Shown here: positions 1 to 64,000 of the stretch, in pieces | Numbering within the stretch: the first letter of the stretch is position 1 | How the letters are laid out: the number at the start of each line of letters is the position of its first letter | Source of the DNA: Bacilli bacterium | GTDB taxonomy: Bacteria > Bacillota_I > Bacilli_A > RFN20 > CAG-826 | Length of the DNA stretch: 64,000 nt | Reading direction: 5' to 3' | NCBI GenBank assembly: GCA_017447165.1 | Contig: JAFSOD010000004.1 | Location: forward strand, 367,267 to 431,266 | Translations under genes and position numbers: made by a program | Notes under the pieces: generated by a model | Seen by the model: only the letters and a program-made list of their open reading frames with translations | Databases searched by the model: none | Told to the model about the DNA's origin: nothing

Positions 1-114
1 CGCGATATCAATATTTGGAACAGTATCAAAAATCTCGATGACTTTTTGTCGATCGCGTTTTTGTATCGCTGTTAAAAGCTGTTCTCTAAGTTCTTCAATC
101 TCGATTTCTTCCAT
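1..114 (-). CDS. MgtE-like magnesium transporter, N-terminal fragment (runs off the window)
   Basis: Thirty-eight codons are visible from an ATG at 112-114 reading left. The product starts MEEIEIEELREQLL and continues with a helical, charged stretch containing KRDRQKVIEIFDTV. This resembles the cytoplasmic N domain of MgtE Mg2+ channels (helical repeats with LR..L and a D/N-I-A step), but only the first helices are present, so the family call rests on weak similarity. There is no Shine-Dalgarno. A 17-bp-spaced promoter ends 8 nt before the ATG, so the mRNA may be leaderless. It could instead be another helical-repeat protein. Confidence 0.35.
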   Translation of the reverse strand, partial: MEEIEIEELREQLLTAIQKRDRQKVIEIFDTVPNIDIA

Positions 115-121
115 ACAAAAA

Positions 122-150
122 ATTATAAGTATAAAAAAAGTTGATATCAA
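122..150 (-). promoter_or_regulatory. Sigma-A-type promoter of the MgtE-like gene; overlaps weak tldE terminator
   Basis: On the minus strand TTGATA (150-145) is separated by 17 bp from a perfect TATAAT (127-122). The start ATG follows 7 nt later, so transcription would begin at or just before the start codon. The same stretch also contains an A-rich/T-rich inverted repeat (AAAAAAGTT...AACTTTTTT around 130-157) that may terminate the upstream tldE transcript. Confidence 0.6.
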
Positions 151-183
151 ACTTTTTTGTTTGGCTACCAACTTCTATTAATA

Positions 184-1506
184 TTATTTTCCAGAAACTA
201 CAAGTTTCTTCACTATTACTGATGGACAACTAGTTCCTGATATAAATTCTTTAGAATCATTACCAACACTAGAAATGGAACTAAACAAAGAAACAAGGTT
301 GCCTGACACTGTAATAATATCTAGCGGATGATCAATCTTTCCGCCCTTAATTAAGAATCCAGTTGATTGAAGAGAGAAGTTACCTGTTCTAGAGTTTAAT
401 CCGGCGTGTAATCCTGATACTTCTGTAATATAGACTCCATCTCCAATTTCTTTGAAGAGTTCTTCTTGGCTCTTTCTCCCTGGTTTCATCTTTAAATAAG
501 TTGGAGCTGTATAGACTTTACTACCAGAAGTAACTCCGTTACCTGTTGACTCAACTCCATCTTTAGCTGCAGTGGTCAAATTATATAGATAAGTTTCTAA
601 ATTTCCGTTTTTGATGATGGCTTTATTATAAGTAGCAACACCTTCATCATCGAAAGATTTTGAAAAAACAGTTTTATTGATAGGTAAATCTTCAATAGTT
701 ACTTTGCTAGAAGCAACTTTTTGACCAAGCTTGCCAACAAATAACGATGAATTCTTTTGAACATCTTCTGCAATAGCACTCGAAACATAAGCATTCATTA
801 AAGCGCTAACAACCGCAGGACCTAAAACTGCTTTGTAGGTTGATGAATCACATGGATGTCCGCCTAATTGAGAAACCGTTTCCTTTACAACTTCGGCTAC
901 TAGTTCGTTTGGGACAAATTTGTCAAAATCATTATCTAAGAACATTTCAGAACCAGTTTTTGTTTGCTCATTTTCTTTAGCAACTGCAGCTGCATAATAT
1001 ACAAAATAGTTTGATCTTTGTGAAAGCTTTAATCCGTGTGTATTAATAATTGTTAATGATGAACTACTTTCGTCATAAGCGACTGTAGCGACTTCAATAA
1101 TTCTTGGGTCTGCCACTCTTAGCTTTGACTCAACTTCTCTTGCAAGATCAATTTTCTTTTCTACAGGAATAGTCGCTAATTGACGATTAAAAGTATTAAT
1201 TTTTCTATAATTTTTACTTCCTTTAAAGATAAAAACAGGATCATCATTTTCGACAACAGATGCGTTTTCAATAATTTTATCAACAAAGAATTGTGCCATC
1301 TTATTGTTATAGACATCACTACTAATTGAACCCATTTTTCCTTTATAGATTCCGCGAGCGTAAAATCCAAAAGAATTACTTGTGGAATATGAATCTATCT
1401 CTCCGTGGAATAAAGAGAATGATAAAGAATATGAATTGGAGAAACTGACTTCAGCTTCTTCGATGCCAGCTTTTTTAGCTAGCTCAAAAAACTTATCGAA
1501 TTTCAT
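184..1506 (-). CDS. tldE: TldE/PmbA-type metallopeptidase partner
   Basis: 440 aa, the usual length for PmbA/TldE. The family works as a TldD-TldE heterodimer that degrades or processes unfolded and modified peptides (microcin B17 leader removal in E. coli). The N-terminal half is the alpha/beta nucleophile-like domain, with EAEVSFSN and the glycine-rich ARGIYKGKMGS. The C-terminal half has the beta-rich domain ending in GLHAGLNSRTGNFSLQ and a VSGNL motif. It lacks the HExxxH zinc motif found in its neighbour, as expected for the non-catalytic partner. Its ATG overlaps the tldD stop codon (TAATG), so the two are translationally coupled. Confidence 0.9.
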   Translation of the reverse strand: MKFDKFFELAKKAGIEEAEVSFSNSYSLSFSLFHGEIDSYSTSNSFGFYARGIYKGKMGSISSDVYNNKMAQFFVDKIIENASVVENDDPVFIFKGSKNYRKINTFNRQLATIPVEKKIDLAREVESKLRVADPRIIEVATVAYDESSSSLTIINTHGLKLSQRSNYFVYYAAAVAKENEQTKTGSEMFLDNDFDKFVPNELVAEVVKETVSQLGGHPCDSSTYKAVLGPAVVSALMNAYVSSAIAEDVQKNSSLFVGKLGQKVASSKVTIEDLPINKTVFSKSFDDEGVATYNKAIIKNGNLETYLYNLTTAAKDGVESTGNGVTSGSKVYTAPTYLKMKPGRKSQEELFKEIGDGVYITEVSGLHAGLNSRTGNFSLQSTGFLIKGGKIDHPLDIITVSGNLVSLFSSISSVGNDSKEFISGTSCPSVIVKKLVVSGK

Positions 1507-2906
1507 TATTTCAATTCTCCTCCTCTACCACCAACGAGTATTTCACTAATTCTAATAGTAGGTTGTCCAACATTTGTTCTTATACTGCCGCTTGCAGCAC
1601 CACACATACCTTGGGCTAAGGCCAAATCGTTTCCAACCATATCGATTTTCTTTAGAATTTCTTCACCTTTACCAATTAATGTCGCTCCTTTAACTGGTTC
1701 TGTTATTTTTCCGTCTCTAATAATGTATGCTTCAGAGCATCCGAAATTAAATTCACCGGTTGTTGGATCGACAGAGCCACCATTAAATGATACTGCATAT
1801 AATCCTAGCTTGGTGGCTTTGATAATATCTTCAGGATTTGTTTTCCCGTTATCAATGTAAGTATTGCTCATTCTGCTTGTTGGGCAATATTTGTAATTTT
1901 GTCTTCTACAAGAACCATTTCCTTCTTTGCCCATTCTTCTTCCGTTGAAATCATCAATCATGAAGTTAACGAGTTTTCCATCTTTAATTAAAACGCGTTT
2001 TGTACCTAAATTTCCTTCATCATCAATATCAATTGAACCCCAGGCGTTTGGAATAGTGGAATCATCTACAGCAGTAACAATTGGAGAAGCAATCATTTCT
2101 CCTTCTTTACCAGCAAAGCAGCTTAAACCTCTAGAAACTGCACTAGCTTCTAATGGGTGTCCGCACGCTTCATGGAATAAAACTCCGCCCCAGCCGTTAC
2201 CTATAACAACTGGCATTTTTCCACTTGGACATTCTTTAGCAGACAGCATTAGCAATGCTGTGTTTACTGCTTTTAAAGCAGATTCTTTAGGTTGTACCTT
2301 TTCTTTAAAATATGAAATGTCATCTTGACACCCAGGTCCTTCAAATCCAGTTTCCATTCCATTTTCATCTGCTACTACAACTGAATAAGCAAGTCTTGCA
2401 AATTCTGTTTCTCTTTTAAACCATTTACCTTTTGAATTATAAATAGCGACAAATCTATAGTTGCTACCAAAATTTCCTATATATCGAACAATTCTCGGAT
2501 CTTTTAACTGTTCTATAGCATCTGTTCCCTCTCTAATAAGAGCAATTTTCTCGCCTTGAGTCAACGACCTGTAACTCTTTTTAATTGGATTCCTGTTTTT
2601 GCATTTAATCATATCTAAATGATTAACTTTAAAAACCTGTTTTCCATTAAAAGACTTGTTTAAAGAATCTGCTAAAGACATAAGTCCTTTTCTAGTTAAG
2701 TCGCTCGTGTATCCGTACACGCATTGGTTTTCTTTTAAAATTCTTAAGCCTACTCCAGAAGTAATACCTGTTGAAGAAGTTGATACTTTACCATTCTCAA
2801 TGGTAATAGCGTTTCCAATACTATCTTCGTAAAATATTTCTGAGTAGTCAGCGCCTGTCTCTAACATCTTGTTTAAGACATCAATAGCTAATTGTTTACT
2901 AATCAT
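1506..2906 (-). CDS. tldD: TldD zinc metallopeptidase
   Basis: 466 aa. It carries the diagnostic HExxxH as HEACGH (within VLFHEACGHPLEASAV, about residue 245), which binds zinc in TldD proteins. The C-terminal region has the conserved GGSVDPTTGEFNFGCSEAY block and a glycine-rich end. The start is the ATG after a strong AAAGGAGG ribosome binding site. It is first gene of a two-gene operon with tldE. No peptide substrate gene, such as a microcin precursor, is visible nearby, so a housekeeping proteolytic role is the simplest reading. Confidence 0.93.
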   Translation of the reverse strand: MISKQLAIDVLNKMLETGADYSEIFYEDSIGNAITIENGKVSTSSTGITSGVGLRILKENQCVYGYTSDLTRKGLMSLADSLNKSFNGKQVFKVNHLDMIKCKNRNPIKKSYRSLTQGEKIALIREGTDAIEQLKDPRIVRYIGNFGSNYRFVAIYNSKGKWFKRETEFARLAYSVVVADENGMETGFEGPGCQDDISYFKEKVQPKESALKAVNTALLMLSAKECPSGKMPVVIGNGWGGVLFHEACGHPLEASAVSRGLSCFAGKEGEMIASPIVTAVDDSTIPNAWGSIDIDDEGNLGTKRVLIKDGKLVNFMIDDFNGRRMGKEGNGSCRRQNYKYCPTSRMSNTYIDNGKTNPEDIIKATKLGLYAVSFNGGSVDPTTGEFNFGCSEAYIIRDGKITEPVKGATLIGKGEEILKKIDMVGNDLALAQGMCGAASGSIRTNVGQPTIRISEILVGGRGGELK

Positions 2907-3004
2907 GACAGAGCCTCCTTTACAAAGTATATATATTTTAAGATACTAATATCTTTAAAATAAAGATTTTTATTCTATCGCTGTTCTATTAAAATAGAAG
3001 TGCT
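2907..3004. promoter_or_regulatory. Divergent promoter region between tldD and the GT4 gene
   Basis: The region is very AT-rich. For the plus strand, a -10-like TAAAAT (2990-2995) ends 9 nt before the GT4 ATG and no Shine-Dalgarno is present, suggesting a near-leaderless start; no convincing -35 is seen (TTTTTA at 2967-2972). An imperfect inverted repeat, TTTTAAGATA-CTAA-TATCTTTAAAA (about 2936-2960), lies between the two genes and could be an operator or simply AT symmetry. Confidence 0.35.
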
Positions 3005-4054
3005 ATGAAATTACGTATCAATATGCTCAGTAGCGCTGAAACTGTTAAAGGACAAGGTGTTGCTAGCGCATTTAGGGAGCAAGTCACTCTTATCCAAGAG
3101 ATGAGTGATGATTTTTTAGTAGGAATTAATTCCAAATCTTCTAAGTTTGATATCTATCATATTCATACAGTCGATCCAAAATACAAAATTAGAATGAATA
3201 AAAAGCATCTCAACATCATGTATGTGCATTTTGTTCCTTCTAAAAACGATGGTAGTCTAAAATTACCTAAATTATTTAATTGGATTTTCAATAAATATGT
3301 CGAAAGAACTTATCGAAAAGCTGATGAAGTAATAGTTGTTAATCCTTGTTTTATTCCAGAGTTAGAAAAAATTAAAATACCTAGAGAAAAAATAACCTAT
3401 ATACCTAATTTTGTTGATCATGATAAATTTAAGCCAATAGAACGGGACAAAATTGAAGAACTGAAAAATAAATATGAAATTCCTTTAAATCGTTTTGTTG
3501 TATTAGGATGTGGACAAATCCAAACCAGAAAAGGCTTTGATGATTTTGTGGAGACTGCACTTAAAAATCCTAATATGACTTTCGTTTGGGCTGGTGGATT
3601 TTCCTTCGGTAAAATTACTGATGGATATAAAAAATACAAGAAATTATTGGAAAATTTACCACAAAATATGATTCATTTGCCTATTATTGATAGGGTTTAT
3701 ATGAATGAGGTATTCAATATTTGTGACGTATTATTTATGCCATCATTTATTGAATTATTTCCTATGACGATCTTAGAAGCTTGTAATGTTCATAAGCCAT
3801 TTTTAGTTAGAGACTTGGATTTATATAAACCAATTCTTTTCCAAAAATATTGTAAAGGAAACAGTGTTGGAGAGTTCTCAAGTGAACTAATTAAATTGAT
3901 GAATGATACAACCTACTATCAAGAGTGTTCAGAAAACTCAAAATTCATATCTAATTTCTATAATAAAGATATATTAAAGAAGACTTGGAAAGACTATTAT
4001 TTCCGTGTTTACGAGAAATGGATTTCAAAAAAGAATAAGAAAAAGATAAAATAA
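3005..4054 (+). CDS. GT4-family glycosyltransferase, probably glycolipid-type
   Basis: 349 aa with the two-Rossmann GT-B architecture of family GT4. The N-terminal half has GQGVASAFREQ and DIYHIHT. The C-terminal half has VLGCGQIQTRKGFDDFV (nucleotide-sugar site) and the E-x7-E motif as ELFPMTILE. The opening (MLSSAETVKGQGV) resembles Firmicutes/Mollicutes diacylglycerol glycosyltransferases, which make membrane glycolipids, but the acceptor cannot be read from sequence. The C-terminus is very basic (KKNKKKIK), consistent with peripheral membrane binding. There is no ribosome binding site; guanine deaminase follows after 17 bp. Confidence 0.75.
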   Translation: MKLRINMLSSAETVKGQGVASAFREQVTLIQEMSDDFLVGINSKSSKFDIYHIHTVDPKYKIRMNKKHLNIMYVHFVPSKNDGSLKLPKLFNWIFNKYVERTYRKADEVIVVNPCFIPELEKIKIPREKITYIPNFVDHDKFKPIERDKIEELKNKYEIPLNRFVVLGCGQIQTRKGFDDFVETALKNPNMTFVWAGGFSFGKITDGYKKYKKLLENLPQNMIHLPIIDRVYMNEVFNICDVLFMPSFIELFPMTILEACNVHKPFLVRDLDLYKPILFQKYCKGNSVGEFSSELIKLMNDTTYYQECSENSKFISNFYNKDILKKTWKDYYFRVYEKWISKKNKKKIK

Positions 4055-4071
4055 AAAACGAGGTATTAAAA

Positions 4072-4527
4072 ATGAACAAATACATGAGAATGGCAATTAG
4101 TGAAGCCAGAAAAGGAATTAGAGCTGGTCATGGTGGACCTTTTGGTGCAGTTATTGTTAAAGATGGTGAAGTTATCGGAAAAGGACATAACCAAGTTTTA
4201 AAAAATAATGACCCTACTTGTCACGGTGAAATGATGGCGATTCACAAAGCCTGTAAAAAATTAGGTACTTTCGATTTAAGCGGATGCGAATTATACACTA
4301 CTGGTGAACCTTGCCCAATGTGTATGTCTGCTATTTTATGGGCTAATATTGATAAAGTATATTATGGATGTAATATAATTGATACTGAAGGAATTGGCTT
4401 TAGGGATGCCAAATTCTATGAAATGCAAAAACCTGGTGAGAGAGAAAAACTAGTTATCGAATTAGATAGAAAAGCTTGTTTAAAACTCTATGCTGAGTAT
4501 TCTAGACTCAACCACACTCTTTACTAA
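4072..4527 (+). CDS. guaD: Guanine deaminase-type nucleoside/base deaminase
   Basis: 151 aa, a zinc-dependent cytidine-deaminase-fold protein. The zinc site is HGEMMAI (catalytic Glu) plus PCPMC (PCxxC). The surrounding GGPFGAVIV, NDPTCHGE and AILWANIDKVYYG match Bacillus-type guanine deaminases closely, and the length is typical. The alternative, tRNA adenosine deaminase TadA, is less likely given the GGPFGAV start and the DTEGIGFRDAKFY C-terminus. It would convert guanine to xanthine and feed the purine operon at 13.4-30 kb. The usual HAE is HGE here. It follows the glycosyltransferase by 17 bp and is ended by a terminator. Confidence 0.8.
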   Translation: MNKYMRMAISEARKGIRAGHGGPFGAVIVKDGEVIGKGHNQVLKNNDPTCHGEMMAIHKACKKLGTFDLSGCELYTTGEPCPMCMSAILWANIDKVYYGCNIIDTEGIGFRDAKFYEMQKPGEREKLVIELDRKACLKLYAEYSRLNHTLY

Positions 4528-4536
4528 ATTAGTAAG

Positions 4537-4571
4537 AAACGGACGCAACTTAAACTTGGGCCCGTTTTTCT
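4537..4571 (+). terminator. Intrinsic terminator after guaD
   Basis: AAACGG (4537-4542) pairs with CCGTTT (4562-4567) and a T-rich tract follows. The loop is long (about 19 nt), so the structure is weaker than the others in this window. Confidence 0.55.
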
Positions 4572-4691
4572 TTTGCTTGTAAATATAATTTAAAGTGATA
4601 GTCTTATTGTTGTAGATGAAATTATTTATTTGAGCGATTTGTTAAATTATTTTAATGACGATTTTTTCGTGCGCTCAAGAAAGGAGCCTCT

Positions 4692-6038
4692 ATGTATAAG
4701 AGTGAGTATTTAAATAATTTATTAGAAGATGTCAAAAGAAGATATGGCAACGAAAAAGAATTTGTTGCTGCTGTCGAAGAATTTTTTGACTCAATGGATT
4801 TCTTAGTGGAAAAGGATCCACGAATTGAAGAGTATTCAATTTTAGAAAGATTAATTGTTCCTGAGAGAGTTATCGAAATGAGAGTCCCTTGGGTTGATGA
4901 TAGTGGAAAGATTAGAGTGAACACTGGCTATAGAGTTCAATTTAACTCCGCAATTGGACCTTATAAAGGTGGTATGAGATTCCATCCATCTGTTAACTTA
5001 TCAATTTTAAAGTTTTTAGGGTTTGAACAAACATTTAAGAATAGCTTAACTGGTCTCCCAATGGGTGGTGGTAAAGGCGGAGCAGACTTTGATCCACGCG
5101 GGAAGAGTGATGGTGAAGTCATGAGATTCTGTCAATCCTTCATGTCTGAATTATTTAGACACATCGGACCAGACACTGACGTCCCTGCCGGTGACTTAGG
5201 ATTTGGCGCTAGAGAAGTCGGTTATATGTTTGGAATGTATAAGAAATTAAGAGACGAATGGAGTGGTGTTTTCACTGGTAAAGGTCTTTCTTATGGTGGG
5301 TCTCTTGCTAGACCTGAAGCTACAGGTTATGGATTACTCTATTACGCAAGAGAAATGCTCAAAACTTACTACAAAACTGACTTTAAAGGCAAAAAAATCA
5401 TTATTTCTGGATGTGGTAAGGTCGGTGGAATGGCTGCTGAAAAAGCCCATCAACTTGGTGCTATTTTAGTGGGTATGAGTGATATAGATGGATATGTTGC
5501 TGATCCAAACGGATTAGACGTTCCATATATCGTTGAATTAAGTAAAAAGAAAGGTATGTTCTCTAAGGAATATGCCGCAACACATAAAGGTGCTAAATTT
5601 GTCGAAGGACCAAGAGGCTTATGGTCTGTGCCATGTGAAATTGCTCTTCCATGTGCAACACAAGGCGAAATCGCTTTAAAAGAAGCTGAAATCTTAAAGG
5701 CTAATGGCTGTTATATGGTAGTAGAAGGTGCCAACATGCCTACTGATGTTGAGGCAATTAGATATTTCAACACTCATGATGTCTTATTTGCTCCAGGCAA
5801 AGCTAGTAACGCTGGCGGAGTGGCAGTTTCTGGTCTTGAAATGAGCCAAAACGCCATGCACTTAAGCTGGACATTTGAAGAAGTTGATCAAAAACTCGAA
5901 GAAATCATGAAGAAAATCTTTAAAGCCTGTCATGATACTGCAGTTCAATTTGGTCAACCACGCAACTTAGCGTTAGGCGCTAATATTGCTGGTTTCTTGA
6001 AGGTCTATGATGCAATGCTTGCTCAAGGTGTTTGTTAA
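4692..6038 (+). CDS. gdhA: NADP-type glutamate dehydrogenase
   Basis: 448 aa, the length of hexameric bacterial GdhA. The catalytic segment PMGGGKGGADFDPRGKS and GPDTDVPAGDLGFGAREVG are intact, followed by the Rossmann domain with GCGKVGG and the C-terminal EGANMPT...APGKASNAGGV. It interconverts 2-oxoglutarate plus ammonia and glutamate in the cytoplasm. A clear AAGGAG ribosome binding site precedes the ATG. It heads an operon with DUF1015, serC and serA; SerC needs glutamate as amino donor. Ammonia released by the purine operon could be assimilated here (inference). Confidence 0.95.
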   Translation: MYKSEYLNNLLEDVKRRYGNEKEFVAAVEEFFDSMDFLVEKDPRIEEYSILERLIVPERVIEMRVPWVDDSGKIRVNTGYRVQFNSAIGPYKGGMRFHPSVNLSILKFLGFEQTFKNSLTGLPMGGGKGGADFDPRGKSDGEVMRFCQSFMSELFRHIGPDTDVPAGDLGFGAREVGYMFGMYKKLRDEWSGVFTGKGLSYGGSLARPEATGYGLLYYAREMLKTYYKTDFKGKKIIISGCGKVGGMAAEKAHQLGAILVGMSDIDGYVADPNGLDVPYIVELSKKKGMFSKEYAATHKGAKFVEGPRGLWSVPCEIALPCATQGEIALKEAEILKANGCYMVVEGANMPTDVEAIRYFNTHDVLFAPGKASNAGGVAVSGLEMSQNAMHLSWTFEEVDQKLEEIMKKIFKACHDTAVQFGQPRNLALGANIAGFLKVYDAMLAQGVC

Positions 6039-7255
6039 TGATTAAAACTGTTAAGGCTCCACATATCTTACTTCCAAGAAAAGGAGTGGATATGTCTAAA
6101 TATGCGGTCATTGCCTGTGACCAATACACTTCTAATCTTGAATATTGGGATTCACTAAAAAAACAAATTGGTAGTGAAGTCTCTACTTTCAACATGATTT
6201 ATCCAGAAGCGTATTTAGAAAACACTGATAATGACAAATACATTGAAGGTATCAACAAAAATATTGCGTCTTATTTAAAAAATAATGACCTAGAAGATAT
6301 TGGCGAATGTTTTATTCTTGTAGAGAGAGTTACATCATACGGAGTTAGACGTTTAGGCCTTATCTTATCGGTAGATCTAGAAGACTATTCCTATGAAAAA
6401 GGGACTGACGCTTTAATTAGAGCCAGCGAAGCAACAATCGTAGAGAGAATTCCTCCAAGATTAAAGATTAGAAAAGATGCTCCTATTGAATTACCACATA
6501 TCTTGGTGCTCTTTGATGATCCTAAAAAGACAATTGTGGAAGAGTTATATGCTCAAAGGGACAAATTAGAAAAAGTTTATGATTTTGAACTCAACAAAGA
6601 TGGTGGTCATATTCGTGGATATAAAGTTAGTAACACCAAAGAAGTAATTACTAAGTTTGATGAATTATTCCATAGGAATAACAACGGATTATTATTCATT
6701 GTTGGTGATGGTAACCACTCTTTAGCGACCGCCAAGGCGCATTGGGAAATTGTGAAAAAAGATTTATCTCCTGAAGAAAGAGAAAACCACCCAGCGAGAT
6801 TTGCTTTAGTAGAAGCTAATAACTTATATGATGATGGAATCATCTTTGAACCAATTCATAGAGTGTTATTCAACGTTGATAAAGATTTTGAAAAACAACT
6901 ACGTGATGTCTGTACAGGCGAATATAAATCCTTTGCTTACACGAAAGAAGAAGGTAAGAAGGAATTAAAACTTCCTAAGAACGCTCCTAAAGCATATTTA
7001 ATGGTGCAAACATTCCTAGATGTTTATTTAAGATTACACCCACAAGCAAAAATCGACTTCATTCATGATGAAGAAGAATTACTTGCGGTCAGTGATAAAA
7101 ACCCTGGCAGTGTTGCTATAGCAATGCCTGCTTTAACTAAAGAGGACTTATTTGATTATTTGGCCTCTGGCACAGTGCTTCCTAGAAAATCATTCTCTAT
7201 GGGACACGCAAATGAAAAACGCTATTATCTCGAAGCCAAGAGAATAATAAATTAA
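6038..7255 (+). CDS. DUF1015 family protein
   Basis: 405 aa, matching the DUF1015 family often found beside serA/serC in Firmicutes; its biochemical role is not established. Visible family features are the start KAPHILLPRKGVDMSKYAVIACDQYT, IVERIPPRLKIRKDAP, and the highly conserved FIVGDGNHSLATAKAHWE. The C-terminus has a PRKSFSMGHANEKRYYLEAKR tail. I chose the ATG at 6038, which overlaps the gdhA stop as TAATG, rather than an in-frame TTG at 6032. Its place between gdhA and serC suggests a link to serine or amino-acid metabolism. Confidence 0.85.
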   Translation: MIKTVKAPHILLPRKGVDMSKYAVIACDQYTSNLEYWDSLKKQIGSEVSTFNMIYPEAYLENTDNDKYIEGINKNIASYLKNNDLEDIGECFILVERVTSYGVRRLGLILSVDLEDYSYEKGTDALIRASEATIVERIPPRLKIRKDAPIELPHILVLFDDPKKTIVEELYAQRDKLEKVYDFELNKDGGHIRGYKVSNTKEVITKFDELFHRNNNGLLFIVGDGNHSLATAKAHWEIVKKDLSPEERENHPARFALVEANNLYDDGIIFEPIHRVLFNVDKDFEKQLRDVCTGEYKSFAYTKEEGKKELKLPKNAPKAYLMVQTFLDVYLRLHPQAKIDFIHDEEELLAVSDKNPGSVAIAMPALTKEDLFDYLASGTVLPRKSFSMGHANEKRYYLEAKRIIN

Positions 7256-7276
7256 TTTATTAAAAGGAGAAAATAT

Positions 7277-8362
7277 ATGGCGAGAATTTTTAACTTTTCT
7301 GCCGGTCCAGCCATGCTTCCAGAAGAAGTATTAAAAGAGGCTGCAGAAGAAATGCTTGATTACCGTGGATGCGGAATGTCCGTGATGGAGATGTCACATA
7401 GATCCAAGGTCTATCAACAAATTATTGATGAAGCGGAGGCAGACTTACGTAAATTAGTGGGTATCCCAGATAATTATCGTGTCTTATTCCTCCAAGGTGG
7501 TGCAACCCTCCAATTTGGTATGATTCCAATGAACTTAATGACCATTAACAAAAAAGCGGATTATATCAACTCTGGTGTCTGGACAAAGAAGGCTATTCAA
7601 GACGCTAAATTCTTTGGTCAAGTAAACGTTGCCGGAAGTAGTGAAGATGTGCAATTTAAGCGCGTTCCTGATGTGAAATCGCTCAAATTAGACCCTGAAG
7701 CTGACTATGTTTATATGTGTGACAACAACACAATCTATGGTACTAAATTTAAAGAATATCCAGATACTGGTAAAGTCCCATTAATTTGTGATATGTCATC
7801 CTGTTTTTTAAGTGAACCAATTGATGTTAAGAAGTTTGGAATGATTTATGCTGGCGCGCAAAAGAATGTTGGTCCAGCTGGAGTCACCATCATCATTATT
7901 AGAGATGATTTAGTGGAACGTAGTAAAGAATTACCGCTTCCTGTTTATTTAAGATACGCTCCACATGTGGAAAACGGCAGTATGTATAATACCCCACCAA
8001 CATACGGTATTTATATCTGTGGCAAAGTCTTCAAATGGTTACTTGCTACTGGTGGATTAGAGAAGAGAAAAGAACTTAACGAAGCAAAAGCAAAGATTCT
8101 TTATGATTATTTAGATAGCTCCTCTTTCTATAAACCAAGTGTTGAAAAAGATTCTCGTTCATTAATGAACGTTACCTTCAGAACTCCAAGCGAAGAATTA
8201 GACGCTGCATTCTTAGAAGGTGCGAAAAAATATAAATTCACTAACTTAAAAGGTCATAGATCTACTGGTGGATTAAGAGCCTCTATTTATAACGCGATGC
8301 CAATCGAAGGTGTTAAAGCTTTAGTGAAATATATGAAAGAGTTCGAAGAGGAACATAAATAA
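7277..8362 (+). CDS. serC: Phosphoserine aminotransferase
   Basis: 361 aa PLP enzyme that makes 3-phosphoserine from phosphohydroxypyruvate and glutamate. It has the SerC start FNFSAGPAMLPEEVL, the RGCGMSVMEMSHRS block, FLQGGATLQF (cofactor phosphate contacts), the Schiff-base lysine in YAGAQKNVGPAG, and the C-terminal GHRSTGGLRASIYNA. Full length. The ribosome binding site AAAAGGAG lies just upstream. Second step of serine synthesis, directly followed by serA. Confidence 0.96.
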   Translation: MARIFNFSAGPAMLPEEVLKEAAEEMLDYRGCGMSVMEMSHRSKVYQQIIDEAEADLRKLVGIPDNYRVLFLQGGATLQFGMIPMNLMTINKKADYINSGVWTKKAIQDAKFFGQVNVAGSSEDVQFKRVPDVKSLKLDPEADYVYMCDNNTIYGTKFKEYPDTGKVPLICDMSSCFLSEPIDVKKFGMIYAGAQKNVGPAGVTIIIIRDDLVERSKELPLPVYLRYAPHVENGSMYNTPPTYGIYICGKVFKWLLATGGLEKRKELNEAKAKILYDYLDSSSFYKPSVEKDSRSLMNVTFRTPSEELDAAFLEGAKKYKFTNLKGHRSTGGLRASIYNAMPIEGVKALVKYMKEFEEEHK

Positions 8363-8371
8363 GGTGTCGTC

Positions 8372-9520
8372 ATGGAAAGAAAAATTTATTGTTTAAACAA
8401 AATTTCTAAAGTTGGTTTAGGTGTCCTTCCTAGCGAATACGAAGTAGTCGAAGAATTAGAAGGCAGTGATGCGATTTTAGTTAGAAGTGCAGCAATGCAT
8501 GAAATGGAACTTCCAGAATCAGTACAATGTGTCGCTAGAGCAGGGGCTGGTGTTAATAACATCCCACTAGAGAAATATGCTGAAAAAGGTGTTGTCGTCT
8601 TTAATACTCCTGGCGCGAATGCTAACGCAGTTAAAGAACTAACTATTGCGATGATGTTACTCGCAGCTAGAGATATCCGTGGTTCTATGGAATGGGTCAA
8701 AGAAAATAAAGAAGATCCAGAAATCAATAAATCCATGGAAAAAGCCAAGTCTGCTTTTGCAGGTACTGAAATCTTAGGAAAAACTCTAGGCGTTATCGGT
8801 TGTGGTGCGATTGGTGCTTTAGTCGCTGATGCCGCACAAAAACTTGGTATGAAAGTTGTCGGTGTTGAGCCATCAATGGGTACTAGAGAACGCTATAAAG
8901 AATTATTAGCAGGTGTGGAATTCGTTGAATTAGATGAATTACTTGCTAGAAGTGATTATATCACTATCCATGTTCCACTCATGGATGCCACTAAAGGCAT
9001 GATTAATAAAGATACATTAGCTAAAGCTAAAGATGGTGTTATCGTCATTAATGCTGCTAGAGATGCATTAGTAAATGATAGTGATATGAAAAAAGCATTA
9101 GCTTCTGGAAAAGTTAGAAGATATGTTACGGATTTCCCTAACGCTAAGAGTGCTAATACCGAAGGGGTTGTCGCTATTTCTCACTTGGGTGCATCTACTG
9201 AAGAAGCCGAAGATAACTGTGCGATGATGGCGGCCAACCAAGTAGTTGACTTTATTGAAAATGGTAATATTGTTAATTCTGTTAACTATCCTAATTTAAC
9301 TCTTGGACCTAAAGAAGGACCAAGACTTGTGGTTCTCACTAGAGGTGATATCTCCGAAGTAGTCTTAGAATCTGTTAAGACACTTGGTGGTAAAGTCACA
9401 AAGATGGTTAGTGGTGTTAAGGGCGAATATGGAGCAGTTCTATTAGAACTTGCAGATGAGTTAAATGCTTTGGATGGTCTAAAGCTTCTCACCAAAGTAA
9501 TCAAGGTTATCAAAAGATAA
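8372..9520 (+). CDS. serA: D-3-phosphoglycerate dehydrogenase with short ACT-like tail
   Basis: 382 aa. The substrate/NAD domain shows RAGAGVNNIPLEKYAEKG, the Rossmann GxGxxG as GVIGCGAIGALVAD, and the catalytic His in ISHLGASTEEAEDNCA. After about residue 310 an ACT-like domain follows (PRLVVLTRGDISEVVLE...). This is the compact SerA architecture found in gut Firmicutes. It catalyses the first committed step of serine synthesis. SerB is not in the window. It is the last gene of the gdhA operon; a terminator follows. Confidence 0.94.
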   Translation: MERKIYCLNKISKVGLGVLPSEYEVVEELEGSDAILVRSAAMHEMELPESVQCVARAGAGVNNIPLEKYAEKGVVVFNTPGANANAVKELTIAMMLLAARDIRGSMEWVKENKEDPEINKSMEKAKSAFAGTEILGKTLGVIGCGAIGALVADAAQKLGMKVVGVEPSMGTRERYKELLAGVEFVELDELLARSDYITIHVPLMDATKGMINKDTLAKAKDGVIVINAARDALVNDSDMKKALASGKVRRYVTDFPNAKSANTEGVVAISHLGASTEEAEDNCAMMAANQVVDFIENGNIVNSVNYPNLTLGPKEGPRLVVLTRGDISEVVLESVKTLGGKVTKMVSGVKGEYGAVLLELADELNALDGLKLLTKVIKVIKR

Positions 9521-9527
9521 AAAAACT

Positions 9528-9556
9528 AAGCAGAGGTGTTAACTTCTGCTTTTTTA
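9528..9556 (+). terminator. Intrinsic terminator after serA
   Basis: AAGCAGA (9528-9534) pairs with TCTGCTT (9545-9551), with a run of T through 9555. Confidence 0.85.
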
Positions 9557-9559
9557 CGA

Positions 9560-9587
9560 TTGAATCATAGTATTTTAGATTTATAAT
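9560..9587 (+). promoter_or_regulatory. Promoter of lipoprotein gene
   Basis: TTGAAT (9560-9565), 16-bp spacer, TATAAT (9582-9587). The leader then has a small hairpin (ATAGG...CCTAT, about 9587-9602) and an AAAGGAG ribosome binding site, in contrast to the leaderless-looking genes elsewhere. Confidence 0.7.
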
Positions 9588-9617
9588 ATAGGTACAAACC
9601 TATAAAGGAGATTTTAC

Positions 9618-10859
9618 ATGAAAAAAAGATTATTGTTAGTCTTACCAGTAGTCGCTTTTTTAGCGGGTTGTGGTGAGACAGATCCAATGGTGGAAGTTCA
9701 AAAATCCCTTCCAAGCGATGTTGAGACAGTGGATCCAGCAAAAGCTGAAGAAGGCGAAATTGTTGAATACATTATGGACGGTGTTAATGGAGTCTTTAAC
9801 ATTTTTGAAGATAAGGCTGTTTACAATGTTGCAATCGACTTGTCATCAAGTGTTAGCGGTAAAGAAAATGGACAAGCCTATAGTTCTAATGCTTTTATCA
9901 AAGGCAACCTTTCTGGTGGCTATGAAGTAGTGGATCACAATGGTGTGAATTATGGTTCTGTTTTCTTCCAAGCTACTAACTTTACAGTCAGTGTGGACTT
10001 AAACTTACCAGAAGCTTTAAAAGAAGAAATGCCAATTCCAGAACATATGGCAATTAATAATGCTAACTTCTATGCGTGCATTGTTGAAACACAAGTCGGA
10101 GACAAAGATGTCGCTTTCGCATTTTTTGATTTATCAGATCATTCCATCCAAGATTATGTTAAAACTACATTACTCGCTAACGAAATGCCTGAAGCTCAAG
10201 TTGATTTAATGTTAGATGCGATTCTTGGAGAAAAAGAAGAAGGCGAACAATATCGTCCTGGTAAAGTATATATGAATCTATCATATATTCTTGAAACACT
10301 TGATGAGCACTTTGTTGCTTTAGGAAAAGAATCAATCGGCCAAGAAGCCATTGCTCATCCAGTTTTATACTTCCTTGAAATGGCACAAGATGAAGCTACT
10401 GTATACCAACAACAATATGCCAACATAGCTATGTTTGTTTTAGCATCTTTAAATACAACTGTTGGTATTAAAGAAGAAGCTGTTGAACCAAGTGAAGGTG
10501 CAATGGTTGGTTTAGACAAAGTTTCTCTCGTTTTGAATGTTAGCAGTGCTCAAGTCGCAGAAATGATGGGAGTTGCACCAGAATCAATCCCAGTTAATGG
10601 TGTTGCTGGTTTATTAATTTCTGTCGGTATGGAAAATGGCGAAGAAAAAGACTACGCTTTAGAAGAATTAAGTTTATCCGTTAACTTAACTTATTCAGAA
10701 CCAGATATGAATGTTGCTTTAAGAGGCTCCGTTAACTTAACTGCTTCCTATAATCAAGAAGCTGAAACGGTTTATCCAAGTTCTGAAGAATTAACAGCAT
10801 ACGTTGATATCACAGATACAGTTCTTGACATTATCGGAAACATTATCGGATTAGCATAA
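9618..10859 (+). CDS. Predicted surface lipoprotein, function unknown
   Basis: 413 aa. It starts with a lipoprotein signal peptide (MKKRLLLVLPVVAFLAGCG; lipobox LAGC, Cys at residue 18). The mature part is acidic, rich in beta-strand-like alternation and in Glu/Ala/Val, with no enzymatic motif I recognise. Repeated blocks such as SVNLTYSEP / SVNLTASYN near the C-terminus suggest an elongated beta protein. It stands alone between a promoter with leader and a bidirectional terminator. A lipid-anchored extracellular adhesin or solute-interacting protein is possible, but nothing shows which. Confidence 0.7.
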   Translation: MKKRLLLVLPVVAFLAGCGETDPMVEVQKSLPSDVETVDPAKAEEGEIVEYIMDGVNGVFNIFEDKAVYNVAIDLSSSVSGKENGQAYSSNAFIKGNLSGGYEVVDHNGVNYGSVFFQATNFTVSVDLNLPEALKEEMPIPEHMAINNANFYACIVETQVGDKDVAFAFFDLSDHSIQDYVKTTLLANEMPEAQVDLMLDAILGEKEEGEQYRPGKVYMNLSYILETLDEHFVALGKESIGQEAIAHPVLYFLEMAQDEATVYQQQYANIAMFVLASLNTTVGIKEEAVEPSEGAMVGLDKVSLVLNVSSAQVAEMMGVAPESIPVNGVAGLLISVGMENGEEKDYALEELSLSVNLTYSEPDMNVALRGSVNLTASYNQEAETVYPSSEELTAYVDITDTVLDIIGNIIGLA

Positions 10860-10883
10860 TATAATTATTACTATGTAATAAAA

Positions 10884-10913
10884 AAGCCTAGGCAGTTAAA
10901 TGCTTAGGCTTTT
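10884..10913. terminator. Bidirectional terminator between lipoprotein and arcC
   Basis: AAGCCTAGGCA (10884-10894) pairs with TGCTTAGGCTT (10901-10911). A-rich flank on the left and T-rich on the right give U-tracts on both strands, so it ends both convergent genes. Confidence 0.85.
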
Positions 10914-10921
10914 AGTTTGTT

Positions 10922-11839
10922 CTATTTTATGATTGTTCCGCTTTGTTCTTCGAATGCTTTTGCGGCATTTTCTAAAGCGGCGATAATGGCTTTCTTACCT
11001 GGACATCGAGTTAAGAATTTCACACAGGCATTCACTTTAGGATACATACTTCCTTTCGCGAAATAGTCTCCAGATAAATATCCTTTAATTTCATCAAGGC
11101 TAACATTAGTTAATTTGATTTCGTTTGGTTGTTTATAGTTAATACAAACATTATCGATTGCGGTAAGAATGACTAGGTAGTCCGCTCCGACGAGTTCAGC
11201 GACTAATGCTGAAGCATAGTCTTTATCAATAACGGCAGCGACACCTTCTAATTTATTACCTTCTCTAACTACTGGGATTCCGCCTCCACCAGCGCAGATA
11301 ACGACGTTACCAGATTTAACGAGTTGAGAGATAACTTCTTTTTCTTCAATGTCGACTGGAAGTGGAGAAGGAACCACTCTTCTATAACCTCTACCAGCAT
11401 CTTCTTTAACGGTCCAGCCTTTATCCTTAGCGACTTTTTCCGCTTCACTTTTAGACATAAATCCACCAACTGGTTTAGATGGATTTTGGAATAGTGGATC
11501 GTTTTTGTCTACGACAACTTGTGTAACCACAGTGGCGACATTTCTTTTAACACCTTGTGCTTTTAATTCATTTTGTAAGGCGTTTTGTAAATGGAAGCCG
11601 ATGTAACCTTGAGACATCGCTCCACATTCTGGGAATGGCATATCAGGAACGGTTTTAGCATCAGTGAATGCATTATTAATCATTCCTACTTGTGGTCCAT
11701 TACCGTGAACGATCACGACTTCGTGACCATCTTTCATAAGTTTAACAATGTATTTTGCGACATTGCTCACTAAAACTTTTTGTTCTTCAGCGTTATTGCC
11801 TAAAGCATTTCCGCCTAAACTAACTACATATCTAGACAT
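10922..11839 (-). CDS. arcC: Carbamate kinase
   Basis: 305 aa amino-acid-kinase-fold enzyme: carbamoyl phosphate + ADP to carbamate + ATP. Motifs include VSLGGNALG (N-terminal phosphate loop), VIVHGNGPQVG, CAGGGGIPV and the KGSMYPKV segment. I start at the ATG at 11839 (MSRYVV...), preceded by GAGGT, not at an upstream in-frame ATG that would add 19 hydrophobic residues. In E. coli the equivalent YqeA lies with the purine genes. Here it sits just outside the purine operon on the opposite strand and would recover ATP from the carbamoyl phosphate released by YgeW. Confidence 0.94.
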   Translation of the reverse strand: MSRYVVSLGGNALGNNAEEQKVLVSNVAKYIVKLMKDGHEVVIVHGNGPQVGMINNAFTDAKTVPDMPFPECGAMSQGYIGFHLQNALQNELKAQGVKRNVATVVTQVVVDKNDPLFQNPSKPVGGFMSKSEAEKVAKDKGWTVKEDAGRGYRRVVPSPLPVDIEEKEVISQLVKSGNVVICAGGGGIPVVREGNKLEGVAAVIDKDYASALVAELVGADYLVILTAIDNVCINYKQPNEIKLTNVSLDEIKGYLSGDYFAKGSMYPKVNACVKFLTRCPGKKAIIAALENAAKAFEEQSGTIIK

Positions 11840-11915
11840 ATTTTTACCTCGAGAAAATAATATACCCTTTAGAGATATTAATGAATATATAAACAAAAAA
11901 TAGTAATATTAACTT

Positions 11916-12671
11916 ATGTATCCAAATCTATTTGGCATTAGCGGATTTTCTATGGTGGTGATGATCTTTTTAGGGGTTATCGCTGCCTCAACAATTCTTT
12001 TTATCTATCTTGTTAAAAACGGAGTGGAGAAGAAAACTTTTTTAGATTTGTCGATTGTGATTATTGTTACAGTCATTGTAGGTATAGTTTTTGCCATCTT
12101 AGTGGAGAATATCTATGAAGCGATTAAAGCTTCCATTAATGGAGTCTCGCCTCATTGGACTTGGGCAATGACTTTCTATGGAGGTTTAGTTCCTGGTATT
12201 GCGGCTTTCATTTTAATGTATCGTTTTTACTACTTAAGAAATAATCCTCCGATATTTAAAAAGATACTAGTAATCGCTCCAGCGTGTGTCGCGATTGGTC
12301 ACGCCTTTGGAAGAATTGGTTGTTTTTTAAGTGGGTGTTGTTACGGGATTACCACTCACACTCATCTAGATGTTAACTTTCCAGGTATTGGACCTCACCT
12401 ACCAACACAACTCATAGAAATGGCGTTTTTATTCATTTTAGGCGCGATCCTACTTGTTTTTGCCTTTAAGCATTATACGAATTACACCGCAGTTATATAC
12501 TTATTTGCCTATTCTATTTTCCGCTTTGTCCTTGAATTTTTTAGAGGAGATGAAAGGGGCCAATTAGTAGGATTATCCCCATCTCAATATTGGTGTATTG
12601 TTCTATTTATTGGTGCGTGTTTGTTAATATATCTATATCAGAAGAAAGTGTTTAAAAAAGATGAAATTTAG
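11916..12671 (+). CDS. Lgt-like prolipoprotein diacylglyceryl transferase family membrane protein
   Basis: 251 aa with about seven hydrophobic segments. The Lgt-type loop is present as HAFGRIGCFLSGCCYG (about residue 130), followed by LPTQLIEM and FRGDERGQ. Canonical Lgt has GRIGNFINGE at that site; the Cys-rich GCFLSGCCYG variant marks a distinct subfamily that databases often still call Lgt. At least three genes in the window encode lipoproteins that need lipidation. There is no Shine-Dalgarno; a -10-like TAATAT (11904-11909) ends 6 nt before the ATG. It overlaps the next gene by 11 bp. Confidence 0.65.
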   Translation: MYPNLFGISGFSMVVMIFLGVIAASTILFIYLVKNGVEKKTFLDLSIVIIVTVIVGIVFAILVENIYEAIKASINGVSPHWTWAMTFYGGLVPGIAAFILMYRFYYLRNNPPIFKKILVIAPACVAIGHAFGRIGCFLSGCCYGITTHTHLDVNFPGIGPHLPTQLIEMAFLFILGAILLVFAFKHYTNYTAVIYLFAYSIFRFVLEFFRGDERGQLVGLSPSQYWCIVLFIGACLLIYLYQKKVFKKDEI

Positions 12672-13413
12672 ATTTTCTGATTTGTTAATTTTTGGACTCC
12701 TATTTATCTTTGTCGCTGCTTTCCCAGTAGATTTATTTCCTATCGATGAGAAATATCGATTAATCATCCATATTTCCTTAAGAGTGTTAATTCTTGGATA
12801 TTACATTTATATCTGTTATATCAATCGTATTAATATCTTTAAGTTTTATAACTTAAGAAGACTATTATTGTTCTTTCCATTTTTGCTTGCTTGTTTTTCT
12901 AATTTAATTGCCTATGGATTAGATGGATGTAATTCAGTTGGTATCACTATGGGTGGTGATCTTTTAACTTTATACATTGTTAATCATTTCTTAATCGCAG
13001 TTGTTGAAGAATTCTTGTTTAGATTATTCATCCAAAGTGCCTTAGTTAAAGTAGGATCCATTAAACGTATTATTTATGGAGCGGCAATTTTTGCTTTATT
13101 CCACTTATTAAATATGGTGAACATCTCTTCGGTAGATGGTTTAATCACTGTATTACTACAAGTTGTTTATAGTTTTGGTTTGGGAATCCTTTTAGGATTT
13201 GTTTATGAATATACTTACTCTTTACCGGCTTGTATATTCCTTCATTTCACATTTAATTTCTTTAATACAGTCTTATTTAAATATATGGGTTGTGTAACAT
13301 CTAACTTTGCTTTCTATATGACTGCGGTGGTTATTGCGGTTGTTTTAGCAGCTTATACCTTCTTAGTTTATTGGTTTGTTTTAAGAAGAAACGACCGATA
13401 TTTTAGAGAGTAA
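12661..13413 (+). CDS. CPBP-family intramembrane glutamic endopeptidase
   Basis: 250 aa with about seven to eight membrane segments. The three active-site motifs of the CPBP/Rce1 family are intact: EExxxR (EEFLFR, about residue 118), FxxxH (FALFH, about residue 142) and HxxxN (HFTFN, about residue 197). Family members cleave prenylated proteins or peptides within the membrane; in Gram-positives some give bacteriocin immunity. The substrate is unknown. The start overlaps the Lgt-like gene by 11 bp, so the two are co-expressed. Confidence 0.85.
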   Translation: MKFRFSDLLIFGLLFIFVAAFPVDLFPIDEKYRLIIHISLRVLILGYYIYICYINRINIFKFYNLRRLLLFFPFLLACFSNLIAYGLDGCNSVGITMGGDLLTLYIVNHFLIAVVEEFLFRLFIQSALVKVGSIKRIIYGAAIFALFHLLNMVNISSVDGLITVLLQVVYSFGLGILLGFVYEYTYSLPACIFLHFTFNFFNTVLFKYMGCVTSNFAFYMTAVVIAVVLAAYTFLVYWFVLRRNDRYFRE

Positions 13414-13416
13414 AGA

Positions 13417-13446
13417 TTGAATATAACCTAATTATAAATATATAAT
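13417..13446 (+). promoter_or_regulatory. Promoter of the purine-degradation operon, leaderless type
   Basis: TTGAAT (13417-13422), 18-bp spacer, perfect TATAAT (13441-13446). The mocA ATG begins 7 nt after the -10, leaving no room for a Shine-Dalgarno. This is the only promoter I can find for the next ~16.7 kb. Confidence 0.7.
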
Positions 13447-13452
13447 TATTCC

Positions 13453-14016
13453 ATGGCGGAATGCATAATCCTTGCCGGTGGCAAGTCCACAAGAATGGGC
13501 ACGAACAAAATGCTTTTAGATTTTAAAGGTCATCCTTTGTTGTGGCACACAATCCAAAGTGTGAAACCTTTTGCCTCTAGAATCATCGTAGTAACTGGAA
13601 AGTACGATCAAGAAATAAAAGAAGCTTTAAAAGAAGAAAAAATTGAATTTGTTTATAACAAAGACTATGAATTAGGAATGTTTTCTAGTGTTCTAACTGG
13701 AGTTAAAGAGATTAAAGAAGATTTTATGGTCCTTCCAGGAGATTGTCCTTTTATTAAAAAGGAAACATTTGAAAAAGTCTTAAAAGGAACCGGAGATATA
13801 AGGTATCCAAAATGTGGAGATTTAGAGGGACACCCCCTTTATATATCAAAAAAATATAAAGATGAACTCCTATCTTTTGGATTAGATAATAATCTAAAAA
13901 TGTTTCGCGACAGCAAAAAATGTGAAATAATATTTGTTGAAGACAAAAATATAGGAATGAATCTAAATAACATCTTAGATTTTTATCAATTAAAAAATAA
14001 AGAGGAGATAGTATGA
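13453..14016 (+). CDS. mocA: Molybdenum cofactor cytidylyltransferase (MocA-like)
   Basis: 187 aa nucleotidyltransferase. The N-terminal LAGGKSTRMGTNKMLL is the NTP-binding loop and LPGDCPFI holds the metal-binding Asp. MocA links CMP to molybdopterin to give the MCD form used by some xanthine-dehydrogenase-type enzymes; in E. coli the purine cluster has the homologue YgfJ. First gene of the purine operon and upstream of two Mo-hydroxylases, which supports the call over other NTP transferases. Its end overlaps the next gene by 4 bp. Confidence 0.85.
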   Translation: MAECIILAGGKSTRMGTNKMLLDFKGHPLLWHTIQSVKPFASRIIVVTGKYDQEIKEALKEEKIEFVYNKDYELGMFSSVLTGVKEIKEDFMVLPGDCPFIKKETFEKVLKGTGDIRYPKCGDLEGHPLYISKKYKDELLSFGLDNNLKMFRDSKKCEIIFVEDKNIGMNLNNILDFYQLKNKEEIV

Positions 14017-14795
14017 AAGTAAATGAATACTACCGTGCGTCTTCTTTGGAAGATGCCTACCAAAAACTATTAGCCTCACCGAAAAATGCGATTATCGCGG
14101 GTGGCTTATGGATGAAAAAAATGGGTCAAAGTTATGAGACCCTAATTGATTTATCAAACCTTGGTTTAGATAAAATTGAAGACAAGAAGGATGAAGTTGT
14201 TGTTGGCGCATTAGCAACTCAACGCGATTTTGAAAACTCCAAAGTAGTTTCTTTTTTATACGCGGGCGCGCCTGCATTCGCTGTGAGGGAAGTGATGGGA
14301 GTGAACTTCAGAAATATCGCCACCATCGGTGGATCTATTATGGGAAGATATCCATTCTCTGATGTTATTACTGGCTTACTTCCTTATGACGTTAAACTTG
14401 AATTCTACCCAGCTCAAAAGATGAGTTTAGAAGAATATTTAAACTATAAAGGTAGATTAAACGCTATCTTAGTGGCGGTTCATATTAAGAAAATAGAAGG
14501 CAAAGGTTACTTTAAAAAAGTAAAGACCACTGCTTTAGATTTCCCAATCGTCAATATCGCGGTCGCTAAAGTAGCTGGTGAATATAGAGTGGTCGTTGGT
14601 GCTAGACCAATGGTCGCTGCAAAAGCTTATAAGGCTATGGAATATTTAAATAACGGAGCAAAAGATTTTACTAAAGCTGCGGAATTAGCAGTTGAAGAAC
14701 TTTCCTTCATGGATAATAAAGATGCCTCTAAAGAGTATCGTGTAGATCTTGCAAAAGTCTACGTGAGAAGAGGACTTGAGGAGGTAAGTAAATAA
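14013..14795 (+). CDS. FAD-binding subunit, xanthine-dehydrogenase family (set 1)
   Basis: 260 aa, CoxM/XdhB type. The second FAD motif is present as NIATIGGSIMGRYPFSD, and a C-terminal CO-dehydrogenase-flavoprotein-like domain follows. The usual first FAD motif AGGTDL is changed to AGGLWMKKMGQ, which also differs from the set-2 homologue in this window (AGGTDLMVQK). FAD binding may therefore be altered. It passes electrons from the molybdenum site, via the Fe-S subunit, to an acceptor. Order in set 1 is FAD, Fe-S, Mo, with 1-4 bp overlaps. Confidence 0.8.
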   Translation: MKVNEYYRASSLEDAYQKLLASPKNAIIAGGLWMKKMGQSYETLIDLSNLGLDKIEDKKDEVVVGALATQRDFENSKVVSFLYAGAPAFAVREVMGVNFRNIATIGGSIMGRYPFSDVITGLLPYDVKLEFYPAQKMSLEEYLNYKGRLNAILVAVHIKKIEGKGYFKKVKTTALDFPIVNIAVAKVAGEYRVVVGARPMVAAKAYKAMEYLNNGAKDFTKAAELAVEELSFMDNKDASKEYRVDLAKVYVRRGLEEVSK

Positions 14796-15244
14796 TGTTA
14801 GTAACATTTTATTTAAATAACACCCAGGTTAGCTATGATGTGAGACCTGATGAATATTTATCTCATACTTTACGTAGCCACGGTATCAAATCCGTAAAAG
14901 TCGGATGCAATGAATCTACCTGTGGCAGCTGTACCCTTTTAGTTGACGACAAACCAGTAATGTCTTGCAGTGTTCTTACCGCTTCTATAGAAGGAAAACA
15001 TGTGACCACTGTGGAAGGCATTCAAGAAGAAGCTGCTAAGATTGCTTATCACTTCGCTGAAGAAGGGGCAGATCAATGCGGTTTCTGTAATGCAGGCTAT
15101 GCCTTAGTGGTTTACGCTCTTAAAAGAGAAATCAAAAATCCAACCGAGGAACAAATAATCGATTATATCGTTGGCAATTTATGCCGCTGTAGTGGGCTTC
15201 AAAGTCAGCTTAATGCGATTAAAGCCTACTTAAAGGAGGAATAA
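14795..15244 (+). CDS. 2Fe-2S subunit, xanthine-dehydrogenase family (set 1)
   Basis: 149 aa. The plant-type N-terminal cluster motif is CNESTCGSC...C, and the C-terminal helical cluster motif is CGFCNAG...NLCRCSG, giving eight cysteines for two [2Fe-2S] clusters as in XdhC/CoxS proteins. It links the molybdenum subunit (next gene, 3 bp away) with the FAD subunit. Full length, and the ATG overlaps the stop of the preceding gene. Confidence 0.9.
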   Translation: MLVTFYLNNTQVSYDVRPDEYLSHTLRSHGIKSVKVGCNESTCGSCTLLVDDKPVMSCSVLTASIEGKHVTTVEGIQEEAAKIAYHFAEEGADQCGFCNAGYALVVYALKREIKNPTEEQIIDYIVGNLCRCSGLQSQLNAIKAYLKEE

Positions 15245-15247
15245 GTC

Positions 15248-17575
15248 ATGGCTGTCGATAAGAAGAAATTAAAAGTTGTTAATAACAAGACCCACTCCAT
15301 TGATGGTCAAGGCTTAATGCAAGGAAGAAGTTATTACACTGATGATCTTGCTGAACAAAATTCCTTAGTGATTAAGATTTTAAGATCTCCTCACGCTTTT
15401 GCGCATATCAAATCCATTGATGTGAGCGAAGCTCAAAAACTCAATGGAGTTGCTTTAGTATTAACTTATAAAGATGTCCCACATGTCTCTTTCTCTAGAG
15501 CAGGTCAAGGATATCCAGAACCATCTCCACATGATAAGTTCATCCTAGATGAATACGTCCGTTATGTTGGTGATGAAGTGGCGATGGTCGCTGCAGTTGA
15601 TGAAAGAGTCGCGGAAGAAGCTCTTAAATTAATCAAAGTCGAATATGAGGTTTTAGAACCAGTTTTAGATTTTGAAACTGCTTATGAAAATAAATCTATT
15701 ATCCACCCAGAAGACGGCATTAAAGAGATGTTCCCAATTGGTTTTGAACCAAAGAAGAATGTCGCTGCCGCTTATGAGATGGAAGTTGGTGATGTCGAAA
15801 AAGAACTCGCTAAATCTGATGTTATCGTAGATGAAACATTCTATTCTCAAGCACAAGCGCACGCGATGTTAGAAACCCACTCTAGCAATGCTAGACTTGA
15901 TGCTCATAATCGATTAGTGATTTATTCTTCTACTCAAACCCCATTCCATATGAGAAGAATTATGGCAACCACTTTAGGGTTACCAGTTTCTAAGATTAGA
16001 TTTATTAAACCTCGTGTTGGTGGTGGCTTTGGCGGTAAACAAGCATTCCACGGAGAAATGTTCTGTGCGTTAACTACATTAAGAACAGGTAAACCGTCAA
16101 AATTAGTCTATACAAGAGAAGAAGTCTTTGGTGCTTCTTATACACGTCACCCAATGCGTATTCGTATGCGTATAGGTGCGATGAAAGATGGTAGAATTAA
16201 CGCGATTGATTGCCGTTCTTTAAGTGATACAGGCGCTTATGGAGAACACTCCTTAACGGTCTTTATGATTGTTGGTAGTAAAGTATTACCTTTATATAAT
16301 AAAGTTGATGCGGTGAAATTTGGTGGACAAGTCGTCTACACCAACCACGTACCAGCAGGTGCGTATCGTGGATATGGCGCTATTCAAGGTAACTATGCAT
16401 TAGAAGCGACTATTGATATCTTGGCAGAAAAACTTGGCATGGATCCAAAAGTTCTTAGAGAAAAGAACTCCATGAAAGAAAAAGAAACTTCCCCAATCTT
16501 TGAGATTATGGGTGAAGGTACCAAAGGTACAGCGATGATTATGGAGTCTTGTAAACTTCCATATTGTATCAAACGTGGTGCGGAACTAATCGGCTGGGAA
16601 AAGAATTGGCCAAGAGTGAAAGTTAGCGACACTAAAGTTAGAGGATACGGCATGGCGATTGCTATGCAAGGCAGTGGCATTCCATTTATGGATATGGGTA
16701 GCTGCTCTATTAAACTCAATGATGGTGGAAGCTATAACGTCACTGTTGGTGCGACTGATATCGGACAAGGCAGTGATACTTTAATTGCCCAAATTGTCGC
16801 TGAAGAATTACAAACCTCAGTGGATAATATTTTGATTTATTCCTCTGATACAGACTTAACTCCATTTGATTGTGGCGCTTATGCATCTTCTACCACTTAT
16901 ATTAGTGGTAATGCGGCATGGAAAGCAGCCATTAAGATGAGAGAAAGACTTATCAAAGAAGCCGCGGAATATCTAAGCGAGAAACCTGAAAACGTTGAAT
17001 TTGATGGTAAGATCTTTACAAGTAAAGATAAACAAGTCTCTTTATACGATTTAAGTGTTCAATTCTTATATAATAAGAACTTACATCAAGTAAGTATTAC
17101 AGAATCATATTATGGACATGTTTCTCCACCTCCATTTATGGCAGCTTATGCAGAAGTGGAAGTTGATTTAGAAACCGGTGAATATGAAGTCCTTAACTAT
17201 GTTACAGTGACGGATTGTGGCACTACCATTAATCCAATGCTTGCTAGAGGCCAAGTTGAAGGCGGTATTGTTCAAGGCTTAGGCATGGCGTGTTTTGAAG
17301 ATGTGAAATACGATAAGAAAGGTAACTTACTAAGTAATAACTTCCTTGGTTATCACATTCCAACTCATAAAGAGATTCATAAATTAACATCTGAATTTGC
17401 AGACTCCTATGAACCAACAGGTCCATTTGGTGCGAAGTCAGTTGGTGAAATTGGTATTGATACCCCTCCAGCGGTTATTTGTAACGCGATTTATAACGCG
17501 ACTGGTGTCCGTGTACATAATTTACCAATTACCCCAGAAAAGATTTTAAAGGGCTTAAAAGAACTCAAGAAATAA
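15248..17575 (+). CDS. Molybdopterin-binding subunit, xanthine-dehydrogenase family (set 1)
   Basis: 775 aa, typical for XdhA/CoxL-type large subunits. Seen: the domain start HSIDGQGLMQGRSYYTDD, the cofactor loop GGGFGGKQAFHGE, PAGAYRGYGAIQ, a second glutamine loop GATDIGQGSDT, and the C-terminal catalytic-Glu motif GAKSVGEIG. These bind the Mo-pterin and place the base-abstracting glutamate. Likely substrate is a purine (hypoxanthine, xanthine or urate-level intermediate) from context. Which of the two sets acts on which purine cannot be told from sequence. Confidence 0.9.
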   Translation: MAVDKKKLKVVNNKTHSIDGQGLMQGRSYYTDDLAEQNSLVIKILRSPHAFAHIKSIDVSEAQKLNGVALVLTYKDVPHVSFSRAGQGYPEPSPHDKFILDEYVRYVGDEVAMVAAVDERVAEEALKLIKVEYEVLEPVLDFETAYENKSIIHPEDGIKEMFPIGFEPKKNVAAAYEMEVGDVEKELAKSDVIVDETFYSQAQAHAMLETHSSNARLDAHNRLVIYSSTQTPFHMRRIMATTLGLPVSKIRFIKPRVGGGFGGKQAFHGEMFCALTTLRTGKPSKLVYTREEVFGASYTRHPMRIRMRIGAMKDGRINAIDCRSLSDTGAYGEHSLTVFMIVGSKVLPLYNKVDAVKFGGQVVYTNHVPAGAYRGYGAIQGNYALEATIDILAEKLGMDPKVLREKNSMKEKETSPIFEIMGEGTKGTAMIMESCKLPYCIKRGAELIGWEKNWPRVKVSDTKVRGYGMAIAMQGSGIPFMDMGSCSIKLNDGGSYNVTVGATDIGQGSDTLIAQIVAEELQTSVDNILIYSSDTDLTPFDCGAYASSTTYISGNAAWKAAIKMRERLIKEAAEYLSEKPENVEFDGKIFTSKDKQVSLYDLSVQFLYNKNLHQVSITESYYGHVSPPPFMAAYAEVEVDLETGEYEVLNYVTVTDCGTTINPMLARGQVEGGIVQGLGMACFEDVKYDKKGNLLSNNFLGYHIPTHKEIHKLTSEFADSYEPTGPFGAKSVGEIGIDTPPAVICNAIYNATGVRVHNLPITPEKILKGLKELKK

Positions 17576-17576
17576 T

Positions 17577-18887
17577 ATGCTCGACTTACTATTAGTAAAC
17601 GGATTTGCTTATATAGATGAACGATATCAAAAGGTGAATATCGGTATTTCTGGTGAGCGTATTTCATATATAGGAAAACTCACTCCAGAAGCCAAAAGAG
17701 TTATCGATGTCCATCATAACCGTATTCTCCCAGGATTCATTGATCCACACGTTCATTTTGCTTTATATTGTGGCACGGTTACTAGTAGAGACGACTTTGT
17801 TAGTGGTAGTAGAAGCGCTATCTATGGTGGAGTGACCACAATCGTTGATTTCTTAGATCCAAGTAGAAACGCAAAAGAACTAGTGGAAACTTATAACAAA
17901 CGCTTAGCAGAAGCTAAAGGCTGTAATGTTGATTATCATTTCCACGCCTGTATTAAAGAACCTAATGGTGATTTAGAAGAATATGTTTTAAAGATGAAGG
18001 ATTTAGGAATTAACACCGTGAAATTATTCACTACTTATTCTGAAACCCATCGAAGAACATATGACGAAGATATTAAGAAACTTTTAAAGTTATCTAGAAA
18101 GTATAAGTTCTTGGTGTGCGCTCATATTGAAAAAGACGATATGATTATGCACGACAAAGTTCTAACTTATAAAAACTTGCCTGATGCTAGAAGTAGTGCT
18201 GCTGAAACTATTGAAGCAATGAAGTTATGTGAAATGGCTGTTAAGACTAAAGGCAAACTTTATATGGTGCATTGCTCTAGTGGACATACCTTAGAAAGCA
18301 TTGTGACCACATATGGCAAGTATATCGGCAAAAATATCTTCATTGAGTCTTGCCCTCAATACTTCATTTTCAATAAAGAAGTGCTCAAAAAAGATAACGG
18401 CTACTTATATACATTCGCCCCACCTTTAAGAAGTGAAGTTGAACGTAGAAAAATGTGCAAGTACTTTGATTATCTTAGTTCAATTGGCACTGACCATTGC
18501 TCATTTAATAAGGCCGATAAAGAGTCTCATCCACTCTTAGAAGGACATCCATTAGGAGTCGGTGGAATCGAGACTAGCTTCTTAGCAATGTATGAAATGT
18601 TTGGTGAAAAAGTGATTGCAAAAATGTGTCAAAATACCGCGAAAATTCAAAGATTTAAGTACAAAAACGGCATAAAACTTAAAAATTACGCAGATTTAGT
18701 GATTATGTCTAGCGACCCTCAAGTTGTTAATAAACCACATGGGGATGCGGACTATTCTATATATGAAGGAATGCATCTTTCTAACAAGATTGTCTCTACT
18801 ATTGCTAGAGGAAAATTCGTTTTGAAAGATGATAAATTTTACCCACACGCTGGAAAACTTTTGAAATGCGAGATGAGAAGATTATGA
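17577..18887 (+). CDS. hyuA: Dihydropyrimidinase/hydantoinase-type amidohydrolase (HyuA/HydA)
   Basis: 436 aa metal-dependent amidohydrolase. Metal ligands are visible as DPHVHF, the carbamylated-Lys position in NTVKLFTTY, CAHIEKDD and MVHCSSGHT, with the catalytic Asp region at SIGTDHCSF. These enzymes open hydantoin or dihydropyrimidine rings. In the known anaerobic purine/urate pathway hyuA is one of the required genes, acting on a ring-opened or reduced purine product. The start is 1 nt after the large XDH subunit's stop; the end overlaps ssnA as ATGA. Confidence 0.88.
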   Translation: MLDLLLVNGFAYIDERYQKVNIGISGERISYIGKLTPEAKRVIDVHHNRILPGFIDPHVHFALYCGTVTSRDDFVSGSRSAIYGGVTTIVDFLDPSRNAKELVETYNKRLAEAKGCNVDYHFHACIKEPNGDLEEYVLKMKDLGINTVKLFTTYSETHRRTYDEDIKKLLKLSRKYKFLVCAHIEKDDMIMHDKVLTYKNLPDARSSAAETIEAMKLCEMAVKTKGKLYMVHCSSGHTLESIVTTYGKYIGKNIFIESCPQYFIFNKEVLKKDNGYLYTFAPPLRSEVERRKMCKYFDYLSSIGTDHCSFNKADKESHPLLEGHPLGVGGIETSFLAMYEMFGEKVIAKMCQNTAKIQRFKYKNGIKLKNYADLVIMSSDPQVVNKPHGDADYSIYEGMHLSNKIVSTIARGKFVLKDDKFYPHAGKLLKCEMRRL

Positions 18888-20182
18888 ACGCTTTAATTAA
18901 TGTCAGAATTTTTGATTACGAGAATTATATCGAATCTGGATATGTTGTATTTGATGAATACGTTCAAGAAGTCGGTAAGATGAGTGAATTCAAAGATAAA
19001 GGCTATAAAGTGATCGACGGAAAAGGTCAATTGCTCATGCCTAACTTTGTGTGCGCTCACTCTCATATCTATTCAATCTTTGCTCGTGGACTAATTCTTC
19101 CATTTAATCCTAATAACTTCCAAGAAATCTTAGACCAAATGTGGTGGAAGCTTGATAGAGAAATCGATAATCCAGTCACTTATTATTCTGGTATCGCTGC
19201 GGGAAGTGAATTCTTGCTTAACGGGGTGACCACGATTATTGATCATCACGCTTCTGGTAGAGATATCTTAGGTTCACTCACTGCTTTAAAGAAAGCATTA
19301 GATAACACCTTACACTTAAGAAGTATCTTATGTTTTGAAACCAGTGATAGATTTGATATTAACGAATGTATTAAAGAAAACATTAGCTTCGCTAATAGAT
19401 ATCATACTTCTCATGTAGCAGGATTATTTGGTATGCACGCCTCTATGAGTTTAAGCGAAGAAACACTCAAAAAGGTTTCTAGAAAAATCAAAGACCTACC
19501 AATTCATATCCATGTTGCGGAATCTGATATGGATGAAGAAGATAGTTATGCTAAATACAAAACTTCCATTATTGAAAGGTTAGATAAACATAGTCTCATC
19601 AATAAAGATTCTTTAATTGTCCACGGAGTGTTTTTATCTAATAAAGAACTCGACATCATTAAAGAAAGAAAAGCCTATATGGTTGTAAACACCACCAGTA
19701 ACTTAAATAACGCGGTGGGCATTACTGATATTAAGAAGTTCTTAGATAAAGGTATCCCAGTGATGATTGGTAATGATGGCTTATCTAGTTCTATGGCCAT
19801 CGAATATCAAAACGCGATGTATTTAACTCATTTAAAAAATGAATCTCCAACCGCGTTAAATGTTGGTCACATTTTAGGAATGATTAATAACGCCTATGAC
19901 TATGCTTCTAGAAGATTAGGAATCAAATTAGGAAAGATTAAGAGTGGCTACGTATCTGATTTTATGTTAGTGAACTACACCCCATTTACCGAAATGAATA
20001 GTGGCAACGCGTTTGGTCATATATTCTATGGCTTATTCCCTAACTTTAGACCTAATGATGTCTATGTAGACGGCAAGAGATTAGTAAAATCAGGTGAAAT
20101 AGTTTCTCAAAAAGCAAAAAATGAATTAATTGAATCTAGAAAATATAGTGAAACTCTTTGGAAAAGAGTGAAGGAGAAATAA
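18884..20182 (+). CDS. ssnA: SsnA-type aminohydrolase
   Basis: 432 aa in the guanine-deaminase/chlorohydrolase branch of amidohydrolases. The metal site is HSHIYSIFARG, then HIHVAESDMDEED, VHGVFLS and GNDGLSSSM (Asp). SsnA belongs to the conserved purine-degradation gene set of E. coli and gut Firmicutes; its exact reaction is not settled. I use the ATG at 18884 that overlaps the hyuA stop (ATGA) rather than an upstream one inside hyuA. Close to hyuA, which supports consecutive steps. Confidence 0.88.
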   Translation: MNALINVRIFDYENYIESGYVVFDEYVQEVGKMSEFKDKGYKVIDGKGQLLMPNFVCAHSHIYSIFARGLILPFNPNNFQEILDQMWWKLDREIDNPVTYYSGIAAGSEFLLNGVTTIIDHHASGRDILGSLTALKKALDNTLHLRSILCFETSDRFDINECIKENISFANRYHTSHVAGLFGMHASMSLSEETLKKVSRKIKDLPIHIHVAESDMDEEDSYAKYKTSIIERLDKHSLINKDSLIVHGVFLSNKELDIIKERKAYMVVNTTSNLNNAVGITDIKKFLDKGIPVMIGNDGLSSSMAIEYQNAMYLTHLKNESPTALNVGHILGMINNAYDYASRRLGIKLGKIKSGYVSDFMLVNYTPFTEMNSGNAFGHIFYGLFPNFRPNDVYVDGKRLVKSGEIVSQKAKNELIESRKYSETLWKRVKEK

Positions 20183-20184
20183 TT

Positions 20185-21270
20185 ATGGATTTATCTACAA
20201 AGTTTGATGGTTTAGTTCTTAAAAACCCACTTATGCCTGCAGCTGGACCACTTGTTGGTGACGCGGAAAAAATGCTTTGGCTTAAAGCCCAAGGTTTAGG
20301 TGCGTTAGTGGCAAAGACTATTTCTACTAAAGACGCTCATATTCCTCATCCATGTATCATCGGCGAAGGTAATAATGCAATTTTTAACTGCGAACTCTGG
20401 ACTGAATATCCAAAAGAAAAATGGATTAACGAATTCCTTCCAGAATTAGTCGCTAAAAAAGGAGATACACCTTTAATTATTTCTGTTGGTTATACCAAAG
20501 AAGATATGGAAGTCCTTATTCCAGTATTAGATAAATTTGCGGATGCCTTTGAAGTGAGCTGCCACTATGTTGGTACTGATCACGAAAAAATGGCGGAAGT
20601 TGTAAGAACTATTAGAAGACTTACCACTAAGCCTTTCTATATGAAAATCTCTCCACATATCCCTGATCCTGCAGGTTTTGCTCATACCATTAAGGAAAAT
20701 GGGGCTAACGGAGTTGTCGCTATTAACTCCTTAGGACCAAGTATGGTTATTGATGTGGAAAAACGTCAAATGGCGTGCTCAAACGATAAAGGATTTGTTT
20801 GGATGTCAGGACCAGTTGTGAAACCTTTAGCTTTAGCTACTGTCTATACAATTAAACAAGCTGAACCATCATTAACCGTTATCGGTGTTGGAGGATGTGC
20901 TAGCGCTAAAGACGTTATTGAATTCTTATTAGCAGGTGCTAGTGCGGTTGGTATGCTTTCCGCACCAATGCTAAGAGGAAAAGAATTATACGCTAAAGTC
21001 ATTGCTGACTTACCAAAAGAATTAGAAAAATATGGCTTTAAGTCAGTTCAAGACGTCATTGATACTCACTTAACTAATAAAGTGACTTATGAACACGAAA
21101 TGCCAAGTGTGTGTAAAGAAAAATGTACTCACTGTGGAATGTGTATGAGAAACTGCCCATATTTCGCTATTGAGATGAATGAAGAAAAGGTACCAACGTT
21201 TGATGCATCTAAATGTTTTAGATGCGGATTATGTGCCTCTAAATGTCCAGTAAAGGCTATTAAGTTTTAA
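20185..21270 (+). CDS. Dihydroorotate/dihydropyrimidine dehydrogenase-like flavoprotein with two [4Fe-4S] clusters (PreA-like)
   Basis: 361 aa. Residues 1 to about 290 form a DHOD/PreA TIM barrel (STKFDGLVLKNPLMPAAGP, SCHYVGTDH, KISPHIPD, VGVGGCASAKDVIEF LLAGAS for FMN). The C-terminus is a bacterial ferredoxin domain with CTHCGMCMRNCP and CFRCGLCASKCP. Start chosen at 20185 after AAGGAG. In E. coli PreA pairs with PreT; no PreT is present here. In known purine clusters the reductase role belongs to the much larger YgfK, which I do not see, so this may supply the reducing step (inference). Confidence 0.82.
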   Translation: MDLSTKFDGLVLKNPLMPAAGPLVGDAEKMLWLKAQGLGALVAKTISTKDAHIPHPCIIGEGNNAIFNCELWTEYPKEKWINEFLPELVAKKGDTPLIISVGYTKEDMEVLIPVLDKFADAFEVSCHYVGTDHEKMAEVVRTIRRLTTKPFYMKISPHIPDPAGFAHTIKENGANGVVAINSLGPSMVIDVEKRQMACSNDKGFVWMSGPVVKPLALATVYTIKQAEPSLTVIGVGGCASAKDVIEFLLAGASAVGMLSAPMLRGKELYAKVIADLPKELEKYGFKSVQDVIDTHLTNKVTYEHEMPSVCKEKCTHCGMCMRNCPYFAIEMNEEKVPTFDASKCFRCGLCASKCPVKAIKF

Positions 21271-21282
21271 TTAATTAAAAAG

Positions 21283-23373
21283 ATGAAAAAGTTTGATACA
21301 TCAGTTAAAAAAGTAGATAACGAAGAGAAGATGTCTGGCAGAGCCATCTTCACTGGCGACATCCAAATGAATGATGCCTATTTTGCGGTGCAAGTTAGAA
21401 GTGAAAAAGCTCACGCAAAGTTAAAAGGAATTTACGTTCCTAAACTTCCTAAGGATTACTATTTCATTTCTGCGAAAGATATCGTTAAAGAAAACGTTGT
21501 GAATATCATCGCTTCCGATTGGCCAGTGTTCGCTGATAAGAAAGTTAACTATATTGGTGAAGCGATGGGCTTAATCGTTGGACCTGATAAAGGTATGTGT
21601 ATGTATTTAGCAAGCCTATGTAAAGGTGAATACGAAGAATTAGAAGCTGTCTATGAGATGAAAAACTCTTATGTTCATAAAGAATTCACCAAAGGTGATA
21701 TCTCAAAATTTAAAGGCGCAAAGAAAGTATTCTCTGAAGAGTTCACTACCGGATATCAAGAACAAATATACTTAGAACCTCAAGCTATGCTTATGTATCT
21801 TGAAGGTGAACAAATTGTAGTAAAAGCCTCTATGCAATGTCCTTTCTATATCCATAAAGCGATTATGAGAACTTTAGGATGTAAGGAAAAAGATGTTAGA
21901 GTTATTCAACCTGCTGTAGGGGGTGCATTTGGAGGTAAAGAACATTACCCATCCTTAATGGCCGCTCAACTTGCCACTGCAATAGTAAAAATTAAAAAAC
22001 CAATTAAGATGTTCTTCGATAGAAAAGAAGACATTACCTATACCACAAAACGTCACCCATCTAAGACAGAAATCTCAGCTTATATGGATGCGAAGAATAA
22101 CATTATTGGTGTGAAGATTCATGTTGGTATTGATGGTGGAGCCTATGTTGGTTGTTCCATGGTTGTTTTAGCCCGTGCATTAATTGCCGCGACAAACACA
22201 TACACATTTGATAATGTCCATGTGTCTGGAGATGCTTACTGCACTAATAAAGTGCCAAGTGCGGCATTCCGTGGATTTGGTTCACCTCAATCAATCTTTG
22301 CGTTTGAATTATTTATTAATCACTTAGCAGACTATCTAAAAGTAGACCGCATGGAATTAAGAATGAAATACCTTGTTAAAGAAGGTGACATCACTTCTAC
22401 CTCTGGTTTATTTAGAGATCCAATTATCTTAAAAGAATTAGTCGATAAAGCAATGGAGATGAGTGATTACAAACATAAAGTAAAACTTTATTCTAAAGAT
22501 AAATCCTATCGTGGAATTGGCTTATCAATGTTCTTACATGGATGTGGCTTCACTGGAAGTGGTGAATCCGATATCATCAAAGCCCAATTAAGAATTAAGA
22601 AAGACAAGAAAGGTATTGTTACCTTCTATACTTCTCAAGTCGACTTTGGTCAAGGTAATAGAACCACATTAAAGAGAATTGTGGTCGACACTTTAGGTAT
22701 TCCTGAAGATCACGTTATTTATGATGCGCCTGACACTAGTGAAACATTATCTACTGGACCAACTGCGGCTAGTAGAACCATTATTATCGTTGGTGGATTA
22801 GCCGCCAAAGCTGCTCAACACTTAAAGAACATCTGGAAAGACGGGGAAGAACAAGAAATTATTGAACCTTATGTCGCTCCTAGCTACATCAAGTGGGATG
22901 AAGAGAAGATGCAAGGTGATGCTTATCCAGGATACGCTTGGGGAGTCAATATTGTTGAAGTATCCGTTGATCCAGTAACTTACGTAGTAAAAGTGGAAGG
23001 CTGTTGGTCTACTTATGATGTTGGACACTCAATTGATGAAAGAATTATTCAAGGCCAGGCGGACGGAGGGCTTGCACAAGCTTTAGGCTGGGCGTATTTA
23101 GAAAAAGAAGTTGCAGAAAACGGAATGTTTAAACAAAGAACAATGTCTGATTACGCAATTCCTACTGCTATGGACTTACCTCCTATGGAAACCGAGACTA
23201 TTGATAATCCATTTAAATATGGAGCCTTTGGGGCAAAAGGCGCTGGAGAATTAACATTTGTGGGTGGTGCTCCTGCTTTTGCTCTTGCTTTAGAGCAAGC
23301 AATTGGAAGAAAAGTCCACGATATTCCAGCAACACCAGAATATATTATGGAGCTAATGAATCATGAAAATTAG
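21283..23373 (+). CDS. Molybdopterin-binding subunit, xanthine-dehydrogenase family (set 2, XdhD-like)
   Basis: 696 aa, shorter than set 1. It has KMSGRAIFTGDIQMND at the N-terminus, the cofactor loop GGAFGGKEHYPS, PSAAFRGFGSPQ, QVDFGQGNRTT, and the catalytic-Glu motif GAKGAGELT near the end. It is clearly divergent from the set-1 protein, not a recent duplicate, so a different substrate is likely. E. coli XdhD belongs to the purine/urate gene set; assignment as its counterpart is by context. Only a weak ribosome binding site; overlaps the next gene by 11 bp. Confidence 0.87.
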   Translation: MKKFDTSVKKVDNEEKMSGRAIFTGDIQMNDAYFAVQVRSEKAHAKLKGIYVPKLPKDYYFISAKDIVKENVVNIIASDWPVFADKKVNYIGEAMGLIVGPDKGMCMYLASLCKGEYEELEAVYEMKNSYVHKEFTKGDISKFKGAKKVFSEEFTTGYQEQIYLEPQAMLMYLEGEQIVVKASMQCPFYIHKAIMRTLGCKEKDVRVIQPAVGGAFGGKEHYPSLMAAQLATAIVKIKKPIKMFFDRKEDITYTTKRHPSKTEISAYMDAKNNIIGVKIHVGIDGGAYVGCSMVVLARALIAATNTYTFDNVHVSGDAYCTNKVPSAAFRGFGSPQSIFAFELFINHLADYLKVDRMELRMKYLVKEGDITSTSGLFRDPIILKELVDKAMEMSDYKHKVKLYSKDKSYRGIGLSMFLHGCGFTGSGESDIIKAQLRIKKDKKGIVTFYTSQVDFGQGNRTTLKRIVVDTLGIPEDHVIYDAPDTSETLSTGPTAASRTIIIVGGLAAKAAQHLKNIWKDGEEQEIIEPYVAPSYIKWDEEKMQGDAYPGYAWGVNIVEVSVDPVTYVVKVEGCWSTYDVGHSIDERIIQGQADGGLAQALGWAYLEKEVAENGMFKQRTMSDYAIPTAMDLPPMETETIDNPFKYGAFGAKGAGELTFVGGAPAFALALEQAIGRKVHDIPATPEYIMELMNHEN

Positions 23374-23830
23374 TTTTGTTATTAATGATAAAAAAGTGAA
23401 TCTCGATGTTGAACCTTCAATGCGACTTTTAGATGTGATTCGTAATGAATTACATTTAACTGGCACTAAAGAAGGATGCGGAGAAGGTGAATGTGGAGCT
23501 TGTACCGTCTTAATTAATGAAGAGCCAGTTAATTCTTGTTTATGTCCAGTTATTAACGCGGCTAATAAGAACGTTATGACTATTGAAGGATTTAGAGAGA
23601 CTAATGAATATAGAGTAATCGCTGATGCGTTCGCTGATAGAGGCGGATCTCAATGTGGATTCTGTACCCCAGGCATGATTTTAGTGACTTACGCTCTTCT
23701 TAAAAAGAATCCAAATCCTTCAGAAGAAGAAATTAGATTCGCTCTATCAGGTAACTTATGTCGTTGTACTGGCTACCAAGCGATTGTTGATGCTGTGAAG
23801 GTGGCAGCAGTGAAAGGAATTAAGCTATGA
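23363..23830 (+). CDS. 2Fe-2S subunit, xanthine-dehydrogenase family (set 2)
   Basis: 155 aa with both [2Fe-2S] motifs: GCGEGECGACTVL...C and CGFCTPGM...GNLCRCTGYQ. This is the more canonical of the two Fe-S subunits in the operon. Subunit order in set 2 is Mo, Fe-S, FAD, the reverse of set 1. It overlaps both neighbours, which suggests coupled translation. Confidence 0.9.
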   Translation: MKISFVINDKKVNLDVEPSMRLLDVIRNELHLTGTKEGCGEGECGACTVLINEEPVNSCLCPVINAANKNVMTIEGFRETNEYRVIADAFADRGGSQCGFCTPGMILVTYALLKKNPNPSEEEIRFALSGNLCRCTGYQAIVDAVKVAAVKGIKL

Positions 23831-24669
23831 TTCAACACTTTGTTCCTACAACATTAAAAGAAGCTCTAAAGATTTTAGATGAGCGTGATTGCTATATCAT
23901 GGCAGGCGGCACTGATTTAATGGTGCAAAAACATAGAGGTAGTGGCTTACTACCAAACTTTGATAAAGACATCTTGTATGTGATGAATATTAAAGAACTC
24001 GATTACATTAAAATCGACGCAGAAGGTAATTTACGTATCGGTGCTTTGAATCGATATTGTGAATTAATTAATTCATCTCTTGTACCAGATATCTTTAAGA
24101 CTGTTTTTAAAGAAATTGCTTCACCTAACATTAGAAATATGGCAACCCTTGTTGGCAATATCGCTAACGCTTCTCCAGCAGGAGATAGTTTGTTGCCACT
24201 TAACCTCTTTAACGCACGTGTTGTGTTAAGTAGCGTTAAAGGAAATAGAGAAGTTTTAGTTGAAGACTTCATTCAAGGTGTTAGAAAGATTGACCGTAAG
24301 AAAAACGAATTGATTACTGAGGTTATCATTCCTAATTGCGACTTAAACTTCTACTATCGGAAAGTCGGTTCAAGAAAAGCAGAATCTATCACTAAAGTTT
24401 CCCTTTTTGGTGGATATAAAATTGAAGGCGGAAAGGTCAAAGAATTACGCATTGTTTTTGGAAGTATTTCCGTAAAAGTCGTCAGAAATCACTTTATTGA
24501 AGAGAAATATCAAGGAAAATCCGCGAATGAACTCAGAGCGAGAATCGACGATATCATCAATGAATATGACCACGAGATTAAACCAATTACTGACCAAAGA
24601 TCCACTATGGAATATCGTAAGAAAGTTGCTAAGAACTTGTTGAGGGATTTCCTCAAACATGTGAAATAA
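23827..24669 (+). CDS. FAD-binding subunit, xanthine-dehydrogenase family (set 2)
   Basis: 280 aa CoxM/XdhB-type flavoprotein. Both FAD motifs are canonical: MAGGTDLMVQKH and NIRNMATLVGNIANASPAGD. A C-terminal CO-dehydrogenase-flavoprotein-like domain follows (FYYRKVGSRKAESITKVS). It completes the second Mo-hydroxylase trimer and would hand electrons to NAD+ or another carrier. Confidence 0.9.
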   Translation: MIQHFVPTTLKEALKILDERDCYIMAGGTDLMVQKHRGSGLLPNFDKDILYVMNIKELDYIKIDAEGNLRIGALNRYCELINSSLVPDIFKTVFKEIASPNIRNMATLVGNIANASPAGDSLLPLNLFNARVVLSSVKGNREVLVEDFIQGVRKIDRKKNELITEVIIPNCDLNFYYRKVGSRKAESITKVSLFGGYKIEGGKVKELRIVFGSISVKVVRNHFIEEKYQGKSANELRARIDDIINEYDHEIKPITDQRSTMEYRKKVAKNLLRDFLKHVK

Positions 24670-24687
24670 ATTTAAAGGAGGATGTGG

Positions 24688-25932
24688 ATGAATTATATTA
24701 AAGGATACCGCTGTACAGTCTGTGGAAAATTCTTTGAAACTCAAGAAGCGCTTTTAACCTGCCCTGATTGTGGTGAAAAAGGCATCTTAGATGTTGAATA
24801 TGATTATGAAGCCCTAAAAAAAATCTTAACTAAAGACTATTTTGAGAAGAACCATAACTATTCAATGTGGAGATACGCTCCGCTTATGGGTATTAAAGAA
24901 GATCACATAGATGAAATGCTTCGTATCGGATGGACCCCACTTGTAAAATCACGCAATTTAGTAAAAGAGTTAGGACTTAAGGAACTCTATATTAAGGATG
25001 ATGGACTAAATCCAAGTGGAAGTAGCAAAGATAGAGCTAGTGGAGTAGCGGTACTAAAAGCTATTGAAGCAGGAGCAAAAGTTATTTCTTGCTCTTCTAC
25101 AGGTAACGCTGCTAGTAGTTGTGCTTGTCACGCTGCTCATATGGGTTTACCAGCAGTAATCTTTGTTCCTAAACGTGCTCCAATTGGAAAATTAACACAA
25201 ATCTCTTTATATGGAGCCACATTAGTCATTGTGGATGGAGATTATAAAGCTGCTTTTAGTCTTTCAAAACAAGCTATTGCAAAACACGGTTGGTATAACC
25301 GTAACGCCGCCATCAATCCATTTATGGTGGAAGGCAAAAAGACAGTTTCTCTAGAAATTGCCGAACAACTTAATTTTAAACCAACTGATTGGGTGGTTGT
25401 CTCCGTTGGAGATGGCTGCACTATCGGTGGAGTTTATAAAGGCTTTAATGAATTATTCAAACTAGGACTTATTGAAAAGGTTCCTCATATCTTAGGAGTT
25501 CAATCTACTGGATGTGAGCCATTCGTAGTTGCTAGTAAGAATCATGAATCATTAAAAGAATGTGATGAGAATACTATCGCTGATTCTATCGCGGTGGGTA
25601 TTCCAAGAAATCCAATTAAAGCTCTTAGAGCGGTTGAATACTCTAAAGGCGCTTGGATTAGTGTTCCTGATGAAGAAATCATTAAGGCTATGGGCTTATT
25701 AGGAAAATGTGAAGGTATCTTTGGTGAACCAGCGGGTGTTGCCGGTGTTGCCGGACTTGCTAAAGCCCTCAAAGAGGGAATCATCAAACCTGATGAATCC
25801 GTTACTATAATTGTCACTGGTAATGGACTTAAAGATCCTAATAACGCTCAAAAGGCGATCGTTAAGCCAGACTTAATGGAGCCAAACATTGAAAAGTTAG
25901 ACATTTACTTAAAGGAAAAAGGAGTAATTTAA
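24688..25932 (+). CDS. Threonine-synthase-like PLP fold-II enzyme with N-terminal zinc ribbon
   Basis: 414 aa. The N-terminus has a rubredoxin-like zinc ribbon (CTVCGKFF...CPDCGEKG), as in archaeal/threonine-synthase-like proteins. Then comes the fold-type II domain with the PLP lysine in NPSGSSKDRASG, the STGNAASS loop and the phosphate-binding GDGCTIGG. Start chosen at 24688, 6 nt after AAAGGAGG. In this setting a role in threonine synthesis seems unlikely. It and the next gene may replace or assist diaminopropionate ammonia-lyase YgeX, which I do not find (inference). Confidence 0.75.
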   Translation: MNYIKGYRCTVCGKFFETQEALLTCPDCGEKGILDVEYDYEALKKILTKDYFEKNHNYSMWRYAPLMGIKEDHIDEMLRIGWTPLVKSRNLVKELGLKELYIKDDGLNPSGSSKDRASGVAVLKAIEAGAKVISCSSTGNAASSCACHAAHMGLPAVIFVPKRAPIGKLTQISLYGATLVIVDGDYKAAFSLSKQAIAKHGWYNRNAAINPFMVEGKKTVSLEIAEQLNFKPTDWVVVSVGDGCTIGGVYKGFNELFKLGLIEKVPHILGVQSTGCEPFVVASKNHESLKECDENTIADSIAVGIPRNPIKALRAVEYSKGAWISVPDEEIIKAMGLLGKCEGIFGEPAGVAGVAGLAKALKEGIIKPDESVTIIVTGNGLKDPNNAQKAIVKPDLMEPNIEKLDIYLKEKGVI

Positions 25933-25934
25933 AT

Positions 25935-27305
25935 ATGTCAAAAATCCCATTTGGTCCAACATATGATGAAATGTTGAACCCAAGTCATCAAGACCCTGAA
26001 GTTAGAAAAGAGGCTTTGAAGGCAAAACAAGAGAATGAACTTGATCCAATCAATCTCTTTAACATCACATGGAAAAACGAAAAAGATGAAGTTAACAAGA
26101 TCGTTCTTCCAAAGGCATTAACCGGTGTTGAGGCTAACATCGTTGTCTTACTTGGAAAATATTTCCCAAGTGGATCTCACAAGGTCGGACCTGCCTATTC
26201 TACCTTAATCGAAGGCTGTGTTGATGGAGAAATCATCCCAGGAAAACACACAATTTTAGGCCCAAGTACTGGTAACTTTGGTATTGGAGTTAGTTACATA
26301 ACTAACTTAATGAAGTATGACGCGATTGTCATTATGCCAGACAATATGTCCAAAGAAAGATATCAAAGAATTCAAAAATATGGAGCGAAATTAGATTTAA
26401 CTCCAGGTAGTGAATCTGATGTTATCTTAACTTTAGAGAGAACATACGAACTTAAGAAAGATCCAAAAAATAGAACATTGGCTCAATTTGAATTATTACC
26501 TAACTATCGTTTCCATAGACACGTCACCGGTAATAGCTGTATCGAGGCTGTTAAAGGAATTGGTAATGAAAGAATTGCTGCTTTCTGTAGCGCACCTGGT
26601 AGTGCAGGTACTTTAGCAGCTGGTGATCAAATCAAAGTGGCATTCCCAGAATGTAAAATTGTCGCCTTAGAACCACATGAATGTAGCACACTCACTAATG
26701 GTGGTCGTGGACAACACCGTATTGAAGGTATTGGTGATAAGATGTGTACCTTAATTCACAACGTCTTAACCACAGACTTCATCGCCCAAATCGTTGATGA
26801 TGATTGTGTGAGAGGCTTAGAAGTAATTCACGAAGGTAGCGATATCTTAGTCAAACACGGTGTTGATAAGAAAGTCGCTGAATCCATGGTCAACTTATTC
26901 GGTGTTTCTGGTATTTGTAATATCTTAGGTGCGATTAAAATCGCAAAATACCTCAAATTAGGACCTGAAGATAACGTCGTCACTATCGCTACTGATAGCT
27001 TTGATAGATATGACTCTGTTATTGAAAACTTAAAACAAAGAGAATTAGAAGTCACTCCTAACGTCTTAGAAAGATGGTTCGAAGATGTCTTCGCTCATGC
27101 TTGCCCATGTATGGTTTTAGATACTCGTGGAAAAGAAGCCAAAGAAAAACTCTTTGCTCAAAAAGAGAAAGACTGGTTACCATTTGGTTATACCAAAGAA
27201 TATCTCGACAGCATGAAAAAACCAGAATTCTGGGAAAATGAATATAACAAAATTCATGAATACGATAAAAAGATTAAGGAACTTAGAGGAAAGGAAATTA
27301 AATAA
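25935..27305 (+). CDS. PLP-dependent fold-II lyase (cysteine-synthase/diaminopropionate-lyase-like)
   Basis: 456 aa. The PLP lysine is in [11 protein letters not shown], the substrate loop is PSTGNFGIG and the phosphate cup is [12 protein letters not shown]. The last 90 residues ([20 protein letters not shown]...) are a family-specific extension. Its sequence is not that of E. coli YgeX, but it holds the YgeX position beside ygeY and ygeW. Likely to eliminate ammonia from a small amino acid such as 2,3-diaminopropionate; substrate unproven. It starts 3 nt after its neighbour, and its end overlaps ygeY. Confidence 0.75.
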
Positions 27306-28519
27306 TGAAAGTACCTTTTGAAAAAGTATTAGAAAAAGCTGAGTCCTATAAGGCTGACATGACCAAATTCCTTAGAGATATGGTCGCTATTCCTTCTGAA
27401 TCATGTGAAGAAAGAGATGTCGTGCTTCGCATTAAAGAAGAAATGGAGAAAGTTGGATTTGACAAAGTCGTCATCGATCCAATGGGAAATATCTTAGGCT
27501 ATATTGGCCATGGTAAACACCTTATTGGTATGGACGCTCATATCGACACTGTCGGTATTGGTGAAATTAAAAACTGGACATTTGATCCTTATAAAGGATT
27601 TGAAGATGATGTTCATATCGGTGGAAGAGGAACTTCTGACCAAGAAGGTGGTATGGCCTCAATGGTCTACGCTGCTAAAATCATCAAAGATTTAGGTTTA
27701 GAAGATGATTACACTTTAGTGATCACTGGTACCGTTCAAGAAGAAGACTGTGACGGACTTTGCTGGCAATACATTATCGAAGAAGATAAAGTCAGACCAG
27801 AATTCGTCGTTTCTACTGAACCAACTAGCTGTAGAATTTATCGTGGACATAGAGGAAGAATGGAAATTAAAGTTTCCGTTAGAGGTATCTCTTGTCACGG
27901 ATCCGCCCCTGAAAGAGGCGACAACGCCATCTATAAGATGGCACCAATCATTGAGCAAGTGAAAGAACTCAATGAAAAAGGGCTTGCTTATGACCCATTC
28001 TTAGGTAAAGGTACAGTCACAATTAGCCAAATCTTCCATAAATCACCATCTAGATGTGCGGTCGCTGATGGCTGCTGGATCTCTCTAGATAGAAGATTAA
28101 CTGTGGGAGAAAACGATAAGACCTCTATCGCGGAAATTGAAGCTCTTCCAGGAGTTAAAGCCGCTAACGCTAAAGTTGAGATGTATCGTTATGAAAGACC
28201 ATCTTATACTGGTTTACTATATCCAACTGAATGTTATTTCCCAACCTGGGTTATTCCTGAAGAATCAGTCTTTGTTCAATCTATGAAACAAGGTTATGAA
28301 GGCTTATTCAAGAAAGAACCTATCATTGATAAATGGACATTCTCCACTAATGGTGTTTCTATTATGGGAAGATACGGCATTCCTTGTATCGGATTTGGTC
28401 CTGGAGATGAAAAAGAAGCTCATGCACCAAATGAAAAAACTAGAAAAGAAGACCTCGTTATCTGTGCAGCAATGTATGCTGTACTTCCAGGCTTATATCT
28501 AGAAAATTTAAAGAAATAG
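27305..28519 (+). CDS. ygeY: YgeY-type M20 metallohydrolase
   Basis: 404 aa M20-family enzyme. Metal ligands and catalytic residues appear in [32 protein letters not shown] (catalytic Glu) and [10 protein letters not shown], with the dimerisation-domain [16 protein letters not shown]. YgeY is in the conserved anaerobic purine-degradation set and in the selenium-linked hydrolase family; it is thought to release a ring-derived fragment by amide hydrolysis. No selenoprotein genes are in this window. Translationally coupled to the PLP gene (TAATG). Confidence 0.9.
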
Positions 28520-28547
28520 TTTATTAAGAAAGGAAATAAATTAAATT

Positions 28548-29558
28548 ATGGAAAAAGTCGCACCTAGATTTGCTGGTAGACACTTAATTACATTAGAAGA
28601 TTTCACTAAAGAAGAAATCGACTACATGCTTAAAGTCTCAAGAGACTTAAAAAATGCATTCTACGCTAATGAACCAACAGACTGGCTCACTAACAAAACC
28701 GGATTCTTAATGTTCTTTGAGCAATCAACAAGAACCCGTAACTCCTTTGAAAGCGGTATGGCCCAATTAGGCGGTCATGCTACCTTCTTAGATACCTCTA
28801 TGATGCAAATCGCTCACGGAGAAAGCGCCAAAGACACTGCAGTTATCTTATCTAGCTTTGGCCACATGATTGCTTGCCGTTACTGTAACTGGGGTTTAGG
28901 TAACAAATATATTCGCGAAATGGCGAAATATTCCACAGTCCCAATTATCAACTTACAATGTGACTTATATCACCCAATGCAAGCCCTTGCAGATTTAATG
29001 ACCATCGAAGATGAATTTGGTCATACTGAACACTTAAAGGTCTCTGTTATTTGGGCAATGGCCACAACTCACAAGAAACCAATTTCAGTTCCAGTTTCTC
29101 AAGTCTTATTATTCCCAAGATATGGTATCGATGTTACTTTAGCATATCCTGAAGGATATGATTTACCAGACTGGGTTATTGAAAAGGCTAGAAAGAACGC
29201 TGCTGAACATGGTGGTAGCTTAACTATTACCCACGATATGGACGCTGCTTATCGTGACGCTGATGTCGTCTTCCCTAAGAACTGGGGTAGCTGGGTTACT
29301 AACCAATCCACAACCGTTGTTGATGATGCTTTATTAGCATTAAAAGCATGGAAATGTACACCAGACAAGATGAAGTTAGCCAAACCAGGTTGTAGATATA
29401 TGCACGCCCTTCCTGCTGATAGAGTCAATGAAGTCGTTGATGAAGTTATCGACGGACCACAATCTGTTGTCTATCAAGAAGCAGAAAATAGAATCCACAC
29501 CGCTAAAGCGGTTATGGCATTATTTGTCCACGACAAATTACCATCTGATAGGAGATAA
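28548..29558 (+). CDS. ygeW: YgeW-type knotted carbamoyltransferase
   Basis: 336 aa, shorter than the ~396-aa E. coli YgeW but full in core motifs. The carbamoyl-phosphate site STRTRNSFE is intact (about residue 66), followed by HGESAKDT, CRYCNWG, the HPMQALADLMT motif, and HALPADRVNEV near the C-terminus. It would run in reverse, phosphorolysing a carbamoylated purine breakdown product to carbamoyl phosphate, which ArcC (10922-11839) turns into ATP. Ribosome binding site GAAAGGA is 10 nt upstream. Confidence 0.92.
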   Translation: MEKVAPRFAGRHLITLEDFTKEEIDYMLKVSRDLKNAFYANEPTDWLTNKTGFLMFFEQSTRTRNSFESGMAQLGGHATFLDTSMMQIAHGESAKDTAVILSSFGHMIACRYCNWGLGNKYIREMAKYSTVPIINLQCDLYHPMQALADLMTIEDEFGHTEHLKVSVIWAMATTHKKPISVPVSQVLLFPRYGIDVTLAYPEGYDLPDWVIEKARKNAAEHGGSLTITHDMDAAYRDADVVFPKNWGSWVTNQSTTVVDDALLALKAWKCTPDKMKLAKPGCRYMHALPADRVNEVVDEVIDGPQSVVYQEAENRIHTAKAVMALFVHDKLPSDRR

Positions 29559-29565
29559 TTAAAAA

Positions 29566-30195
29566 ATGAAAAACCTCAAAAAAATTATGGCTCTTGTCAT
29601 CATTGGTCTCGTCATTGTCTTTGGCGCTTTAGTGATGGCACAAGAAAAGGTTTTTTCTAACTTGGGAGAAATCTCATTTGCAGATAGATTCACAATTGGC
29701 ATGTCTATCCTCTACTTACTTAACTTGGTTATCGATATTTGCTTAATTGTTATCCCTGTTATCAATTTATTCTTTGTCATTTTTGACAAAAAACCTCCAT
29801 ATAGCTCAATGGTTAATTGTGCATTAATCGTTGTAAGTAAATACTTATTCTCCATTTTCATTTGGATGCTTATGATGATTGTCTGGGGCGCTGACGGTGA
29901 ATATTGGGTCTCATATTTATTCAAAGATAATATGGCTATTATCCCTCTTAGTGTTTTTCTTGTTGGCTTTATCTTTATTCTTGCATCTGGCAAAAAGAGT
30001 CTTGAAGGCACAATGGGAAGAGCAATTGCTGTTTCTATCGGTAGCGGTTTAACTGTTTTTGGTTTAATATTCTACTTTGTCAAAGATGCAGAATTAGATA
30101 AATTAGCAATCTTTGGTCTAGTCGTCATCGCAATTGCCTTATTAGGTTTAATCGTTTATTCGTTCTTACCACAAACTAGAGAATATAAAGAATAA
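29566..30195 (+). CDS. Small integral membrane protein at the end of the purine operon
   Basis: 209 aa with about six hydrophobic segments (residues ~7-27, 48-75, 88-107, 122-140, 148-168, 177-198). I recognise no transporter signature and no conserved charged residues in the membrane part. It follows ygeW by 7 bp and is closed by a terminator, so it is co-transcribed. A role in purine or product transport is possible from position alone, but six short helices without duplicated halves do not match the usual purine permeases (NCS2, 12-14 segments). Confidence 0.65.
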   Translation: MKNLKKIMALVIIGLVIVFGALVMAQEKVFSNLGEISFADRFTIGMSILYLLNLVIDICLIVIPVINLFFVIFDKKPPYSSMVNCALIVVSKYLFSIFIWMLMMIVWGADGEYWVSYLFKDNMAIIPLSVFLVGFIFILASGKKSLEGTMGRAIAVSIGSGLTVFGLIFYFVKDAELDKLAIFGLVVIAIALLGLIVYSFLPQTREYKE

Positions 30196-30218
30196 TCAAA
30201 TAATTCTTATCTCAAAAG

Positions 30219-30248
30219 AACTGGTGGAGCAATCCATCAGTTTTTTTA
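30219..30248 (+). terminator. Intrinsic terminator ending the purine operon
   Basis: AACTGGTGGA (30219-30228) pairs with TCCATCAGTT (30233-30242) around a GCAA loop; seven T follow. Confidence 0.88.
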
Positions 30249-30368
30249 CACATTAGAAATGTGAAAAAAAGTATCCAACTATATTTATATAATATATTTC
30301 TATTAATTAATACTTTGTATCACTTAATATAAATATAATTGGATAAAAATGTGGACAATAAATTTTGA

Positions 30369-30397
30369 TTGAAATTAGTTATTTTTCTTCATATTAT
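30369..30397 (+). promoter_or_regulatory. Promoter of the hypothetical gene at 30408
   Basis: TTGAAA (30369-30374), 17-bp spacer, TATTAT (30392-30397). The ATG at 30408 is 10 nt downstream of the -10, so the mRNA would have at most a few leader nucleotides. Confidence 0.6.
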
Positions 30398-30407
30398 TTG
30401 GCTAGTT

Positions 30408-30794
30408 ATGACAAGAAGAAAACCGCTAATTTACGATCCAACTTTACTTATCGAGGCGATTAAGAAATGGCCTAATCCCATGTATGAAAAAAAACATGAT
30501 CTTTATATATATGTTGAAGGTAACGCTAGAAGTAATCAAACAAGAGTGGATCATATTGTTGAGTATGGTCATGACTTAAAAGTTAGAGATTTAGAGTCGG
30601 TGCCAGAAGGAATCAAGAATTACTTTGCTTACAAGAAGGACCCCGTATATAAAAATACGTTTAATTATTACATTAAAAGAAAGGGAATGGATAAAGGGTT
30701 TATTAAAGTTTCTATAAGAATAAGTGATAATGACCCGCATTATGCCTGGATAAAAACAATATTCATTTCTTATAAAATAAAAGAATTGCCATAG
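30408..30794 (+). CDS. Small basic hypothetical protein, possible BECR-fold RNase-like domain
   Basis: 128 aa from the ATG at 30408 (MTRRKPLIYDP...). The start fits the promoter spacing better than an in-frame upstream start that would add 13 residues. The C-terminal half has DHIVEYGHDLKVRD, an NTFNYYIKRKG strand and AWIKTIFISYKI. This pattern (His-Gly-His region followed by beta strands) faintly recalls phage-type BECR nucleases, but I cannot confirm it. It is isolated, has no ribosome binding site, and lies directly before two RNA genes. It could be an uncharacterised toxin or a decayed phage gene. Confidence 0.5.
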   Translation: MTRRKPLIYDPTLLIEAIKKWPNPMYEKKHDLYIYVEGNARSNQTRVDHIVEYGHDLKVRDLESVPEGIKNYFAYKKDPVYKNTFNYYIKRKGMDKGFIKVSIRISDNDPHYAWIKTIFISYKIKELP

Positions 30795-30813
30795 CGATTA
30801 TATTTGTTATAAT
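30786..30813 (+). promoter_or_regulatory. Promoter of the ~120-nt structured RNA
   Basis: TTGCCA (30786-30791), 16-bp spacer, perfect TATAAT (30808-30813). The expected start, 7 nt downstream, is G30820, exactly the first base of the RNA's closing stem. The -35 overlaps the end of the preceding coding region. Confidence 0.75.
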
Positions 30814-30819
30814 AAAATC

Positions 30820-30940
30820 GTCAGAGGTGGAGAACCAGTGTGCGACCACGACGCATTCCTTCGGGAATGGATGCAGCGATCCAGGATGTTAACTGCCCTG
30901 GCTGACGAATAAGTATCTTCCAAGTGGGAGATATTTTTTT
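30820..30940 (+). ncRNA. Small structured RNA, class not recognised
   Basis: About 120 nt with its own promoter and terminator. The closing helix is GTCAG (30820-30824) with CTGAC (30902-30906). It holds a hairpin CATTCC-TTCG-GGAATG (30854-30869, extra-stable UUCG loop, extended by outer GC/GC pairs) and a hairpin CCAGG (30881-30885) with CCTGG (30897-30901) that would stack directly on the closing helix. No start codon with a ribosome binding site is present. It is not SRP RNA (no GGAA-loop domain) and not a tRNA. Function unknown. Confidence 0.75.
30914..30940 (+). terminator. Intrinsic terminator of the small RNA
   Basis: TATCTTCC (30914-30921) pairs with GGGAGATA (30926-30933, one G-U) around an AAGT loop; seven T follow. 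Confidence 0.85.
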
Positions 30941-31126
30941 ATATACATGCACATATGCGTGCGTCGCGATTTTCTATTATATTTTTTATGTTTATTATTT
31001 TTTATATTTATAATATTAAAAACTAATAAAAAACATTTTTTTCAAAAAAATATTAAAAAAGTAATTTAACATAGTTAAATTAAAATATTATTTATAAAAA
31101 AAGTGAAAAATAATTTAAAAAAACGC
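30941..31126. other. AT-rich spacer without genes
   Basis: About 185 bp, largely A/T runs (for example around 31010-31120). I see no reading frame, repeat or structured element until the promoter at 31127. Confidence 0.6.
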
Positions 31127-31155
31127 TTGCAATAGTTTTTCAATAAGCGCATACT
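31127..31155 (+). promoter_or_regulatory. Promoter of the large triplicated RNA
   Basis: TTGCAA (31127-31132), 17-bp spacer, CATACT (31150-31155). Start expected near 31162. The region is also flanked by GCTT...AAGC symmetry (31126-31147). Confidence 0.55.
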
Positions 31156-31230
31156 TATACACATCCAACACCGAAAGGCTCTTGGTTGAGAGATAATTAA
31201 TGATAGTTAATTAACTCTCAAGACTGGATA

Positions 31231-31485
31231 AGTCAATCACCGCGAAAAAGAAGAAGTTGATACAGCGGCCTACTAAGAATTAAAACAAAATTGATCTTAG
31301 ACTAATGATTGCACCAGCACGGTAGAAGACTCGTTCTCCTACCAAGGCACATCCTCCCCGTTACAGTGGATGCTGAGTTAGAACTTAACAGCTGAAAATC
31401 CACCGCCTGACAAGATCGAAGAGGACAGATATGAGGTAATAGCCATATCCACGACCGAATCACGCTACAATCAACTTAAAACGTG
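31231..31485 (+). repeat. RNA module 1
   Basis: Pseudoknot: TCAA 31233-31236 with TTGA 31257-31260, and CCGC 31240-31243 with GCGG 31265-31268. Hairpin: CTAAGA 31273 with TCTTAG 31295. Anchor at 31304. Hairpin: GGTAG 31321 with CTACC 31339. Nested core: TCCTC 31352 with GAGGA 31421, GTGGAT 31366 with ATCCAC 31398, GCTG 31372 with CAGC 31389. Distal hairpin: CACG 31461 with CGTG 31482, loop containing TCAACTTAAA. Confidence 0.85.
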
Positions 31486-31541
31486 AGATAAGTAGTCGAG
31501 ACCGCAAGATACTCGATACGAAAAAGGTTTGAAGTTCAGCT

Positions 31542-31798
31542 AACGTCAGACAATCAGCCCAATACACAACGTTGATAGTGAGGCATCTAGAATTAAATCT
31601 TCTAGTCAATGATTGCAGTTAACTTGCCATTAAGAATAATGGCTAAACGGCCCACCTCCCTGCTACAGTGGTCACTGAGTTAGAGCTTAACAGTGTAGAA
31701 AATCCACCGCCGGACACGATCAAAGAGGTAAAGAAAAAGTCTTATTAACTAAAAAGAATAGGAAAAACCTAATCCACATTATTCAACTCAAAGTGTGG
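31542..31798 (+). repeat. RNA module 2
   Basis: Pseudoknot: AACGT 31542 with ACGTT 31569, and GCC 31557 with GGC 31582. Hairpin: CTAGA 31587 with TCTAG 31601. Anchor at 31608. Hairpin: GCCATT 31626 with AATGGC 31638. Nested core: ACCTC 31654 with GAGGT 31725, GTGG 31668 with CCAC 31704, CACTG 31673 with CAGTG 31691. Distal hairpin: CCACA 31774 with TGTGG 31794, loop containing TCAACTCAAA. Confidence 0.85.
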
Positions 31799-31870
31799 TG
31801 AGACTTAGAAGGGTTACAAACTCTTAGCACCTTCTAAGCAGAAATGGTCTAATGAGCTTAAGACTAGATA

Positions 31871-32122
31871 ATTCAATCAGGTCCTTGAATTGAGTGGGGA
31901 CCTCTGGAAATTAAAAGCTTCCAGTTAAATGATTGCACTAGCAAAGGATTAGAAGAGATTCTAATCATCGGTACGTTCCTCCCTGATGGCAACATCACTG
32001 GTCTCCGCGTTAAAGTTTGACGGAGTAAACCCAGCACCGGACATGACAAAGAGGAAGACAGCCTCGAAGCTAACAACTAGAGGAAGCTGGCCATTGATAC
32101 GCAAATCAATTCATAACGTATC
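31871..32122 (+). repeat. RNA module 3
   Basis: Pseudoknot: ATTCAA 31871 with TTGAAT 31885, and GGTCC 31880 with GGACC 31898. Hairpin: CTGGAA 31904 with TTCCAG 31919. Anchor at 31928. Hairpin: GATTAGAA 31947 with TTCTAATC 31959. Nested core: TTCCTC 31976 with GAGGAA 32051, CTGG 31998 with CCAG 32031, CTCCG 32003 with CGGAG 32021. Distal hairpin: GATACG 32096 with CGTATC 32117, loop containing TCAATTCATAA. Confidence 0.85.
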
Positions 32123-32190
32123 AAAATCAAGAAGCACCACCAGTCAAAAGGAACTTAGCTTAAACACTGTGCTCGCACAGAGTCACGGCT

Positions 32191-32219
32191 AGCGGTAATG
32201 AGAAAAACCGCTTTTTTTT
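32191..32219 (+). terminator. Intrinsic terminator of the large RNA
   Basis: AGCGGT (32191-32196) pairs with ACCGCT (32207-32212), followed by eight T. Confidence 0.85.
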
Positions 32220-32232
32220 CGCACTTTTTCGA

Positions 32233-32261
32233 TTGTTTTACTATATAACACGTGTTATAAT
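32233..32261 (+). promoter_or_regulatory. Leaderless promoter with 16-bp palindromic operator for the Xre-DUF3990 gene
   Basis: TTGTTT (32233-32238), 17-bp spacer, perfect TATAAT (32256-32261); the ATG follows 6 nt later. A perfect 16-bp palindrome, TATAACACGTGTTATA (32244-32259), fills the spacer and overlaps the -10. This is the expected geometry for autorepression by the Xre protein encoded next. Confidence 0.8.
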
Positions 32262-32267
32262 GTCAGC

Positions 32268-33128
32268 ATGAAATCATACGACATACAAAAAGATTGTTTA
32301 TTAATTAGAAGAATGCTCAAAATGACACAGACTGAGTTTGCCGATGCGATCGAATTATCTTTTGCCACTATTAATCGCATTGAAAATGGAAAACATCGTC
32401 CTACTAATCCTATTATTGAAAAAATATATAGTTATGCTTATGAAAACAATTTGAGAATTAATAGCGTTCTTTCTGAAATTCTTCAAGAATCGTTTAATTG
32501 TATTTATTTTCATGGTGCAAAGAACGATATTGAAGGTGAACTAGACTTAAATCATTCTGATAAGAACATCGATTTTGGTCCGGGGTTTTACTTAGGTGAA
32601 TCATATAAACAGGCCTCTTCTTTTGTATCTAATGATAAAAATGGATCTGTTTATGTTTTCAAACTTGATGAAAGAAAATTAAACACCGTTAGTCTAGAAG
32701 TTGATTTAGATTGGATGCTAGCGATTTGTTATTATCGAGATACCTTAAAAGAGGCGCATCGTAATTCCTGCTACATTCAAAGATTAATTAAAAGAATCGA
32801 AGAAGCTGATGTGATAATAGCTCCTATTGCAGACAATTCGATGTATGAAATTATTACTAAATTCGCTCAAGGTAAGTTGACTGACGTCCAAGCAAGTCAT
32901 TGTTTATCTGCATCGTATTTAGGTAAACAACACGTAATTAAAAGTAGTAAAGCATTAACTAATTTAAAATTTGTTAATCGCCTATATTTATGTAAGCAAG
33001 AAAAAATAGATATATTAAAAGGAAAAGTGGAAGAAGATAAAATTGCAAACACAAAAGTAGATGCTTGTTTGATTAAATACCGTAGAGAAGGCAAATATAT
33101 CGAGGAAATACTAGATGAAATTAACTGA
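32268..33128 (+). CDS. Xre-type HTH regulator fused to a DUF3990 (ADP-ribosyltransferase-like) domain
   Basis: 286 aa. Residues ~8-60 are an Xre/Cro HTH (MTQTEFADAIELSFATINRIENGKHRPTN). Residues ~80-240 match DUF3990, with FHGAKNDIE at the start and DFGPGFYLGESYKQAS, the hallmark of this ART-like family; related domains act as toxins. It combines likely operator binding and a likely effector in one chain. The start ATG is fixed by the leaderless promoter. It overlaps the partner gene by 14 bp, so this looks like a two-gene toxin-antitoxin-type module. The substrate is unknown. Confidence 0.8.
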   Translation: MKSYDIQKDCLLIRRMLKMTQTEFADAIELSFATINRIENGKHRPTNPIIEKIYSYAYENNLRINSVLSEILQESFNCIYFHGAKNDIEGELDLNHSDKNIDFGPGFYLGESYKQASSFVSNDKNGSVYVFKLDERKLNTVSLEVDLDWMLAICYYRDTLKEAHRNSCYIQRLIKRIEEADVIIAPIADNSMYEIITKFAQGKLTDVQASHCLSASYLGKQHVIKSSKALTNLKFVNRLYLCKQEKIDILKGKVEEDKIANTKVDACLIKYRREGKYIEEILDEIN

Positions 33129-33603
33129 TGAAATGATCAAGATTTGTGAAATACAAGCATCGTATTTTTCTTCTTCAATAGAAGATTTTACTTGTGGTAG
33201 CAGGCTATTTACTTTTCGATTTATGAATTCAAAATTAGCAAAGTTACTAGATAATCCGGATTATATGTCTTTATATACTCCAACAAATTATAAAGAATTA
33301 TTGATTAAAGAATATCCAGGCTTAAATCAAAAGTATGGTTATAAAGTCGATGAACCGATTATGCACTGGATTGGCTATATCTATAGAGCAATCAGCTTAT
33401 TGCTACACATTTCATCAAAACACCTTTTAAAGAAGCTCCCGTTTGCCGATATGGTTTTTCTATATAAAGTCCATCATACTTATGGAGTTGAATACTGTGT
33501 TAATCGAATTAATCAAGAATATCAACTTGTTCGAACAAATAGTAGCGAAGAAAAAGAAATAGCAAAAAAAGTTTATAAAGACTTAATAATGTCTTTAAAA
33601 TAA
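33115..33603 (+). CDS. Partner protein of the DUF3990 module, function unknown
   Basis: 162 aa, mostly alpha-helical, soluble, with no motif I can name. Segments worth noting are DFTCGSRLFTFRFMNSKLAKLLD, PIMHWIGYIYRAISLLLHISSKHLL and a C-terminal TYGVEYCVNRINQEY. Proteins of this kind are found next to DUF3990 genes, which supports an antitoxin or accessory role. It is translated from an ATG inside the end of the upstream gene. The nitroreductase gene follows after 17 bp but has its own strong ribosome binding site. Confidence 0.65.
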   Translation: MKLTDEMIKICEIQASYFSSSIEDFTCGSRLFTFRFMNSKLAKLLDNPDYMSLYTPTNYKELLIKEYPGLNQKYGYKVDEPIMHWIGYIYRAISLLLHISSKHLLKKLPFADMVFLYKVHHTYGVEYCVNRINQEYQLVRTNSSEEKEIAKKVYKDLIMSLK

Positions 33604-33620
33604 ATTAGGAAGGAAAATAT

Positions 33621-34133
33621 ATGTTAGATGTAATTAAAGCTCGCAGAGCGTGCCGCTCTTTCTCTAATAGAGAAGTAGAAGATAATAAGATTAAAGAAAT
33701 CGTGGAGGCTGGTTTACTCGCTCCTAGTGGGATGAATAGACAAACTCCTATAATTATCGTCATCAAAGATAAAAAAGTTAGAGATGAGTTGATGAAACTC
33801 AATAGAAGTATTATGGGTAGAGACCTAGATCCATTTTATGGTGCACCTGTTATTTTATTAGTAGCGGCCAATAAAGACGGCTTATCTATGCTTGATGGCG
33901 CGGCCACCATTGAAAATATGTTACTTGAGGCCACTAATCAAGGATTAGCCTCTTGCTGGATTCATAGAGCTAAAGAAGAAATAGAATTAGAAGAAGGTAG
34001 AAAAATTTTATCTTTCACTGGTTTAAATTTTGATGATTATGTTGGTATTGGCCACGTGATTATTGGTTATCCAAAAGATGAATTTAAGCCAGTTCCTAAA
34101 ATCATCAAAGATAATAGAGTGTTTATTAAATAG
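33621..34133 (+). CDS. Nitroreductase family protein
   Basis: 170 aa FMN-dependent nitroreductase fold. Seen: the start VIKARRACRSFSNREV (FMN phosphate contact R-R-S), LAPSGMNRQTPI, and the C-terminal IGHVIIGYPKDE. The central DGAATIENMLLEATNQGLASCWI is the dimer/FMN helix. A small NAD(P)H oxidoreductase; substrate unknown. Ribosome binding site GGAAGGA just upstream; closed by a terminator. Confidence 0.87.
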   Translation: MLDVIKARRACRSFSNREVEDNKIKEIVEAGLLAPSGMNRQTPIIIVIKDKKVRDELMKLNRSIMGRDLDPFYGAPVILLVAANKDGLSMLDGAATIENMLLEATNQGLASCWIHRAKEEIELEEGRKILSFTGLNFDDYVGIGHVIIGYPKDEFKPVPKIIKDNRVFIK

Positions 34134-34157
34134 AGACTGATTTAATCAGTCTTTTTT
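34134..34157 (+). terminator. Intrinsic terminator after nitroreductase
   Basis: AGACTGATT (34134-34142) and AATCAGTCT (34144-34152) form a near-uninterrupted inverted repeat followed by T6. Confidence 0.8.
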
Positions 34158-34193
34158 GTTTAATATAGTCTATAATAATTATTGGTGATTAAT

Positions 34194-35318
34194 ATGTTTA
34201 ATAAACATGATGTTAAAAGAGATATTTGTCAGCTTAAGGGAAGACAAGCTAAAAAAGGCTATGACTGGTGGTGGCATTCTTTTACAGCCTACAACAAGAA
34301 AACTGGAGAAGCTAAACCCTTTTACATTGAATTCTTTTTATGTAATCCAAAACTAGGCAGATTTCGCCCAGTATATGGACAGTTAAAAGAAAATCAAGAA
34401 AAAGGTATTAGACCATCTTATTTGATGGTCAATGTTGGTTGTTGGGGTAAAGTCCATAAACAATTACATCGTTTCTTTGGCTGGAAAAAGATAGAAGTTA
34501 ACTGGAAATATCCTTTTGAAGTAAAAGCGGATGACTGTTATTTAACAGAAACAGAAACCTATGGAGATGTATGTGTTTCTGAAGTTGACTCAAAAGAGCA
34601 TCCGGAATATATGTCTGACTATGGACATATCAAATGGGATTTAAAGATTAATAAGGATATTGCTTTTAACGTTGGCTTTGGAGCGTCATCTTTATTTAGA
34701 AAACTTCAACTATTTGAAATGTTCTGGCATGCGGAAGGAATGAAATCTTATTTTGAAGGATCTATTTATCTTGATGAAGAAGAATACATAGTAAGAAAAG
34801 AAGACTGTTATGGCTATAGCGATAAAAACTGGGGCAAGGATTTTACTTCTCCTTGGGTGTGGTTATCGTCTAATAATTTAACTGACCTAGTAAGCGGCAA
34901 GAAATTAAATAATTCTGTCTTTGATATAGGTGGAGGTAGACCAAAGATTGGGTTTATTGCTCTAAATAGAAAATTATTATCCGCTTTCTATATTGAAGGA
35001 AAGTGTTATGAATTCAATTTCTCTAAGTTTTGGACTAACACAAGAACTAAATTCCAATCTCATGAGACTGAAGATGAAATTCTTTGGAGAGTGGAACAAA
35101 AAACATGGAGAAATAAAGTAGTAGTGGAAGTATCTTGTAAGAAAGAAGATATGCTTCTTATTAACTATGAATCTCCTGATGGGGCTAAACGACACACTAG
35201 ACTTTGGAATGGTGGAAATGGTAAAGGCACTATTTATTTATATAGAGGAAAGAAACTTATAAATAAAATATGGGCTGAAAATATTGGCTGCGAATATGGA
35301 GAATATTCGCGAAAATGA
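34194..35318 (+). CDS. Tocopherol-cyclase-like (lipocalin-type) protein
   Basis: 374 aa. The conserved block YGYSDKNWGKDFTSPWVWLSSNN (about residues 210-230) matches the tocopherol-cyclase-like family found in many Firmicutes, where no tocopherol is made. The N-terminus has GYDWWWHSFTAYNKKTGE and a paired beta-barrel organisation is likely. The real substrate is unknown. The ATG at 34194 is used; an in-frame TTG at 34182 is also possible, since TATAAT (34171-34176) lies just before it. No Shine-Dalgarno is present at either. Confidence 0.75.
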   Translation: MFNKHDVKRDICQLKGRQAKKGYDWWWHSFTAYNKKTGEAKPFYIEFFLCNPKLGRFRPVYGQLKENQEKGIRPSYLMVNVGCWGKVHKQLHRFFGWKKIEVNWKYPFEVKADDCYLTETETYGDVCVSEVDSKEHPEYMSDYGHIKWDLKINKDIAFNVGFGASSLFRKLQLFEMFWHAEGMKSYFEGSIYLDEEEYIVRKEDCYGYSDKNWGKDFTSPWVWLSSNNLTDLVSGKKLNNSVFDIGGGRPKIGFIALNRKLLSAFYIEGKCYEFNFSKFWTNTRTKFQSHETEDEILWRVEQKTWRNKVVVEVSCKKEDMLLINYESPDGAKRHTRLWNGGNGKGTIYLYRGKKLINKIWAENIGCEYGEYSRK

Positions 35319-35376
35319 TAAATTACTATAGTATTAATGGGTAAATAATTTTATTATTATTTTTGGAGCTAATTAT

Positions 35377-36327
35377 ATGTACGCGATTGGTATTGATATT
35401 GGTGGCACTTCCATTAAAGGTGCAGTTGTTGACGACGCTGGTAAAGTCTTAACTAGATTCGCTATGGATGTTTCTAAAGAAGCAGATGGTGAAGCAGAAG
35501 TTAATAGATTTTGCGATGTAATGAATAAATCATTAAACGACTATGATAAATCAATTAAATTAGAAGGTATTGGTATTGGCATGCCTGGTATCTTAGATAT
35601 GGATAAAGGAATAGTGGTTACTTCTCCTAATCTTCCTAAATGGAACGGCTTACCTATCTCTAAATTAATCTCTAAAAGAATGAATTTACCTGTTTATATC
35701 AATAATGACGCGAATGTTGCTACATTAGGTGAAGCTAGATTTGGGAGCGGCAAAGAATACTCTAATTTAATTATGCTTACTTTAGGCACTGGTGTTGGGG
35801 GCGGCATTGTTATTAACAATCATCTTTATGATGGTCACTTACATATGGGTGCAGAACTCGGACACATGGTCATTAGAGTGAATGGCGAACCTTGTGGTTG
35901 TGGAAGAAGAGGCTGTTTTGAAGCTTATGCCTCCGCGACTGGTTTAATTAGAATGACCAAAAAAGAAATGGATAAATGTCCAGACTCTTTAATGCATGAA
36001 GTGGCAAAAGAAAATGGTAAGGTCAACGCAAAAGTGGTCTTTGAAGCTTCTAGAAGAGGGGACAAGGCCGCTATTAGAGTAATGAAAAGATATGTCAGAT
36101 ATTTAGGAGAAGGAATTCTTAATTACTGTAATATCTTTAGACCAGAAGTCGTGGTTCTTTCTGGTGGAGTGGCTAATGAAGGCGACTACTTATTAGACCA
36201 AGTTAGAAGATTTATGAAGAACCATAATTACGGCATGAAAGGATCACCAATAGTGGAATTAAAAGTCGCGATGTTAGGCTACGATTCTGGAAAAATAGGC
36301 GCGGCCTGCTTGGTTTTTGACAAATAA
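35377..36327 (+). CDS. glcK: ROK-family glucokinase
   Basis: 316 aa. ATP-binding start GIDIGGTSIKGAVVD, catalytic-region NDANVATLGEARFGSG, glycine-rich LTLGTGVGGGIV, and the ROK zinc motif in H...CGCGRRGCFE (C-x-C-x4-C). It phosphorylates glucose for glycolysis. The ribosome binding site TTGGAG lies 10 nt before the ATG. Followed after 2 bp by a membrane protein. Confidence 0.92.
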   Translation: MYAIGIDIGGTSIKGAVVDDAGKVLTRFAMDVSKEADGEAEVNRFCDVMNKSLNDYDKSIKLEGIGIGMPGILDMDKGIVVTSPNLPKWNGLPISKLISKRMNLPVYINNDANVATLGEARFGSGKEYSNLIMLTLGTGVGGGIVINNHLYDGHLHMGAELGHMVIRVNGEPCGCGRRGCFEAYASATGLIRMTKKEMDKCPDSLMHEVAKENGKVNAKVVFEASRRGDKAAIRVMKRYVRYLGEGILNYCNIFRPEVVVLSGGVANEGDYLLDQVRRFMKNHNYGMKGSPIVELKVAMLGYDSGKIGAACLVFDK

Positions 36328-36329
36328 TT

Positions 36330-36875
36330 ATGTTTACAATGAGAAATTATTACATTTTTAGATTAGTGGTGTTTACCGCTTTATCAGTAGTGATTGGTGT
36401 CTTTGCTCATGACATTATTCCTTATCTACACCTCTTAGTTGGTGGAGCGATGCTAATCTATGGTTTTGAAGGAATTTTATTTACTTTCATGAGAATCAAA
36501 TTAGGGTTCTATAAAGACTATCAATTCTATCTTGGCAACGTCGAACTCTTACTTGGCATCATCATGATGGCGTTAGTGAGAGAATTTAATACAATCTGTA
36601 TTATGTGGGGTACTTGGACAATCGTTAGAGAATCTTATGAACTATATGAAACCAGTCATAAGTTCTTACATAAGTTCCCAGCAGTCTTATCTTTAGGCTT
36701 ATCCATCACTGAAATCGTCTTCTCAATATTACTTATCTTATATAGCAGTCACCATCACGCTTTAACCCATATTTATTTATTAATCCCAGAATTAGTGATT
36801 AACGCGATTTCTCCAATGCTATTTGATTTTTATAGAAAACGAAAAACCAAAAAAGAAATAGAGCAATCTAAATAA
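36330..36875 (+). CDS. Small membrane protein, HdeD-like
   Basis: 181 aa with about six hydrophobic segments and a basic tail (FYRKRKTKKEIEQ). The spacing of segments and the GAMLIYGFEGILF repeat are like the HdeD/DUF308 family, but no diagnostic motif is seen. The start may be the ATG at 36330 or the second ATG at 36339. It lies 2 bp after glucokinase and ends at a terminator. Confidence 0.6.
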   Translation: MFTMRNYYIFRLVVFTALSVVIGVFAHDIIPYLHLLVGGAMLIYGFEGILFTFMRIKLGFYKDYQFYLGNVELLLGIIMMALVREFNTICIMWGTWTIVRESYELYETSHKFLHKFPAVLSLGLSITEIVFSILLILYSSHHHALTHIYLLIPELVINAISPMLFDFYRKRKTKKEIEQSK

Positions 36876-36879
36876 ATAC

Positions 36880-36905
36880 TAGGGGTAAAGGTCCCCTACT
36901 TTTTT
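36880..36905 (+). terminator. Intrinsic terminator
   Basis: TAGGGG (36880-36885) pairs with CCCCTA (36893-36898), then a T-rich tract. Confidence 0.82.
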
Positions 36906-36974
36906 ATAAATATAAAATATGTTTTTAATTTTTTGATAAATGCTATAATAATTGACGCGAAAGGAGAATTATAC

Positions 36975-37508
36975 ATGAATAAAAAATTAGTTGCTATTTG
37001 TGAAGGCGTCTTATTAATCACCATTGGTGTTTTAGTTGCTATTTTTGGCGGCAAAGAAGTTATGGATATCGTGTTCGGTGTCTTATTCATCGTTGGTGGT
37101 GCCTCTTTATTAACATTAGCTTGCATGACCACAATCAAGACAAAAGTTTTACCATTAGGTATTACCTTTGGTGCTATTGCTTCCTTATTCTTCGGAATTT
37201 GCTTAGTTGCAAAGAATCTTGGTGGTGCATCTGTTGTACCAGTTTTCTATTATGGAATGTTTGCCGCTGTCGGTTTAGGTGCTGCCTTATTCTTAAAAGG
37301 CCTCCACATCATGATTGTTAGAAAACTCGTTTTCACTGGTTTAGGTCAAATGGTTATCGGTGCTGGTATTACTACCATTGCTGTCTTATTCTTATTTGGA
37401 CCAGAAGGATTCAAAGATGTTTTCTGGATCGTCCTCGGTATCTTAATTGCCGTCGGTGGTCTTTACACCTGTGTTATGGGATTCTTAGCAAAAGAAGAAG
37501 CAAAATAA
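36975..37508 (+). CDS. HdeD/DUF308-like membrane protein
   Basis: 177 aa, six hydrophobic segments, glycine-rich, with two similar halves (GVLLITIGVLVAIFGG / GQMVIGAGITTIAVLF), typical of HdeD-like proteins that arose by repeat of a two-helix unit. The ATG at 36975 is chosen because AAGGAG lies 9 nt upstream; the longer in-frame start overlaps the -10 TATAAT (36944-36949). HdeD is linked to acid tolerance in enterobacteria; here the role is unknown. It stands alone and ends at a terminator. Confidence 0.72.
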   Translation: MNKKLVAICEGVLLITIGVLVAIFGGKEVMDIVFGVLFIVGGASLLTLACMTTIKTKVLPLGITFGAIASLFFGICLVAKNLGGASVVPVFYYGMFAAVGLGAALFLKGLHIMIVRKLVFTGLGQMVIGAGITTIAVLFLFGPEGFKDVFWIVLGILIAVGGLYTCVMGFLAKEEAK

Positions 37509-37530
37509 TTATTCTTTATAATAATGAACT

Positions 37531-37565
37531 GCTCTTAACGATTAATCCGTTAAGGGCTTTTCTTT
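37531..37565 (+). terminator. Intrinsic terminator
   Basis: GCTCTTAACG (37531-37540) pairs with CGTTAAGGGC (37548-37557, one G-T), then TTTTCTTTTT. Confidence 0.87.
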
Positions 37566-37596
37566 TTATTGAAAATAACTTAATATATATCTCACC

Positions 37597-37672
37597 GGGT
37601 TCATAGCTCAGTTGGGAGAGCGCCTCGTTCGCAACGAGGAGGTCGGGGGTTCGAATCCCCTTGAATCCACCA
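37597..37672 (+). tRNA. tRNA-Ala (anticodon CGC)
   Basis: 76 nt with encoded CCA. Acceptor GGGTTCA/TGAATCC has a G3-U70 pair, the alanine identity element. D stem GCTC/GAGC, anticodon stem CCTCG/CGAGG with loop TTCGCAA (anticodon CGC, codon GCG), T arm GGGGG-TTCGAAT-CCCCT, discriminator A. Confidence 0.97.
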
Positions 37673-38006
37673 ATAGTAACTACGTTCACCTTTTCCTACC
37701 CCGCATTGTCCAGGTATGAATGGGTGTTGACTTGTCCAGTAGAGAGCCTTGTAAATGCAGGGCTTTTTCCTTTCCCAATATCTATATTGAATTGGCCGGG
37801 ATTAATCCTTCCCTGTATCTATTCGTGAGGATAGAGCATACCGGTCTAGCTAGGATAAGAAAAGGTTGACATAGTTAATAGAATATATTCCTTGTCGTAG
37901 TCCAAGGTTGTTTTTCCTCAGTTGGACAAGTCTTATCCAAGTAAAAGCTAGATGATAAATATAAAGCATTATCGATATATGGCAGCCTAGACTCTGTTTT
38001 AAATAT
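37673..38006. other. Gene-free stretch with nested inverted repeats after the tRNA
   Basis: Several long-range complementarities are present. An 18-nt arm at about 37679-37696 pairs imperfectly (15 of 18) with about 37859-37876. GACTTGTCCA near 37729 is a perfect complement of TGGACAAGTC near 37923. GGATAAGA near 37854 pairs with TCTTATCC near 37930. Some of these exclude each other. A tRNA-distal terminator lies within. It could be an unrecognised RNA, a decayed mobile element end, or remains of the 5' part of the adjoining pseudogene. Confidence 0.4.
37746..37768 (+). terminator. Terminator downstream of tRNA-Ala
   Basis: GCCTTG (37746-37751) pairs with CAGGGC (37758-37763, one G-T) and TTTTT follows. 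Confidence 0.6.
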
Positions 38007-38207
38007 GACGGTTTATATAACCACACCCCTTATTTCCCTAGCGGATATAAAAATCAAATTATTGAAGGTGGGAATCACGCGAATTTTGGGTATTATGGAA
38101 AACAATTAGGCGATAATGACGCGACTATTACTAGAGAAGAACAAACAAATATAACTATTTCTGCTGTTGTTGATTTTATTAAAATAAAGTCTTTTTTCTT
38201 GATGTAA
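38007..38207 (+). pseudogene. C-terminal relic of an alpha/beta-hydrolase (family 5 type)
   Basis: In one frame the DNA reads DGLYNHTPYFPSGYKNQ, then IIEGGNHANFGYYGKQLGDN, and then DATITREEQTNITISAVVDFI before TAA at 38205-38207. The GGNHANFG.YG.Q.GD block carries the catalytic His typical of the C-terminal end of alpha/beta-hydrolase family 5 enzymes. Upstream the frame is closed by stops and the nucleophile elbow is missing, so only the last ~65 codons remain. No start codon or ribosome binding site fits. Confidence 0.75.
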
Positions 38208-38262
38208 TCATAATAAATACATAAAAGTGTAAAAACGCACCATTTTATTCATCTATATATGT

Positions 38263-38291
38263 TTGTCTTGCATATATATGCATGGTATGAT
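38263..38291 (+). promoter_or_regulatory. Promoter with 14-bp palindrome before the BspA-like gene
   Basis: TTGTCT (38263-38268), 17-bp spacer, TATGAT (38286-38291); the ATG at 38298 is 6 nt downstream, with no Shine-Dalgarno. The spacer holds a perfect palindrome TGCATATATATGCA (38269-38282), a possible operator. Confidence 0.6.
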
Positions 38292-38297
38292 TTTTTT

Positions 38298-41200
38298 ATG
38301 AAACATCGCATTTTTTTAATCTCGTTAGCCACATTTGGCTTACTTTTTTCGTCATGTTCTAATTCACTTCCTACAGGCTCATCAACTAGAGCAGATGACC
38401 CAGTAGAAATAGTGGATAACACAGTGACTCATGAATATAGTGAAGATTGGTCTTATGACAATTACAATCACTGGCATGAGGCTACCGATGGCTCTCACTC
38501 TATTAGTGATAAGGAGGGTCATAAATATCCTAAGGATTGGGTTATTGATTTTGATAGTACCGATTCTACATTAGGTAAAAAGCACCTTACTTGTGAAGTA
38601 TGTGGTTATACGACTTATGAAACAATCGATTTAAAACCTCATGTTCACACTTATTCTGATGAATATGTTGCAGACGCTGAATATCACTGGCATATGCCTA
38701 CTTGTGGACATCAGGATAGTGTTAATAAAGTTAGACACAACTTCATTCCCACAATTGTTGATGAAGCAAACTTTGAACATGGTGGACAAGTTAAAGAAGT
38801 ATGCGATGTTTGTGGTTACGCCGTTTATCACTTAACTGAGTTAAATCTCCATAATTATTCAGAAGCGTGGAGTAAAGATGAACACGGTCATTATCATCAA
38901 TGTTTAGATGAAGGCTATGAATCATTAAAGATTAACTACACCGCTCATGATTATAGCGAGCCTGAAATTATTAAACCTGCCACGGATAGTGAAGACGGGT
39001 TACAAGAAATGATTTGTAAGATTTGTGGTTATGCAAAGCAAGACAGTATTCCTGCCACTGAACATTTACACACTTATTCTAGTGAATATAGCCATAATGA
39101 AAATTATCACTGGCGTCAAGCTACTTGTGAACATAATTTAAAAGTCGATTATTGGCATCATAGATTTGGTAAAGAAGAAGTACTCTCTACTCCTACTTAT
39201 GAGTCTATAGGACTGGCTAGAAAAACTTGTACTGAGTGTGGCTATGTTAAAAACATAGAATTGCCTAAACTCTCATATCATTTCTCTGATATTTGGAGTA
39301 AAAATGAAACTCACCATTTCCACAGATGTATCAATGAAGGCCATGAAGACATAATAATTGATGAAGAACTCCATGATTTTACAGAGTGGACAATTAATAA
39401 AGTGGCCTCTTGTTCTTATGAAGGACATCAATATCGATTCTGTAAAGTATGTCACTACTATGAAGAACAAAATCTTCCACTTACTGACCATATTTATGAT
39501 TTAAGTTCGTGGAAATATGATAAAAACTATCACTGGCATGGAACGAAATGCGGCCATGATGTAGTTATTGATAAAGAAGAACACGAATTAACTTCTGAAG
39601 TCACACTAGAACCAACATTTGAGCGCAATGGGAAGCGCCATTATCAATGTGAAACCTGTGATTATAATTACGATGAATCTATTCCAAAATTAGAACACCA
39701 TTATTCAGATGAATGGTCTTATATAGATCAATCAGGACATTTCCATTACTGTACCGATCCTGGTTATGAGACTTATCACGATGCGACTAAGCCACATAAT
39801 TACGATGAGTTTACTATTGTTCCAAAGACTCAGTATGAAGATGGCTACAAATACGCAACTTGTACTGTTTGTGGTTATTACTATGAAGAAGTGACTGAGG
39901 AAAGTGATGCGACTAAATCACTTAAATATTTGACCTTCACAATTTATGAAGATAGTGAAGGCAAAACCGCCTCTGTTAATGGCTGTAATATTAGCTTAAT
40001 GAAGACTGATAATGTCCACAGCATTACCATTCCTAAAATATATAATGGTTATCCTGTAACCAAAATTGAACCTAGCGCGTTCCTTAATGTAGATATATTG
40101 CTTGATATTGTTATCCCTGACACTATTATCAATATCGGCTCTAGAGCGTTCTCTGGTTGTAGTGGATTAAATAATGTAGTGGTTCCTGATAGCGTGACAT
40201 ATATTGGTGAAGCTGCTTTTGAAAACTGTACTAGTTTAACAAGCTTAACTGTTCCGTTTATTGGCGTTACTGAAATTAATTATAACTATTTAAGAGCGAT
40301 TTTCTATAAGCCTTCTACTGCTGGCTCTCCTTTATATGTTGAGAATTTACGTGAACTCACTGTTACAAAGCAGACTACCGTTCCAAAATATGGACTTGCT
40401 TATATCACTAATTTAGTAAGTGTAACCTTTACAAAAGGATTAACTTCTATTAGTGAATATGGATTCTATTCCTGTACCTCTTTAGAAGATATTAGCTTTG
40501 CTAAAGATGTGACATATATTGGTGAGTATGCGTTCTATAAGTGTTCATCTATTAAGTCGCTTAATTTAGAAAGTAGTAATTTCTCTATTGGTGAAAACGC
40601 CTTTAATTTATGTGAGGGTTTAAATGAAATTAAGTGGCCAAATTGCACTAGTGGCCAAATTGGGGCAAATGCTTTCCGCTCTTGTGAAGGACTTAAAGCA
40701 ATTAGTATCTCTAGCGGAATTAACTCTATTGGTAAACAAGCTTTTGCGCTTTGCTCTAATATTTTAAGTATTGTCTTTGAAGGAGACCTAGGGGCTCTAG
40801 GAGATAATGTATTTAGTTCTTGTAATGGATTATCTTCCATTACCTTCTTAGGAGAGATTGATACAGCGACATTTATTGACACTGGTATTAGTGTCTTTAG
40901 TGCATCTTCTACTTCTATTAAGACTATCTCTTTGGTGTCTACTGGAAGTAGTCCATCAATCTTCACTCTATTTAGAACATCCACCAGTGAAACTGGTCAT
41001 TTCCCAAGTTCATTAGAAAAAGTTATCTATCTTAATTCTGATCCAAATATTCCTGCTGGAGAATTTATGGGCTTTACTGTTCCAGTTGAGTTCTCACAAG
41101 AATTAGGCTCAATTGGAGATTTCGCTTTTGCTAGTAGCACTATCTTCTCAACTTATACTGCTTCTGGCTCATCTATAGATATTGGGGCGTATGCTTTCTA

Positions 41201-42296
41201 TAACTGCGCTAACTTAACTGAAGCTAATCTCAACGTTCGCTCTATTGGAGAATATGCGTTCTGCCGATCAGGATTAAAAACCGTGAGCATTAACTGTGAA
41301 GAAATTAAGGCCTATACATTCGCATATTGCACTAATTTAACCACTGTTGTTATTGATGCGAACGTTAAAAATATTGATGCTGATGCGTTTGTTGGTTGTA
41401 CAAAATTAACCAATATTATTCTTAATAGTAGCTATTTATCCTTAGATGGTGGAGTGGTCTATAACAATAATAGAACCGAACTTGTCACCGTCTTACCAAC
41501 TTGTAAATCTAGCGCCTATATCGATCCTAGAGTAGAGTCTATTAGAGACGGCTTTATTAAACAAAAAGATAGCGTTACTGCCTACCAAGTAGACACTGAT
41601 TGTAATAACTTTAAATCAGCAAATGGATGTATTCTCTCTAAAGATGGCTCTAAGTTAATTAAGTCTCCTGGAGGAGCGAGTGCAACTAGCCTTTCTTTAA
41701 GTGGAGTCACTGAAATTGGCGAATACGCTTTATATAAATCTAACTACACTAGCTTTGCTATTACTGATAGCACGGTTAATGAAGTTGGTGCTTATGCTTT
41801 CTATGAAAGCAGTGCTTTAACGTCTATTTCCTTTGCATCTGCGATTACTGTAATTAATGAATATACATTCTGTGATTGTACTGCTTTATTAACAGTTCCA
41901 GATTTTAACGATGTTGAAGAAGTTAAAGAAGCTGGTTTCCGTTCTTGCTCAAAGATAGCAACTATCGTCATTGATAATTTAAAAGTCGCCGGAGATTATT
42001 CTTTCTATATGACGAAAGCTGATCCTAACACGATCATTTCTCATATTAAAACTATCGGTTATAGTGCCTTCTATAGCATTTATTATACAAATATTACTAC
42101 AATTACCATTCCAGCCTCTGTGACATTACTTGGTTACGCTATTTTCTATTTTAATAATACAAGTATTACTTATCGCTACGCTGGTACTAGTAATAAGCTT
42201 TTAAGCATTGAACGTATTACTCCACCTAGTAACCACAAAATAATAGAAGTAACTATTCTTAATTACCTAGGTTTTGAAGTTAGTATTGATATGTAA
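38298..42296 (+). CDS. Giant lipoprotein: Cys/His repeats followed by BspA-like leucine-rich repeats
   Basis: 1332 aa. Signal peptide MKHRIFLISLATFGLLFSSC ends at a lipobox-like FSSC. Residues ~50-550 hold about eight copies of a ~70-aa unit with HWH or HFH...C/G-H...H...T...G....C..CGY, which looks like a zinc-binding ribbon. Residues ~560-1320 are BspA-type LRRs (IGSRAFSGCSGLNNVVVPDSVTYIGEAAF...). BspA-type LRRs serve in adhesion or binding on the cell surface. Start chosen at MKHRIF, 13 codons inside the longest frame, from signal peptide and promoter. The second repeat-lipoprotein follows after 13 bp. Confidence 0.85.
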   Translation: MKHRIFLISLATFGLLFSSCSNSLPTGSSTRADDPVEIVDNTVTHEYSEDWSYDNYNHWHEATDGSHSISDKEGHKYPKDWVIDFDSTDSTLGKKHLTCEVCGYTTYETIDLKPHVHTYSDEYVADAEYHWHMPTCGHQDSVNKVRHNFIPTIVDEANFEHGGQVKEVCDVCGYAVYHLTELNLHNYSEAWSKDEHGHYHQCLDEGYESLKINYTAHDYSEPEIIKPATDSEDGLQEMICKICGYAKQDSIPATEHLHTYSSEYSHNENYHWRQATCEHNLKVDYWHHRFGKEEVLSTPTYESIGLARKTCTECGYVKNIELPKLSYHFSDIWSKNETHHFHRCINEGHEDIIIDEELHDFTEWTINKVASCSYEGHQYRFCKVCHYYEEQNLPLTDHIYDLSSWKYDKNYHWHGTKCGHDVVIDKEEHELTSEVTLEPTFERNGKRHYQCETCDYNYDESIPKLEHHYSDEWSYIDQSGHFHYCTDPGYETYHDATKPHNYDEFTIVPKTQYEDGYKYATCTVCGYYYEEVTEESDATKSLKYLTFTIYEDSEGKTASVNGCNISLMKTDNVHSITIPKIYNGYPVTKIEPSAFLNVDILLDIVIPDTIINIGSRAFSGCSGLNNVVVPDSVTYIGEAAFENCTSLTSLTVPFIGVTEINYNYLRAIFYKPSTAGSPLYVENLRELTVTKQTTVPKYGLAYITNLVSVTFTKGLTSISEYGFYSCTSLEDISFAKDVTYIGEYAFYKCSSIKSLNLESSNFSIGENAFNLCEGLNEIKWPNCTSGQIGANAFRSCEGLKAISISSGINSIGKQAFALCSNILSIVFEGDLGALGDNVFSSCNGLSSITFLGEIDTATFIDTGISVFSASSTSIKTISLVSTGSSPSIFTLFRTSTSETGHFPSSLEKVIYLNSDPNIPAGEFMGFTVPVEFSQELGSIGDFAFASSTIFSTYTASGSSIDIGAYAFYNCANLTEANLNVRSIGEYAFCRSGLKTVSINCEEIKAYTFAYCTNLTTVVIDANVKNIDADAFVGCTKLTNIILNSSYLSLDGGVVYNNNRTELVTVLPTCKSSAYIDPRVESIRDGFIKQKDSVTAYQVDTDCNNFKSANGCILSKDGSKLIKSPGGASATSLSLSGVTEIGEYALYKSNYTSFAITDSTVNEVGAYAFYESSALTSISFASAITVINEYTFCDCTALLTVPDFNDVEEVKEAGFRSCSKIATIVIDNLKVAGDYSFYMTKADPNTIISHIKTIGYSAFYSIYYTNITTITIPASVTLLGYAIFYFNNTSITYRYAGTSNKLLSIERITPPSNHKIIEVTILNYLGFEVSIDM

Positions 42297-42309
42297 GGAG
42301 GAAACAAAT

Positions 42310-44259
42310 ATGAAAACTAGCAAACTATTATTATCATTTTCTATCTTTGCTTCCTTAGTGCTAGCGGGTTGTTCTAATAACACTCCTGAACATGTCCATA
42401 CTGAAGCATATACCGAAGAATCTATTAGAATTGGGGCTACTTGTGAACAAGATGGCTTAAAAGATATCTATTCTTATTGTGCATGTGGTAAACACTTTAA
42501 AACCACTAAAGAGACAATCCCTGCTTATGGGCATAATTATGTGGCTTATGATTCTCATAACCAAGAAGCAACTTGTTCCCATAGCGGTATTGCCGATTCA
42601 ATGATTTGCACATATTGCCAAAACATTATTTATGATTATGTCGATCCAACTCCACATCACTATCTAGCTGAAACCAGTATTATTAATCGCGTTGAGGCAA
42701 CCTGCACAATAGCAGGTGGATACGATATTGTCCAATACTGCGAGCACTGTGAACATCCAGAAGTCGTTGAACACGTCACTATTGATCCACTAGGTCATGA
42801 TATGGTTCACTCTAGCGAGATTGAAGTGGAGTGTGGAGATATTCACGGGCACGTTGAAGGTGAAGTTTGTTCTAGATGTGGACTTGCTACATATTTATAT
42901 AACGGCTTTGGTGAACATAACTTAGTGTTCTCTAGAGAAACCATCTCTATTTCTCCTAGCTGTACTAGTACAGGATTGAAAAATATCTATGGCGTTTGTA
43001 CGCACTGCGGAAAAGAGTTCTTAATGGGTTCAGAATTAATTCCTGCAACAGGACATCACTTTGATTGGCATGAACGCGTAGAACCAACATGTAGTCAAAA
43101 CGGATCTACTGAATACTACTATTGTAGTTATTGTGGCTATTCCACTGGGAAAGAGGTTTTACCTCGACATGGACATAATCTTGGGGATCCAGTTTACGAT
43201 TTTGATTCAACTTATAATTACGTTTATGAGGACTATTACTGTAAAGAATGTGGCCTATTAATTAATCATTATGAACATATGTACGGCTCTGGCGGGGTAA
43301 GTATTTCTAAGGGGATTATTGAAGCCTGTACATATTCAAAAGTGGCATTAACTGTCGGTTCAAGTGATGTAATAGCGAAATCCACAAATGAAGATGTCGC
43401 GGTTTATATTGATGGATATGTCTACACGAAAAACTCTGGAACTTGCTTAATAGTATTTAGCGCTCCTGATAAAGCAGATAATTACTTAAAAGTAATAGTT
43501 AATAAACCGTACTTCTCATTTAATATGGATAATCTATATGTCACTAACACTTCAACCATTAGTGTTTCTACTAACTTAGACTGTGAATTCTTATTTATCT
43601 CTGGTAATGAGGATATTGCTTCAGTCAATGGCTTGGTGGTAACTGGCGTTAATGAAGGCACTGTCGGAATTACCGGATATGCGGTAGGAACAGACTTATC
43701 TTATTATCTAAATGCTAATGTTTTTGCAAATAGCATTAATGTGAAAGCTTATAGTGTAGTTTGTTTTACTGACTCCACATTAGATTTAAAAGAATACTTC
43801 ACAAGTACTTCTCCTGATAAATTTACTTATACAAGCAGCAATACGTCTGTCGCGACTATTAGTGAAGGTGGCATTATCAGTGGACTTAAAAATGGCACTA
43901 CCAATATCACTATTAATAGTCAAAAATGTGGATCTGCGACTATTTCGGTTACTGTTAGAGAAAAAGTTGCTAATTATATTACTGTGACTAGTAGTAATAT
44001 TCGCTCCTATTTTGATTTCGAATCGATATTTACTAGTACTTATTACCGTATCACTATGACTCTTAAGAGTGGCTATGAAGTTTACACTGCCGTTTCTGTA
44101 GAGTGTCACTTAACTTCTGGAGTAACTAGTTGGGGCAACACCTATTTAAGAGTGGAACCAGGTAGTAGAACTGATTACGCATACGATAATCGATATGATT
44201 ATTCAGGAGACTATTTCACTATTGGTTCAGTAAGTGGAACACTAGTTTATTATTCATAA
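42310..44259 (+). CDS. Lipoprotein with Cys/His repeats and bacterial Ig-like (Big-2) domains
   Basis: 649 aa. Signal peptide MKTSKLLLSFSIFASLVLAGC (lipobox LAGC). Residues ~30-340 carry about six to seven units with CxxC(G/Q/E) and spaced His (CACGKHF, CTYCQN, CSRCGL, CTHCGKEF, CSYCGYS, CKECGLL), related to those of the upstream gene. Then two Big-2-like modules follow (NEDIASVNGLVVTGVNEGTVGITGYA and NTSVATISEGGIISGLKNGTTNITI). Ribosome binding site TAAGGAGG is strong. Probably exported with the preceding protein. Confidence 0.82.
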   Translation: MKTSKLLLSFSIFASLVLAGCSNNTPEHVHTEAYTEESIRIGATCEQDGLKDIYSYCACGKHFKTTKETIPAYGHNYVAYDSHNQEATCSHSGIADSMICTYCQNIIYDYVDPTPHHYLAETSIINRVEATCTIAGGYDIVQYCEHCEHPEVVEHVTIDPLGHDMVHSSEIEVECGDIHGHVEGEVCSRCGLATYLYNGFGEHNLVFSRETISISPSCTSTGLKNIYGVCTHCGKEFLMGSELIPATGHHFDWHERVEPTCSQNGSTEYYYCSYCGYSTGKEVLPRHGHNLGDPVYDFDSTYNYVYEDYYCKECGLLINHYEHMYGSGGVSISKGIIEACTYSKVALTVGSSDVIAKSTNEDVAVYIDGYVYTKNSGTCLIVFSAPDKADNYLKVIVNKPYFSFNMDNLYVTNTSTISVSTNLDCEFLFISGNEDIASVNGLVVTGVNEGTVGITGYAVGTDLSYYLNANVFANSINVKAYSVVCFTDSTLDLKEYFTSTSPDKFTYTSSNTSVATISEGGIISGLKNGTTNITINSQKCGSATISVTVREKVANYITVTSSNIRSYFDFESIFTSTYYRITMTLKSGYEVYTAVSVECHLTSGVTSWGNTYLRVEPGSRTDYAYDNRYDYSGDYFTIGSVSGTLVYYS

Positions 44260-44274
44260 TTATTTATTTGAAGG

Positions 44275-44298
44275 GCTCTGATAAAATCGGGGCTTTTT
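44275..44298 (+). terminator. Intrinsic terminator after the lipoprotein pair
   Basis: GCTCTGAT (44275-44282) pairs with ATCGGGGC (44286-44293, with G-T pairs) around AAA; TTTTT follows. Confidence 0.72.
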
Positions 44299-44348
44299 AT
44301 TTCTATAAATATTGCATAAAATAATTTAGGAAAAAGGAGAAATATATT

Positions 44349-44990
44349 ATGAAATTTCCACATGCTCATCGTGGCGTTAAATTAATCTTTGTTGCTGAGA
44401 TTATTTCTATCGTAGTTTCAATTCTAGCTTTAATCTCTGCCATTTTTGTTTCTATTGGAAGCGCAGAGGCGGCAGCGGCCACACTTTTAATGGTCAGCGG
44501 TATCGTTGGTATTGTTGTCTTTGTTATTCAACTAGTTGGTTTATTCCAAGGCGCTAGAGATTCTAGAGAATTCCGTATTGCTTTATGGATTACTTTAGTT
44601 GGTATTATCGCAAGTCTTACTTATGTGATTCTTCAAAATATTGACGCTACTAAAGGTTTATCACCAATTTTATTCGCAGTCTTAACTACAGTTGCTGCAG
44701 TCGCAGACTTCTTAGTTGTCCTCTGTGTCTTATTTGGTATTTCTAACTTAGCTGATCAACTTGGTGACGGCGAAATGAGTGAAAGAGGTCGTAGACTTGC
44801 AATGTATATCGTTGTTATCTACCTCATCTCCCTTATCTTAGGATTTATCCCAGGATTCAGTGTTTACGTTAACCCAGGCATTAGATTATTATTCTCAATC
44901 TTCTTAATTGCTTCTGCGGTTTTAGAAATCTTTATCTATGTTTGCACACTTATCTACTTACATAGTGCGATCAAAATGTTAGAAGAATAG
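44349..44990 (+). CDS. Integral membrane protein, function unknown
   Basis: 213 aa with about six hydrophobic segments; loops contain FQGARDSREFRIA and LGDGEMSERGRRLAMYI. Proteins with this plan are common in Bacilli/RF39 genomes and unnamed. Strong AAAAAGGAG ribosome binding site; single gene ended by a terminator. Confidence 0.68.
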   Translation: MKFPHAHRGVKLIFVAEIISIVVSILALISAIFVSIGSAEAAAATLLMVSGIVGIVVFVIQLVGLFQGARDSREFRIALWITLVGIIASLTYVILQNIDATKGLSPILFAVLTTVAAVADFLVVLCVLFGISNLADQLGDGEMSERGRRLAMYIVVIYLISLILGFIPGFSVYVNPGIRLLFSIFLIASAVLEIFIYVCTLIYLHSAIKMLEE

Positions 44991-45006
44991 TTGATTCTTA
45001 GATGCA

Positions 45007-45051
45007 AAAAAGGGGCTGTTAAGAAACCTATGAGGTGACTTAGCCCCTTTT
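45007..45051 (+). terminator. Intrinsic terminator
   Basis: AAAAAGGGGCT (45007-45017) is complementary to AGCCCCTTTT (45042-45051). The 24-nt loop contains the first copy of a 16-nt repeat (see repeat entry). Confidence 0.8.
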
Positions 45052-45095
45052 CGTTTGCGTTTTAAGCGTAACAGATATACTGTTAAGAAACCTAT
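45016..45095 (+). repeat. 16-nt direct repeat in the spacer
   Basis: CTGTTAAGAAACCTAT occurs at 45016-45031 and again at 45080-45095, 64 bp apart, once inside a terminator loop and once free. It may be a remnant of a small duplication. Confidence 0.7.
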
Positions 45096-45174
45096 TTCTT
45101 TCTTTGGTGTTTAATTCTAAGTGATTCATTGGCACCTTTTTTGAAATAGAAATCTAAATTATAATTAAATAAAT

Positions 45175-45432
45175 ATGAAAGTATCTTATCCGGCAATTTT
45201 TAGAGAAGATAAAGAAGATCCATCTTGGATTAATGTCTCTTTTCCTGATATTTGGGGAGGAGTGACTTGTGGAAAAGGGTTGGATGACGCTTTATATATG
45301 GCCGAAGATTTACTAAAGTTGATGTTAGAGACTGCTCCTATTCAATGTGAAAGACCAAGCTCTTTAGAAGAAACGCAAAAGAATTTCCCTAATGAGTTAA
45401 TTAAGATGGTTACAGTAGATATAAAAAGATAA
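45175..45432 (+). CDS. HicB-like antitoxin-type protein, no HicA visible
   Basis: 85 aa with the HicB fold signature: YPAIFRED at the start, VSFPDIWGGVTCGKGLDDALYMAEDLL in the middle. HicB normally neutralises the small RNase HicA next to it and represses its own gene. No HicA-like gene (~60 aa, basic, with a GSHR-type His) is seen on either side, and the C-terminal DNA-binding part is absent. TATAAT (45160-45165) lies 9 nt before the ATG. Could be a stand-alone regulator. Confidence 0.7.
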   Translation: MKVSYPAIFREDKEDPSWINVSFPDIWGGVTCGKGLDDALYMAEDLLKLMLETAPIQCERPSSLEETQKNFPNELIKMVTVDIKR

Positions 45433-45434
45433 TT

Positions 45435-45875
45435 ATGGATGACGAGATTAAAGAAGTATTACTTAAAATATTAGAAACTCCTTTTAACGGGAAAAAGGCA
45501 TTAGCGTTTAACGCCATTAACGCTTTTAAAGCTGATTTAGAGAATTATAATGTCCCCGCTGATAAAGCGATAGAATTTATCGATAATTTAACTGGCCTAT
45601 TTTCTTCTATAGATAAAAACATATCTAAAGAAGAATATGAGATTTATAACTATGCGACTAGCAATAAGATTAGCGAGGAACAATTTATTGATTTAGTAAA
45701 TAAGGCTAAAGAAGAAAAAACAAAAGAAAAAACTTTAAGGCGTTTAAGTAAATTTGATTTTGACTCTAAAAGTCATTTGCTTGTCTATGCGACAGTTATA
45801 ATGAGCGCGGATGGCCGCTATAAAAAAGAAGAAATCGACATCATCGATAGGATAATGTCGATCCATAATTTTTAA
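45435..45875 (+). CDS. TerB-like protein
   Basis: 146 aa, helical. The last 40 residues (HLLVYATVIMSADGRYKKEEIDIIDRIM) match the TerB / DjlA-N helical bundle, where the ADG...E..I segment binds metal. The N-terminal half has a second similar acidic stretch (SSIDKNISKEEYEIYNY). TerB proteins occur in stress and conflict systems, so it may belong with the genes that follow. It starts 2 bp after the HicB-like gene. Confidence 0.6.
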   Translation: MDDEIKEVLLKILETPFNGKKALAFNAINAFKADLENYNVPADKAIEFIDNLTGLFSSIDKNISKEEYEIYNYATSNKISEEQFIDLVNKAKEEKTKEKTLRRLSKFDFDSKSHLLVYATVIMSADGRYKKEEIDIIDRIMSIHNF

Positions 45876-45889
45876 AAATATTTTTTTGT

Positions 45890-46405
45890 TTATATAATCT
45901 CGTCGATAAGTCCGTATGCAAGGGCTTCTTCGGCACTCATCCAATTATCTCTTTCACAATCTTCGTGAAGTCTTTTTATAGTTTGACCGCTATTTTCAGC
46001 CATAATCTTTTCTAAAGATTCACGACGTTTTTGTAAATCATGAGCAATTTTTCTTAATTCGCTTTCTTTTTCCATCATTCCTGCTCTAGAGCTGATTAAT
46101 GGTTGGTGGATAAGGATACGACTGTGTTTTAAAGCAGTACGATGTCCTTTTTCTCCACAACTTAGTAAGAACGCTCCCATAGAAGCACATAAACCAGTAC
46201 ATGTAGTATATACAGGAGCTTGGATGTGTTTCATCGTGTCATAAATTGCTAGACCATGAACTATACTACCTCCATTAGAGTTGATATAGATTTGAATTGG
46301 TTCTTCATGAGATTCGCTATCAAGATCTAGAAGTTTAACGATAACGTTAATGGCGTTTATTTCATCAATCGTGCCATTTAAATTAATAATTCTTGTCTTA
46401 CTCAT
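45890..46405 (-). CDS. clpP: ClpP-type serine protease, active-site residues intact
   Basis: 171 aa, slightly shorter than housekeeping ClpP (~195). The catalytic triad is seen as Ser75 (GLCASMGAF), His100 (ILIHQPL) and Asp153 (CERDNWMSAEEA); GGSIVHGLAIYD is the handle/oxyanion strand. ClpP degrades proteins fed by AAA+ unfoldases. It lies 4 bp after a degenerate paralogue, like ClpP1/ClpP2 or ClpP/ClpR pairs. N-terminal axial-loop sequence is short. Last gene of a minus-strand operon with the TraG-like ATPase; likely not the housekeeping ClpP. Confidence 0.85.
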   Translation of the reverse strand: MSKTRIINLNGTIDEINAINVIVKLLDLDSESHEEPIQIYINSNGGSIVHGLAIYDTMKHIQAPVYTTCTGLCASMGAFLLSCGEKGHRTALKHSRILIHQPLISSRAGMMEKESELRKIAHDLQKRRESLEKIMAENSGQTIKRLHEDCERDNWMSAEEALAYGLIDEII

Positions 46406-46409
46406 AACC

Positions 46410-46952
46410 TTACTCCAATATCACATCAATAAGCCCGTATTTCTTGGCTTCTTCAATAGTGAACTCTCTATCTTTTTCGACATCGTTATGGATGACTTCG
46501 ACATCTTTAGATAATCTTTCAGCGAGAATCTTCTCAAATATATTTCTCACTTTGCTAGTTTCTCTAGCTTCGATTTCGACTTCGGTTTGTTGACTGCTTT
46601 CATTTGATAAATAACCAAATGGTTGATTTAAAGAAATAGTGGTGTGTTTTAAGCCATACTTCTTACCTTTAGAAGCCGCTGCGAGAATTAATGGAGCAAA
46701 GCCTCCAATATAGCCAATGCAGAAGACTGATATTGGGTTTTCAATATTTGCTAATACATCATATATTGCTACTGCATTTACAAAGTCATAGGTACGGCTA
46801 GATAAATAAATATTAATCTCGATATCTTTTGATTCTTTATTCCATCTCATAATATCTAAGATTATGGATGAAGCGCTTTCAGCGTCTAGTTTACTAGTGA
46901 TGAAAACGATATGGCTTTCTTCAATTTTGTCTTCAAGAGTTTTTTCTAGCAT
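46410..46952 (-). CDS. Catalytically degenerate ClpP paralogue (ClpR-like)
   Basis: 180 aa ClpP fold. At the nucleophile position the family GxAASM motif reads GYIGGFAP, so Ser is replaced by Gly84. The His position reads SLNQPFG, so His is Asn109. The acidic residue is kept (EKDREFTIEEAKKYGLID). The fold elements, including DFVNAVAIYD, are otherwise conserved. This mirrors ClpR subunits of cyanobacteria and plastids and the inactive ring partners known in some bacteria, so it probably forms a mixed ring with the neighbouring active ClpP. Confidence 0.82.
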   Translation of the reverse strand: MLEKTLEDKIEESHIVFITSKLDAESASSIILDIMRWNKESKDIEINIYLSSRTYDFVNAVAIYDVLANIENPISVFCIGYIGGFAPLILAAASKGKKYGLKHTTISLNQPFGYLSNESSQQTEVEIEARETSKVRNIFEKILAERLSKDVEVIHNDVEKDREFTIEEAKKYGLIDVILE

Positions 46953-46954
46953 AA

Positions 46955-48853
46955 TTATCTCCTTCTACTTCTGCCAAAGAAGAAATTGTCATCATCGTCA
47001 TCGTCTTCTCTAACTAAAGTGTAATAGTTTGGATCATCTAAATATCTTTCAGGAATGACAGCGCTATATTGATATTTGCTCTTACCTGGGTTTGCTAAGT
47101 TAACAGGAGCGAATTTTTCAAATGACTCGCCACGGAAATTCTTGAATATTCCTTCGTCCGCGCATTGATAACTTCTAACATAAGTAGATTTAATAACGTC
47201 CCATTTTATACGTTTAACAAACATCCATCCGGTTTCAATATTGTTTAATGTGCTAAGAGGGACAACTGGATAAGAAACAATCGAAGCCTCTTCACTATCT
47301 AATGAGGATTTAAGAGACTTAATGGTTTTTTGTCCGCATTCTTTTGAGAATCTTTCTTTAGTTTCCACACTTTGAGAACCTAAGAAAGTTTGTTGGTTAC
47401 AGTTATCAATAATGATACTGGCAACATTCTCTTTATAAACAGTATTTAATTGTTCATAAGATTGTAGATAAATGTGGAACCACATATTTCTACTTCTTGA
47501 AGTAGCAATCTTCACTTCAAAGTCAGGAATCGCTGGAATATTAGCGAATTCATCAAGCAAGAAGTGTAGAGGTCTACCTCCTGCAATACCGTCTTTTCTT
47601 TCCGCTTTTTCCGCTTTTTCTAAGAATTTTCTATAGACCCAGTTTAAGAATAATCCCGCAACTGCATTATCACTCTTATCATAGTCACGAGTAATAATGA
47701 ATAAAGCGATAGGTTGTTTAGAATCATCTAAGTCAATATTAGTTTCAGTGGTTAAGCCAAAGATGTGTCCGTTCATCCACTTACCAATCATAGATTGGCA
47801 GGTACTTAAGAAGCCTTTTTTAGTATTAGGAGCGGTCTTAGTGACAATCTCCATTTTATCAACTGCTTCTTTGGATTTTCCTTCCATAAATTGTTCTAAT
47901 TTATCTTGGTCGCTACCAGAATCTTCTCCATTAGTCTTGGAGGCTAAGGTATAAACATCATTCACGGTTTTGATATTAAACATATCTTTGGTGAAGTGTT
48001 TTTCTGGATTAATTGCATCTTCTAGCAAGGCTAAAATGATACCGTTAAAGAATTCTCTAGCACCGTTTTGCCAAGTTGGATCGTTAGATGATAGTTTATC
48101 ATCAGGGAACATTTGACTACAAAGTTGATTGACTAAAGATGTAACTTCAGCGTGGGCTAAAAATTTCACCCCATCAACATAGTTGTTAAATGCTTCATAA
48201 CTTGGGAAGGCAACATCATCAAAAACGATGTGATACCCATTAACGTATTCACTTTTATCGGAGGCTAGTGAATAAATTGGGTTTACTTCATTGCCTTTAA
48301 CAAATTTAGCTTCCTTGCCGATTTGAGGAATCTTTACTTGTTTTTCATAGATTTCTTCTAGTGGGTTCCAGCAGTTAGAATATTTAATGTTTTTAAAGTT
48401 AAGTAATTGAACTTTATAGCCATTATCAACTAAATGTTGGATGTTATGGAGATAAATCTCCCCTTTGGGGTCAGAAATGAAAATGTTTGGTTTGTTCTTT
48501 TGTGAAGTAATCGCACGGATTTGTGGTTCGATACAAGTAGTGGTTTTTCCTGATCCAGTAGTACCGATATATAACTCGTGCATTAAAGGAATGTAGTGAT
48601 AGCGTAAATGATATTTTTTCTTCTCTTCACTTGAGAGTTTTGAGTATTGATTATAATCAATACTTGTTTCTCCGTCAAAGAAATCACTAGCGAATGGGAA
48701 TCCTTTAATTTCTGTCTTATTTAAATCTTCATATAAACAGGTCTCAAAATTATAATCTTTAGATACTTGGTTATAGAGTAAAATTTGAGAATTCTCAACG
48801 TTCTTTTCAATATATCTAGATAAGACAATATCAGAATAAGACTTACGATTCAT
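46955..48853 (-). CDS. VirD4/TraG-family ATPase (T4SS coupling protein-like), orphan
   Basis: 632 aa. Walker A GTTGSGKTT (about residue 97), ISDPKGEIY, the WNPLEEIY segment and Walker B LHFLLDEFANIP (about residue 430) match the TraG/VirD4 coupling-protein family. No N-terminal membrane helices are seen; the protein begins directly with a soluble region, unlike classical VirD4. The tail is acidic then Phe/Arg-rich (EDDDDDDNFFFGRSRRR). No relaxase or other T4SS genes are present, so it may serve another ATP-driven process with its Clp neighbours. Confidence 0.8.
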   Translation of the reverse strand: MNRKSYSDIVLSRYIEKNVENSQILLYNQVSKDYNFETCLYEDLNKTEIKGFPFASDFFDGETSIDYNQYSKLSSEEKKKYHLRYHYIPLMHELYIGTTGSGKTTTCIEPQIRAITSQKNKPNIFISDPKGEIYLHNIQHLVDNGYKVQLLNFKNIKYSNCWNPLEEIYEKQVKIPQIGKEAKFVKGNEVNPIYSLASDKSEYVNGYHIVFDDVAFPSYEAFNNYVDGVKFLAHAEVTSLVNQLCSQMFPDDKLSSNDPTWQNGAREFFNGIILALLEDAINPEKHFTKDMFNIKTVNDVYTLASKTNGEDSGSDQDKLEQFMEGKSKEAVDKMEIVTKTAPNTKKGFLSTCQSMIGKWMNGHIFGLTTETNIDLDDSKQPIALFIITRDYDKSDNAVAGLFLNWVYRKFLEKAEKAERKDGIAGGRPLHFLLDEFANIPAIPDFEVKIATSRSRNMWFHIYLQSYEQLNTVYKENVASIIIDNCNQQTFLGSQSVETKERFSKECGQKTIKSLKSSLDSEEASIVSYPVVPLSTLNNIETGWMFVKRIKWDVIKSTYVRSYQCADEGIFKNFRGESFEKFAPVNLANPGKSKYQYSAVIPERYLDDPNYYTLVREDDDDDDNFFFGRSRRR

Positions 48854-48855
48854 GA

Positions 48856-49776
48856 TTACTTACCTCCTTTCACATTAAACCCAAGCTTTTTACTAGGGTC
48901 ACTAGAGGAATTGGTGAGTTCTTTCCACCATTGATTCTTATATTCATTGATACATTTCATCTTCTTATAGTAGTCGATATTATCAAGTAGCATAATCTCT
49001 ACAAAAGAATAATCAATATCATAGATATTATAATCAAGAATAATGTCTTGTTTAATGGAAGCGATTAATGAGAATGTATCGCTTGTTAATTGGTCATATT
49101 CTTTCTTTTTGATATTTGGAATATTGGTACTACCATTAGATAAGTAGGTGCTTAAAACGCATAAGTCAGAGAATAATTTTTTCTCTTTTTCCTCGCCTTT
49201 AATCTCAAAAAGATGCTTTAAGAAATATAACGAAGAAATATCACCCCAGAAAGCGCACTGTTTGAAGCGATAAATAGCAGCGTCGATATCTTTTTCGCAG
49301 CCTACTCCCGCGGCTAATAAAATAGCGACGGTTCTATTAATATCAACATCTCCATTAACAGAGGAATCGACCAGCTCTTTAAATCTGATGTCTGGATAAT
49401 ATGGTCTTAAATAACGGTACTCAAAGTAAATTTGATTAAAGTTCACTTTGTTAAATTTTTGATAAATATTCTTAAGCTTTAAAATCGCATCACATTTTAA
49501 ATATAAATATTGGCCGATCTTTGGAAAATCTCTATCTCCCTGATTGGCAAAAAATGCGTTAGCATCTTGAACAGTGCTTACGACAGTTAATTCGTCTAAT
49601 ACTAATCTCTTACATTCTTCAATTTCTTCCTTCGATAAAGAAAATACTCCACCGATGAAATCAATTAAATAACTAGAATCATTTTCTAGTTCAGTATTGA
49701 AATCATTGGAGAGCATTGTGGTCGTAATGAGAATACTAGACAAGGCTAAATACTTTTGTTTTTCACGCAAAACCAT
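48856..49776 (-). CDS. Helical protein with Sel1-like repeat, function unknown
   Basis: 306 aa, mostly helical. AVAILLAAGVGCEKDIDAAIYRFKQCAFWGDISSLYFL is one clear Sel1/TPR-like unit (about residues 150-195), usually a protein-binding scaffold. The rest is not recognised. It is the first gene of the minus operon sel1-like / TraG-like / ClpR-like / ClpP, with 2-4-bp spacing throughout, which implies one functional unit. Ribosome binding site AGGGGGT lies 7 nt before the ATG. Confidence 0.6.
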   Translation of the reverse strand: MVLREKQKYLALSSILITTTMLSNDFNTELENDSSYLIDFIGGVFSLSKEEIEECKRLVLDELTVVSTVQDANAFFANQGDRDFPKIGQYLYLKCDAILKLKNIYQKFNKVNFNQIYFEYRYLRPYYPDIRFKELVDSSVNGDVDINRTVAILLAAGVGCEKDIDAAIYRFKQCAFWGDISSLYFLKHLFEIKGEEKEKKLFSDLCVLSTYLSNGSTNIPNIKKKEYDQLTSDTFSLIASIKQDIILDYNIYDIDYSFVEIMLLDNIDYYKKMKCINEYKNQWWKELTNSSSDPSKKLGFNVKGGK

Positions 49777-49860
49777 GATATACCCCCTGTATTTTAAAAT
49801 TTCTTCTATATTTTACTAAGGTTAATATTTGTAGTAAAGTATTTGAGTGAGTGTGTTAAT

Positions 49861-50379
49861 ATGATAGATAATAAAGCTAGAGAAGAGCAGCTTTCCTTCA
49901 TCATAGATGATGTGATTCGTGAGAATTATGTTAAAGGTGATGAACTAGAAACAAGATTAAAGATTGACATCTATTTAGATGAGATCGCCAAAGAAATCGG
50001 TTCAAAAACCGCTGAGGAATTAAGAGATTATTTCTATTCTCAGAACTTTGATAAACTCAGTAAACTTTATGAGGCCGCTAAAGATAAACCAGCCCCATAT
50101 AAAAGAGGTATTGATATGAAAGAACGTGAATTATTAAAAAAGATTTGTTCTAACTCCAATGAACCAATCACAATTTATAACAAGCAAGGACAAGAATTTG
50201 TCTATAGCGTTTTAAAAAATTTTGAATTTGAAAAGAAACATTACGCTTTATTAGTCGACTTAGAAACTAGAAAGCAAAAATACTTCTGTTATGAATATGA
50301 CGAGAAGAGCAAAGAAGAAAAACTCGTTCCTGTCAAAGACGATAAATTAGTGGAGTTATTTTCCTTTTTAGGATTATAA
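49861..50379 (+). CDS. Protein with C-terminal DUF1292-like domain (paralogue A)
   Basis: 172 aa. The last ~75 residues (ITIYNKQGQEFVYSVLKNFEF, then KHYALLVDLE, then KLVPVKDDKLVELFSFL) have the strand pattern of DUF1292/YrzB proteins. The N-terminal helical part includes DIYLDEIAKEIG. No Shine-Dalgarno precedes the ATG; an in-frame TTG at 49843 is an alternative start. It is 1 bp upstream of a similar gene, and the two share the C-terminal plan, so they are likely old duplicates. Confidence 0.6.
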   Translation: MIDNKAREEQLSFIIDDVIRENYVKGDELETRLKIDIYLDEIAKEIGSKTAEELRDYFYSQNFDKLSKLYEAAKDKPAPYKRGIDMKERELLKKICSNSNEPITIYNKQGQEFVYSVLKNFEFEKKHYALLVDLETRKQKYFCYEYDEKSKEEKLVPVKDDKLVELFSFLGL

Positions 50380-50380
50380 A

Positions 50381-50938
50381 ATGGGCGGTCAACGTATAAA
50401 CGAAGTTTTTGATGCTGAAATCAGAAACTTAAATGGCAAAACATTAGAAGAATGTCGAGCAAGATTTAAAAGCAATATTAACGACCGACTTTATTTTGCT
50501 TATGAAGTTGAACAAAGAAAAGATTATGTGGAAGCATATCGAAGACTTTTAGATATGACTCTAGACGAATTATATCTTTTAAAAGAAAATCTTGAAGAGC
50601 TAACGAAACCAATAGTTTACCCTATAGATGTTCCTTTAAAAGAAAAAGCTTGGAAGAGCAAGATTTTTAGTGAATTTTATGTATATAACGGTTTAGGGGA
50701 AGAAGTGCTTTATCGAAAAGAGTATCAATTCACTTATAATGACGGCAAAAAATACGTCGTTTTAACTGATGTTAAAGAAGAAGACCATAAAGAAAATCCT
50801 CAATGCTATATTTGGGAATATATTGAAGCTAAAGATCCTAGCGAAGATAAGCTGGTAAAAGTAGCTGAACCTGCATTAGTGGAAGAATTAGAAAGATATG
50901 CAGAAAGATTGATGATGGGGTTACCAGAAGATGACTAA
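50381..50938 (+). CDS. Protein with C-terminal DUF1292-like domain (paralogue B)
   Basis: 185 aa. N-terminal helical region (MGGQRINEVFDAEIRNLNG...) followed by a DUF1292-like half: FYVYNGLGEEVLYRKEYQFTY, then KKYVVLTDV and KLVKVAEPALVEELERY. It parallels the upstream gene over the C-terminal 80 residues. It overlaps the RyR gene by 8 bp, so the three genes are coupled. Confidence 0.6.
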   Translation: MGGQRINEVFDAEIRNLNGKTLEECRARFKSNINDRLYFAYEVEQRKDYVEAYRRLLDMTLDELYLLKENLEELTKPIVYPIDVPLKEKAWKSKIFSEFYVYNGLGEEVLYRKEYQFTYNDGKKYVVLTDVKEEDHKENPQCYIWEYIEAKDPSEDKLVKVAEPALVEELERYAERLMMGLPEDD

Positions 50939-51221
50939 GAAAAAATATGTCCCTCATCCAGTGGATACTTCTACAGTTAAATTAGACCAAGACTTATTAG
51001 ATTTAACGGAAGTAATCGCAGAAAACGTTCATGAAGTTTGGTCAGCTTCTAGGATTAAAGAAGGTTGGACTTATGGAGAACAAAAAGATTCTGTTAAGAA
51101 AACCACGCCTTGCTTAGTTCCTTATGATGAACTACCAGAAATAGAAAAGCAGTACGACCGAGATACTGCTTTCGAAACAATAAAATTAATAATTAAATTA
51201 GGCTATAAGATTAATAAATAA
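50931..51221 (+). CDS. Standalone RyR (ryanodine-receptor-type) domain protein
   Basis: 96 aa, consisting almost wholly of one RyR domain: YVPHPVDTSTVKLDQDLLDL, then IAENVHEVWSASRIKEGWTYG, then KTTPCLVPYDELPEIEKQYDRDTAFETIKLIIKLGY. The family consensus (IAEN.HE.WA..R...GW.YG, P.LVPY..L...EK.YDR..A.ET.K) is fully met. In eukaryotes the domain is part of calcium-release channels; in bacteria it occurs in signalling and conflict-type proteins, probably binding a nucleotide-like ligand. It faces a large membrane protein that also ends in a RyR-type motif. Confidence 0.88.
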   Translation: MTKKKYVPHPVDTSTVKLDQDLLDLTEVIAENVHEVWSASRIKEGWTYGEQKDSVKKTTPCLVPYDELPEIEKQYDRDTAFETIKLIIKLGYKINK

Positions 51222-53732
51222 TCAGGCCTTTTTTTCATTTAAGGCAGAGAACACTTTATTCATTGTGTCTAAGTCATTGCCATAAACGAGTTGATGTAAT
51301 TTATCTTTCAACACACTGATTGGATAACCTTCTTTATTAAATAAGGCAATCATATCTTTATCTTTAGATAGTGTATCTTCTAAATCATATAAATCTTTAC
51401 ATGTAAGCATACAAATATGTTTGGATTTATTCGGATCTTTAGTGCTCCAATTCACCTTTTGTTTACCTTTTTTATTTGTGTATGGTTCGATAGTCTTTTT
51501 AAAAGAGTCAACATCCCACACTCCATAGAAATCAACAATAGAAGATACAGCGGTCCAACGATTATGTTCTAAGGCCACTAAAGCTTTAATGCGTTCATCA
51601 GGGTTAGTGTAGAATTCCATTTCTTTGAAGCTAGGGTTATCTTCAAATAGTGGATGATATTTTTCACTACCTTCATTTAACACGATTTCAAAGTCTTTAT
51701 TTAAGTCGCAGTGTAGTAACTTTAATTTTGGTCTTAGACAATAAATTGTCTCACTATTACTGATAGTCTCTTTTTTATCCATCATTAAGGAACGGATAAC
51801 AGCTTCTTTTTTATCGCAACCATTATAGGATTGAACGGCGCTAATACCGACACTTTCAATTTTCTTATAGTGGTTAGCAAGATAATCAGACATTAAAGCG
51901 TTTTCGCCAAAGACAACAACAGGGACTAACTTGCTCTCTTTCTTGTTGTTATTTAACAAATCATATTCATTGAATTGACTTTGTTTCATTGCAAATGAGG
52001 AATTACCTTGAATAAAGTTATCGGCGATTTCAGGAGTGGATATTCTAACGAAGATGACAGTTTTTCTTAACTTATCAATGTCTCTACAGTGTTTAAATAA
52101 CGCTTTTCTAAGTGATAAAGCAATTTCAATATCGGTCGAAGTATCAACCACGGAAATAACAAAGATTTCAAATCCATCTTTTTGGAAACGTTTTTTATCT
52201 TTATAAATTTCTTCAATATATCTACTGATTGCGGAGAAGCTTCTAATATCGTTACCGTTTTCTTCTGGGATGATGCGATATAGGAGTGGATTGCTATTTT
52301 TTTCCGTATAATCACTTCGGAAATATTTGACCGCATTTTCGGAATCTTGATCAACAATGTGATAGGTAACCTTATCTTTATTGTCTTTCCATAATTGATA
52401 GGCATAAGTCATTTTCTTTAAAATTGGACGATTAACTTTACCTAAACCAAAGAATGTGACGTGTAAAGATTGATTATCTTCTTCTGGTTTAGCTTGTAAT
52501 AATTTATTGATGTCGATAAATTTATCGATTTGGTTAGCGAGCATAAATTCTGAAGAAACCATATCGTATTCTGATAAAGCATTAACCATATGTAAGGTGT
52601 TATCAGAATAGTGATTGGTTAAGTCGATGTCTGGTCCGTGATATGTGAGATAGACTTTAAAAGCGTTTAAAGCGGCGAGGTCATAATCGGTAATTCTATA
52701 ACGTTTTGCATGTTTCTTAGATTTTAATTCTTCGTAATATTTATTAAAGTTATTCTTAAAGTCTTCTAAAGAAGCAGGACGTTTCTTTTTACAAAGGAAT
52801 CTTGAAATAGTGGCAAAATCATCATCATTAAGATAGTTGATGTCCTTTTGATTATTTGGGTTAATATCATCAAGTTTTTTTACAAGCTTGAAATACGCAA
52901 ACTTCTTTTTAATTCTCTTAAAGTGTCTATTTGATTCGATTGCTTGCTTAAATGTATTCGCAGTTTTTAATGATTCTTCATCATCAGAGAATAATCCCAG
53001 AACATAGATTTTATGTTTATTGAACCATCTATAAATTAGTCTTCCAATTAAATGGAAACGGGTGTTGAAATGTTTTCCTAATAAAATTAATCCTAAACCT
53101 TTGGAATAGTTTTCAATTTTAACTTCAAAACCTTTAGAGACAAGCATACTACGATATTCGGTACCATCTTGAGTCTTCTGAGAGCCTCGAGATAGAACCA
53201 TCGTAACCGCATGTCCGTCATTTTTAAGCGACTCACCAAGTCTAGCGGCAATTGTAACTTTTGGATCAGAAAAAATGTAGTAGGCATCTTTATTTCTTTT
53301 CGCTCTTTTAAAGCTTGTACATGCAACCGCTTTGATACCTCTGATAGTGAGAACGATCGCGGCAAATGATAACCAAATTAAAGCAAAAACGGAGGTGATA
53401 ATATAACCTATACCAAAGGCGACCATGAGGCCATTACTACTGGATAGGAAGGCATTAATTGGCGCTCTTTCGAAAGCGACCGCCATCATCTTTAATGCAT
53501 CAAAGATTGAAGAGGAAACAACCACCAATGGATGGAGGCTAGTTCCTTCTCCAGCAGCGGGATTAAAGTTAGCAAATAGGGCAAAACCTAAACATAAAAT
53601 GAATGCTCCAACCACTGGAATGTATTTATTTCCATAGAAGTTAAAAAAGCGAACTTTGACGAAATAGTTAACTAATGTGAATATGTTAAATACTGCAGAT
53701 AAAACGATTAAAACTACGGCCCATGTTTCCAT
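51222..53732 (-). CDS. Membrane protein with Rossmann (TrkA-N-like) domains and C-terminal RyR-type motif
   Basis: 836 aa from the ATG at 53732, which has GGAGG 9 nt upstream; an upstream in-frame start would add 14 residues. Residues 1-150 hold about four membrane segments. Then come nucleotide-binding-like segments (YIFSDPKVTIAARLGESLKN; VTFFGLGKVNRPILKK; VVVFGENALMSDYLANHY), like TrkA-N/RCK sensors of ion channels. The C-terminus has LVALEHNRWTAVSSI, the core of bacterial RyR domains. It may be a ligand-gated membrane sensor or channel. It converges on the standalone RyR gene with no gap. Confidence 0.7.
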   Translation of the reverse strand: METWAVVLIVLSAVFNIFTLVNYFVKVRFFNFYGNKYIPVVGAFILCLGFALFANFNPAAGEGTSLHPLVVVSSSIFDALKMMAVAFERAPINAFLSSSNGLMVAFGIGYIITSVFALIWLSFAAIVLTIRGIKAVACTSFKRAKRNKDAYYIFSDPKVTIAARLGESLKNDGHAVTMVLSRGSQKTQDGTEYRSMLVSKGFEVKIENYSKGLGLILLGKHFNTRFHLIGRLIYRWFNKHKIYVLGLFSDDEESLKTANTFKQAIESNRHFKRIKKKFAYFKLVKKLDDINPNNQKDINYLNDDDFATISRFLCKKKRPASLEDFKNNFNKYYEELKSKKHAKRYRITDYDLAALNAFKVYLTYHGPDIDLTNHYSDNTLHMVNALSEYDMVSSEFMLANQIDKFIDINKLLQAKPEEDNQSLHVTFFGLGKVNRPILKKMTYAYQLWKDNKDKVTYHIVDQDSENAVKYFRSDYTEKNSNPLLYRIIPEENGNDIRSFSAISRYIEEIYKDKKRFQKDGFEIFVISVVDTSTDIEIALSLRKALFKHCRDIDKLRKTVIFVRISTPEIADNFIQGNSSFAMKQSQFNEYDLLNNNKKESKLVPVVVFGENALMSDYLANHYKKIESVGISAVQSYNGCDKKEAVIRSLMMDKKETISNSETIYCLRPKLKLLHCDLNKDFEIVLNEGSEKYHPLFEDNPSFKEMEFYTNPDERIKALVALEHNRWTAVSSIVDFYGVWDVDSFKKTIEPYTNKKGKQKVNWSTKDPNKSKHICMLTCKDLYDLEDTLSKDKDMIALFNKEGYPISVLKDKLHQLVYGNDLDTMNKVFSALNEKKA

Positions 53733-53890
53733 AATGTATAGCCTCCAATAGATTATTGTATCAAAAATGCACACGCAAATGAAAATATTGATTAGCAGTC
53801 AAAGTGTTGCTTAATAGCAATTTAAGGGACATATTGTTAGCAGTGCTAACTAATATATGCTTGCTTCTTCACTGTCTTCTATTTATCATA

Positions 53891-54445
53891 ATGTCAAAGA
53901 AGTCTAACTTTGTAAGTGATGATATTAAAAACACTTCCGAAATTAGTGGTGGTGTTGAAGCACTAATGAAATCAAGTATTACGACACGAACACCTACTCT
54001 TTAGTAGCTATTTCATCTAATCTACTTGGTGATGATATTGGCGCTCCTAAAATATTTTGATCCGCAAATAAGGGCAGTAAGTATTTCTATTATGTCACCA
54101 AGGAATTTGAAGACCAGTACATTAATTTCGTAGAACAATTAAGAAAGTTTGTAAAAAAGACTGCGACTCAAGAATGAGAGTTTCTGGCTTAATAAGAAGA
54201 GAGTTTTGCTTCAAGAATAAAGTCATCATGTTCTTAGACAATTTCAATGACAAGTCTATTGATGAAATTTGTGATTACGTAAACGTGTCGATGAAGAAAA
54301 ATACAAAGAAATCGTTATGGATTTATTTAAAGGCCAATATCAAGATGTCTTAACTAGAAGAGGCAAAAGAAATATTGGCAAACTAGAAACCGCTGAAACG
54401 AGAAACGAAAGATATCGTTATTGGCAAGAAACAATTAATAAATAG
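53891..54445 (+). pseudogene. Decayed gene with several frameshifts, family not recognised
   Basis: Coding-like segments lie in changing frames: KYYDTNTYSLVAISSNLLG (about 53970-54030), SKYFYYVTKEFEDQYINFVE (about 54080-54140), RVSGLIRREFCFKNKVIMFL (about 54178-54240) and, after a shift near 54290, RVDEEKYKEIVMDLFKGQYQ to ETINK and TAG at 54445. Stops interrupt every full-length reading. It lies just upstream of the AAA+ operon on the same strand and may once have been its first gene. Confidence 0.65.
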
Positions 54446-54480
54446 CTATCATATTTATCAAATAAATGGGAGGGGGAAAT

Positions 54481-56763
54481 ATGAAGAAAACTTACGAAAT
54501 AAAATGGCAAAATGATTTAGTTAATCAAATGCCGGCTTATACCGCTTTTGCTTTTGAGGGGAACGTTAATGACTTGCAACCGGTTCTTGTGGGAGAGAAA
54601 TATGAATATCTTCCGATGAGTGAATGTATTGCAAAGTTATTACAAGATAAGTACTGCGTAGTATATTTTGATCACACTAAAAGAGGTGTGAGACAAATTC
54701 AACCAAAGCAACCCGCTAAAGAAGAAAAGGAAAAACAGGAAGAGGAATTAGACGCCGTATTTAAGACTTTTACCTTCGCGGAAAAATACGTCGTAAATGA
54801 AAAGGGCGAAAGAATTCCAAATCCAAACATTGAACTATTTAAGAAGTTCTATACCAAAGAGTATGCTGAACAAATTAGAAATGATAGTGATACCTCTTTG
54901 CAAGGCGATATGACTATTGATATGCGTCGTATTTTAGATGCGATGAAAGATTATGGTGAGCACGTTGAAACTGTTATTGAAGAAAATGAAGTTAACGGAG
55001 TCATCACTAAAAAGGTATCTTATAAACCAAAATGTGAAGAAGATACCTGTTATAAAGATACAAAGCCATTCTTGTTCGTGTTACCTGAAGTTTCTAGATT
55101 TATGACTAACCCAGGTCAACCAAGCACTCCAGAGAATTCGGTTTTAATGACTTTATTTGGTGCTACTTTATTAAATGAGACACCAGCTAGAGTAATACTT
55201 ATCGTTGATAAGATGAATGACTTACCAGTCTGGTTTGAAGCAGAAGGAAGTAATCCTTCTATGAAAAAGAGCTTTGTTCCTGCTCCTAATGCCGAATTTA
55301 GAGAAACATATTTCAACTTAGAGTTATTAGAGGTTATGGATAACGCGAAGGATAACGAAAAAGGCTTACTTAAATTCAGCGCCTATACCGATAAATATTC
55401 GTTAAGAAAGTTAGAACAATTAAAACGTTATATTCTTTCTAGTAGCGATAAAAAAGAAAAAGACCTAAACCATATTGATAAAACAGTGTTCGCTTTTGAA
55501 TTTGGTATTAATGAGAACCCATGGCTTAAACCAGAGACATTCTCAAAAATTAAAAATTTGAACACAGAGATTTCTAAAAGCATCAGTGGTCAAAGCCACG
55601 TTATTAATCAAATTTCTACAACCTTAAAAGCAGCGGTTACTGGAGTTAACTCATCTAAGAGTACGGACCGTAAACCAAAAGCTGTCTTCTTCTTAGCAGG
55701 ACCTACTGGTACTGGTAAAACTGAGATGTGTCGTCAACTTGCCTCCATCTTATTTGGTAAAGAAGACAAGATGATTAGATTTGATATGTCTGAATTTAGA
55801 GAAGCCCATAATGAATCTCGTTTATTTGGTGCTCCTCCAGGATATGTTGGTTATGATGAGGGTGGCGAATTAACTAAAGCTATTAAAGAAAATCCGTTCT
55901 CCTTATTGCTATTTGATGAAATTGAAAAAGCTCATCCAAAAATTTGGGATAAATTCTTACAAATTTTAGGTGATGGACGGGTGACTGATGGAAGAGGAGA
56001 AACAGTTTATTTCTCTGAATCTATTATCGTCTTTACTTCTAACCTTGGTATTACCTCTACTGTTAATACTGATGATCCAAAAGTAAAAGCGGTTTATGAA
56101 TCCGCAAAAGAATTATTGCCAGAAGAATATAAGAAATATGAATCTTTAACTGACGAGAATGAAAAAGAAAAATCTCGCGAAGAGATGGAAAGATTATTAA
56201 CTATTATCGTCGACTATGAAGGTATTTCTATTAAAGTGAAAAAAGAGAAATATTTCGAATACATGCTTAAGGATGATAGTGAACACCTTAAAACCATTTC
56301 TGCTTATTTCTCTAGATTTGTTACCAAGATTGTTAAAAACCGTATTACTAGATATTTCGATAGTATTTCTAGAAGAGAAATATTAGGACGTATCGGTGAT
56401 GCGAATATTATCGTTTATAACTTCATTGATGAAGACATCGCCGTCGCAATTATGGAAAATACCATCAAGAAGTTCGCTAATTATTTATTAAACGATAACG
56501 TTATTCCACTTCGCTTAACTGTTTCTAAAGATGCTAAGGACGCAATTATTGAAAAAGTCAGACAACCTGAAGTTTTAGATTTAGGTGGACGTGGTATTAA
56601 TATGACCACTGAAAAGATAATTTCTAGTGCGGTTGGTAATTACTTATTTAAGATTGGTGAAGATCTTGTTGGAACAAGTGGTTCTCTATCTACCGACGAA
56701 GTTCGCAGTGGCGAATTAGTTTACGATAAAGAAAGAGATTATTTCTCAATTAAAGCTGTCTAA
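54481..56763 (+). CDS. AAA+ unfoldase, ClpB/ClpA D2-type, with unusual N-terminal half
   Basis: 760 aa; ATG at 54481 follows GGGAGGGGG. Residues 1 to about 370 are not a Clp-N or D1 domain and are unrecognised. Then one D2-type AAA+ module: Walker A GPTGTGKTE (~407), pore loop GAPPGYVGYDEGG, Walker B LLLFDEIEKAHP (~476), sensor-1 FTSN, and sensor-2 LGGRGINM. A ~100-aa insertion (VNTDDPKVKAVYES...) sits before the arginine-finger region (REILGRIGDANIIVYNF). No IGF/LGF ClpP-docking tripeptide is obvious. Likely an ATP-driven remodelling engine of the system. Confidence 0.85.
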   Translation: MKKTYEIKWQNDLVNQMPAYTAFAFEGNVNDLQPVLVGEKYEYLPMSECIAKLLQDKYCVVYFDHTKRGVRQIQPKQPAKEEKEKQEEELDAVFKTFTFAEKYVVNEKGERIPNPNIELFKKFYTKEYAEQIRNDSDTSLQGDMTIDMRRILDAMKDYGEHVETVIEENEVNGVITKKVSYKPKCEEDTCYKDTKPFLFVLPEVSRFMTNPGQPSTPENSVLMTLFGATLLNETPARVILIVDKMNDLPVWFEAEGSNPSMKKSFVPAPNAEFRETYFNLELLEVMDNAKDNEKGLLKFSAYTDKYSLRKLEQLKRYILSSSDKKEKDLNHIDKTVFAFEFGINENPWLKPETFSKIKNLNTEISKSISGQSHVINQISTTLKAAVTGVNSSKSTDRKPKAVFFLAGPTGTGKTEMCRQLASILFGKEDKMIRFDMSEFREAHNESRLFGAPPGYVGYDEGGELTKAIKENPFSLLLFDEIEKAHPKIWDKFLQILGDGRVTDGRGETVYFSESIIVFTSNLGITSTVNTDDPKVKAVYESAKELLPEEYKKYESLTDENEKEKSREEMERLLTIIVDYEGISIKVKKEKYFEYMLKDDSEHLKTISAYFSRFVTKIVKNRITRYFDSISRREILGRIGDANIIVYNFIDEDIAVAIMENTIKKFANYLLNDNVIPLRLTVSKDAKDAIIEKVRQPEVLDLGGRGINMTTEKIISSAVGNYLFKIGEDLVGTSGSLSTDEVRSGELVYDKERDYFSIKAV

Positions 56764-56766
56764 TTT

Positions 56767-57309
56767 ATGAATATCAAAAGTGAAGAATCTACATATTTGT
56801 TTTGTCAGTTATTAAACGAAGGATCAAAAGATGTTGGAACTTCACTTTTTGTTGAGCATTTATATAAGAGCGGACAATTAAATAACTTAAAAGCTTTATT
56901 TGATCGAAAAATCGAAATCAATAACAACGAAGATATTCCATATCTAATCGCTATAGAGAGTGTTTTAGAAAAATTCGCTTTTAAATTTAATAACTTCCTC
57001 GCCAACATCAAAAAACAGAATACTCAAAATGTTCATCGAGACATTCGTTTAATCTCTGATACTTTTTTACAACTGACTAGAAAGTTTCAGGGAGAAATCT
57101 ATTCGGCACATTCATTAGAAAAAATATTTAATGTCGCTGCTACATACGTGAAGGCTAGTGGAGAATGTTTATCTCGACTTATCGTCGAAGATATAAATTT
57201 AGTGAGCAACTTAAAAAGTGCATTAGAGTTTTTTAAATATTTAAAGCATTTGAATTTAAATGAGGAAATGGGAACCTACCTTTGTTATAAAAAGGAGGTG
57301 GTTTCATGA
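56767..57309 (+). CDS. Helical hypothetical protein in AAA+ operon
   Basis: 180 aa, almost wholly helical and soluble, no motif recognised. It sits 3 bp after the AAA+ gene and overlaps the next by 4 bp (ATGA), a tight coupling that suggests a complex with the products. The 3' end of the gene contains the AAAGGAGG ribosome binding site of the next gene (57291-57298). Confidence 0.55.
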   Translation: MNIKSEESTYLFCQLLNEGSKDVGTSLFVEHLYKSGQLNNLKALFDRKIEINNNEDIPYLIAIESVLEKFAFKFNNFLANIKKQNTQNVHRDIRLISDTFLQLTRKFQGEIYSAHSLEKIFNVAATYVKASGECLSRLIVEDINLVSNLKSALEFFKYLKHLNLNEEMGTYLCYKKEVVS

Positions 57310-59210
57310 GTAAGGCACGTACAATTATTTATAAAGACACAACCTTAGATAACACTGGCTTTATTATTGCTATTGAAGAAGAAAAAACCACTGGTGTTGC
57401 TATTCGTTTTTTAGATGATGATAATCCAGTATATTCTAGTGATGAACAATCTTTAATTCTTAAAGAATTAGGAGACACTGAAGAAATTAGACGTTTAGTG
57501 AAAACAGATGCCTTAGTCGATTTTGATGACCTCAATTTATTAGAAATCTTAATTCGAAAACATAATGATGATTTAAAATCAGAAACAACCACAACTTATT
57601 ATTCTTGTTTCTTAAAACTTAATCGTAAACCTTCTATTGATGTTGTTAGTGATTATGAGCTAATCAAAGAAGAAATTGATTATGGTTTTTATCAGGAGAT
57701 AATTAGAAAAGACTCTATCCTTTCTAAAGAAGAATTCATTACTGAAATTAATAACTATAAAGAAAAATATGACGATGTATATTACGTTGCCTTATGTCCT
57801 AAATGTGGTGGACATCATATCTTTATAGCTAAAAACGGTAGTGTGGAAGGTGAATGTCAAACCTGTCATAAGAGTTTAAATTTCCTAGATACAGCATATT
57901 TATATAAAGGAAGAAACTACACTTTAGCGGCCTCTAAAGTAAAAGAACAAAATTCTACATTAGTGCAAGATACCGCTGCTGTGACTTTTAGATATAATGG
58001 AATGCCGTTTTATCCATTCTCCTCTAATGAATTATTTGCATTAATTTACCGTAATCATAGTGCGGATGTAATATTCCGTGTTGAAAATAACTTTGTTTAT
58101 TTTAAAGAAGCGTTTATAAAATATATCACCGCGGTTGATCCTCGAGGAGCAAGAAGAATAGTTGCAGAGTTAGAAAGAATTCAAAGTGATTTACAAAGCT
58201 CAGTTAATTTTGATATTTATTCCGCCTTATATTGGCTATATCGCAACTTTGAACCAGCTTCTAGATCTAATAGAGCGGATGAAAAATACGTGATTACTAA
58301 GTTAGGTGTGTTTTCTAATAGAGATGAATTTATAAATAAATTCTTATCGTCTGAATTAAATGACCAACAATATTTATTGTCTTTATTACATCCGGTTTAT
58401 ATTGAATCATTTTTAGATATTGATGGTGAATATTTCACTAGCGATAACCGCTATTTTGATTTTGCTAAACTTGTCTATAGTTTAACTGGGAAATATATTT
58501 ATATTTCTGCTGATTTAAGTGAGATTGATATCTATGATCGTGACTGGATTGACTCGCTATTAATTCGAGATGAATCAACTTTTAAAAAGGCATTATTAAT
58601 CAATTTCATTTCTAAAGACATAAAAGCATTTTTACCAGAAGAAAAGAAGATTACTTACTTTAAGTATGATGCCGTCTTAGCAGATGCCTATGACTTAAAT
58701 TGCTACTTCTACTCTTTCTATCAAGATGATGGTTATTATCGTTATTTAGATTTAACTTTACCAATTGATCCTAATAAGATGCTTACTTATTTAAATAAAA
58801 TCACAGATGATGCCTACTTATATAAAGATAAGAAAGTTTTAGATGCGATTGTTTATCTATTAAAAGAGAATTTATTAAAAGGCTCTAGATTATTATCACT
58901 AAATACTCTTTTAACAAATAAACTCTCTAAATACTTACAAGATAAAAACGTTTTTGAATTATATCTTTCTATTAAGAAAGGTGAGCCACTTAATAACGTA
59001 AAAATTATCTATAAGCAATATACCTATAGTATTCCAGAACACGCCAAAAAAGCCGTGGAAGAGAATAGATTAACCGAACTAGCAAAAGATAAAGATATCA
59101 ATTTAGCCTTATCAATGCTTATCAAAGATAAAGATGAGATTATGGAGAAGGCAAAAACGTTATATAACGAACTTAATGAAACAGTTAATAGATTAATGGA
59201 GGGATATTAA
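57306..59210 (+). CDS. Large hypothetical protein with a zinc ribbon
   Basis: 634 aa. A treble-clef-like zinc ribbon lies at about residues 163-190 (CPKCGGHHIFIAKNG...GECQTCHKSL). The N-terminus (ARTIIYKDTTLDNTGFIIAI) is beta-rich, and the remainder is helical with many Tyr/Asp residues (YYRYLDLTLPIDPNKMLTYL). No catalytic motif is visible. The gene overlaps its upstream neighbour by 4 bp and lies 1 bp from the next. Confidence 0.55.
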   Translation: MSKARTIIYKDTTLDNTGFIIAIEEEKTTGVAIRFLDDDNPVYSSDEQSLILKELGDTEEIRRLVKTDALVDFDDLNLLEILIRKHNDDLKSETTTTYYSCFLKLNRKPSIDVVSDYELIKEEIDYGFYQEIIRKDSILSKEEFITEINNYKEKYDDVYYVALCPKCGGHHIFIAKNGSVEGECQTCHKSLNFLDTAYLYKGRNYTLAASKVKEQNSTLVQDTAAVTFRYNGMPFYPFSSNELFALIYRNHSADVIFRVENNFVYFKEAFIKYITAVDPRGARRIVAELERIQSDLQSSVNFDIYSALYWLYRNFEPASRSNRADEKYVITKLGVFSNRDEFINKFLSSELNDQQYLLSLLHPVYIESFLDIDGEYFTSDNRYFDFAKLVYSLTGKYIYISADLSEIDIYDRDWIDSLLIRDESTFKKALLINFISKDIKAFLPEEKKITYFKYDAVLADAYDLNCYFYSFYQDDGYYRYLDLTLPIDPNKMLTYLNKITDDAYLYKDKKVLDAIVYLLKENLLKGSRLLSLNTLLTNKLSKYLQDKNVFELYLSIKKGEPLNNVKIIYKQYTYSIPEHAKKAVEENRLTELAKDKDINLALSMLIKDKDEIMEKAKTLYNELNETVNRLMEGY

Positions 59211-59211
59211 T

Positions 59212-61119
59212 ATGTCTGGTCCTAAAACAGTATACGTACCACCGCCACCACCAGCGAAAATTACGACTTCTTTTTCTACATCGAGTCATAGAGAACAGTT
59301 GGAAATAATGAATATCCTTAGGGGATATACTGCAGTGAAAGTCTCTTATCGAAATGGGGTTTATGTTACTGAATATGAAACTTATGAAGGTAGATCATAT
59401 ACCAACTTACGTAACGCGATTAATGAAGCAAGAAAGAAAGCTCAAGACAATATGCGCTACGTGGATATGTTTAAGGTCAACGAGACCCGTGTTTTAGATG
59501 AGGCCTTACGTAATAATGAAGTGATATGTCAAAAAAATATTCGCCTTATTGATGATGAGATTAGGCGTTTACAATCAACTTTAAACGAAATATCTAATCC
59601 ACTATCTACTCCTTATGGAGATTTTTCTGATAATTCAGAGATTACTAAGATTAATAAAACAATCGAAAAACTTAATAAGGATAAAGCGGAAATCCTAAAA
59701 AAGAAAAAAGAATTAGAAAATAATATCCGTACTTATCGCGCCAAGATTGATAATGCAGTGACTAAAGATGCTGTTGTTCATATTGCTAGTAGTAAACCAG
59801 TAATTAATCTTTCTAATGTGAATAATGAGATTACTGTTAATACGCTTTTAGATGAAGCAAATAAAAGACACGCGGTTGCTAGTAAATACGCTGAGCAGTT
59901 AGTGGAAGTTTCTAAAACCATGAAACAAGGGGAATTAAATAAATATGATTCCCGTATTTCGGAACGTGTTGCTGGTTTAAATCCGTTTGATCCTGACTCT
60001 TTAAACATCATTAAAAAGTTAGTGGAAGCGATTTTAGAAGAAGAGAGAGCTTTACTCGCTCAAAAGAAAAGTGAACAAGTTAATGCCTCTGCAGAAGCTA
60101 AAGCTATGCACGATTTAGAAGTCTTAAAAGAGATATCTATCAGAATGTCTTCTGAAGTAGTTTTAATGTTTGATAAAGATGGAGTCCCTGATGCTTCTAA
60201 GTTTAACTTAGAACTTATTGATAAGATTGAAGAATCAGTAGCGTCAATTCAAAAACTTGATTATGTCTCAAGAGAAAATAATGAAAAGATTTCTCAAATC
60301 TTATCTTTAATCGAGGAGAACAAAACTAATATTGGAAATAGTTACTTCACTGATTATTTAAAGCAGACTATTGATGAGTTACAAATGATCATGGCTGACG
60401 CTATTAAAGAGAATGAACAGTTTGTTGAATTCTCTAAAGAATTAGCAAGATATAACTCTCAATTAGGAATTTTGTTCCCCGAAGATGAAGAGGCGGATAT
60501 TGATAATTTATCAGGTCTCGTCTTTAATCCTCGTCGAGCGGATGAGACTATCGCTTTATTAAAAGAGAAAAACCAATATTTAGAAAAGACTATTAACGAG
60601 ATTCAGTCTCGCGCTTATGTCGCTGCGGCCACTGAGGTTTTAGAAGAAGAAGGTGGACGCGTCTTTAAGAAAAGACAAGACCAAGAACAATATAGTGTCG
60701 ACTATATCTCTAAATCCACTCCAGGAATGATTTATGAAATCAGAACCGAAGGAGATAAAGCGCAGCTATATCCTCGTGGAGTAATTTTACATAATGGACA
60801 TAAGATGATTGAAGCTGATGCTTTAAAAGAAGCACATCATTCTTGTGGGTGGGCTAAAGATTTAGACAAAACAATGACTAATGCTGGTTTTCCTCAATTT
60901 GAAATGATTGAAAGAGAAGATGCGATTAAAGATGACATTTATAAAGAAGAAGAATATTATCGCTTAGAAACTTATGAAGATTCAGTGAGATATTTAGAAA
61001 TGATCGGATTCTCTATAGATAAGATTATCGAATTAGTAGGTAAGAAAGAGTCTGTTAGTTCTACTAGCAAAGAAGAACAAAAAGAACTTAAGAAATCAAT
61101 CGCTATCGGAGATAAGTAG
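59212..61119 (+). CDS. Coiled-coil protein with proline-rich N-terminus
   Basis: 635 aa. It begins MSGPKTVYVPPPPPAKI, a short polyproline arm, and then a small domain (VSYRNGVYVTEYETYEGRSY). Residues ~85-450 are long heptad-like helices rich in Glu/Lys/Asn, predicted coiled coil. A C-terminal globular part (YISKSTPGMIYEIRTEGDKAQLYPRG..., HHSCGWAKDLDKTM) is reminiscent of a small beta domain with a conserved HHSCGW. Possibly a structural or adaptor component. Its TAG overlaps the GTG start of the next gene. Confidence 0.55.
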   Translation: MSGPKTVYVPPPPPAKITTSFSTSSHREQLEIMNILRGYTAVKVSYRNGVYVTEYETYEGRSYTNLRNAINEARKKAQDNMRYVDMFKVNETRVLDEALRNNEVICQKNIRLIDDEIRRLQSTLNEISNPLSTPYGDFSDNSEITKINKTIEKLNKDKAEILKKKKELENNIRTYRAKIDNAVTKDAVVHIASSKPVINLSNVNNEITVNTLLDEANKRHAVASKYAEQLVEVSKTMKQGELNKYDSRISERVAGLNPFDPDSLNIIKKLVEAILEEERALLAQKKSEQVNASAEAKAMHDLEVLKEISIRMSSEVVLMFDKDGVPDASKFNLELIDKIEESVASIQKLDYVSRENNEKISQILSLIEENKTNIGNSYFTDYLKQTIDELQMIMADAIKENEQFVEFSKELARYNSQLGILFPEDEEADIDNLSGLVFNPRRADETIALLKEKNQYLEKTINEIQSRAYVAAATEVLEEEGGRVFKKRQDQEQYSVDYISKSTPGMIYEIRTEGDKAQLYPRGVILHNGHKMIEADALKEAHHSCGWAKDLDKTMTNAGFPQFEMIEREDAIKDDIYKEEEYYRLETYEDSVRYLEMIGFSIDKIIELVGKKESVSSTSKEEQKELKKSIAIGDK

Positions 61120-61721
61120 TGGAAGTAGGAAAGGTTTTGTATCCAATTAAATCACTTGGAATCAACACTAGAGTCGGTATTTGGACTGTTGGTTGTTTTC
61201 GAAATTGTTTTAATTGCTCTAATCCAGAACTCCAATATTCAGATAAATCTAAAGATGCCAGTGTGGAGACCATTTTAGAATCCATTAAGGACTTTAAATT
61301 CGATGGAGTGACTATTTCTGGAGGAGAACCATTCCTACAAATAAAAGAACTAGCAAAGCTAGTACGACTTATAAATGAACAATTACATATTGATGATATT
61401 TTGATTTTTACTGGTTATACCATTAAAGAATTAGAAAACATGAATGACATAGATGTTAATTATATTTTGTCTCACATTTCCGTTCTTGTTGATGGACCAT
61501 ATATTGAGAACCTACATACTGAATTACCTTTACAAGGTAGTTCTAATCAAGTGGTCCATATTTTAAATAAGAAATATGAAAAAGAGTATAAAGAATATCT
61601 TTCTAAAGAAAAGACATTCGACATCTTTAAAGACAACAATGAAGTTCATTTTATTGGAATTCCAATAAAGGATTATAAAGAACAATATAACACGTATTTA
61701 AGGGGGATAAGAGATGAGTGA
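61119..61721 (+). CDS. NrdG-like radical-SAM activase
   Basis: 200 aa. The radical-SAM cluster motif is CFRNCFNC (C26-x3-C30-x2-C33), and the SAM-binding GGEP is in TISGGEPFLQ. The size and plan match the 4Fe-4S single-cluster/NrdG group, which makes glycyl radicals on partner enzymes (anaerobic ribonucleotide reductase or pyruvate formate-lyase). No NrdD or PflB lies in this window, so the partner could be a protein in this operon. GTG start overlapping the previous stop (TAGTG). Confidence 0.82.
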   Translation: MEVGKVLYPIKSLGINTRVGIWTVGCFRNCFNCSNPELQYSDKSKDASVETILESIKDFKFDGVTISGGEPFLQIKELAKLVRLINEQLHIDDILIFTGYTIKELENMNDIDVNYILSHISVLVDGPYIENLHTELPLQGSSNQVVHILNKKYEKEYKEYLSKEKTFDIFKDNNEVHFIGIPIKDYKEQYNTYLRGIRDE

Positions 61722-63783
61722 GTTTTATTTTGATTACCGCTGCATATCTTTATCAAAAGATAGTGATAAGAACAACAAAAAGGCATTAGACTTTTTCTTG
61801 TTTCAAAACTATGAAAACGGGTCGATGAACGTTCAAGTCTATGTTCCAAAAGAACTACAAAAGAAGAATAACTACGACCGCGTTAGAGTCTATGAAAGCG
61901 AATATGGAGTGGACTTCTATGACATTATTAAAAAAGGTGAAGCCACTAAAGAGATTCCTATGAGAGGATCTCAAGACTCAATCGAGAAAGAAAATAGTTT
62001 TACTTTATTGTCTGCAAAAAATAATCTCTCAGGCGTAGGTATTATTGCCTTTATGAGGCAAGATAGTAAAGAACTAGAAGAGGAAGACTGCTATAAATAC
62101 GCTATTAACTTCTCTAGAAGAGAAATTATTCCTTATCGTATTTTAGAAAAGAATAAAAAGATTATCGTTGAAGTGAGATATCCTCGACTACTTAAAGATA
62201 TCAATTTATTGATATTAAGAACGCCAAACGCTAAGCCGCTATTAATATCAGACCGCTATAACTCTAAAAACATAGTTACTGATTCAGAAACAAATAAACC
62301 AGTCACTATTAATTTAAAGAAAATGGGTAAAGATTTTACTTGGACTACATTAAAACTTAATTTAGGTGCTGGTGTCACTAATAAGAATGACTATCGACTC
62401 ATTTTTGAAGATGAAGAAGATGGACTTTTCTATATGCTTGATGACGAAAGTGATTTCACCATTGAAGATCAAAAAGAAAGAGAAAAAGTTATCGCTAGAG
62501 AAAACAAAGTTTTCACTAGAACTAAAAAAGTTATTAAATGTCCTTATTGTGGTCAATTAATTCCTAAAAACGTTATCAAAGCCACTAAGGGGTTATATAA
62601 ATGTAATGGTGAACAAGTAAATGACTATACTGGCATTAAAGGTATTGGAAATGGTAGAAAAGCCGTTATCTGTTCTAAAAATCTGAAAGAGATTAGCAAC
62701 AAGATTATCCAGTGCGATACTTTAATTCTCCCAGATAAAAGCGAAAAACTCCCAACTATGAATATTGCAGTTGCAGGCTATACAAGATGTGGTAAGACCG
62801 TGTATTTAGCTAGCATGATTAATATGTTCATGACTGATGAGAAAAAATATGATAGTAATCCCTTTATCTTAAAGACTATCGTTGAAAAATTTTCAAAAAA
62901 GAAAGCTAATAAGTCTGTAGAAATGGTGAAGATGCTTGGCTATAACAAGGAAAATGGGGGCATCGACTATTCTCAAGAAGATAGAAGGTCTACAACCCAC
63001 AATACAATTAACATTAAGGGAAGATATACGATTAATGTTGGTCAAGAAATGGAAAGTCACACCGACGCCACTCACGCCGTTCCATTATCTTGGAACCCAA
63101 TTGGTTTTAGACTTGGTGATTTAGGATTTACTTATTTTTATGATGTTCCAGGTGAAGCTTTTATGGCAAAAACGAAAGAACCACTCAGAACATTTAATAT
63201 TGCAGATGGCATTATCGCCATCATTGATGGAGAAAAACTTTCTGCTAGTAGAAGCGCTGGCAAGAAAGCTGATAACGAATCATTAAATCCTATTAATAAT
63301 TTAAAAGATACATTAGAAGCAATCCAGCAATTAGCAGGCAACTCTGTTGATTTAAGCAATGTTCCAATTGCGATTGTCTTTACTAAGCTAGATTTAAAGA
63401 TTTGGCAATATGTTGATAGTGATGATCAAAGTGTGAAGAATAAGTGTTTTGACGATAACTGCCATATTTTAAGAGAAGATATGATTTCCCTATTCCCTAA
63501 GAATAGAAGATATCATGGTTCTGAACTAGAAAGACATATTAACTGCTCTAGTTACGAATTAGAACATTTCTTAAGAAACCTCAATGAAGAAGAAAAAGGC
63601 AAATACGAAGCAATAGTGAAGAAGTATCATAACATTAAATTCTTTGCTTGTAGCTCGGTTGGTAGCGATTCAGTCTTTGAAAGAACCGCTTCTGGAAGCG
63701 GAATTAAACGTCGCCCAAGAAGATTAAGAATCGAACTACCACTTATTTGGCTGATGCATAAAAACGGACTAGTGAGGAACTAA
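61714..63783 (+). CDS. TRAFAC-type P-loop GTPase with zinc ribbon
   Basis: 689 aa. Residues 1-260 are beta-rich and unrecognised. A zinc ribbon starts with CPYCGQLIPKN (about 272). The G domain begins at about 349: Walker A AVAGYTRCGKT (G1), switch-2 DVPGEAF (G3, about 476), and TKLD (G4, about 555). This resembles the GTPase domains found in bacterial NTP-dependent conflict and signalling systems (the so-called double-GTPase group is one candidate). It overlaps the radical-SAM gene by 8 bp. Confidence 0.75.
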   Translation: MSEFYFDYRCISLSKDSDKNNKKALDFFLFQNYENGSMNVQVYVPKELQKKNNYDRVRVYESEYGVDFYDIIKKGEATKEIPMRGSQDSIEKENSFTLLSAKNNLSGVGIIAFMRQDSKELEEEDCYKYAINFSRREIIPYRILEKNKKIIVEVRYPRLLKDINLLILRTPNAKPLLISDRYNSKNIVTDSETNKPVTINLKKMGKDFTWTTLKLNLGAGVTNKNDYRLIFEDEEDGLFYMLDDESDFTIEDQKEREKVIARENKVFTRTKKVIKCPYCGQLIPKNVIKATKGLYKCNGEQVNDYTGIKGIGNGRKAVICSKNLKEISNKIIQCDTLILPDKSEKLPTMNIAVAGYTRCGKTVYLASMINMFMTDEKKYDSNPFILKTIVEKFSKKKANKSVEMVKMLGYNKENGGIDYSQEDRRSTTHNTINIKGRYTINVGQEMESHTDATHAVPLSWNPIGFRLGDLGFTYFYDVPGEAFMAKTKEPLRTFNIADGIIAIIDGEKLSASRSAGKKADNESLNPINNLKDTLEAIQQLAGNSVDLSNVPIAIVFTKLDLKIWQYVDSDDQSVKNKCFDDNCHILREDMISLFPKNRRYHGSELERHINCSSYELEHFLRNLNEEEKGKYEAIVKKYHNIKFFACSSVGSDSVFERTASGSGIKRRPRRLRIELPLIWLMHKNGLVRN

Positions 63784-63785
63784 TC

Positions 63786-64000
63786 ATGAAGAAGATTATT
63801 GAAGGCATTTTTGGTTTTAAAGGTAATGGCGACTTCCTATTTGCGGAAACCGAATATTTAACTTATGAAGAAAAAGAACTCCTGTCCGCGAACGACTTAT
63901 CTTTTGCTAACCTTGCAAAGGTAGATAAAGAACGCGGCTTAGTTGATGTTGTAACTGAAATTAATGAAGTAACTTGTTCTTATTCATTTAAGAAGATTAA
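63786..64000 (+). CDS. Partial hypothetical gene at the end of the window
   Basis: Seventy-one codons are visible (MKKIIEGIFGFKGNGDFLFAE... onward). It starts 2 bp after the GTPase gene, so it continues the operon. The sequence is acidic and mixed alpha/beta; too little is present to classify. Confidence 0.6.
   Translation, partial: MKKIIEGIFGFKGNGDFLFAETEYLTYEEKELLSANDLSFANLAKVDKERGLVDVVTEINEVTCSYSFKKI

Follow-up and report, generated by a model that had tools for sequence, protein, structure and literature searches.

What does the small structured RNA encoded near the middle of the window, the whole stretch of 64,000 nucleotides from a Bacilli bacterium analyzed here, do, and with what does it act? 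The near-constant presence of this RNA behind a gene for a ribonuclease-like protein, a gene which ends 25 nt upstream of the RNA and was overlooked in an earlier note on this DNA, makes the pair most likely a new kind of toxin-antitoxin system. In its specific form, we consider it probable that the locus is a two-gene, type III-like module in which the RNA would bind and inhibit the nuclease. The two genes and their signals are arranged as follows:

30369..30397, + strand: putative toxin promoter TTGAAA-17-TATTAT, ending 10 nt before the ATG; no Shine-Dalgarno sequence
30408..30794, + strand: predicted BECR-fold ribonuclease-like protein of 128 aa, putative toxin (AlphaFold2 model, conserved residues)
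30786..30813, + strand: small RNA promoter TTGCCA-16-TATAAT, overlapping the toxin stop codon, its position conserved family-wide
30820..30906, + strand: small structured RNA of 87 nt, putative antitoxin (covariance models R1 and R2, 119 matches)
30911..30939, + strand: intrinsic terminator of the small RNA, a hairpin (30911-30936) and a T run, the sole terminator-like hairpin in 30100-32400

Is the RNA a gene in its own right? The earlier note had read a promoter that sets the first base at G30820, and this promoter is present, with TTGCCA at 30786-30791, TATAAT at 30808-30813 and an extended TG; it scores 11/12 and is the top promoter-like site within 30100-32400. The intrinsic terminator which the note placed behind the RNA is likewise there. 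Across the family, 83% of 117 copies carry a -10 box (at least 5/6 match) 4-9 nt 5' of the first base of the RNA, in 94 copies exactly 6 nt before it, as compared with 6-18% at control offsets, and a terminator follows within 110 nt in 110/116 copies, as compared with 11% in shuffles. The conserved position of the -10 box and the downstream terminators thus define a stand-alone transcript starting at P1, and, judged by these signals, 30820-30906 is a real gene for an RNA, equipped with a sigma-70 promoter and a terminator of its own. Its predicted fold comprises these elements:

30820-30824 with 30902-30906, + strand: helix P1, GTCAG/CTGAC, with compensatory changes in all five pairs
30827-30830 with 30846-30849, + strand: helix P2, GUGG/CCAC, nearly invariant
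30836-30839 with 30892-30895, + strand: pseudoknot CAGU/ACUG
30854..30869 (30854-30859 with 30864-30869), + strand: P3, the UUCG hairpin, with covariation
30881..30901 (30881-30885 with 30897-30901), + strand: P4, CCAGG/CCUGG, whose loop carries the 3' strand of the pseudoknot

The closing helix and the two hairpins, P3 and P4, had been recognized from the window alone and are all borne out, while P2 and the pseudoknot, which connects the P2 loop to the P4 loop, had escaped that reading. Folding energy is not significant alone (z -0.5 for the 87-nt core, z -1.9 for the 121 nt including the terminator); it is comparative covariation that places the RNA structure beyond chance. In 32 copies, 96.1% of the cells of the 24 proposed pairs are standard-paired, as compared with 25-46% in a control in which the partners were slid by 1-3 columns, and 16 of the 24 pairs have changed on both sides. 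The pseudoknot, which was left out of the model that aligned the copies, is 100% paired in alignment A2 and has undergone compensatory changes; relatives pair CGCUG/CAGCG, CGGUG/CACCG, CAGC/GCUG, GAGC/GCUC or UCAGCGU/GCGCUGA at this place. Four helices and the pseudoknot are thus backed by covariation in the aligned copies. P1, P3, P4 and the pseudoknot vary in sequence, whereas an unpaired core is near-invariant (GGUGGA, CGACCACG, CG and GCGAU), and some RNA subtypes have extra hairpins in P2 or P4.

What kind of protein does the upstream gene encode? Both predicted models, that of the window protein (AlphaFold2; pLDDT 86, pTM 0.80) and that of a homolog about 20% identical to it, have helices packed on an antiparallel beta sheet, a fold of the BECR type. 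RelE toxins are BECR-fold proteins. In VIA-align, BrnT was the best match of the window protein (Z 7.0, 76 residues, 3.4 Å), followed by relatives of RelE, YafQ, ParE and HigB, and it again came first for the second model (Z 5.9, 76 residues), followed by RelE and CdiA toxin domains; a Z below 8 can reflect a common arrangement, and nearly all top rows in both searches represent one superfamily. BrnT has been described as a ribosome-independent RNase (PMC7180214). Matches of the window protein in BFVD are predicted phage MuF_C and nuclease proteins. Among the homologs, which were gathered by HMM, Pfam matches are weak (PBECR3, 2.4e-4; MuF_C, 0.0015, in 8/30 members), the window protein itself having none, and a profile search of PDB sequences yielded no match. 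ToxN and HEPN folds are absent from the structural matches, an absence that does not exclude either fold. All 30 members keep H49, H55 and D61, and R41, R91 and T117 are nearly invariant as well. The protein encoded at 30408-30794 is, as modeled, most likely a BECR-fold ribonuclease-like protein and putative toxin.

How closely are the two genes tied? In 224 genomes, 54/56 intact homologs of the protein gene are followed on their own strand, after 23-123 nt, by the RNA, intact meaning without in-frame stops and matching nearly the whole profile. Of the two exceptions, G023 has a diverged RNA with a terminator that is recognizable by eye, and in G196 a distant homolog is followed by a different structured element. 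The RNA is also found behind eight broken copies of the protein gene. The flanking genes of the 56 modules form 25 unrelated neighborhood clusters, and the commonest flanking protein, present in only 8/56 modules, leaves no constant protein neighbor as a type II antitoxin candidate. By genome, an intact toxin and the RNA occur together in 43, the RNA without an intact toxin in 29 and the toxin without a model-detected RNA in 2 (Fisher 3e-24), the genomes being MAGs, in which some absences may be assembly gaps, and kinship among the sequences inflating this figure as well as the Mantel figure given below. Roughly one RNA in two lacks an intact toxin gene next to it. As RNA-only genomes far outnumber toxin-only genomes, the distribution follows the pattern predicted for an antitoxin.

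By their pairwise distances, RNA and toxin moreover diverge in parallel, with relatedness contributing. The Mantel correlation (Spearman) of RNA with protein distances is 0.45, with a permutation maximum of 0.15, the RNA of the nearest protein neighbor is among the five closest RNAs in 47/52 cases, and several genomes harbor two or three modules that are 58-78% diverged in their proteins, each with its own RNA subtype. Tandem RNA units occur in L044, L200 and L206, separated by linkers of 7-17 nt. L054, L061 and L207 each join two RNA subtypes in one transcript, with almost no linker, behind a single toxin gene, an arrangement to be expected of a transcript that protects against two toxins.

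The expression signals of the two genes differ. A Shine-Dalgarno-like site is missing in 52/53 toxin genes, as compared with its presence in 62% of 218 long background ORFs, and in many of these toxin genes a promoter-like -10 box sits no more than about 20 nt from the start codon. Weak or leaderless translation of the toxin is thus probable, whereas the RNA promoter is near-consensus. We infer toxicity, binding, inhibition and the trigger. A short-leader mRNA lacking a Shine-Dalgarno sequence would yield small amounts of a BECR-fold ribonuclease toxin, and the RNA would be made at a high level from its own promoter; the RNA would fold as a compact pseudoknot, bind the toxin and block its active site. 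If RNA synthesis stopped upon phage takeover, loss of the locus or stress, the RNA would be lost before the toxin, which would then cut cellular RNA, while orphan RNA copies could neutralize toxins in trans. Counting against this module are the modest fold matches (best Z 7.0 and 5.9), the weak sequence matches, a gene order that is reversed with respect to type III, and the many RNAs without an intact toxin, for which the RNA might have its own role.

What precedents exist for such an arrangement? Type III systems (ToxIN, CptIN, TenpIN, AbiQ) have the RNA first, in tandem repeats, and MazF/Kid-like toxins (PMC5086642). The present locus resembles them in its two-gene composition of an RNA and a ribonuclease-like protein, in the pseudoknotted RNA, in lineages that track each other and in the terminator behind the RNA (PMC5086642). 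However, whereas type III loci run from RNA gene through terminator to toxin, here the RNA comes second, under a promoter of its own; whereas their RNAs are tandem repeats of 34-50 nt, here it is mostly a single unit of about 87 nt or longer, tandem units being confined to a few loci, those named above among them; and the models of the putative toxin resemble BrnT/RelE rather than MazF/Kid, with an RNA sequence unrelated to Rfam families. Judged by these features, the module shares the pseudoknot with type III systems but falls outside their definition by the order of its genes and the architecture of its repeats.

AbiF/RCd22 and AvcID show that RNAs can also inhibit toxins other than ToxN (PMC12373285, PMC10511110). 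In Clostridioides difficile, a structured RNA binds the adjacent RNase-fold toxin AbiF directly and thereby neutralizes it, in cis as well as in trans (PMC12373285), and here, too, a structured RNA adjoins a putative toxin with a predicted RNase fold; however, AbiF is of the HEPN type, and RCd22 precedes it and has two 33-35-nt abiF motifs, whereas our RNA has no Rfam match. In AvcID, an RNA binds and inhibits the toxin and is lost once transcription stops (PMC10511110), much as the RNA might here, but the AvcID toxin is a deoxycytidylate deaminase. With BrnT/RelE and the phage PBECR/MuF_C nucleases the protein shares its predicted fold and weak profile matches, but the known BrnT/RelE systems use protein antitoxins, in place of which no constant protein neighbor is seen here. 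If the locus is indeed a toxin-antitoxin module, RNA antitoxins would also accompany BECR-fold ribonucleases, whose very large superfamily of toxins is known for its protein antitoxins and immunity proteins; the gene order would be reversed and the RNA class unrelated to known ones, and a structured RNA absent from Rfam would have a likely function. The many natural co-diverged pairs, the orphan RNAs and the fused two-subtype RNAs would then make the specificity between protein and RNA in toxin-antitoxin systems directly testable.

Might the RNA instead be the working part of a ribonucleoprotein nuclease, with the task of positioning, activating or guiding the BECR protein and not of inhibiting it? 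The strict pairing in cis with a nuclease-fold protein, the conserved unpaired core and the joint divergence of RNA subtypes and protein would all suit such a complex, and the dispersed RNA-only genes would then be a shared pool of subunits for an RNA-activated or RNA-positioned nuclease, of which the RNA would be an essential component. We consider both the complex and this account of the RNA-only genes unlikely, as the RNA occurs without the protein in the 29 genomes counted above, but the protein hardly ever without the RNA, as no variable guide-like segment was seen, and as the weak toxin and strong RNA expression signals fit a toxin-antitoxin system better. The orphan RNAs, those with no intact toxin beside them, are also the best argument for an independent trans-acting sRNA with a regulatory or housekeeping function, carried along with the protein gene by happenstance: they keep their promoters (a -10 box of at least 5/6 in 76%) and terminators (54/56), and at least 12 have a fixed 90-bp upstream cassette. 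Such an independent role is quite unlikely, however, for an RNA that stands beside 54/56 intact protein genes in at least 25 unrelated neighborhoods and whose subtypes track those of the toxin. That a small RNA adjoins a toxin gene also recalls type I systems, in which it would repress the toxin mRNA through base pairing. Here, however, the RNA lies on the same strand, downstream of the toxin gene, and its conserved fold is a compact pseudoknot, unlike the open form of an antisense RNA; its complementarity to the start of the toxin mRNA shows no excess, the duplex energy being -23.5 for cognate, -24.3 for non-cognate and -25.5 for shuffled pairs. As cognate duplexes are no better than controls, we rejected antisense action on the toxin mRNA, and a type I-like system is very improbable. 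A known RNA class, such as SRP RNA or a riboswitch, or a chance fold has next to no probability, as nothing was found in its favor, the covariation is strong, the family has 119 matches, neither the window RNA nor the other subtypes tested (five loci) had an Rfam match at or near the gathering score, and the SRP RNA of the source genome is located elsewhere (G000:C4:359056).

The earlier note had recognized no class for the RNA, with which this Rfam covariance-model check agrees; SRP and riboswitch identities being rejected in this way, the RNA is, on comparison with the cataloged families, a previously uncatalogued pseudoknotted RNA. How widespread is it? The source genome has three more copies not seen at first reading (C9:37668, C9:43330 and C4:80388, the last behind a decayed protein remnant). 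Model R1 has matches in 72/224 genomes of the source organism's family, and the search of the fetched loci gave the 119 RNA matches, with 107 distinct sequences, in one family of uncultured, mostly ruminant-gut Bacilli, the covariance-model E-values being rough. The named records with family members are MAGs of uncultured Bacilli, Bacillales or Erysipelotrichaceae, several of which refer to rumen or ruminant hosts (water buffalo, water deer, reindeer). Samples from the order, class and phylum contained no certain case outside the source family: a protein match in G461 was rejected for overlapping a DNA-glycosylase-like ORF, and an RNA match in G076 for having no toxin adjoining. Phage records gave no match by DNA or protein, plasmids none by protein, and viral contigs none by protein or strict RNA patterns, and a phage or plasmid origin was rejected on these grounds; a loose RNA pattern hit 120 viral stretches, and in the 80 loci listed the model scored at best about 22 bits, which we took as chance. 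The module has no description in the literature searched, a search that lay outside subscription literature and preprints.

Behind the small RNA, at 31150-32210, an RNA-like region of 1 kb contains three cow-rumen-1 (RF02946) units, spaced about 300 nt from one another. The proposal that the two RNAs form an RNA-rich island holds in part when conservation beside the large RNA is checked: copies of the large RNA 90-93% identical follow the small RNA in G010, G013 and G017, and G015 has a 70% copy behind another toxin-RNA module (L146), but in G007 and G002 the small RNA has no large RNA behind it. The large RNA is a frequent but loose neighbor, not a fixed part or partner of the module; the constant partner is the upstream protein gene.

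Further elements were observed around modules and orphan RNAs. The block shared by at least 12 orphan RNAs measures about 90 bp and lies 35-40 nt upstream of them (L054:8070-8165; also L038, L055, L057, L062, L194, L202 and L204); its opposite strand has TTGACA-16-TATAAT and a GAACC/GGTTC hairpin with a T run, the marks of a candidate RNA gene, divergent and about 45 nt long. In G196 (L195:2501-2821 and downstream), the element behind the distant homolog has GTGATAA/TTATCAC ends and reads as an RNA with a terminator on the opposite strand. Pairs of tRNA genes near modules (L054:7328-7479, L002:640-794, L062 ~4270-4400) perhaps mark an insertion hot spot. In the window itself, a gene with HTH and DUF3990 (ADP-ribosyltransferase-like, Pfam 2.1e-28) and a downstream ORF of 162 aa that overlaps it and has no Pfam match occupy 32268-33603, possibly a second toxin-antitoxin module.

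Follow-up and report, generated by a model that had tools for sequence, protein, structure and literature searches.

What kind of gene occupies about 1.06 kb of bacterial DNA in which no coding frame is found and an identical 10-mer recurs three times, and does its product belong to one of the large bacterial RNA families already described? The window, i.e. the whole stretch of 64,000 nucleotides that was analysed, stems from a host genome of 1.3 Mb that is 96% complete, and all RNA features discussed here lie on its forward (+) strand. Judged from its sequence, the segment 31160-32219 constitutes a non-coding RNA gene that stands alone; it measures approximately 1,050 nt and comprises a promoter, three tandem modules and a terminator.

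Borders of the gene and transcription signals

The longest stop-to-stop frames of the array measure 75 amino acids on the plus strand and 67 amino acids on the minus strand, and 35 related arrays likewise hold just short frames. Since these frames are short and variable in length across the related arrays, a coding gene is rejected, and the original prediction of about 1.06 kb without a coding frame was correct in this respect.

Transcription would start from a promoter that was read from the sequence as TTGCAA-17 nt-CATACT (31127-31155, with the -35 box at 31127-31132 and the -10 box at 31150-31155). Similar hexamers precede most of the homologous arrays at the corresponding place, with a modest excess over shuffled sequences (mean best score 8.9/12 vs 7.8/12). 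Just 5' of the -35 box lies a very AT-rich, UP-element-like stretch with an A-tract (31057-31126). Over 37 arrays, the 70 nt upstream of the promoter have a mean of 11.9% GC compared to 35.5% for the loci, and 36 of the 37 possess an A-tract there. Because this AT-rich upstream block resembles an UP element, the array RNA is probably strongly transcribed. At the other end, a putative intrinsic terminator (32191-32219) is formed by an AGCGGT...ACCGCT hairpin followed by eight T, and such a hairpin with a T-run closes 35 of the 37 homologous arrays. A generic consensus scan listed neither the promoter nor the terminator of the array, both being weak by that consensus, but the counterparts in the homologues bear out the proposal that these two signals bracket the gene.

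The catalogued part of the RNA

Each module contains one full-length match, including the hairpin, to the Rfam family RF02946 (cow-rumen-1). The matches were located with cmscan at 31363-31424 in module A (73.0 bits), at 31665-31728 in module B (73.6 bits) and at 31995-32054 in module C (75.3 bits), with a spacing of 302 and 330. All three scores exceed the curated cut-off of 53.4 bits, and so do those of most modules of the other arrays. Because every module carries such a match, the suspected novelty of the RNA is partly refuted. The part of the claim that stood concerns all other families: none of them overlaps the array RNA in the window, 13 related loci match RF02946 only, and the models of ROOL, GOLLD and OLE yielded no match in the whole window at the gathering score and none at E <= 5 for 30780-32260.

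The family RF02946 is a lone 61-nt motif with one hairpin, whereas in the array the motif makes up about one fifth of a module (61 of ~310 nt) and occurs one, three or five times per RNA. The array described here is not a single 61-nt element, as three of them are present per transcript, each inside a ~310-nt module. The conserved 3' tail, which the RF02946 model leaves unpaired, is accounted for in the array by the helices P13 and P8, and the family lacks the tandem layout, the caps and the module-to-module contacts of the array. Both have rumen-derived genomes as their source. No text on RF02946 or cow-rumen-1 was found in the literature searched, and the 1-kb molecule with its tandem architecture is absent from Rfam and from the papers covered by a limited search, mostly without subscription papers. 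The capped tandem-domain architecture appears to be new with regard to what was searched, the known parts being the 61-nt Rfam piece and the group of large ornate bacterial RNAs.

Modules and caps

The array opens with a 5' cap (31160-31221), delimited by covarying helices in 28-35 arrays and consisting of a GAAA-loop hairpin (31164-31186) and a long hairpin (31188-31219), the latter occupying the place of an acceptor segment. It is followed by module A, the first type (31222-31449), module B, the middle type (31457-31762), and module C, the last type (31770-32083). Module B opens with an acceptor region composed of P1, P2 and the K1 segment, and module C opens with an acceptor region as well. 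All three modules were delimited by covarying helices, B and C in combination with nearest-neighbour typing, and all A modules that were tested are nearest to the A modules of other arrays. The 3' cap (32084-32190) is an acceptor region without a module after it, for which covariation indicates the helices 32086-32090/32140-32144 and 32095-32101/32117-32123 and a hairpin at 32164-32183.

A hand tally of the homologous arrays gave about 39 complete three-module arrays, two complete five-module arrays and a further one cut at the contig start, and about five homologues that have just one module and differ in their 5' half (L048 at 7195-7330, L114, L115, L116 and L044). Arrays with two or four modules were not encountered in contig interiors in this tally; the two-module array of genome G001 and the split array of genome G003 sit at contig ends. 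One contig (L041, G008:C53) bears a three-module and a five-module array, and a third array is located on another contig of the same genome. In L120 (G535:C2) and L090, the 3' cap is truncated, a clear terminator is lacking, and the array is possibly decayed.

The three Rfam matches, independent of each other and scoring 73-75 bits, and the same layout in the complete three-module arrays are far beyond chance and confirm that the RNA consists of three tandem copies. They are indeed diverged copies of one domain, but the proposed unit of ~255 nt does not hold, since the repeat measures ~300-330 nt. Moreover, diverged as they are, the copies fall into three distinct positional types that are not interchangeable, and the separate 5' and 3' caps come in addition. 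In a tree, the modules cluster by position, with A first, B in the middle and C last, and after exclusion of near-identical pairs (identity >= 0.9) the nearest neighbour is of the same positional type in 98 of 98 modules. The order in the five-module arrays is A-B-A-B-C. Modules within one array are hardly more alike (identity 0.534) than different types across arrays (0.523). The tandem layout therefore is old, as the agreement of the positional types implies, and predates the spread of the RNA family.

Local helices and a pseudoknot

The 10-mer AATGATTGCA is found exactly at the positions originally given for it (31304, 31608 and 31928) and represents the 3' strand of the covarying helix P4 in each module (31234-31239/31306-31311 in A, 31551-31556/31610-31615 in B and 31874-31879/31930-31935 in C). 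Compensatory double events were counted on a tree and compared with 1000 matched null draws; P4 shows 13 of them in A, 14 in B and 19 in C (0/1000 null each). A pseudoknot helix, P13, crosses P8. It is formed by 31648-31651/31709-31712 in module B, with six double events (0/1000 null), by 31345-31348/31405-31408 in module A, where the signal is weak (two events, 12/1000), and by 31969-31972/32036-32039 in module C, where the sequence is invariant. The GACA between P13 and P8 is nearly invariant and unpaired.

RNAalifold, applied to 28 non-redundant arrays, returned dozens of helices with compensatory changes, and when every pair of columns was scanned in an alignment of 35 arrays (24 effective sequences, mean identity 0.62), local helices emerged at equivalent places across the modules. 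After the A-B junction had been realigned independently with MAFFT, its 58 pairs were 90.2% paired, compared to 83.2% after shuffling and 27-43% after sliding, and 36 of the 58 pairs show changes on both sides. Compensatory changes at dozens of pairs in the homologues thus substantiate the earlier claim of selection on RNA structure.

Contacts between neighbouring modules

Two kinds of predicted loop contacts, K1 and K2, link each module to the next element of the array. For K1, the donor loop of module A (31381-31386) pairs with the acceptor segment 31532-31537 of module B (GAACUU/AAGUUC), that of module B (31683-31688) with 31854-31859 of module C and that of module C (32013-32018) with 32151-32156 of the 3' cap. 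Covariation supports all three: A-B is 98.8-99.4% paired with eight compensatory double events, B-C 98.8% with eight and C-cap 98.2% with three (0/1000 null each). The K1 pairing of 98-99% lies above every one of 500 whole-strand shuffles, and in an unplanned negative control, with K1 set six columns off, it fell to 35%. Full 6-bp K1 matches to the correct neighbour are present in 33, 32 and 29 of 35 arrays, compared to 6 to 22 for wrong partners.

For K2, the donor loop 31255-31261 of module A pairs with the hairpin loop 31470-31476 of module B (AGUUGAU/AUCAACU; 93-95% paired, six double events, 0/1000 null), and that of module C (31888-31892) pairs with 32107-32111 of the 3' cap (99.3% paired, three double events, 0/1000 null), both with covariation. 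Between B and C, the donor loop 31571-31575 is complementary to 31783-31787 (GUUGA/UCAAC); both segments are present in all 28 arrays compared, without any compensatory change. At the A-B junction, the counts from the independent MAFFT alignment are in line with this (K1 99.4% and K2 93.1% paired). Among the long-range helices of the column-pair scan in the 35 arrays, defined by a span >140 nt and >= 5 bp, K1 of A-B, B-C and C-cap and K2 of A-B and C-cap covary most strongly. The remaining long-range candidates covary less, and among the longer of them several join K1 or K2 segments to the wrong partner. By eye, K1-type complementarity was seen in the five-module arrays at every junction that could be read. 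Hence K1 at all three junctions and K2 at two of the three are supported by the sequence evidence. As a separate observation, also made by eye, some of the single-module homologues keep K1-like (GGACUU/GAGUCC) and K2-like (GUUGA/UCAAC) complementarity. We are highly confident of the anatomy as mapped, i.e. the gene borders, the module types, the helices, the pseudoknot and the covarying K1 and K2 contacts predicted from these alignments.

A capped chain as the proposed fold

We propose a fold for the ~1,050-nt structural RNA in which three homologous domains form a capped chain. With its K1 donor, which lies in the cow-rumen-1 hairpin, and its K2 donor, which lies in the P5 loop, each module would dock on the opening acceptor region of the next one. 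A local hairpin of the 5' cap would fill the first acceptor site and the 3' cap would serve module C as acceptor, which would leave no interface of the molecule unsatisfied. It is this logic of donors, acceptors and caps that suggests a single chain, and the K1 and K2 contacts probably form within one molecule.

K1 and K2 could also form wholly or partly between copies, which would result in a homo-oligomer with a domain swap, a ring or a cage, as for ROOL and GOLLD. Pair counts and covariation fit contacts within one molecule and between copies alike, and the contacts of ROOL and GOLLD that had been found by covariation and first taken as tertiary turned out to be intermolecular (PMC12286853). 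Against this stands that the 3' cap provides the last acceptor while the 5' cap removes the first, so that a single chain is already satisfied, that the K1 matching is specific to the next module of the same RNA, and that the number of modules varies (1, 3, 5), unlike in a fixed symmetric cage. We regard an oligomer as rather unlikely.

Among the possible roles of the capped chain, we favour that of an architectural, multivalent platform, on which a protein or ribonucleoprotein partner might meet the conserved module core several times over. The copy number and the conserved unpaired bases are the two observations behind this tentative suggestion, which is the least-supported step of the model. 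The same repeated copies with nearly invariant unpaired bases, such as the GACA, would also suit a sponge RNA, whose modules titrate a regulatory protein as CsrB and CsrC do for CsrA; the AT-rich, strong-looking promoter region and the lack of a linked gene point in the same direction. However, a sponge needs neither fixed module types with specific mutual contacts nor an odd copy number. We consider a sponge unlikely, slightly more so than an oligomer. The explanation as a whole, a transcribed structural RNA that forms a capped three-domain chain and acts as a platform, seems to us about as apt to hold as to fail.

Distribution and genomic neighbourhood

Of 224 genomes from the family of the host, 44 contain RF02946; they belong to 10 of 35 genera, and this patchy presence speaks against the platform role. 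A 145-position model again found 44 genomes, among 279 of the order; the model R1 kept just 8 pairs and works mostly as a sequence profile. Outside the own genus, there were no matches in a class sample (395 genomes) or a phylum sample (392 genomes), and none of the sampled genomes outside the family carries a homologue. When named genomes were scanned with a pattern, 39 stretches were retrieved, all from metagenome-assembled genomes labelled Erysipelotrichaceae, Bacillales or Bacilli except for two lone matches, one in Dokdonia and one in an archaeon. Where the titles of the matches name a source, it is rumen, reticulum, omasum or ruminant. Neither IMG/VR, searched with one exact pattern, nor phages and plasmids, searched with blastn, gave a match, and a viral, phage or plasmid origin is rejected on this basis.

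The neighbours differ among the loci, no gene family being common to more than 5 of 37, and a linked protein partner gene was therefore rejected. Four close genomes share the locus, with a membrane-protein gene on one side of the array and a nitroreductase gene on the other. At the same locus in two further genomes (G007 and G002), the array is absent and a small RNA is found just upstream of the nitroreductase gene, which indicates that gain or loss concerns the whole array as one block. In the window, a small structured RNA of this kind (~95 nt, 30818-30936, plus strand) has its own promoter-like site, TTGCCA-16-TATAAT (11/12), and a terminator. It has no Rfam match and occurs in 16 of 59 relatives in up to four copies.

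Downstream of the array, 32268-33603 (plus strand) contains an HTH-DUF3990 gene and then a small overlapping gene, in a layout like that of toxin-antitoxin pairs. This position could make the array a cis-acting leader or a tandem riboswitch for the downstream gene. Such a role is very improbable, since the terminator-like hairpin ends nearly all arrays and the downstream gene is not conserved. In genome G010, the HTH-DUF3990 gene is missing beside the array while the rest of the locus is kept, and the array directly adjoins the nitroreductase gene. The truncated copies L120 and L090 might point to a gene in decay or a mere DNA-level repeat, with no function as RNA, but the compensatory changes contradict this reading, and it hardly deserves further consideration.

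Comparison with other large RNAs and implications

ROOL and GOLLD are large ornate bacterial RNAs with kissing loops backed by covariation (PMC12286853), and the array RNA, with its predicted loop contacts, resembles them in this regard. In contrast to the array, for which the viral, phage and plasmid searches gave no match, they are encoded by phages or prophages, often near tRNA islands; the array and the sole tRNA of the window are 5.4 kb apart. They also form cages of identical copies, whereas the array would hold tandem domains in one chain. OLE RNA is a dimer in vitro (PMC12286853). It shares with the array that it is a large structured bacterial RNA with RNA-RNA contacts (predicted ones in the array), but the array lacks an OLE match in Rfam. 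OLE RNA is not known to be made of tandem modules. CsrB and CsrC contain several copies of one structural unit per transcript, and the units of CsrB are short hairpins with a GGA loop, while the units of the array are ~310-nt domains with specific contacts to their neighbours. In the phi29 packaging RNA, every interface of the chain or ring is made by the same loop-loop contact, but its units are separate molecules, whereas those of the array belong to one transcript, capped at either end, with predicted contacts between them.

The proposed chain of the array RNA would be the RNA counterpart of a repeat protein. With a little less assurance than we give to the explanation as a whole, it could be the first natural RNA built in this way, with homologous domains of ~310 nt, one two-loop interface, end caps and growth by A-B pairs only (1, 3, 5).

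An orphan 61-nt Rfam motif becomes a complete gene of about 1 kb with borders, domains and contacts, and since these are now defined, structure and function are directly testable. The few large ornate bacterial RNAs on record gain a seemingly non-phage member. If the chain model is true, RNA resembles repeat proteins in being able to evolve a large architecture through duplicated domains, an interface that is used again and caps at the ends, and RNA design would be offered a natural scaffold whose length can be tuned.

Follow-up and report, generated by a model that had tools for sequence, protein, structure and literature searches.

A duplicated ClpP, a soluble VirD4/TraG-like ATPase and a Sel1-like linker: a candidate compartmental protease in Bacilli

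What does a ClpP without its catalytic residues do beside an intact one, in an operon with a TraG-like ATPase? The question is raised by a 64,000-nucleotide stretch of DNA (hereafter, the window) from a small-genome Bacilli bacterium (1.3-Mb assembly, 96% complete). The original prediction saw here an active ClpP and a catalytically dead, ClpR-like paralogue, and read them as a dedicated pair. VirD4/TraG motors are best known for moving DNA, their normal task. The features discussed below are the following.

45435-45875, plus strand: small TerB-like protein (TerB E=0.0017, below cut-off); recurrent neighbour
45832-45864, minus strand: terminator-like hairpin just 3′ of the last operon gene (14 pairs, pattern scan)
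45890-46405, minus strand: active ClpP, 171 aa, Ser-His-Asp (Pfam CLP_protease 197 bits; cut-off 20 bits)
46410-46952, minus strand: dead ClpP paralogue, 180 aa, Gly-Asn-Asp (CLP_protease 117 bits)
46955-48853, minus strand: soluble VirD4/TraG-like (FtsK-HerA superfamily) ATPase, 632 aa, Walker A GTTGSGKT, Walker B LLDEF
48856-49776, minus strand: F2, Sel1-like repeat linker, 306 aa, C-terminal tail ...KKLGFNVKGGK
50931-51221, plus strand: small RyR-domain protein (Pfam RyR 122 bits); recurrent neighbour
51222-53774, minus strand: F7, 850 aa, hydrophobic N-terminus, no Pfam match; membrane anchor and RyR-like C-terminus by eye only

An active and a dead ClpP

Read along the minus strand, the operon runs from F2 through the ATPase to the dead and then the active ClpP. 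Successive genes are separated by 2, 2 and 4 bases, every start is preceded by a ribosome-binding site, and both clpP frames lie where they had been predicted. Three hairpins were found in the region against 1.9 expected, so the terminator-like signal is weak. On alignment to E. coli ClpP, the product of 45890-46405 retains Ser97, His122 and Asp171 in register, as found in S14 peptidases. In 46410-46952 Ser is replaced by Gly and His by Asn, Asp is unchanged, and the Gly-rich strand is lost (T-Y in place of G67-G68). Both triads had been called correctly from the bare sequence, and the alignment removes the concern that they were misplaced. The active ClpP begins at the first core strand, so that the N-terminal axial loop seen in housekeeping ClpP is missing; mature E. 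coli ClpP positions 1-20 are gaps in all nine active partners. By its sequence, the active subunit is an S14 peptidase and not a canonical housekeeping ClpP. An AlphaFold model of the dead copy, built with five homologues, has the complete ClpP fold (pLDDT 87.6), and its best PDB matches are M. tuberculosis ClpP1P2 (TM about 0.9).

The active/dead pair was found in nine genomes, a recurrence that goes beyond coincidence. All nine active copies carry the S-H-D triad. The dead copies, intact open reading frames in every case, have all lost the His, and none has the full triad (GND, NRG, SRN, GEG, GEG, DSE, GSQ, GIN and GSD at the three positions). Missing that triad, the dead copy classes as ClpR-like, a term to be read as likeness of presumed function only, the 30-row ClpP tree containing no cyanobacterial or plastid ClpR sequences. 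In this tree all nine dead copies group together (100/100), as do their nine active partners (98/98); identities to the window's own copy are 33-41% for the dead and 53-65% for the active copies. Since each kind is monophyletic, the pair is, on this tree, the product of one old duplication of which both copies have been retained in nine genomes. Pocket position 92 is aliphatic in eight of the nine dead copies and in none of the nine active partners, a contrast between two clades rather than among 18 independent cases; the pocket positions compared are those that we take to be defined by ClpP-ADEP structures. The contrast suggests that the dead ring may serve as docking face, in a division of labour with the active copy. 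Because of the pocket conservation, we lean towards two stacked homo-rings rather than a mixed hetero-ring.

Beyond these two genes, the host genome (96% complete) has no PF00574 match. The original prediction had counted against itself the case of their being the only ClpP genes and forming a standard housekeeping complex; the only ClpP genes they are, the housekeeping role does not hold. ClpP (PF00574) is missing in 16 of 19 genomes of the host genus and in 168 of 196 of the host family, with a patchy spread within both, and is therefore accessory in the family. The single PF10431 protein of the host (L052) is ClpB-like, with no IGF-type segment between the TSN and FKPEFLN motifs. The Hsp100s readable in G013, G187, G063, G107, G121 and G023 are ClpB types, likewise devoid of the segment; G028, G048 and G110 have no PF10431 match. 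Two matches in G135 are a contig-end fragment without a judgeable loop region and Lon, and a weak match in G071 is a different AAA protein, sequence kin of ClpB D2, with no readable loop. Thus none of the readable Hsp100s of carriers in the host family is a Clp unfoldase that has a loop for binding ClpP. Since most carriers are draft MAGs of 84-97% completeness, a missing ClpX or ClpC in one of them is weak evidence; the lack of an IGF-loop Hsp100 as a pattern across carriers is the stronger argument. Together with the absence of ClpP from most relatives, it makes the pair accessory and non-housekeeping, and an ordinary housekeeping Clp system was rejected on both grounds. Genus g6 differs from most of the family in retaining a canonical ClpP, N-terminal axial region included, beside pgk and tpi (L042:9553-10152, L045:9879-10469).

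A soluble ATPase and linkers with a docking-type tail

The dedicated-pair reading stands as far as it went (active and dead copy, operonic with a TraG-like ATPase, non-housekeeping); it had overlooked the fourth gene, 48856-49776, with its docking-type tripeptide tail, and a wider set of ClpP/TraG-like operons. We distinguish three types. Type A comprises F2, the ATPase and the dead and active ClpP. In type B (G063, G107, G121, G152, G195), an F5 linker and the ATPase occur with just one ClpP, an active one, in the neighbourhood. Type C combines ClpP, an F31 linker and the ATPase, in G023 and G074 of the host family and in G400, G604, G654, G488 and G443 of other families. The sister types, with a single ClpP and other linkers bearing such tails, thus reach other Bacilli families. 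ATPases of A, B and C form one clade each in a tree whose long branches do not settle a common ClpP-linked ancestor.

Linkage within type A is tight. Strong matches to the F2 profile (A1) occur in exactly eight of the 196 family genomes, the same eight that have adjacent dead and active ClpP (Fisher 2e-14, relatedness ignored). The order differs in G187 (pair, then F2, then ATPase), and in G071 the ATPase and the pair are separated by a gene of no known kind. When the genomes of 84,980 species were scanned, F2 turned up at 11 loci, of which some are in records that carry the label Clostridia or Acholeplasmatales. In G542 an active/dead pair lies close to a housekeeping clpP-clpX-lon cluster, and F2 is elsewhere (L081), with no ATPase beside it; G543 has F2, the ATPase and one ClpP. 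In G540 (Clostridia-labelled) and G541, whose contig ends near the ATPase, F2 and ATPase have no local ClpP, and the sole ClpP, encoded elsewhere, is of housekeeping type.

The neighbouring ATPase is TraG-like, as predicted: it scores 131 bits with Pfam T4SS-DNA_transf and 95 bits with TraG-D_C, has the T4CP core, and reaches 249.8 bits with the NCBIfam CD1115 family, narrowly under the cut-off of 250. Its profile has no match among PDB sequences at 1e-3. The maximum 19-residue hydropathy before Walker A is 0.17 in the window's protein versus 1.6-3.0 in unlinked T4CPs; those of the host family with a measurable N-terminus carry transmembrane segments in this range, one unlinked open reading frame (L176) being probably truncated. 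None of the 19 type A-C ATPases (17 ClpP-linked plus two beside F2 only) has a membrane-helix-like segment, their maximum 19-residue hydropathy being at most 1.67, and the value before Walker A is at most 0.51 in the 17 in which the motif was found. Two F5-type ATPases of G187 are also soluble although no ClpP is nearby. They lie at L178 (G187:C21), one adjoining an F5 linker, in a contig with no ClpP match; the type A pair is elsewhere in that genome.

The eight pair genomes contain no PF03432 (MobA/MobL-type) relaxase and no VirB4-type PF12846 match over cut-off; sub-cut-off PF12846 matches are probably FtsK. A conjugation or phage element was rejected on these grounds. F2 has no plasmid or IMG/VR match, and F31 none to plasmids or phages. 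The dead ClpP profile matches 29 IMG/VR loci which, at 24-31% identity, are likely ordinary phage ClpP. With PHROGs, the matches of the active ClpP are mostly head-maturation proteases, and the other parts have none.

The F2 profile matches Sel1 proteins in the PDB (6ork, E=2e-8 over profile positions 137-192). In fold searches, the top Foldseek matches are also Sel1 proteins, with E above 0.01, and VIA gives a Z of at most 7.1, neither result being decisive. The AF2 model has a pLDDT of 84.9, and residues 290-306 are the only stretch under 50. Within this predicted disordered tail, at residues 298-300, lies LGF. Clp ATPases dock on ClpP through an (L/I/V)-G-(F/L) motif that binds pockets between ClpP subunits (PMC8745299), and the F2 tail looks like this tripeptide of Clp unfoldases, a comparison of short matches in which MGF, FGF and YGF variants occur beside the window's LGF. 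The Gly-Phe is invariant in all nine F2 homologues (33-39% identity), whose tails read LGF, MGF, IGF, FGF or VGF. F31 tails have YGF (7/7), and F5 tails LGL, MGL or IGL. All linkers whose end was read have a hydrophobic residue followed by Gly-Phe or Gly-Leu near the C-terminus (23/23, homologues not being independent), as against 20 of 350 other neighbourhood proteins in their last 18 residues (7 of 350 for the Phe form). F31 and F2 have the N-terminal and Sel1 part in common (hhalign 95%, E 2.6e-8); no relation of F5 to F2 or F31 was detected, and proteins of different kinds thus bear such a tail.

A predicted protease machine and its alternatives

On balance we think it probable that the four genes encode one ATP-driven compartmental protease in which ClpP is coupled to a non-Clp motor; of the exact geometry we are less sure. 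We infer assembly, docking, a motor-facing ring and protein translocation by the motor, as follows. Active and dead ClpP would assemble as a two-ring barrel, in which the active subunits would probably form the catalytic ring and the dead ones the docking ring. The hydrophobic-Gly-Phe tail of F2 would enter the hydrophobic pockets of ClpP, like the IGF loops of ClpX, ClpA and ClpC, and so couple the barrel to the VirD4/TraG-like ring ATPase. This motor would feed substrate proteins into the barrel, replacing the Clp unfoldase. The tight operon, the co-occurrence of F2 with the pair, the lack of ClpP in most relatives and of an IGF-loop Hsp100 among those read in carriers, the soluble motor and the conserved tail of the linkers speak for such a machine, as does G540, with F2 and ATPase away from the one housekeeping-type ClpP of its genome. 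Counted against it are the extra F5-type ATPases of G187, the fact that VirD4-type motors are known mainly for DNA, and the FtsK-gamma-like (wHTH) proteins encoded downstream of some type C operons.

The last two points speak for an ATP-independent peptidase of the ClpPs gated by F2, the VirD4-like ATPase working separately in moving DNA and being regulated or turned over by the protease. The active ClpP, devoid of its axial loop, might indeed have a pore that is open without an unfoldase. We consider this unlikely: each of the three operon types includes the linked ATPase, which has no membrane anchor and comes with no PF03432 relaxase and no VirB4 over cut-off, and ring motors are usual with ClpP.

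Somewhat less likely still is a defence system in which the motor tracks along DNA, strips off bound proteins (e.g., of phage or plasmid) and hands them to ClpP. The VirD4-type motor and the FtsK-gamma-like neighbours would suit it, as would the patchy distribution and the TIR-NACHT/NPHP3 and TIR-methyltransferase genes near some copies; yet TIR genes lie beside a minority of loci only, PADLOC gives nothing but weak HerA and mad8 matches to the ATPase, and no copies were found in phage, plasmid or viral contigs.

That a reduced genome simply keeps its housekeeping ClpP and a decaying duplicate beside the relic of a conjugative element would agree with these being the host's only ClpP genes and with the adjacent T4CP-like gene, but is very improbable given that most relatives lack ClpP and that the ATPase has no transmembrane helices and no accompanying PF03432 relaxase. 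It is contradicted by the dead copies, which are intact in 9/9 cases and descend together as one old clade, and by the recurrence of the operon with F2 in distant genomes.

To return to the coupled machine, we know of no ClpP driven by anything other than AAA+ Clp unfoldases. The ClpP1P2 heteromers of M. tuberculosis and Chlamydia also combine two different ClpP paralogues, M. tuberculosis ClpP1P2 being the best structural match of the dead copy; in them both paralogues retain the triad and the motors are ClpX and ClpC. VirD4/TraG T4CPs (the NCBIfam CD1115 family) have the ATPase core sequence in common with the window's protein, which differs in that it lies beside ClpP, lacks a transmembrane N-terminus and is accompanied by neither a PF03432 relaxase match nor a VirB4 over cut-off. 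HerA-containing defence systems (PADLOC HerA, mad8) show a weak likeness in the ATPase, and their other components were not recognised here. An active subunit with an inactive paralogue is likewise found in the ClpPR of plastids, apicoplasts and cyanobacteria, with a P-ring and an R-ring in plastids and homoheptamers of each in apicoplasts (PMC7966870). ClpPR works with ClpC or ClpX, and descriptions of it include neither a VirD4-like ATPase nor a Sel1 linker; here, in contrast, the partners share one four-gene operon, in Bacilli mostly without ClpP. ClpXP, ClpAP and ClpCP share the ClpP core and dock through the (L/I/V)-G-(F/L) tripeptide (PMC8745299), whereas here its putative counterpart sits at the C-terminal end of a Sel1-like protein distinct from the motor, and the motor belongs to the FtsK-HerA superfamily.

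Tentatively, with a little less than even confidence, we propose that ATP-dependent compartmental proteases include a new class whose ClpP would be driven by a ring motor of the FtsK-HerA superfamily (VirD4-like) instead of an AAA+ Clp unfoldase, via a separate linker with an IGF-type tail tripeptide; in the pair type, a duplication would have divided ClpP into one subunit for catalysis and a dead one for docking. If true, self-compartmentalised proteases can switch motor superfamily, the docking tripeptide has a natural occurrence on a separate protein, and the role of a dead ClpP becomes testable in a minimal two-paralogue system. No description of such a ClpP/VirD4-like machine was found in the open-licence PMC literature, outside which subscription journals and preprints mostly lie; searches with RyR and TIR gave the same result.

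Genes around the operon

RyR, TerB-like and F7 genes recur around type A. Relatives of the RyR protein adjoin the module in L035, L038 and L039, and TerB-like relatives occur in L035 and L039. A relative of F7, which is a possible associated sensor, lies immediately upstream of F2 on the same strand in G028 and G135. TIR-containing STAND-like proteins are encoded near L035, L037 and L164; L035 also has a gene for a TIR-methyltransferase. The RyR, TerB-like and TIR neighbours hint at a regulated stress, conflict or anti-phage role. PADLOC found no match beyond the weak ones to the ATPase (HerA, mad8; E 2e-7 to 0.009).

Two of the TIR proteins have composite architectures. At L037:769-4590, directly upstream of a type A operon, a 1273-aa protein fuses TIR, an NPHP3-type NTPase, TPR and an APH-kinase-like part; at L164:2260-6168, near a type C operon, a 1302-aa TIR-NACHT-LRR protein has an NLR-like architecture.

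Further genes of the window lie on the plus strand. A run at 54466-63783 encodes a ClpB-D2-like AAA protein (765 aa), two proteins of about 635 aa of no known kind, a single-cluster radical SAM protein and a DO-GTPase2 protein; it is possibly one of the GTPase-centric conflict systems described in PMC7159879, a paper that does not mention ClpP, VirD4 or RyR. An AAA protein akin to the one in this run is encoded near the type C operon of G023 (L041). At 49843-50938, divergent from the operon, two adjoining genes encode proteins with DUF1292-like C-termini. A protein with a HicB-like antitoxin domain (32 bits) is encoded at 45175-45432; in L039 a relative forms one portion of a larger protein next to the module. 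Finally, the genes at 38259-44259 encode two large proteins (1345 and 661 aa) that resemble lipoproteins and contain repeated modules rich in His and Cys (HWH...CxxCGY), followed in the first by LRR-like repeats.
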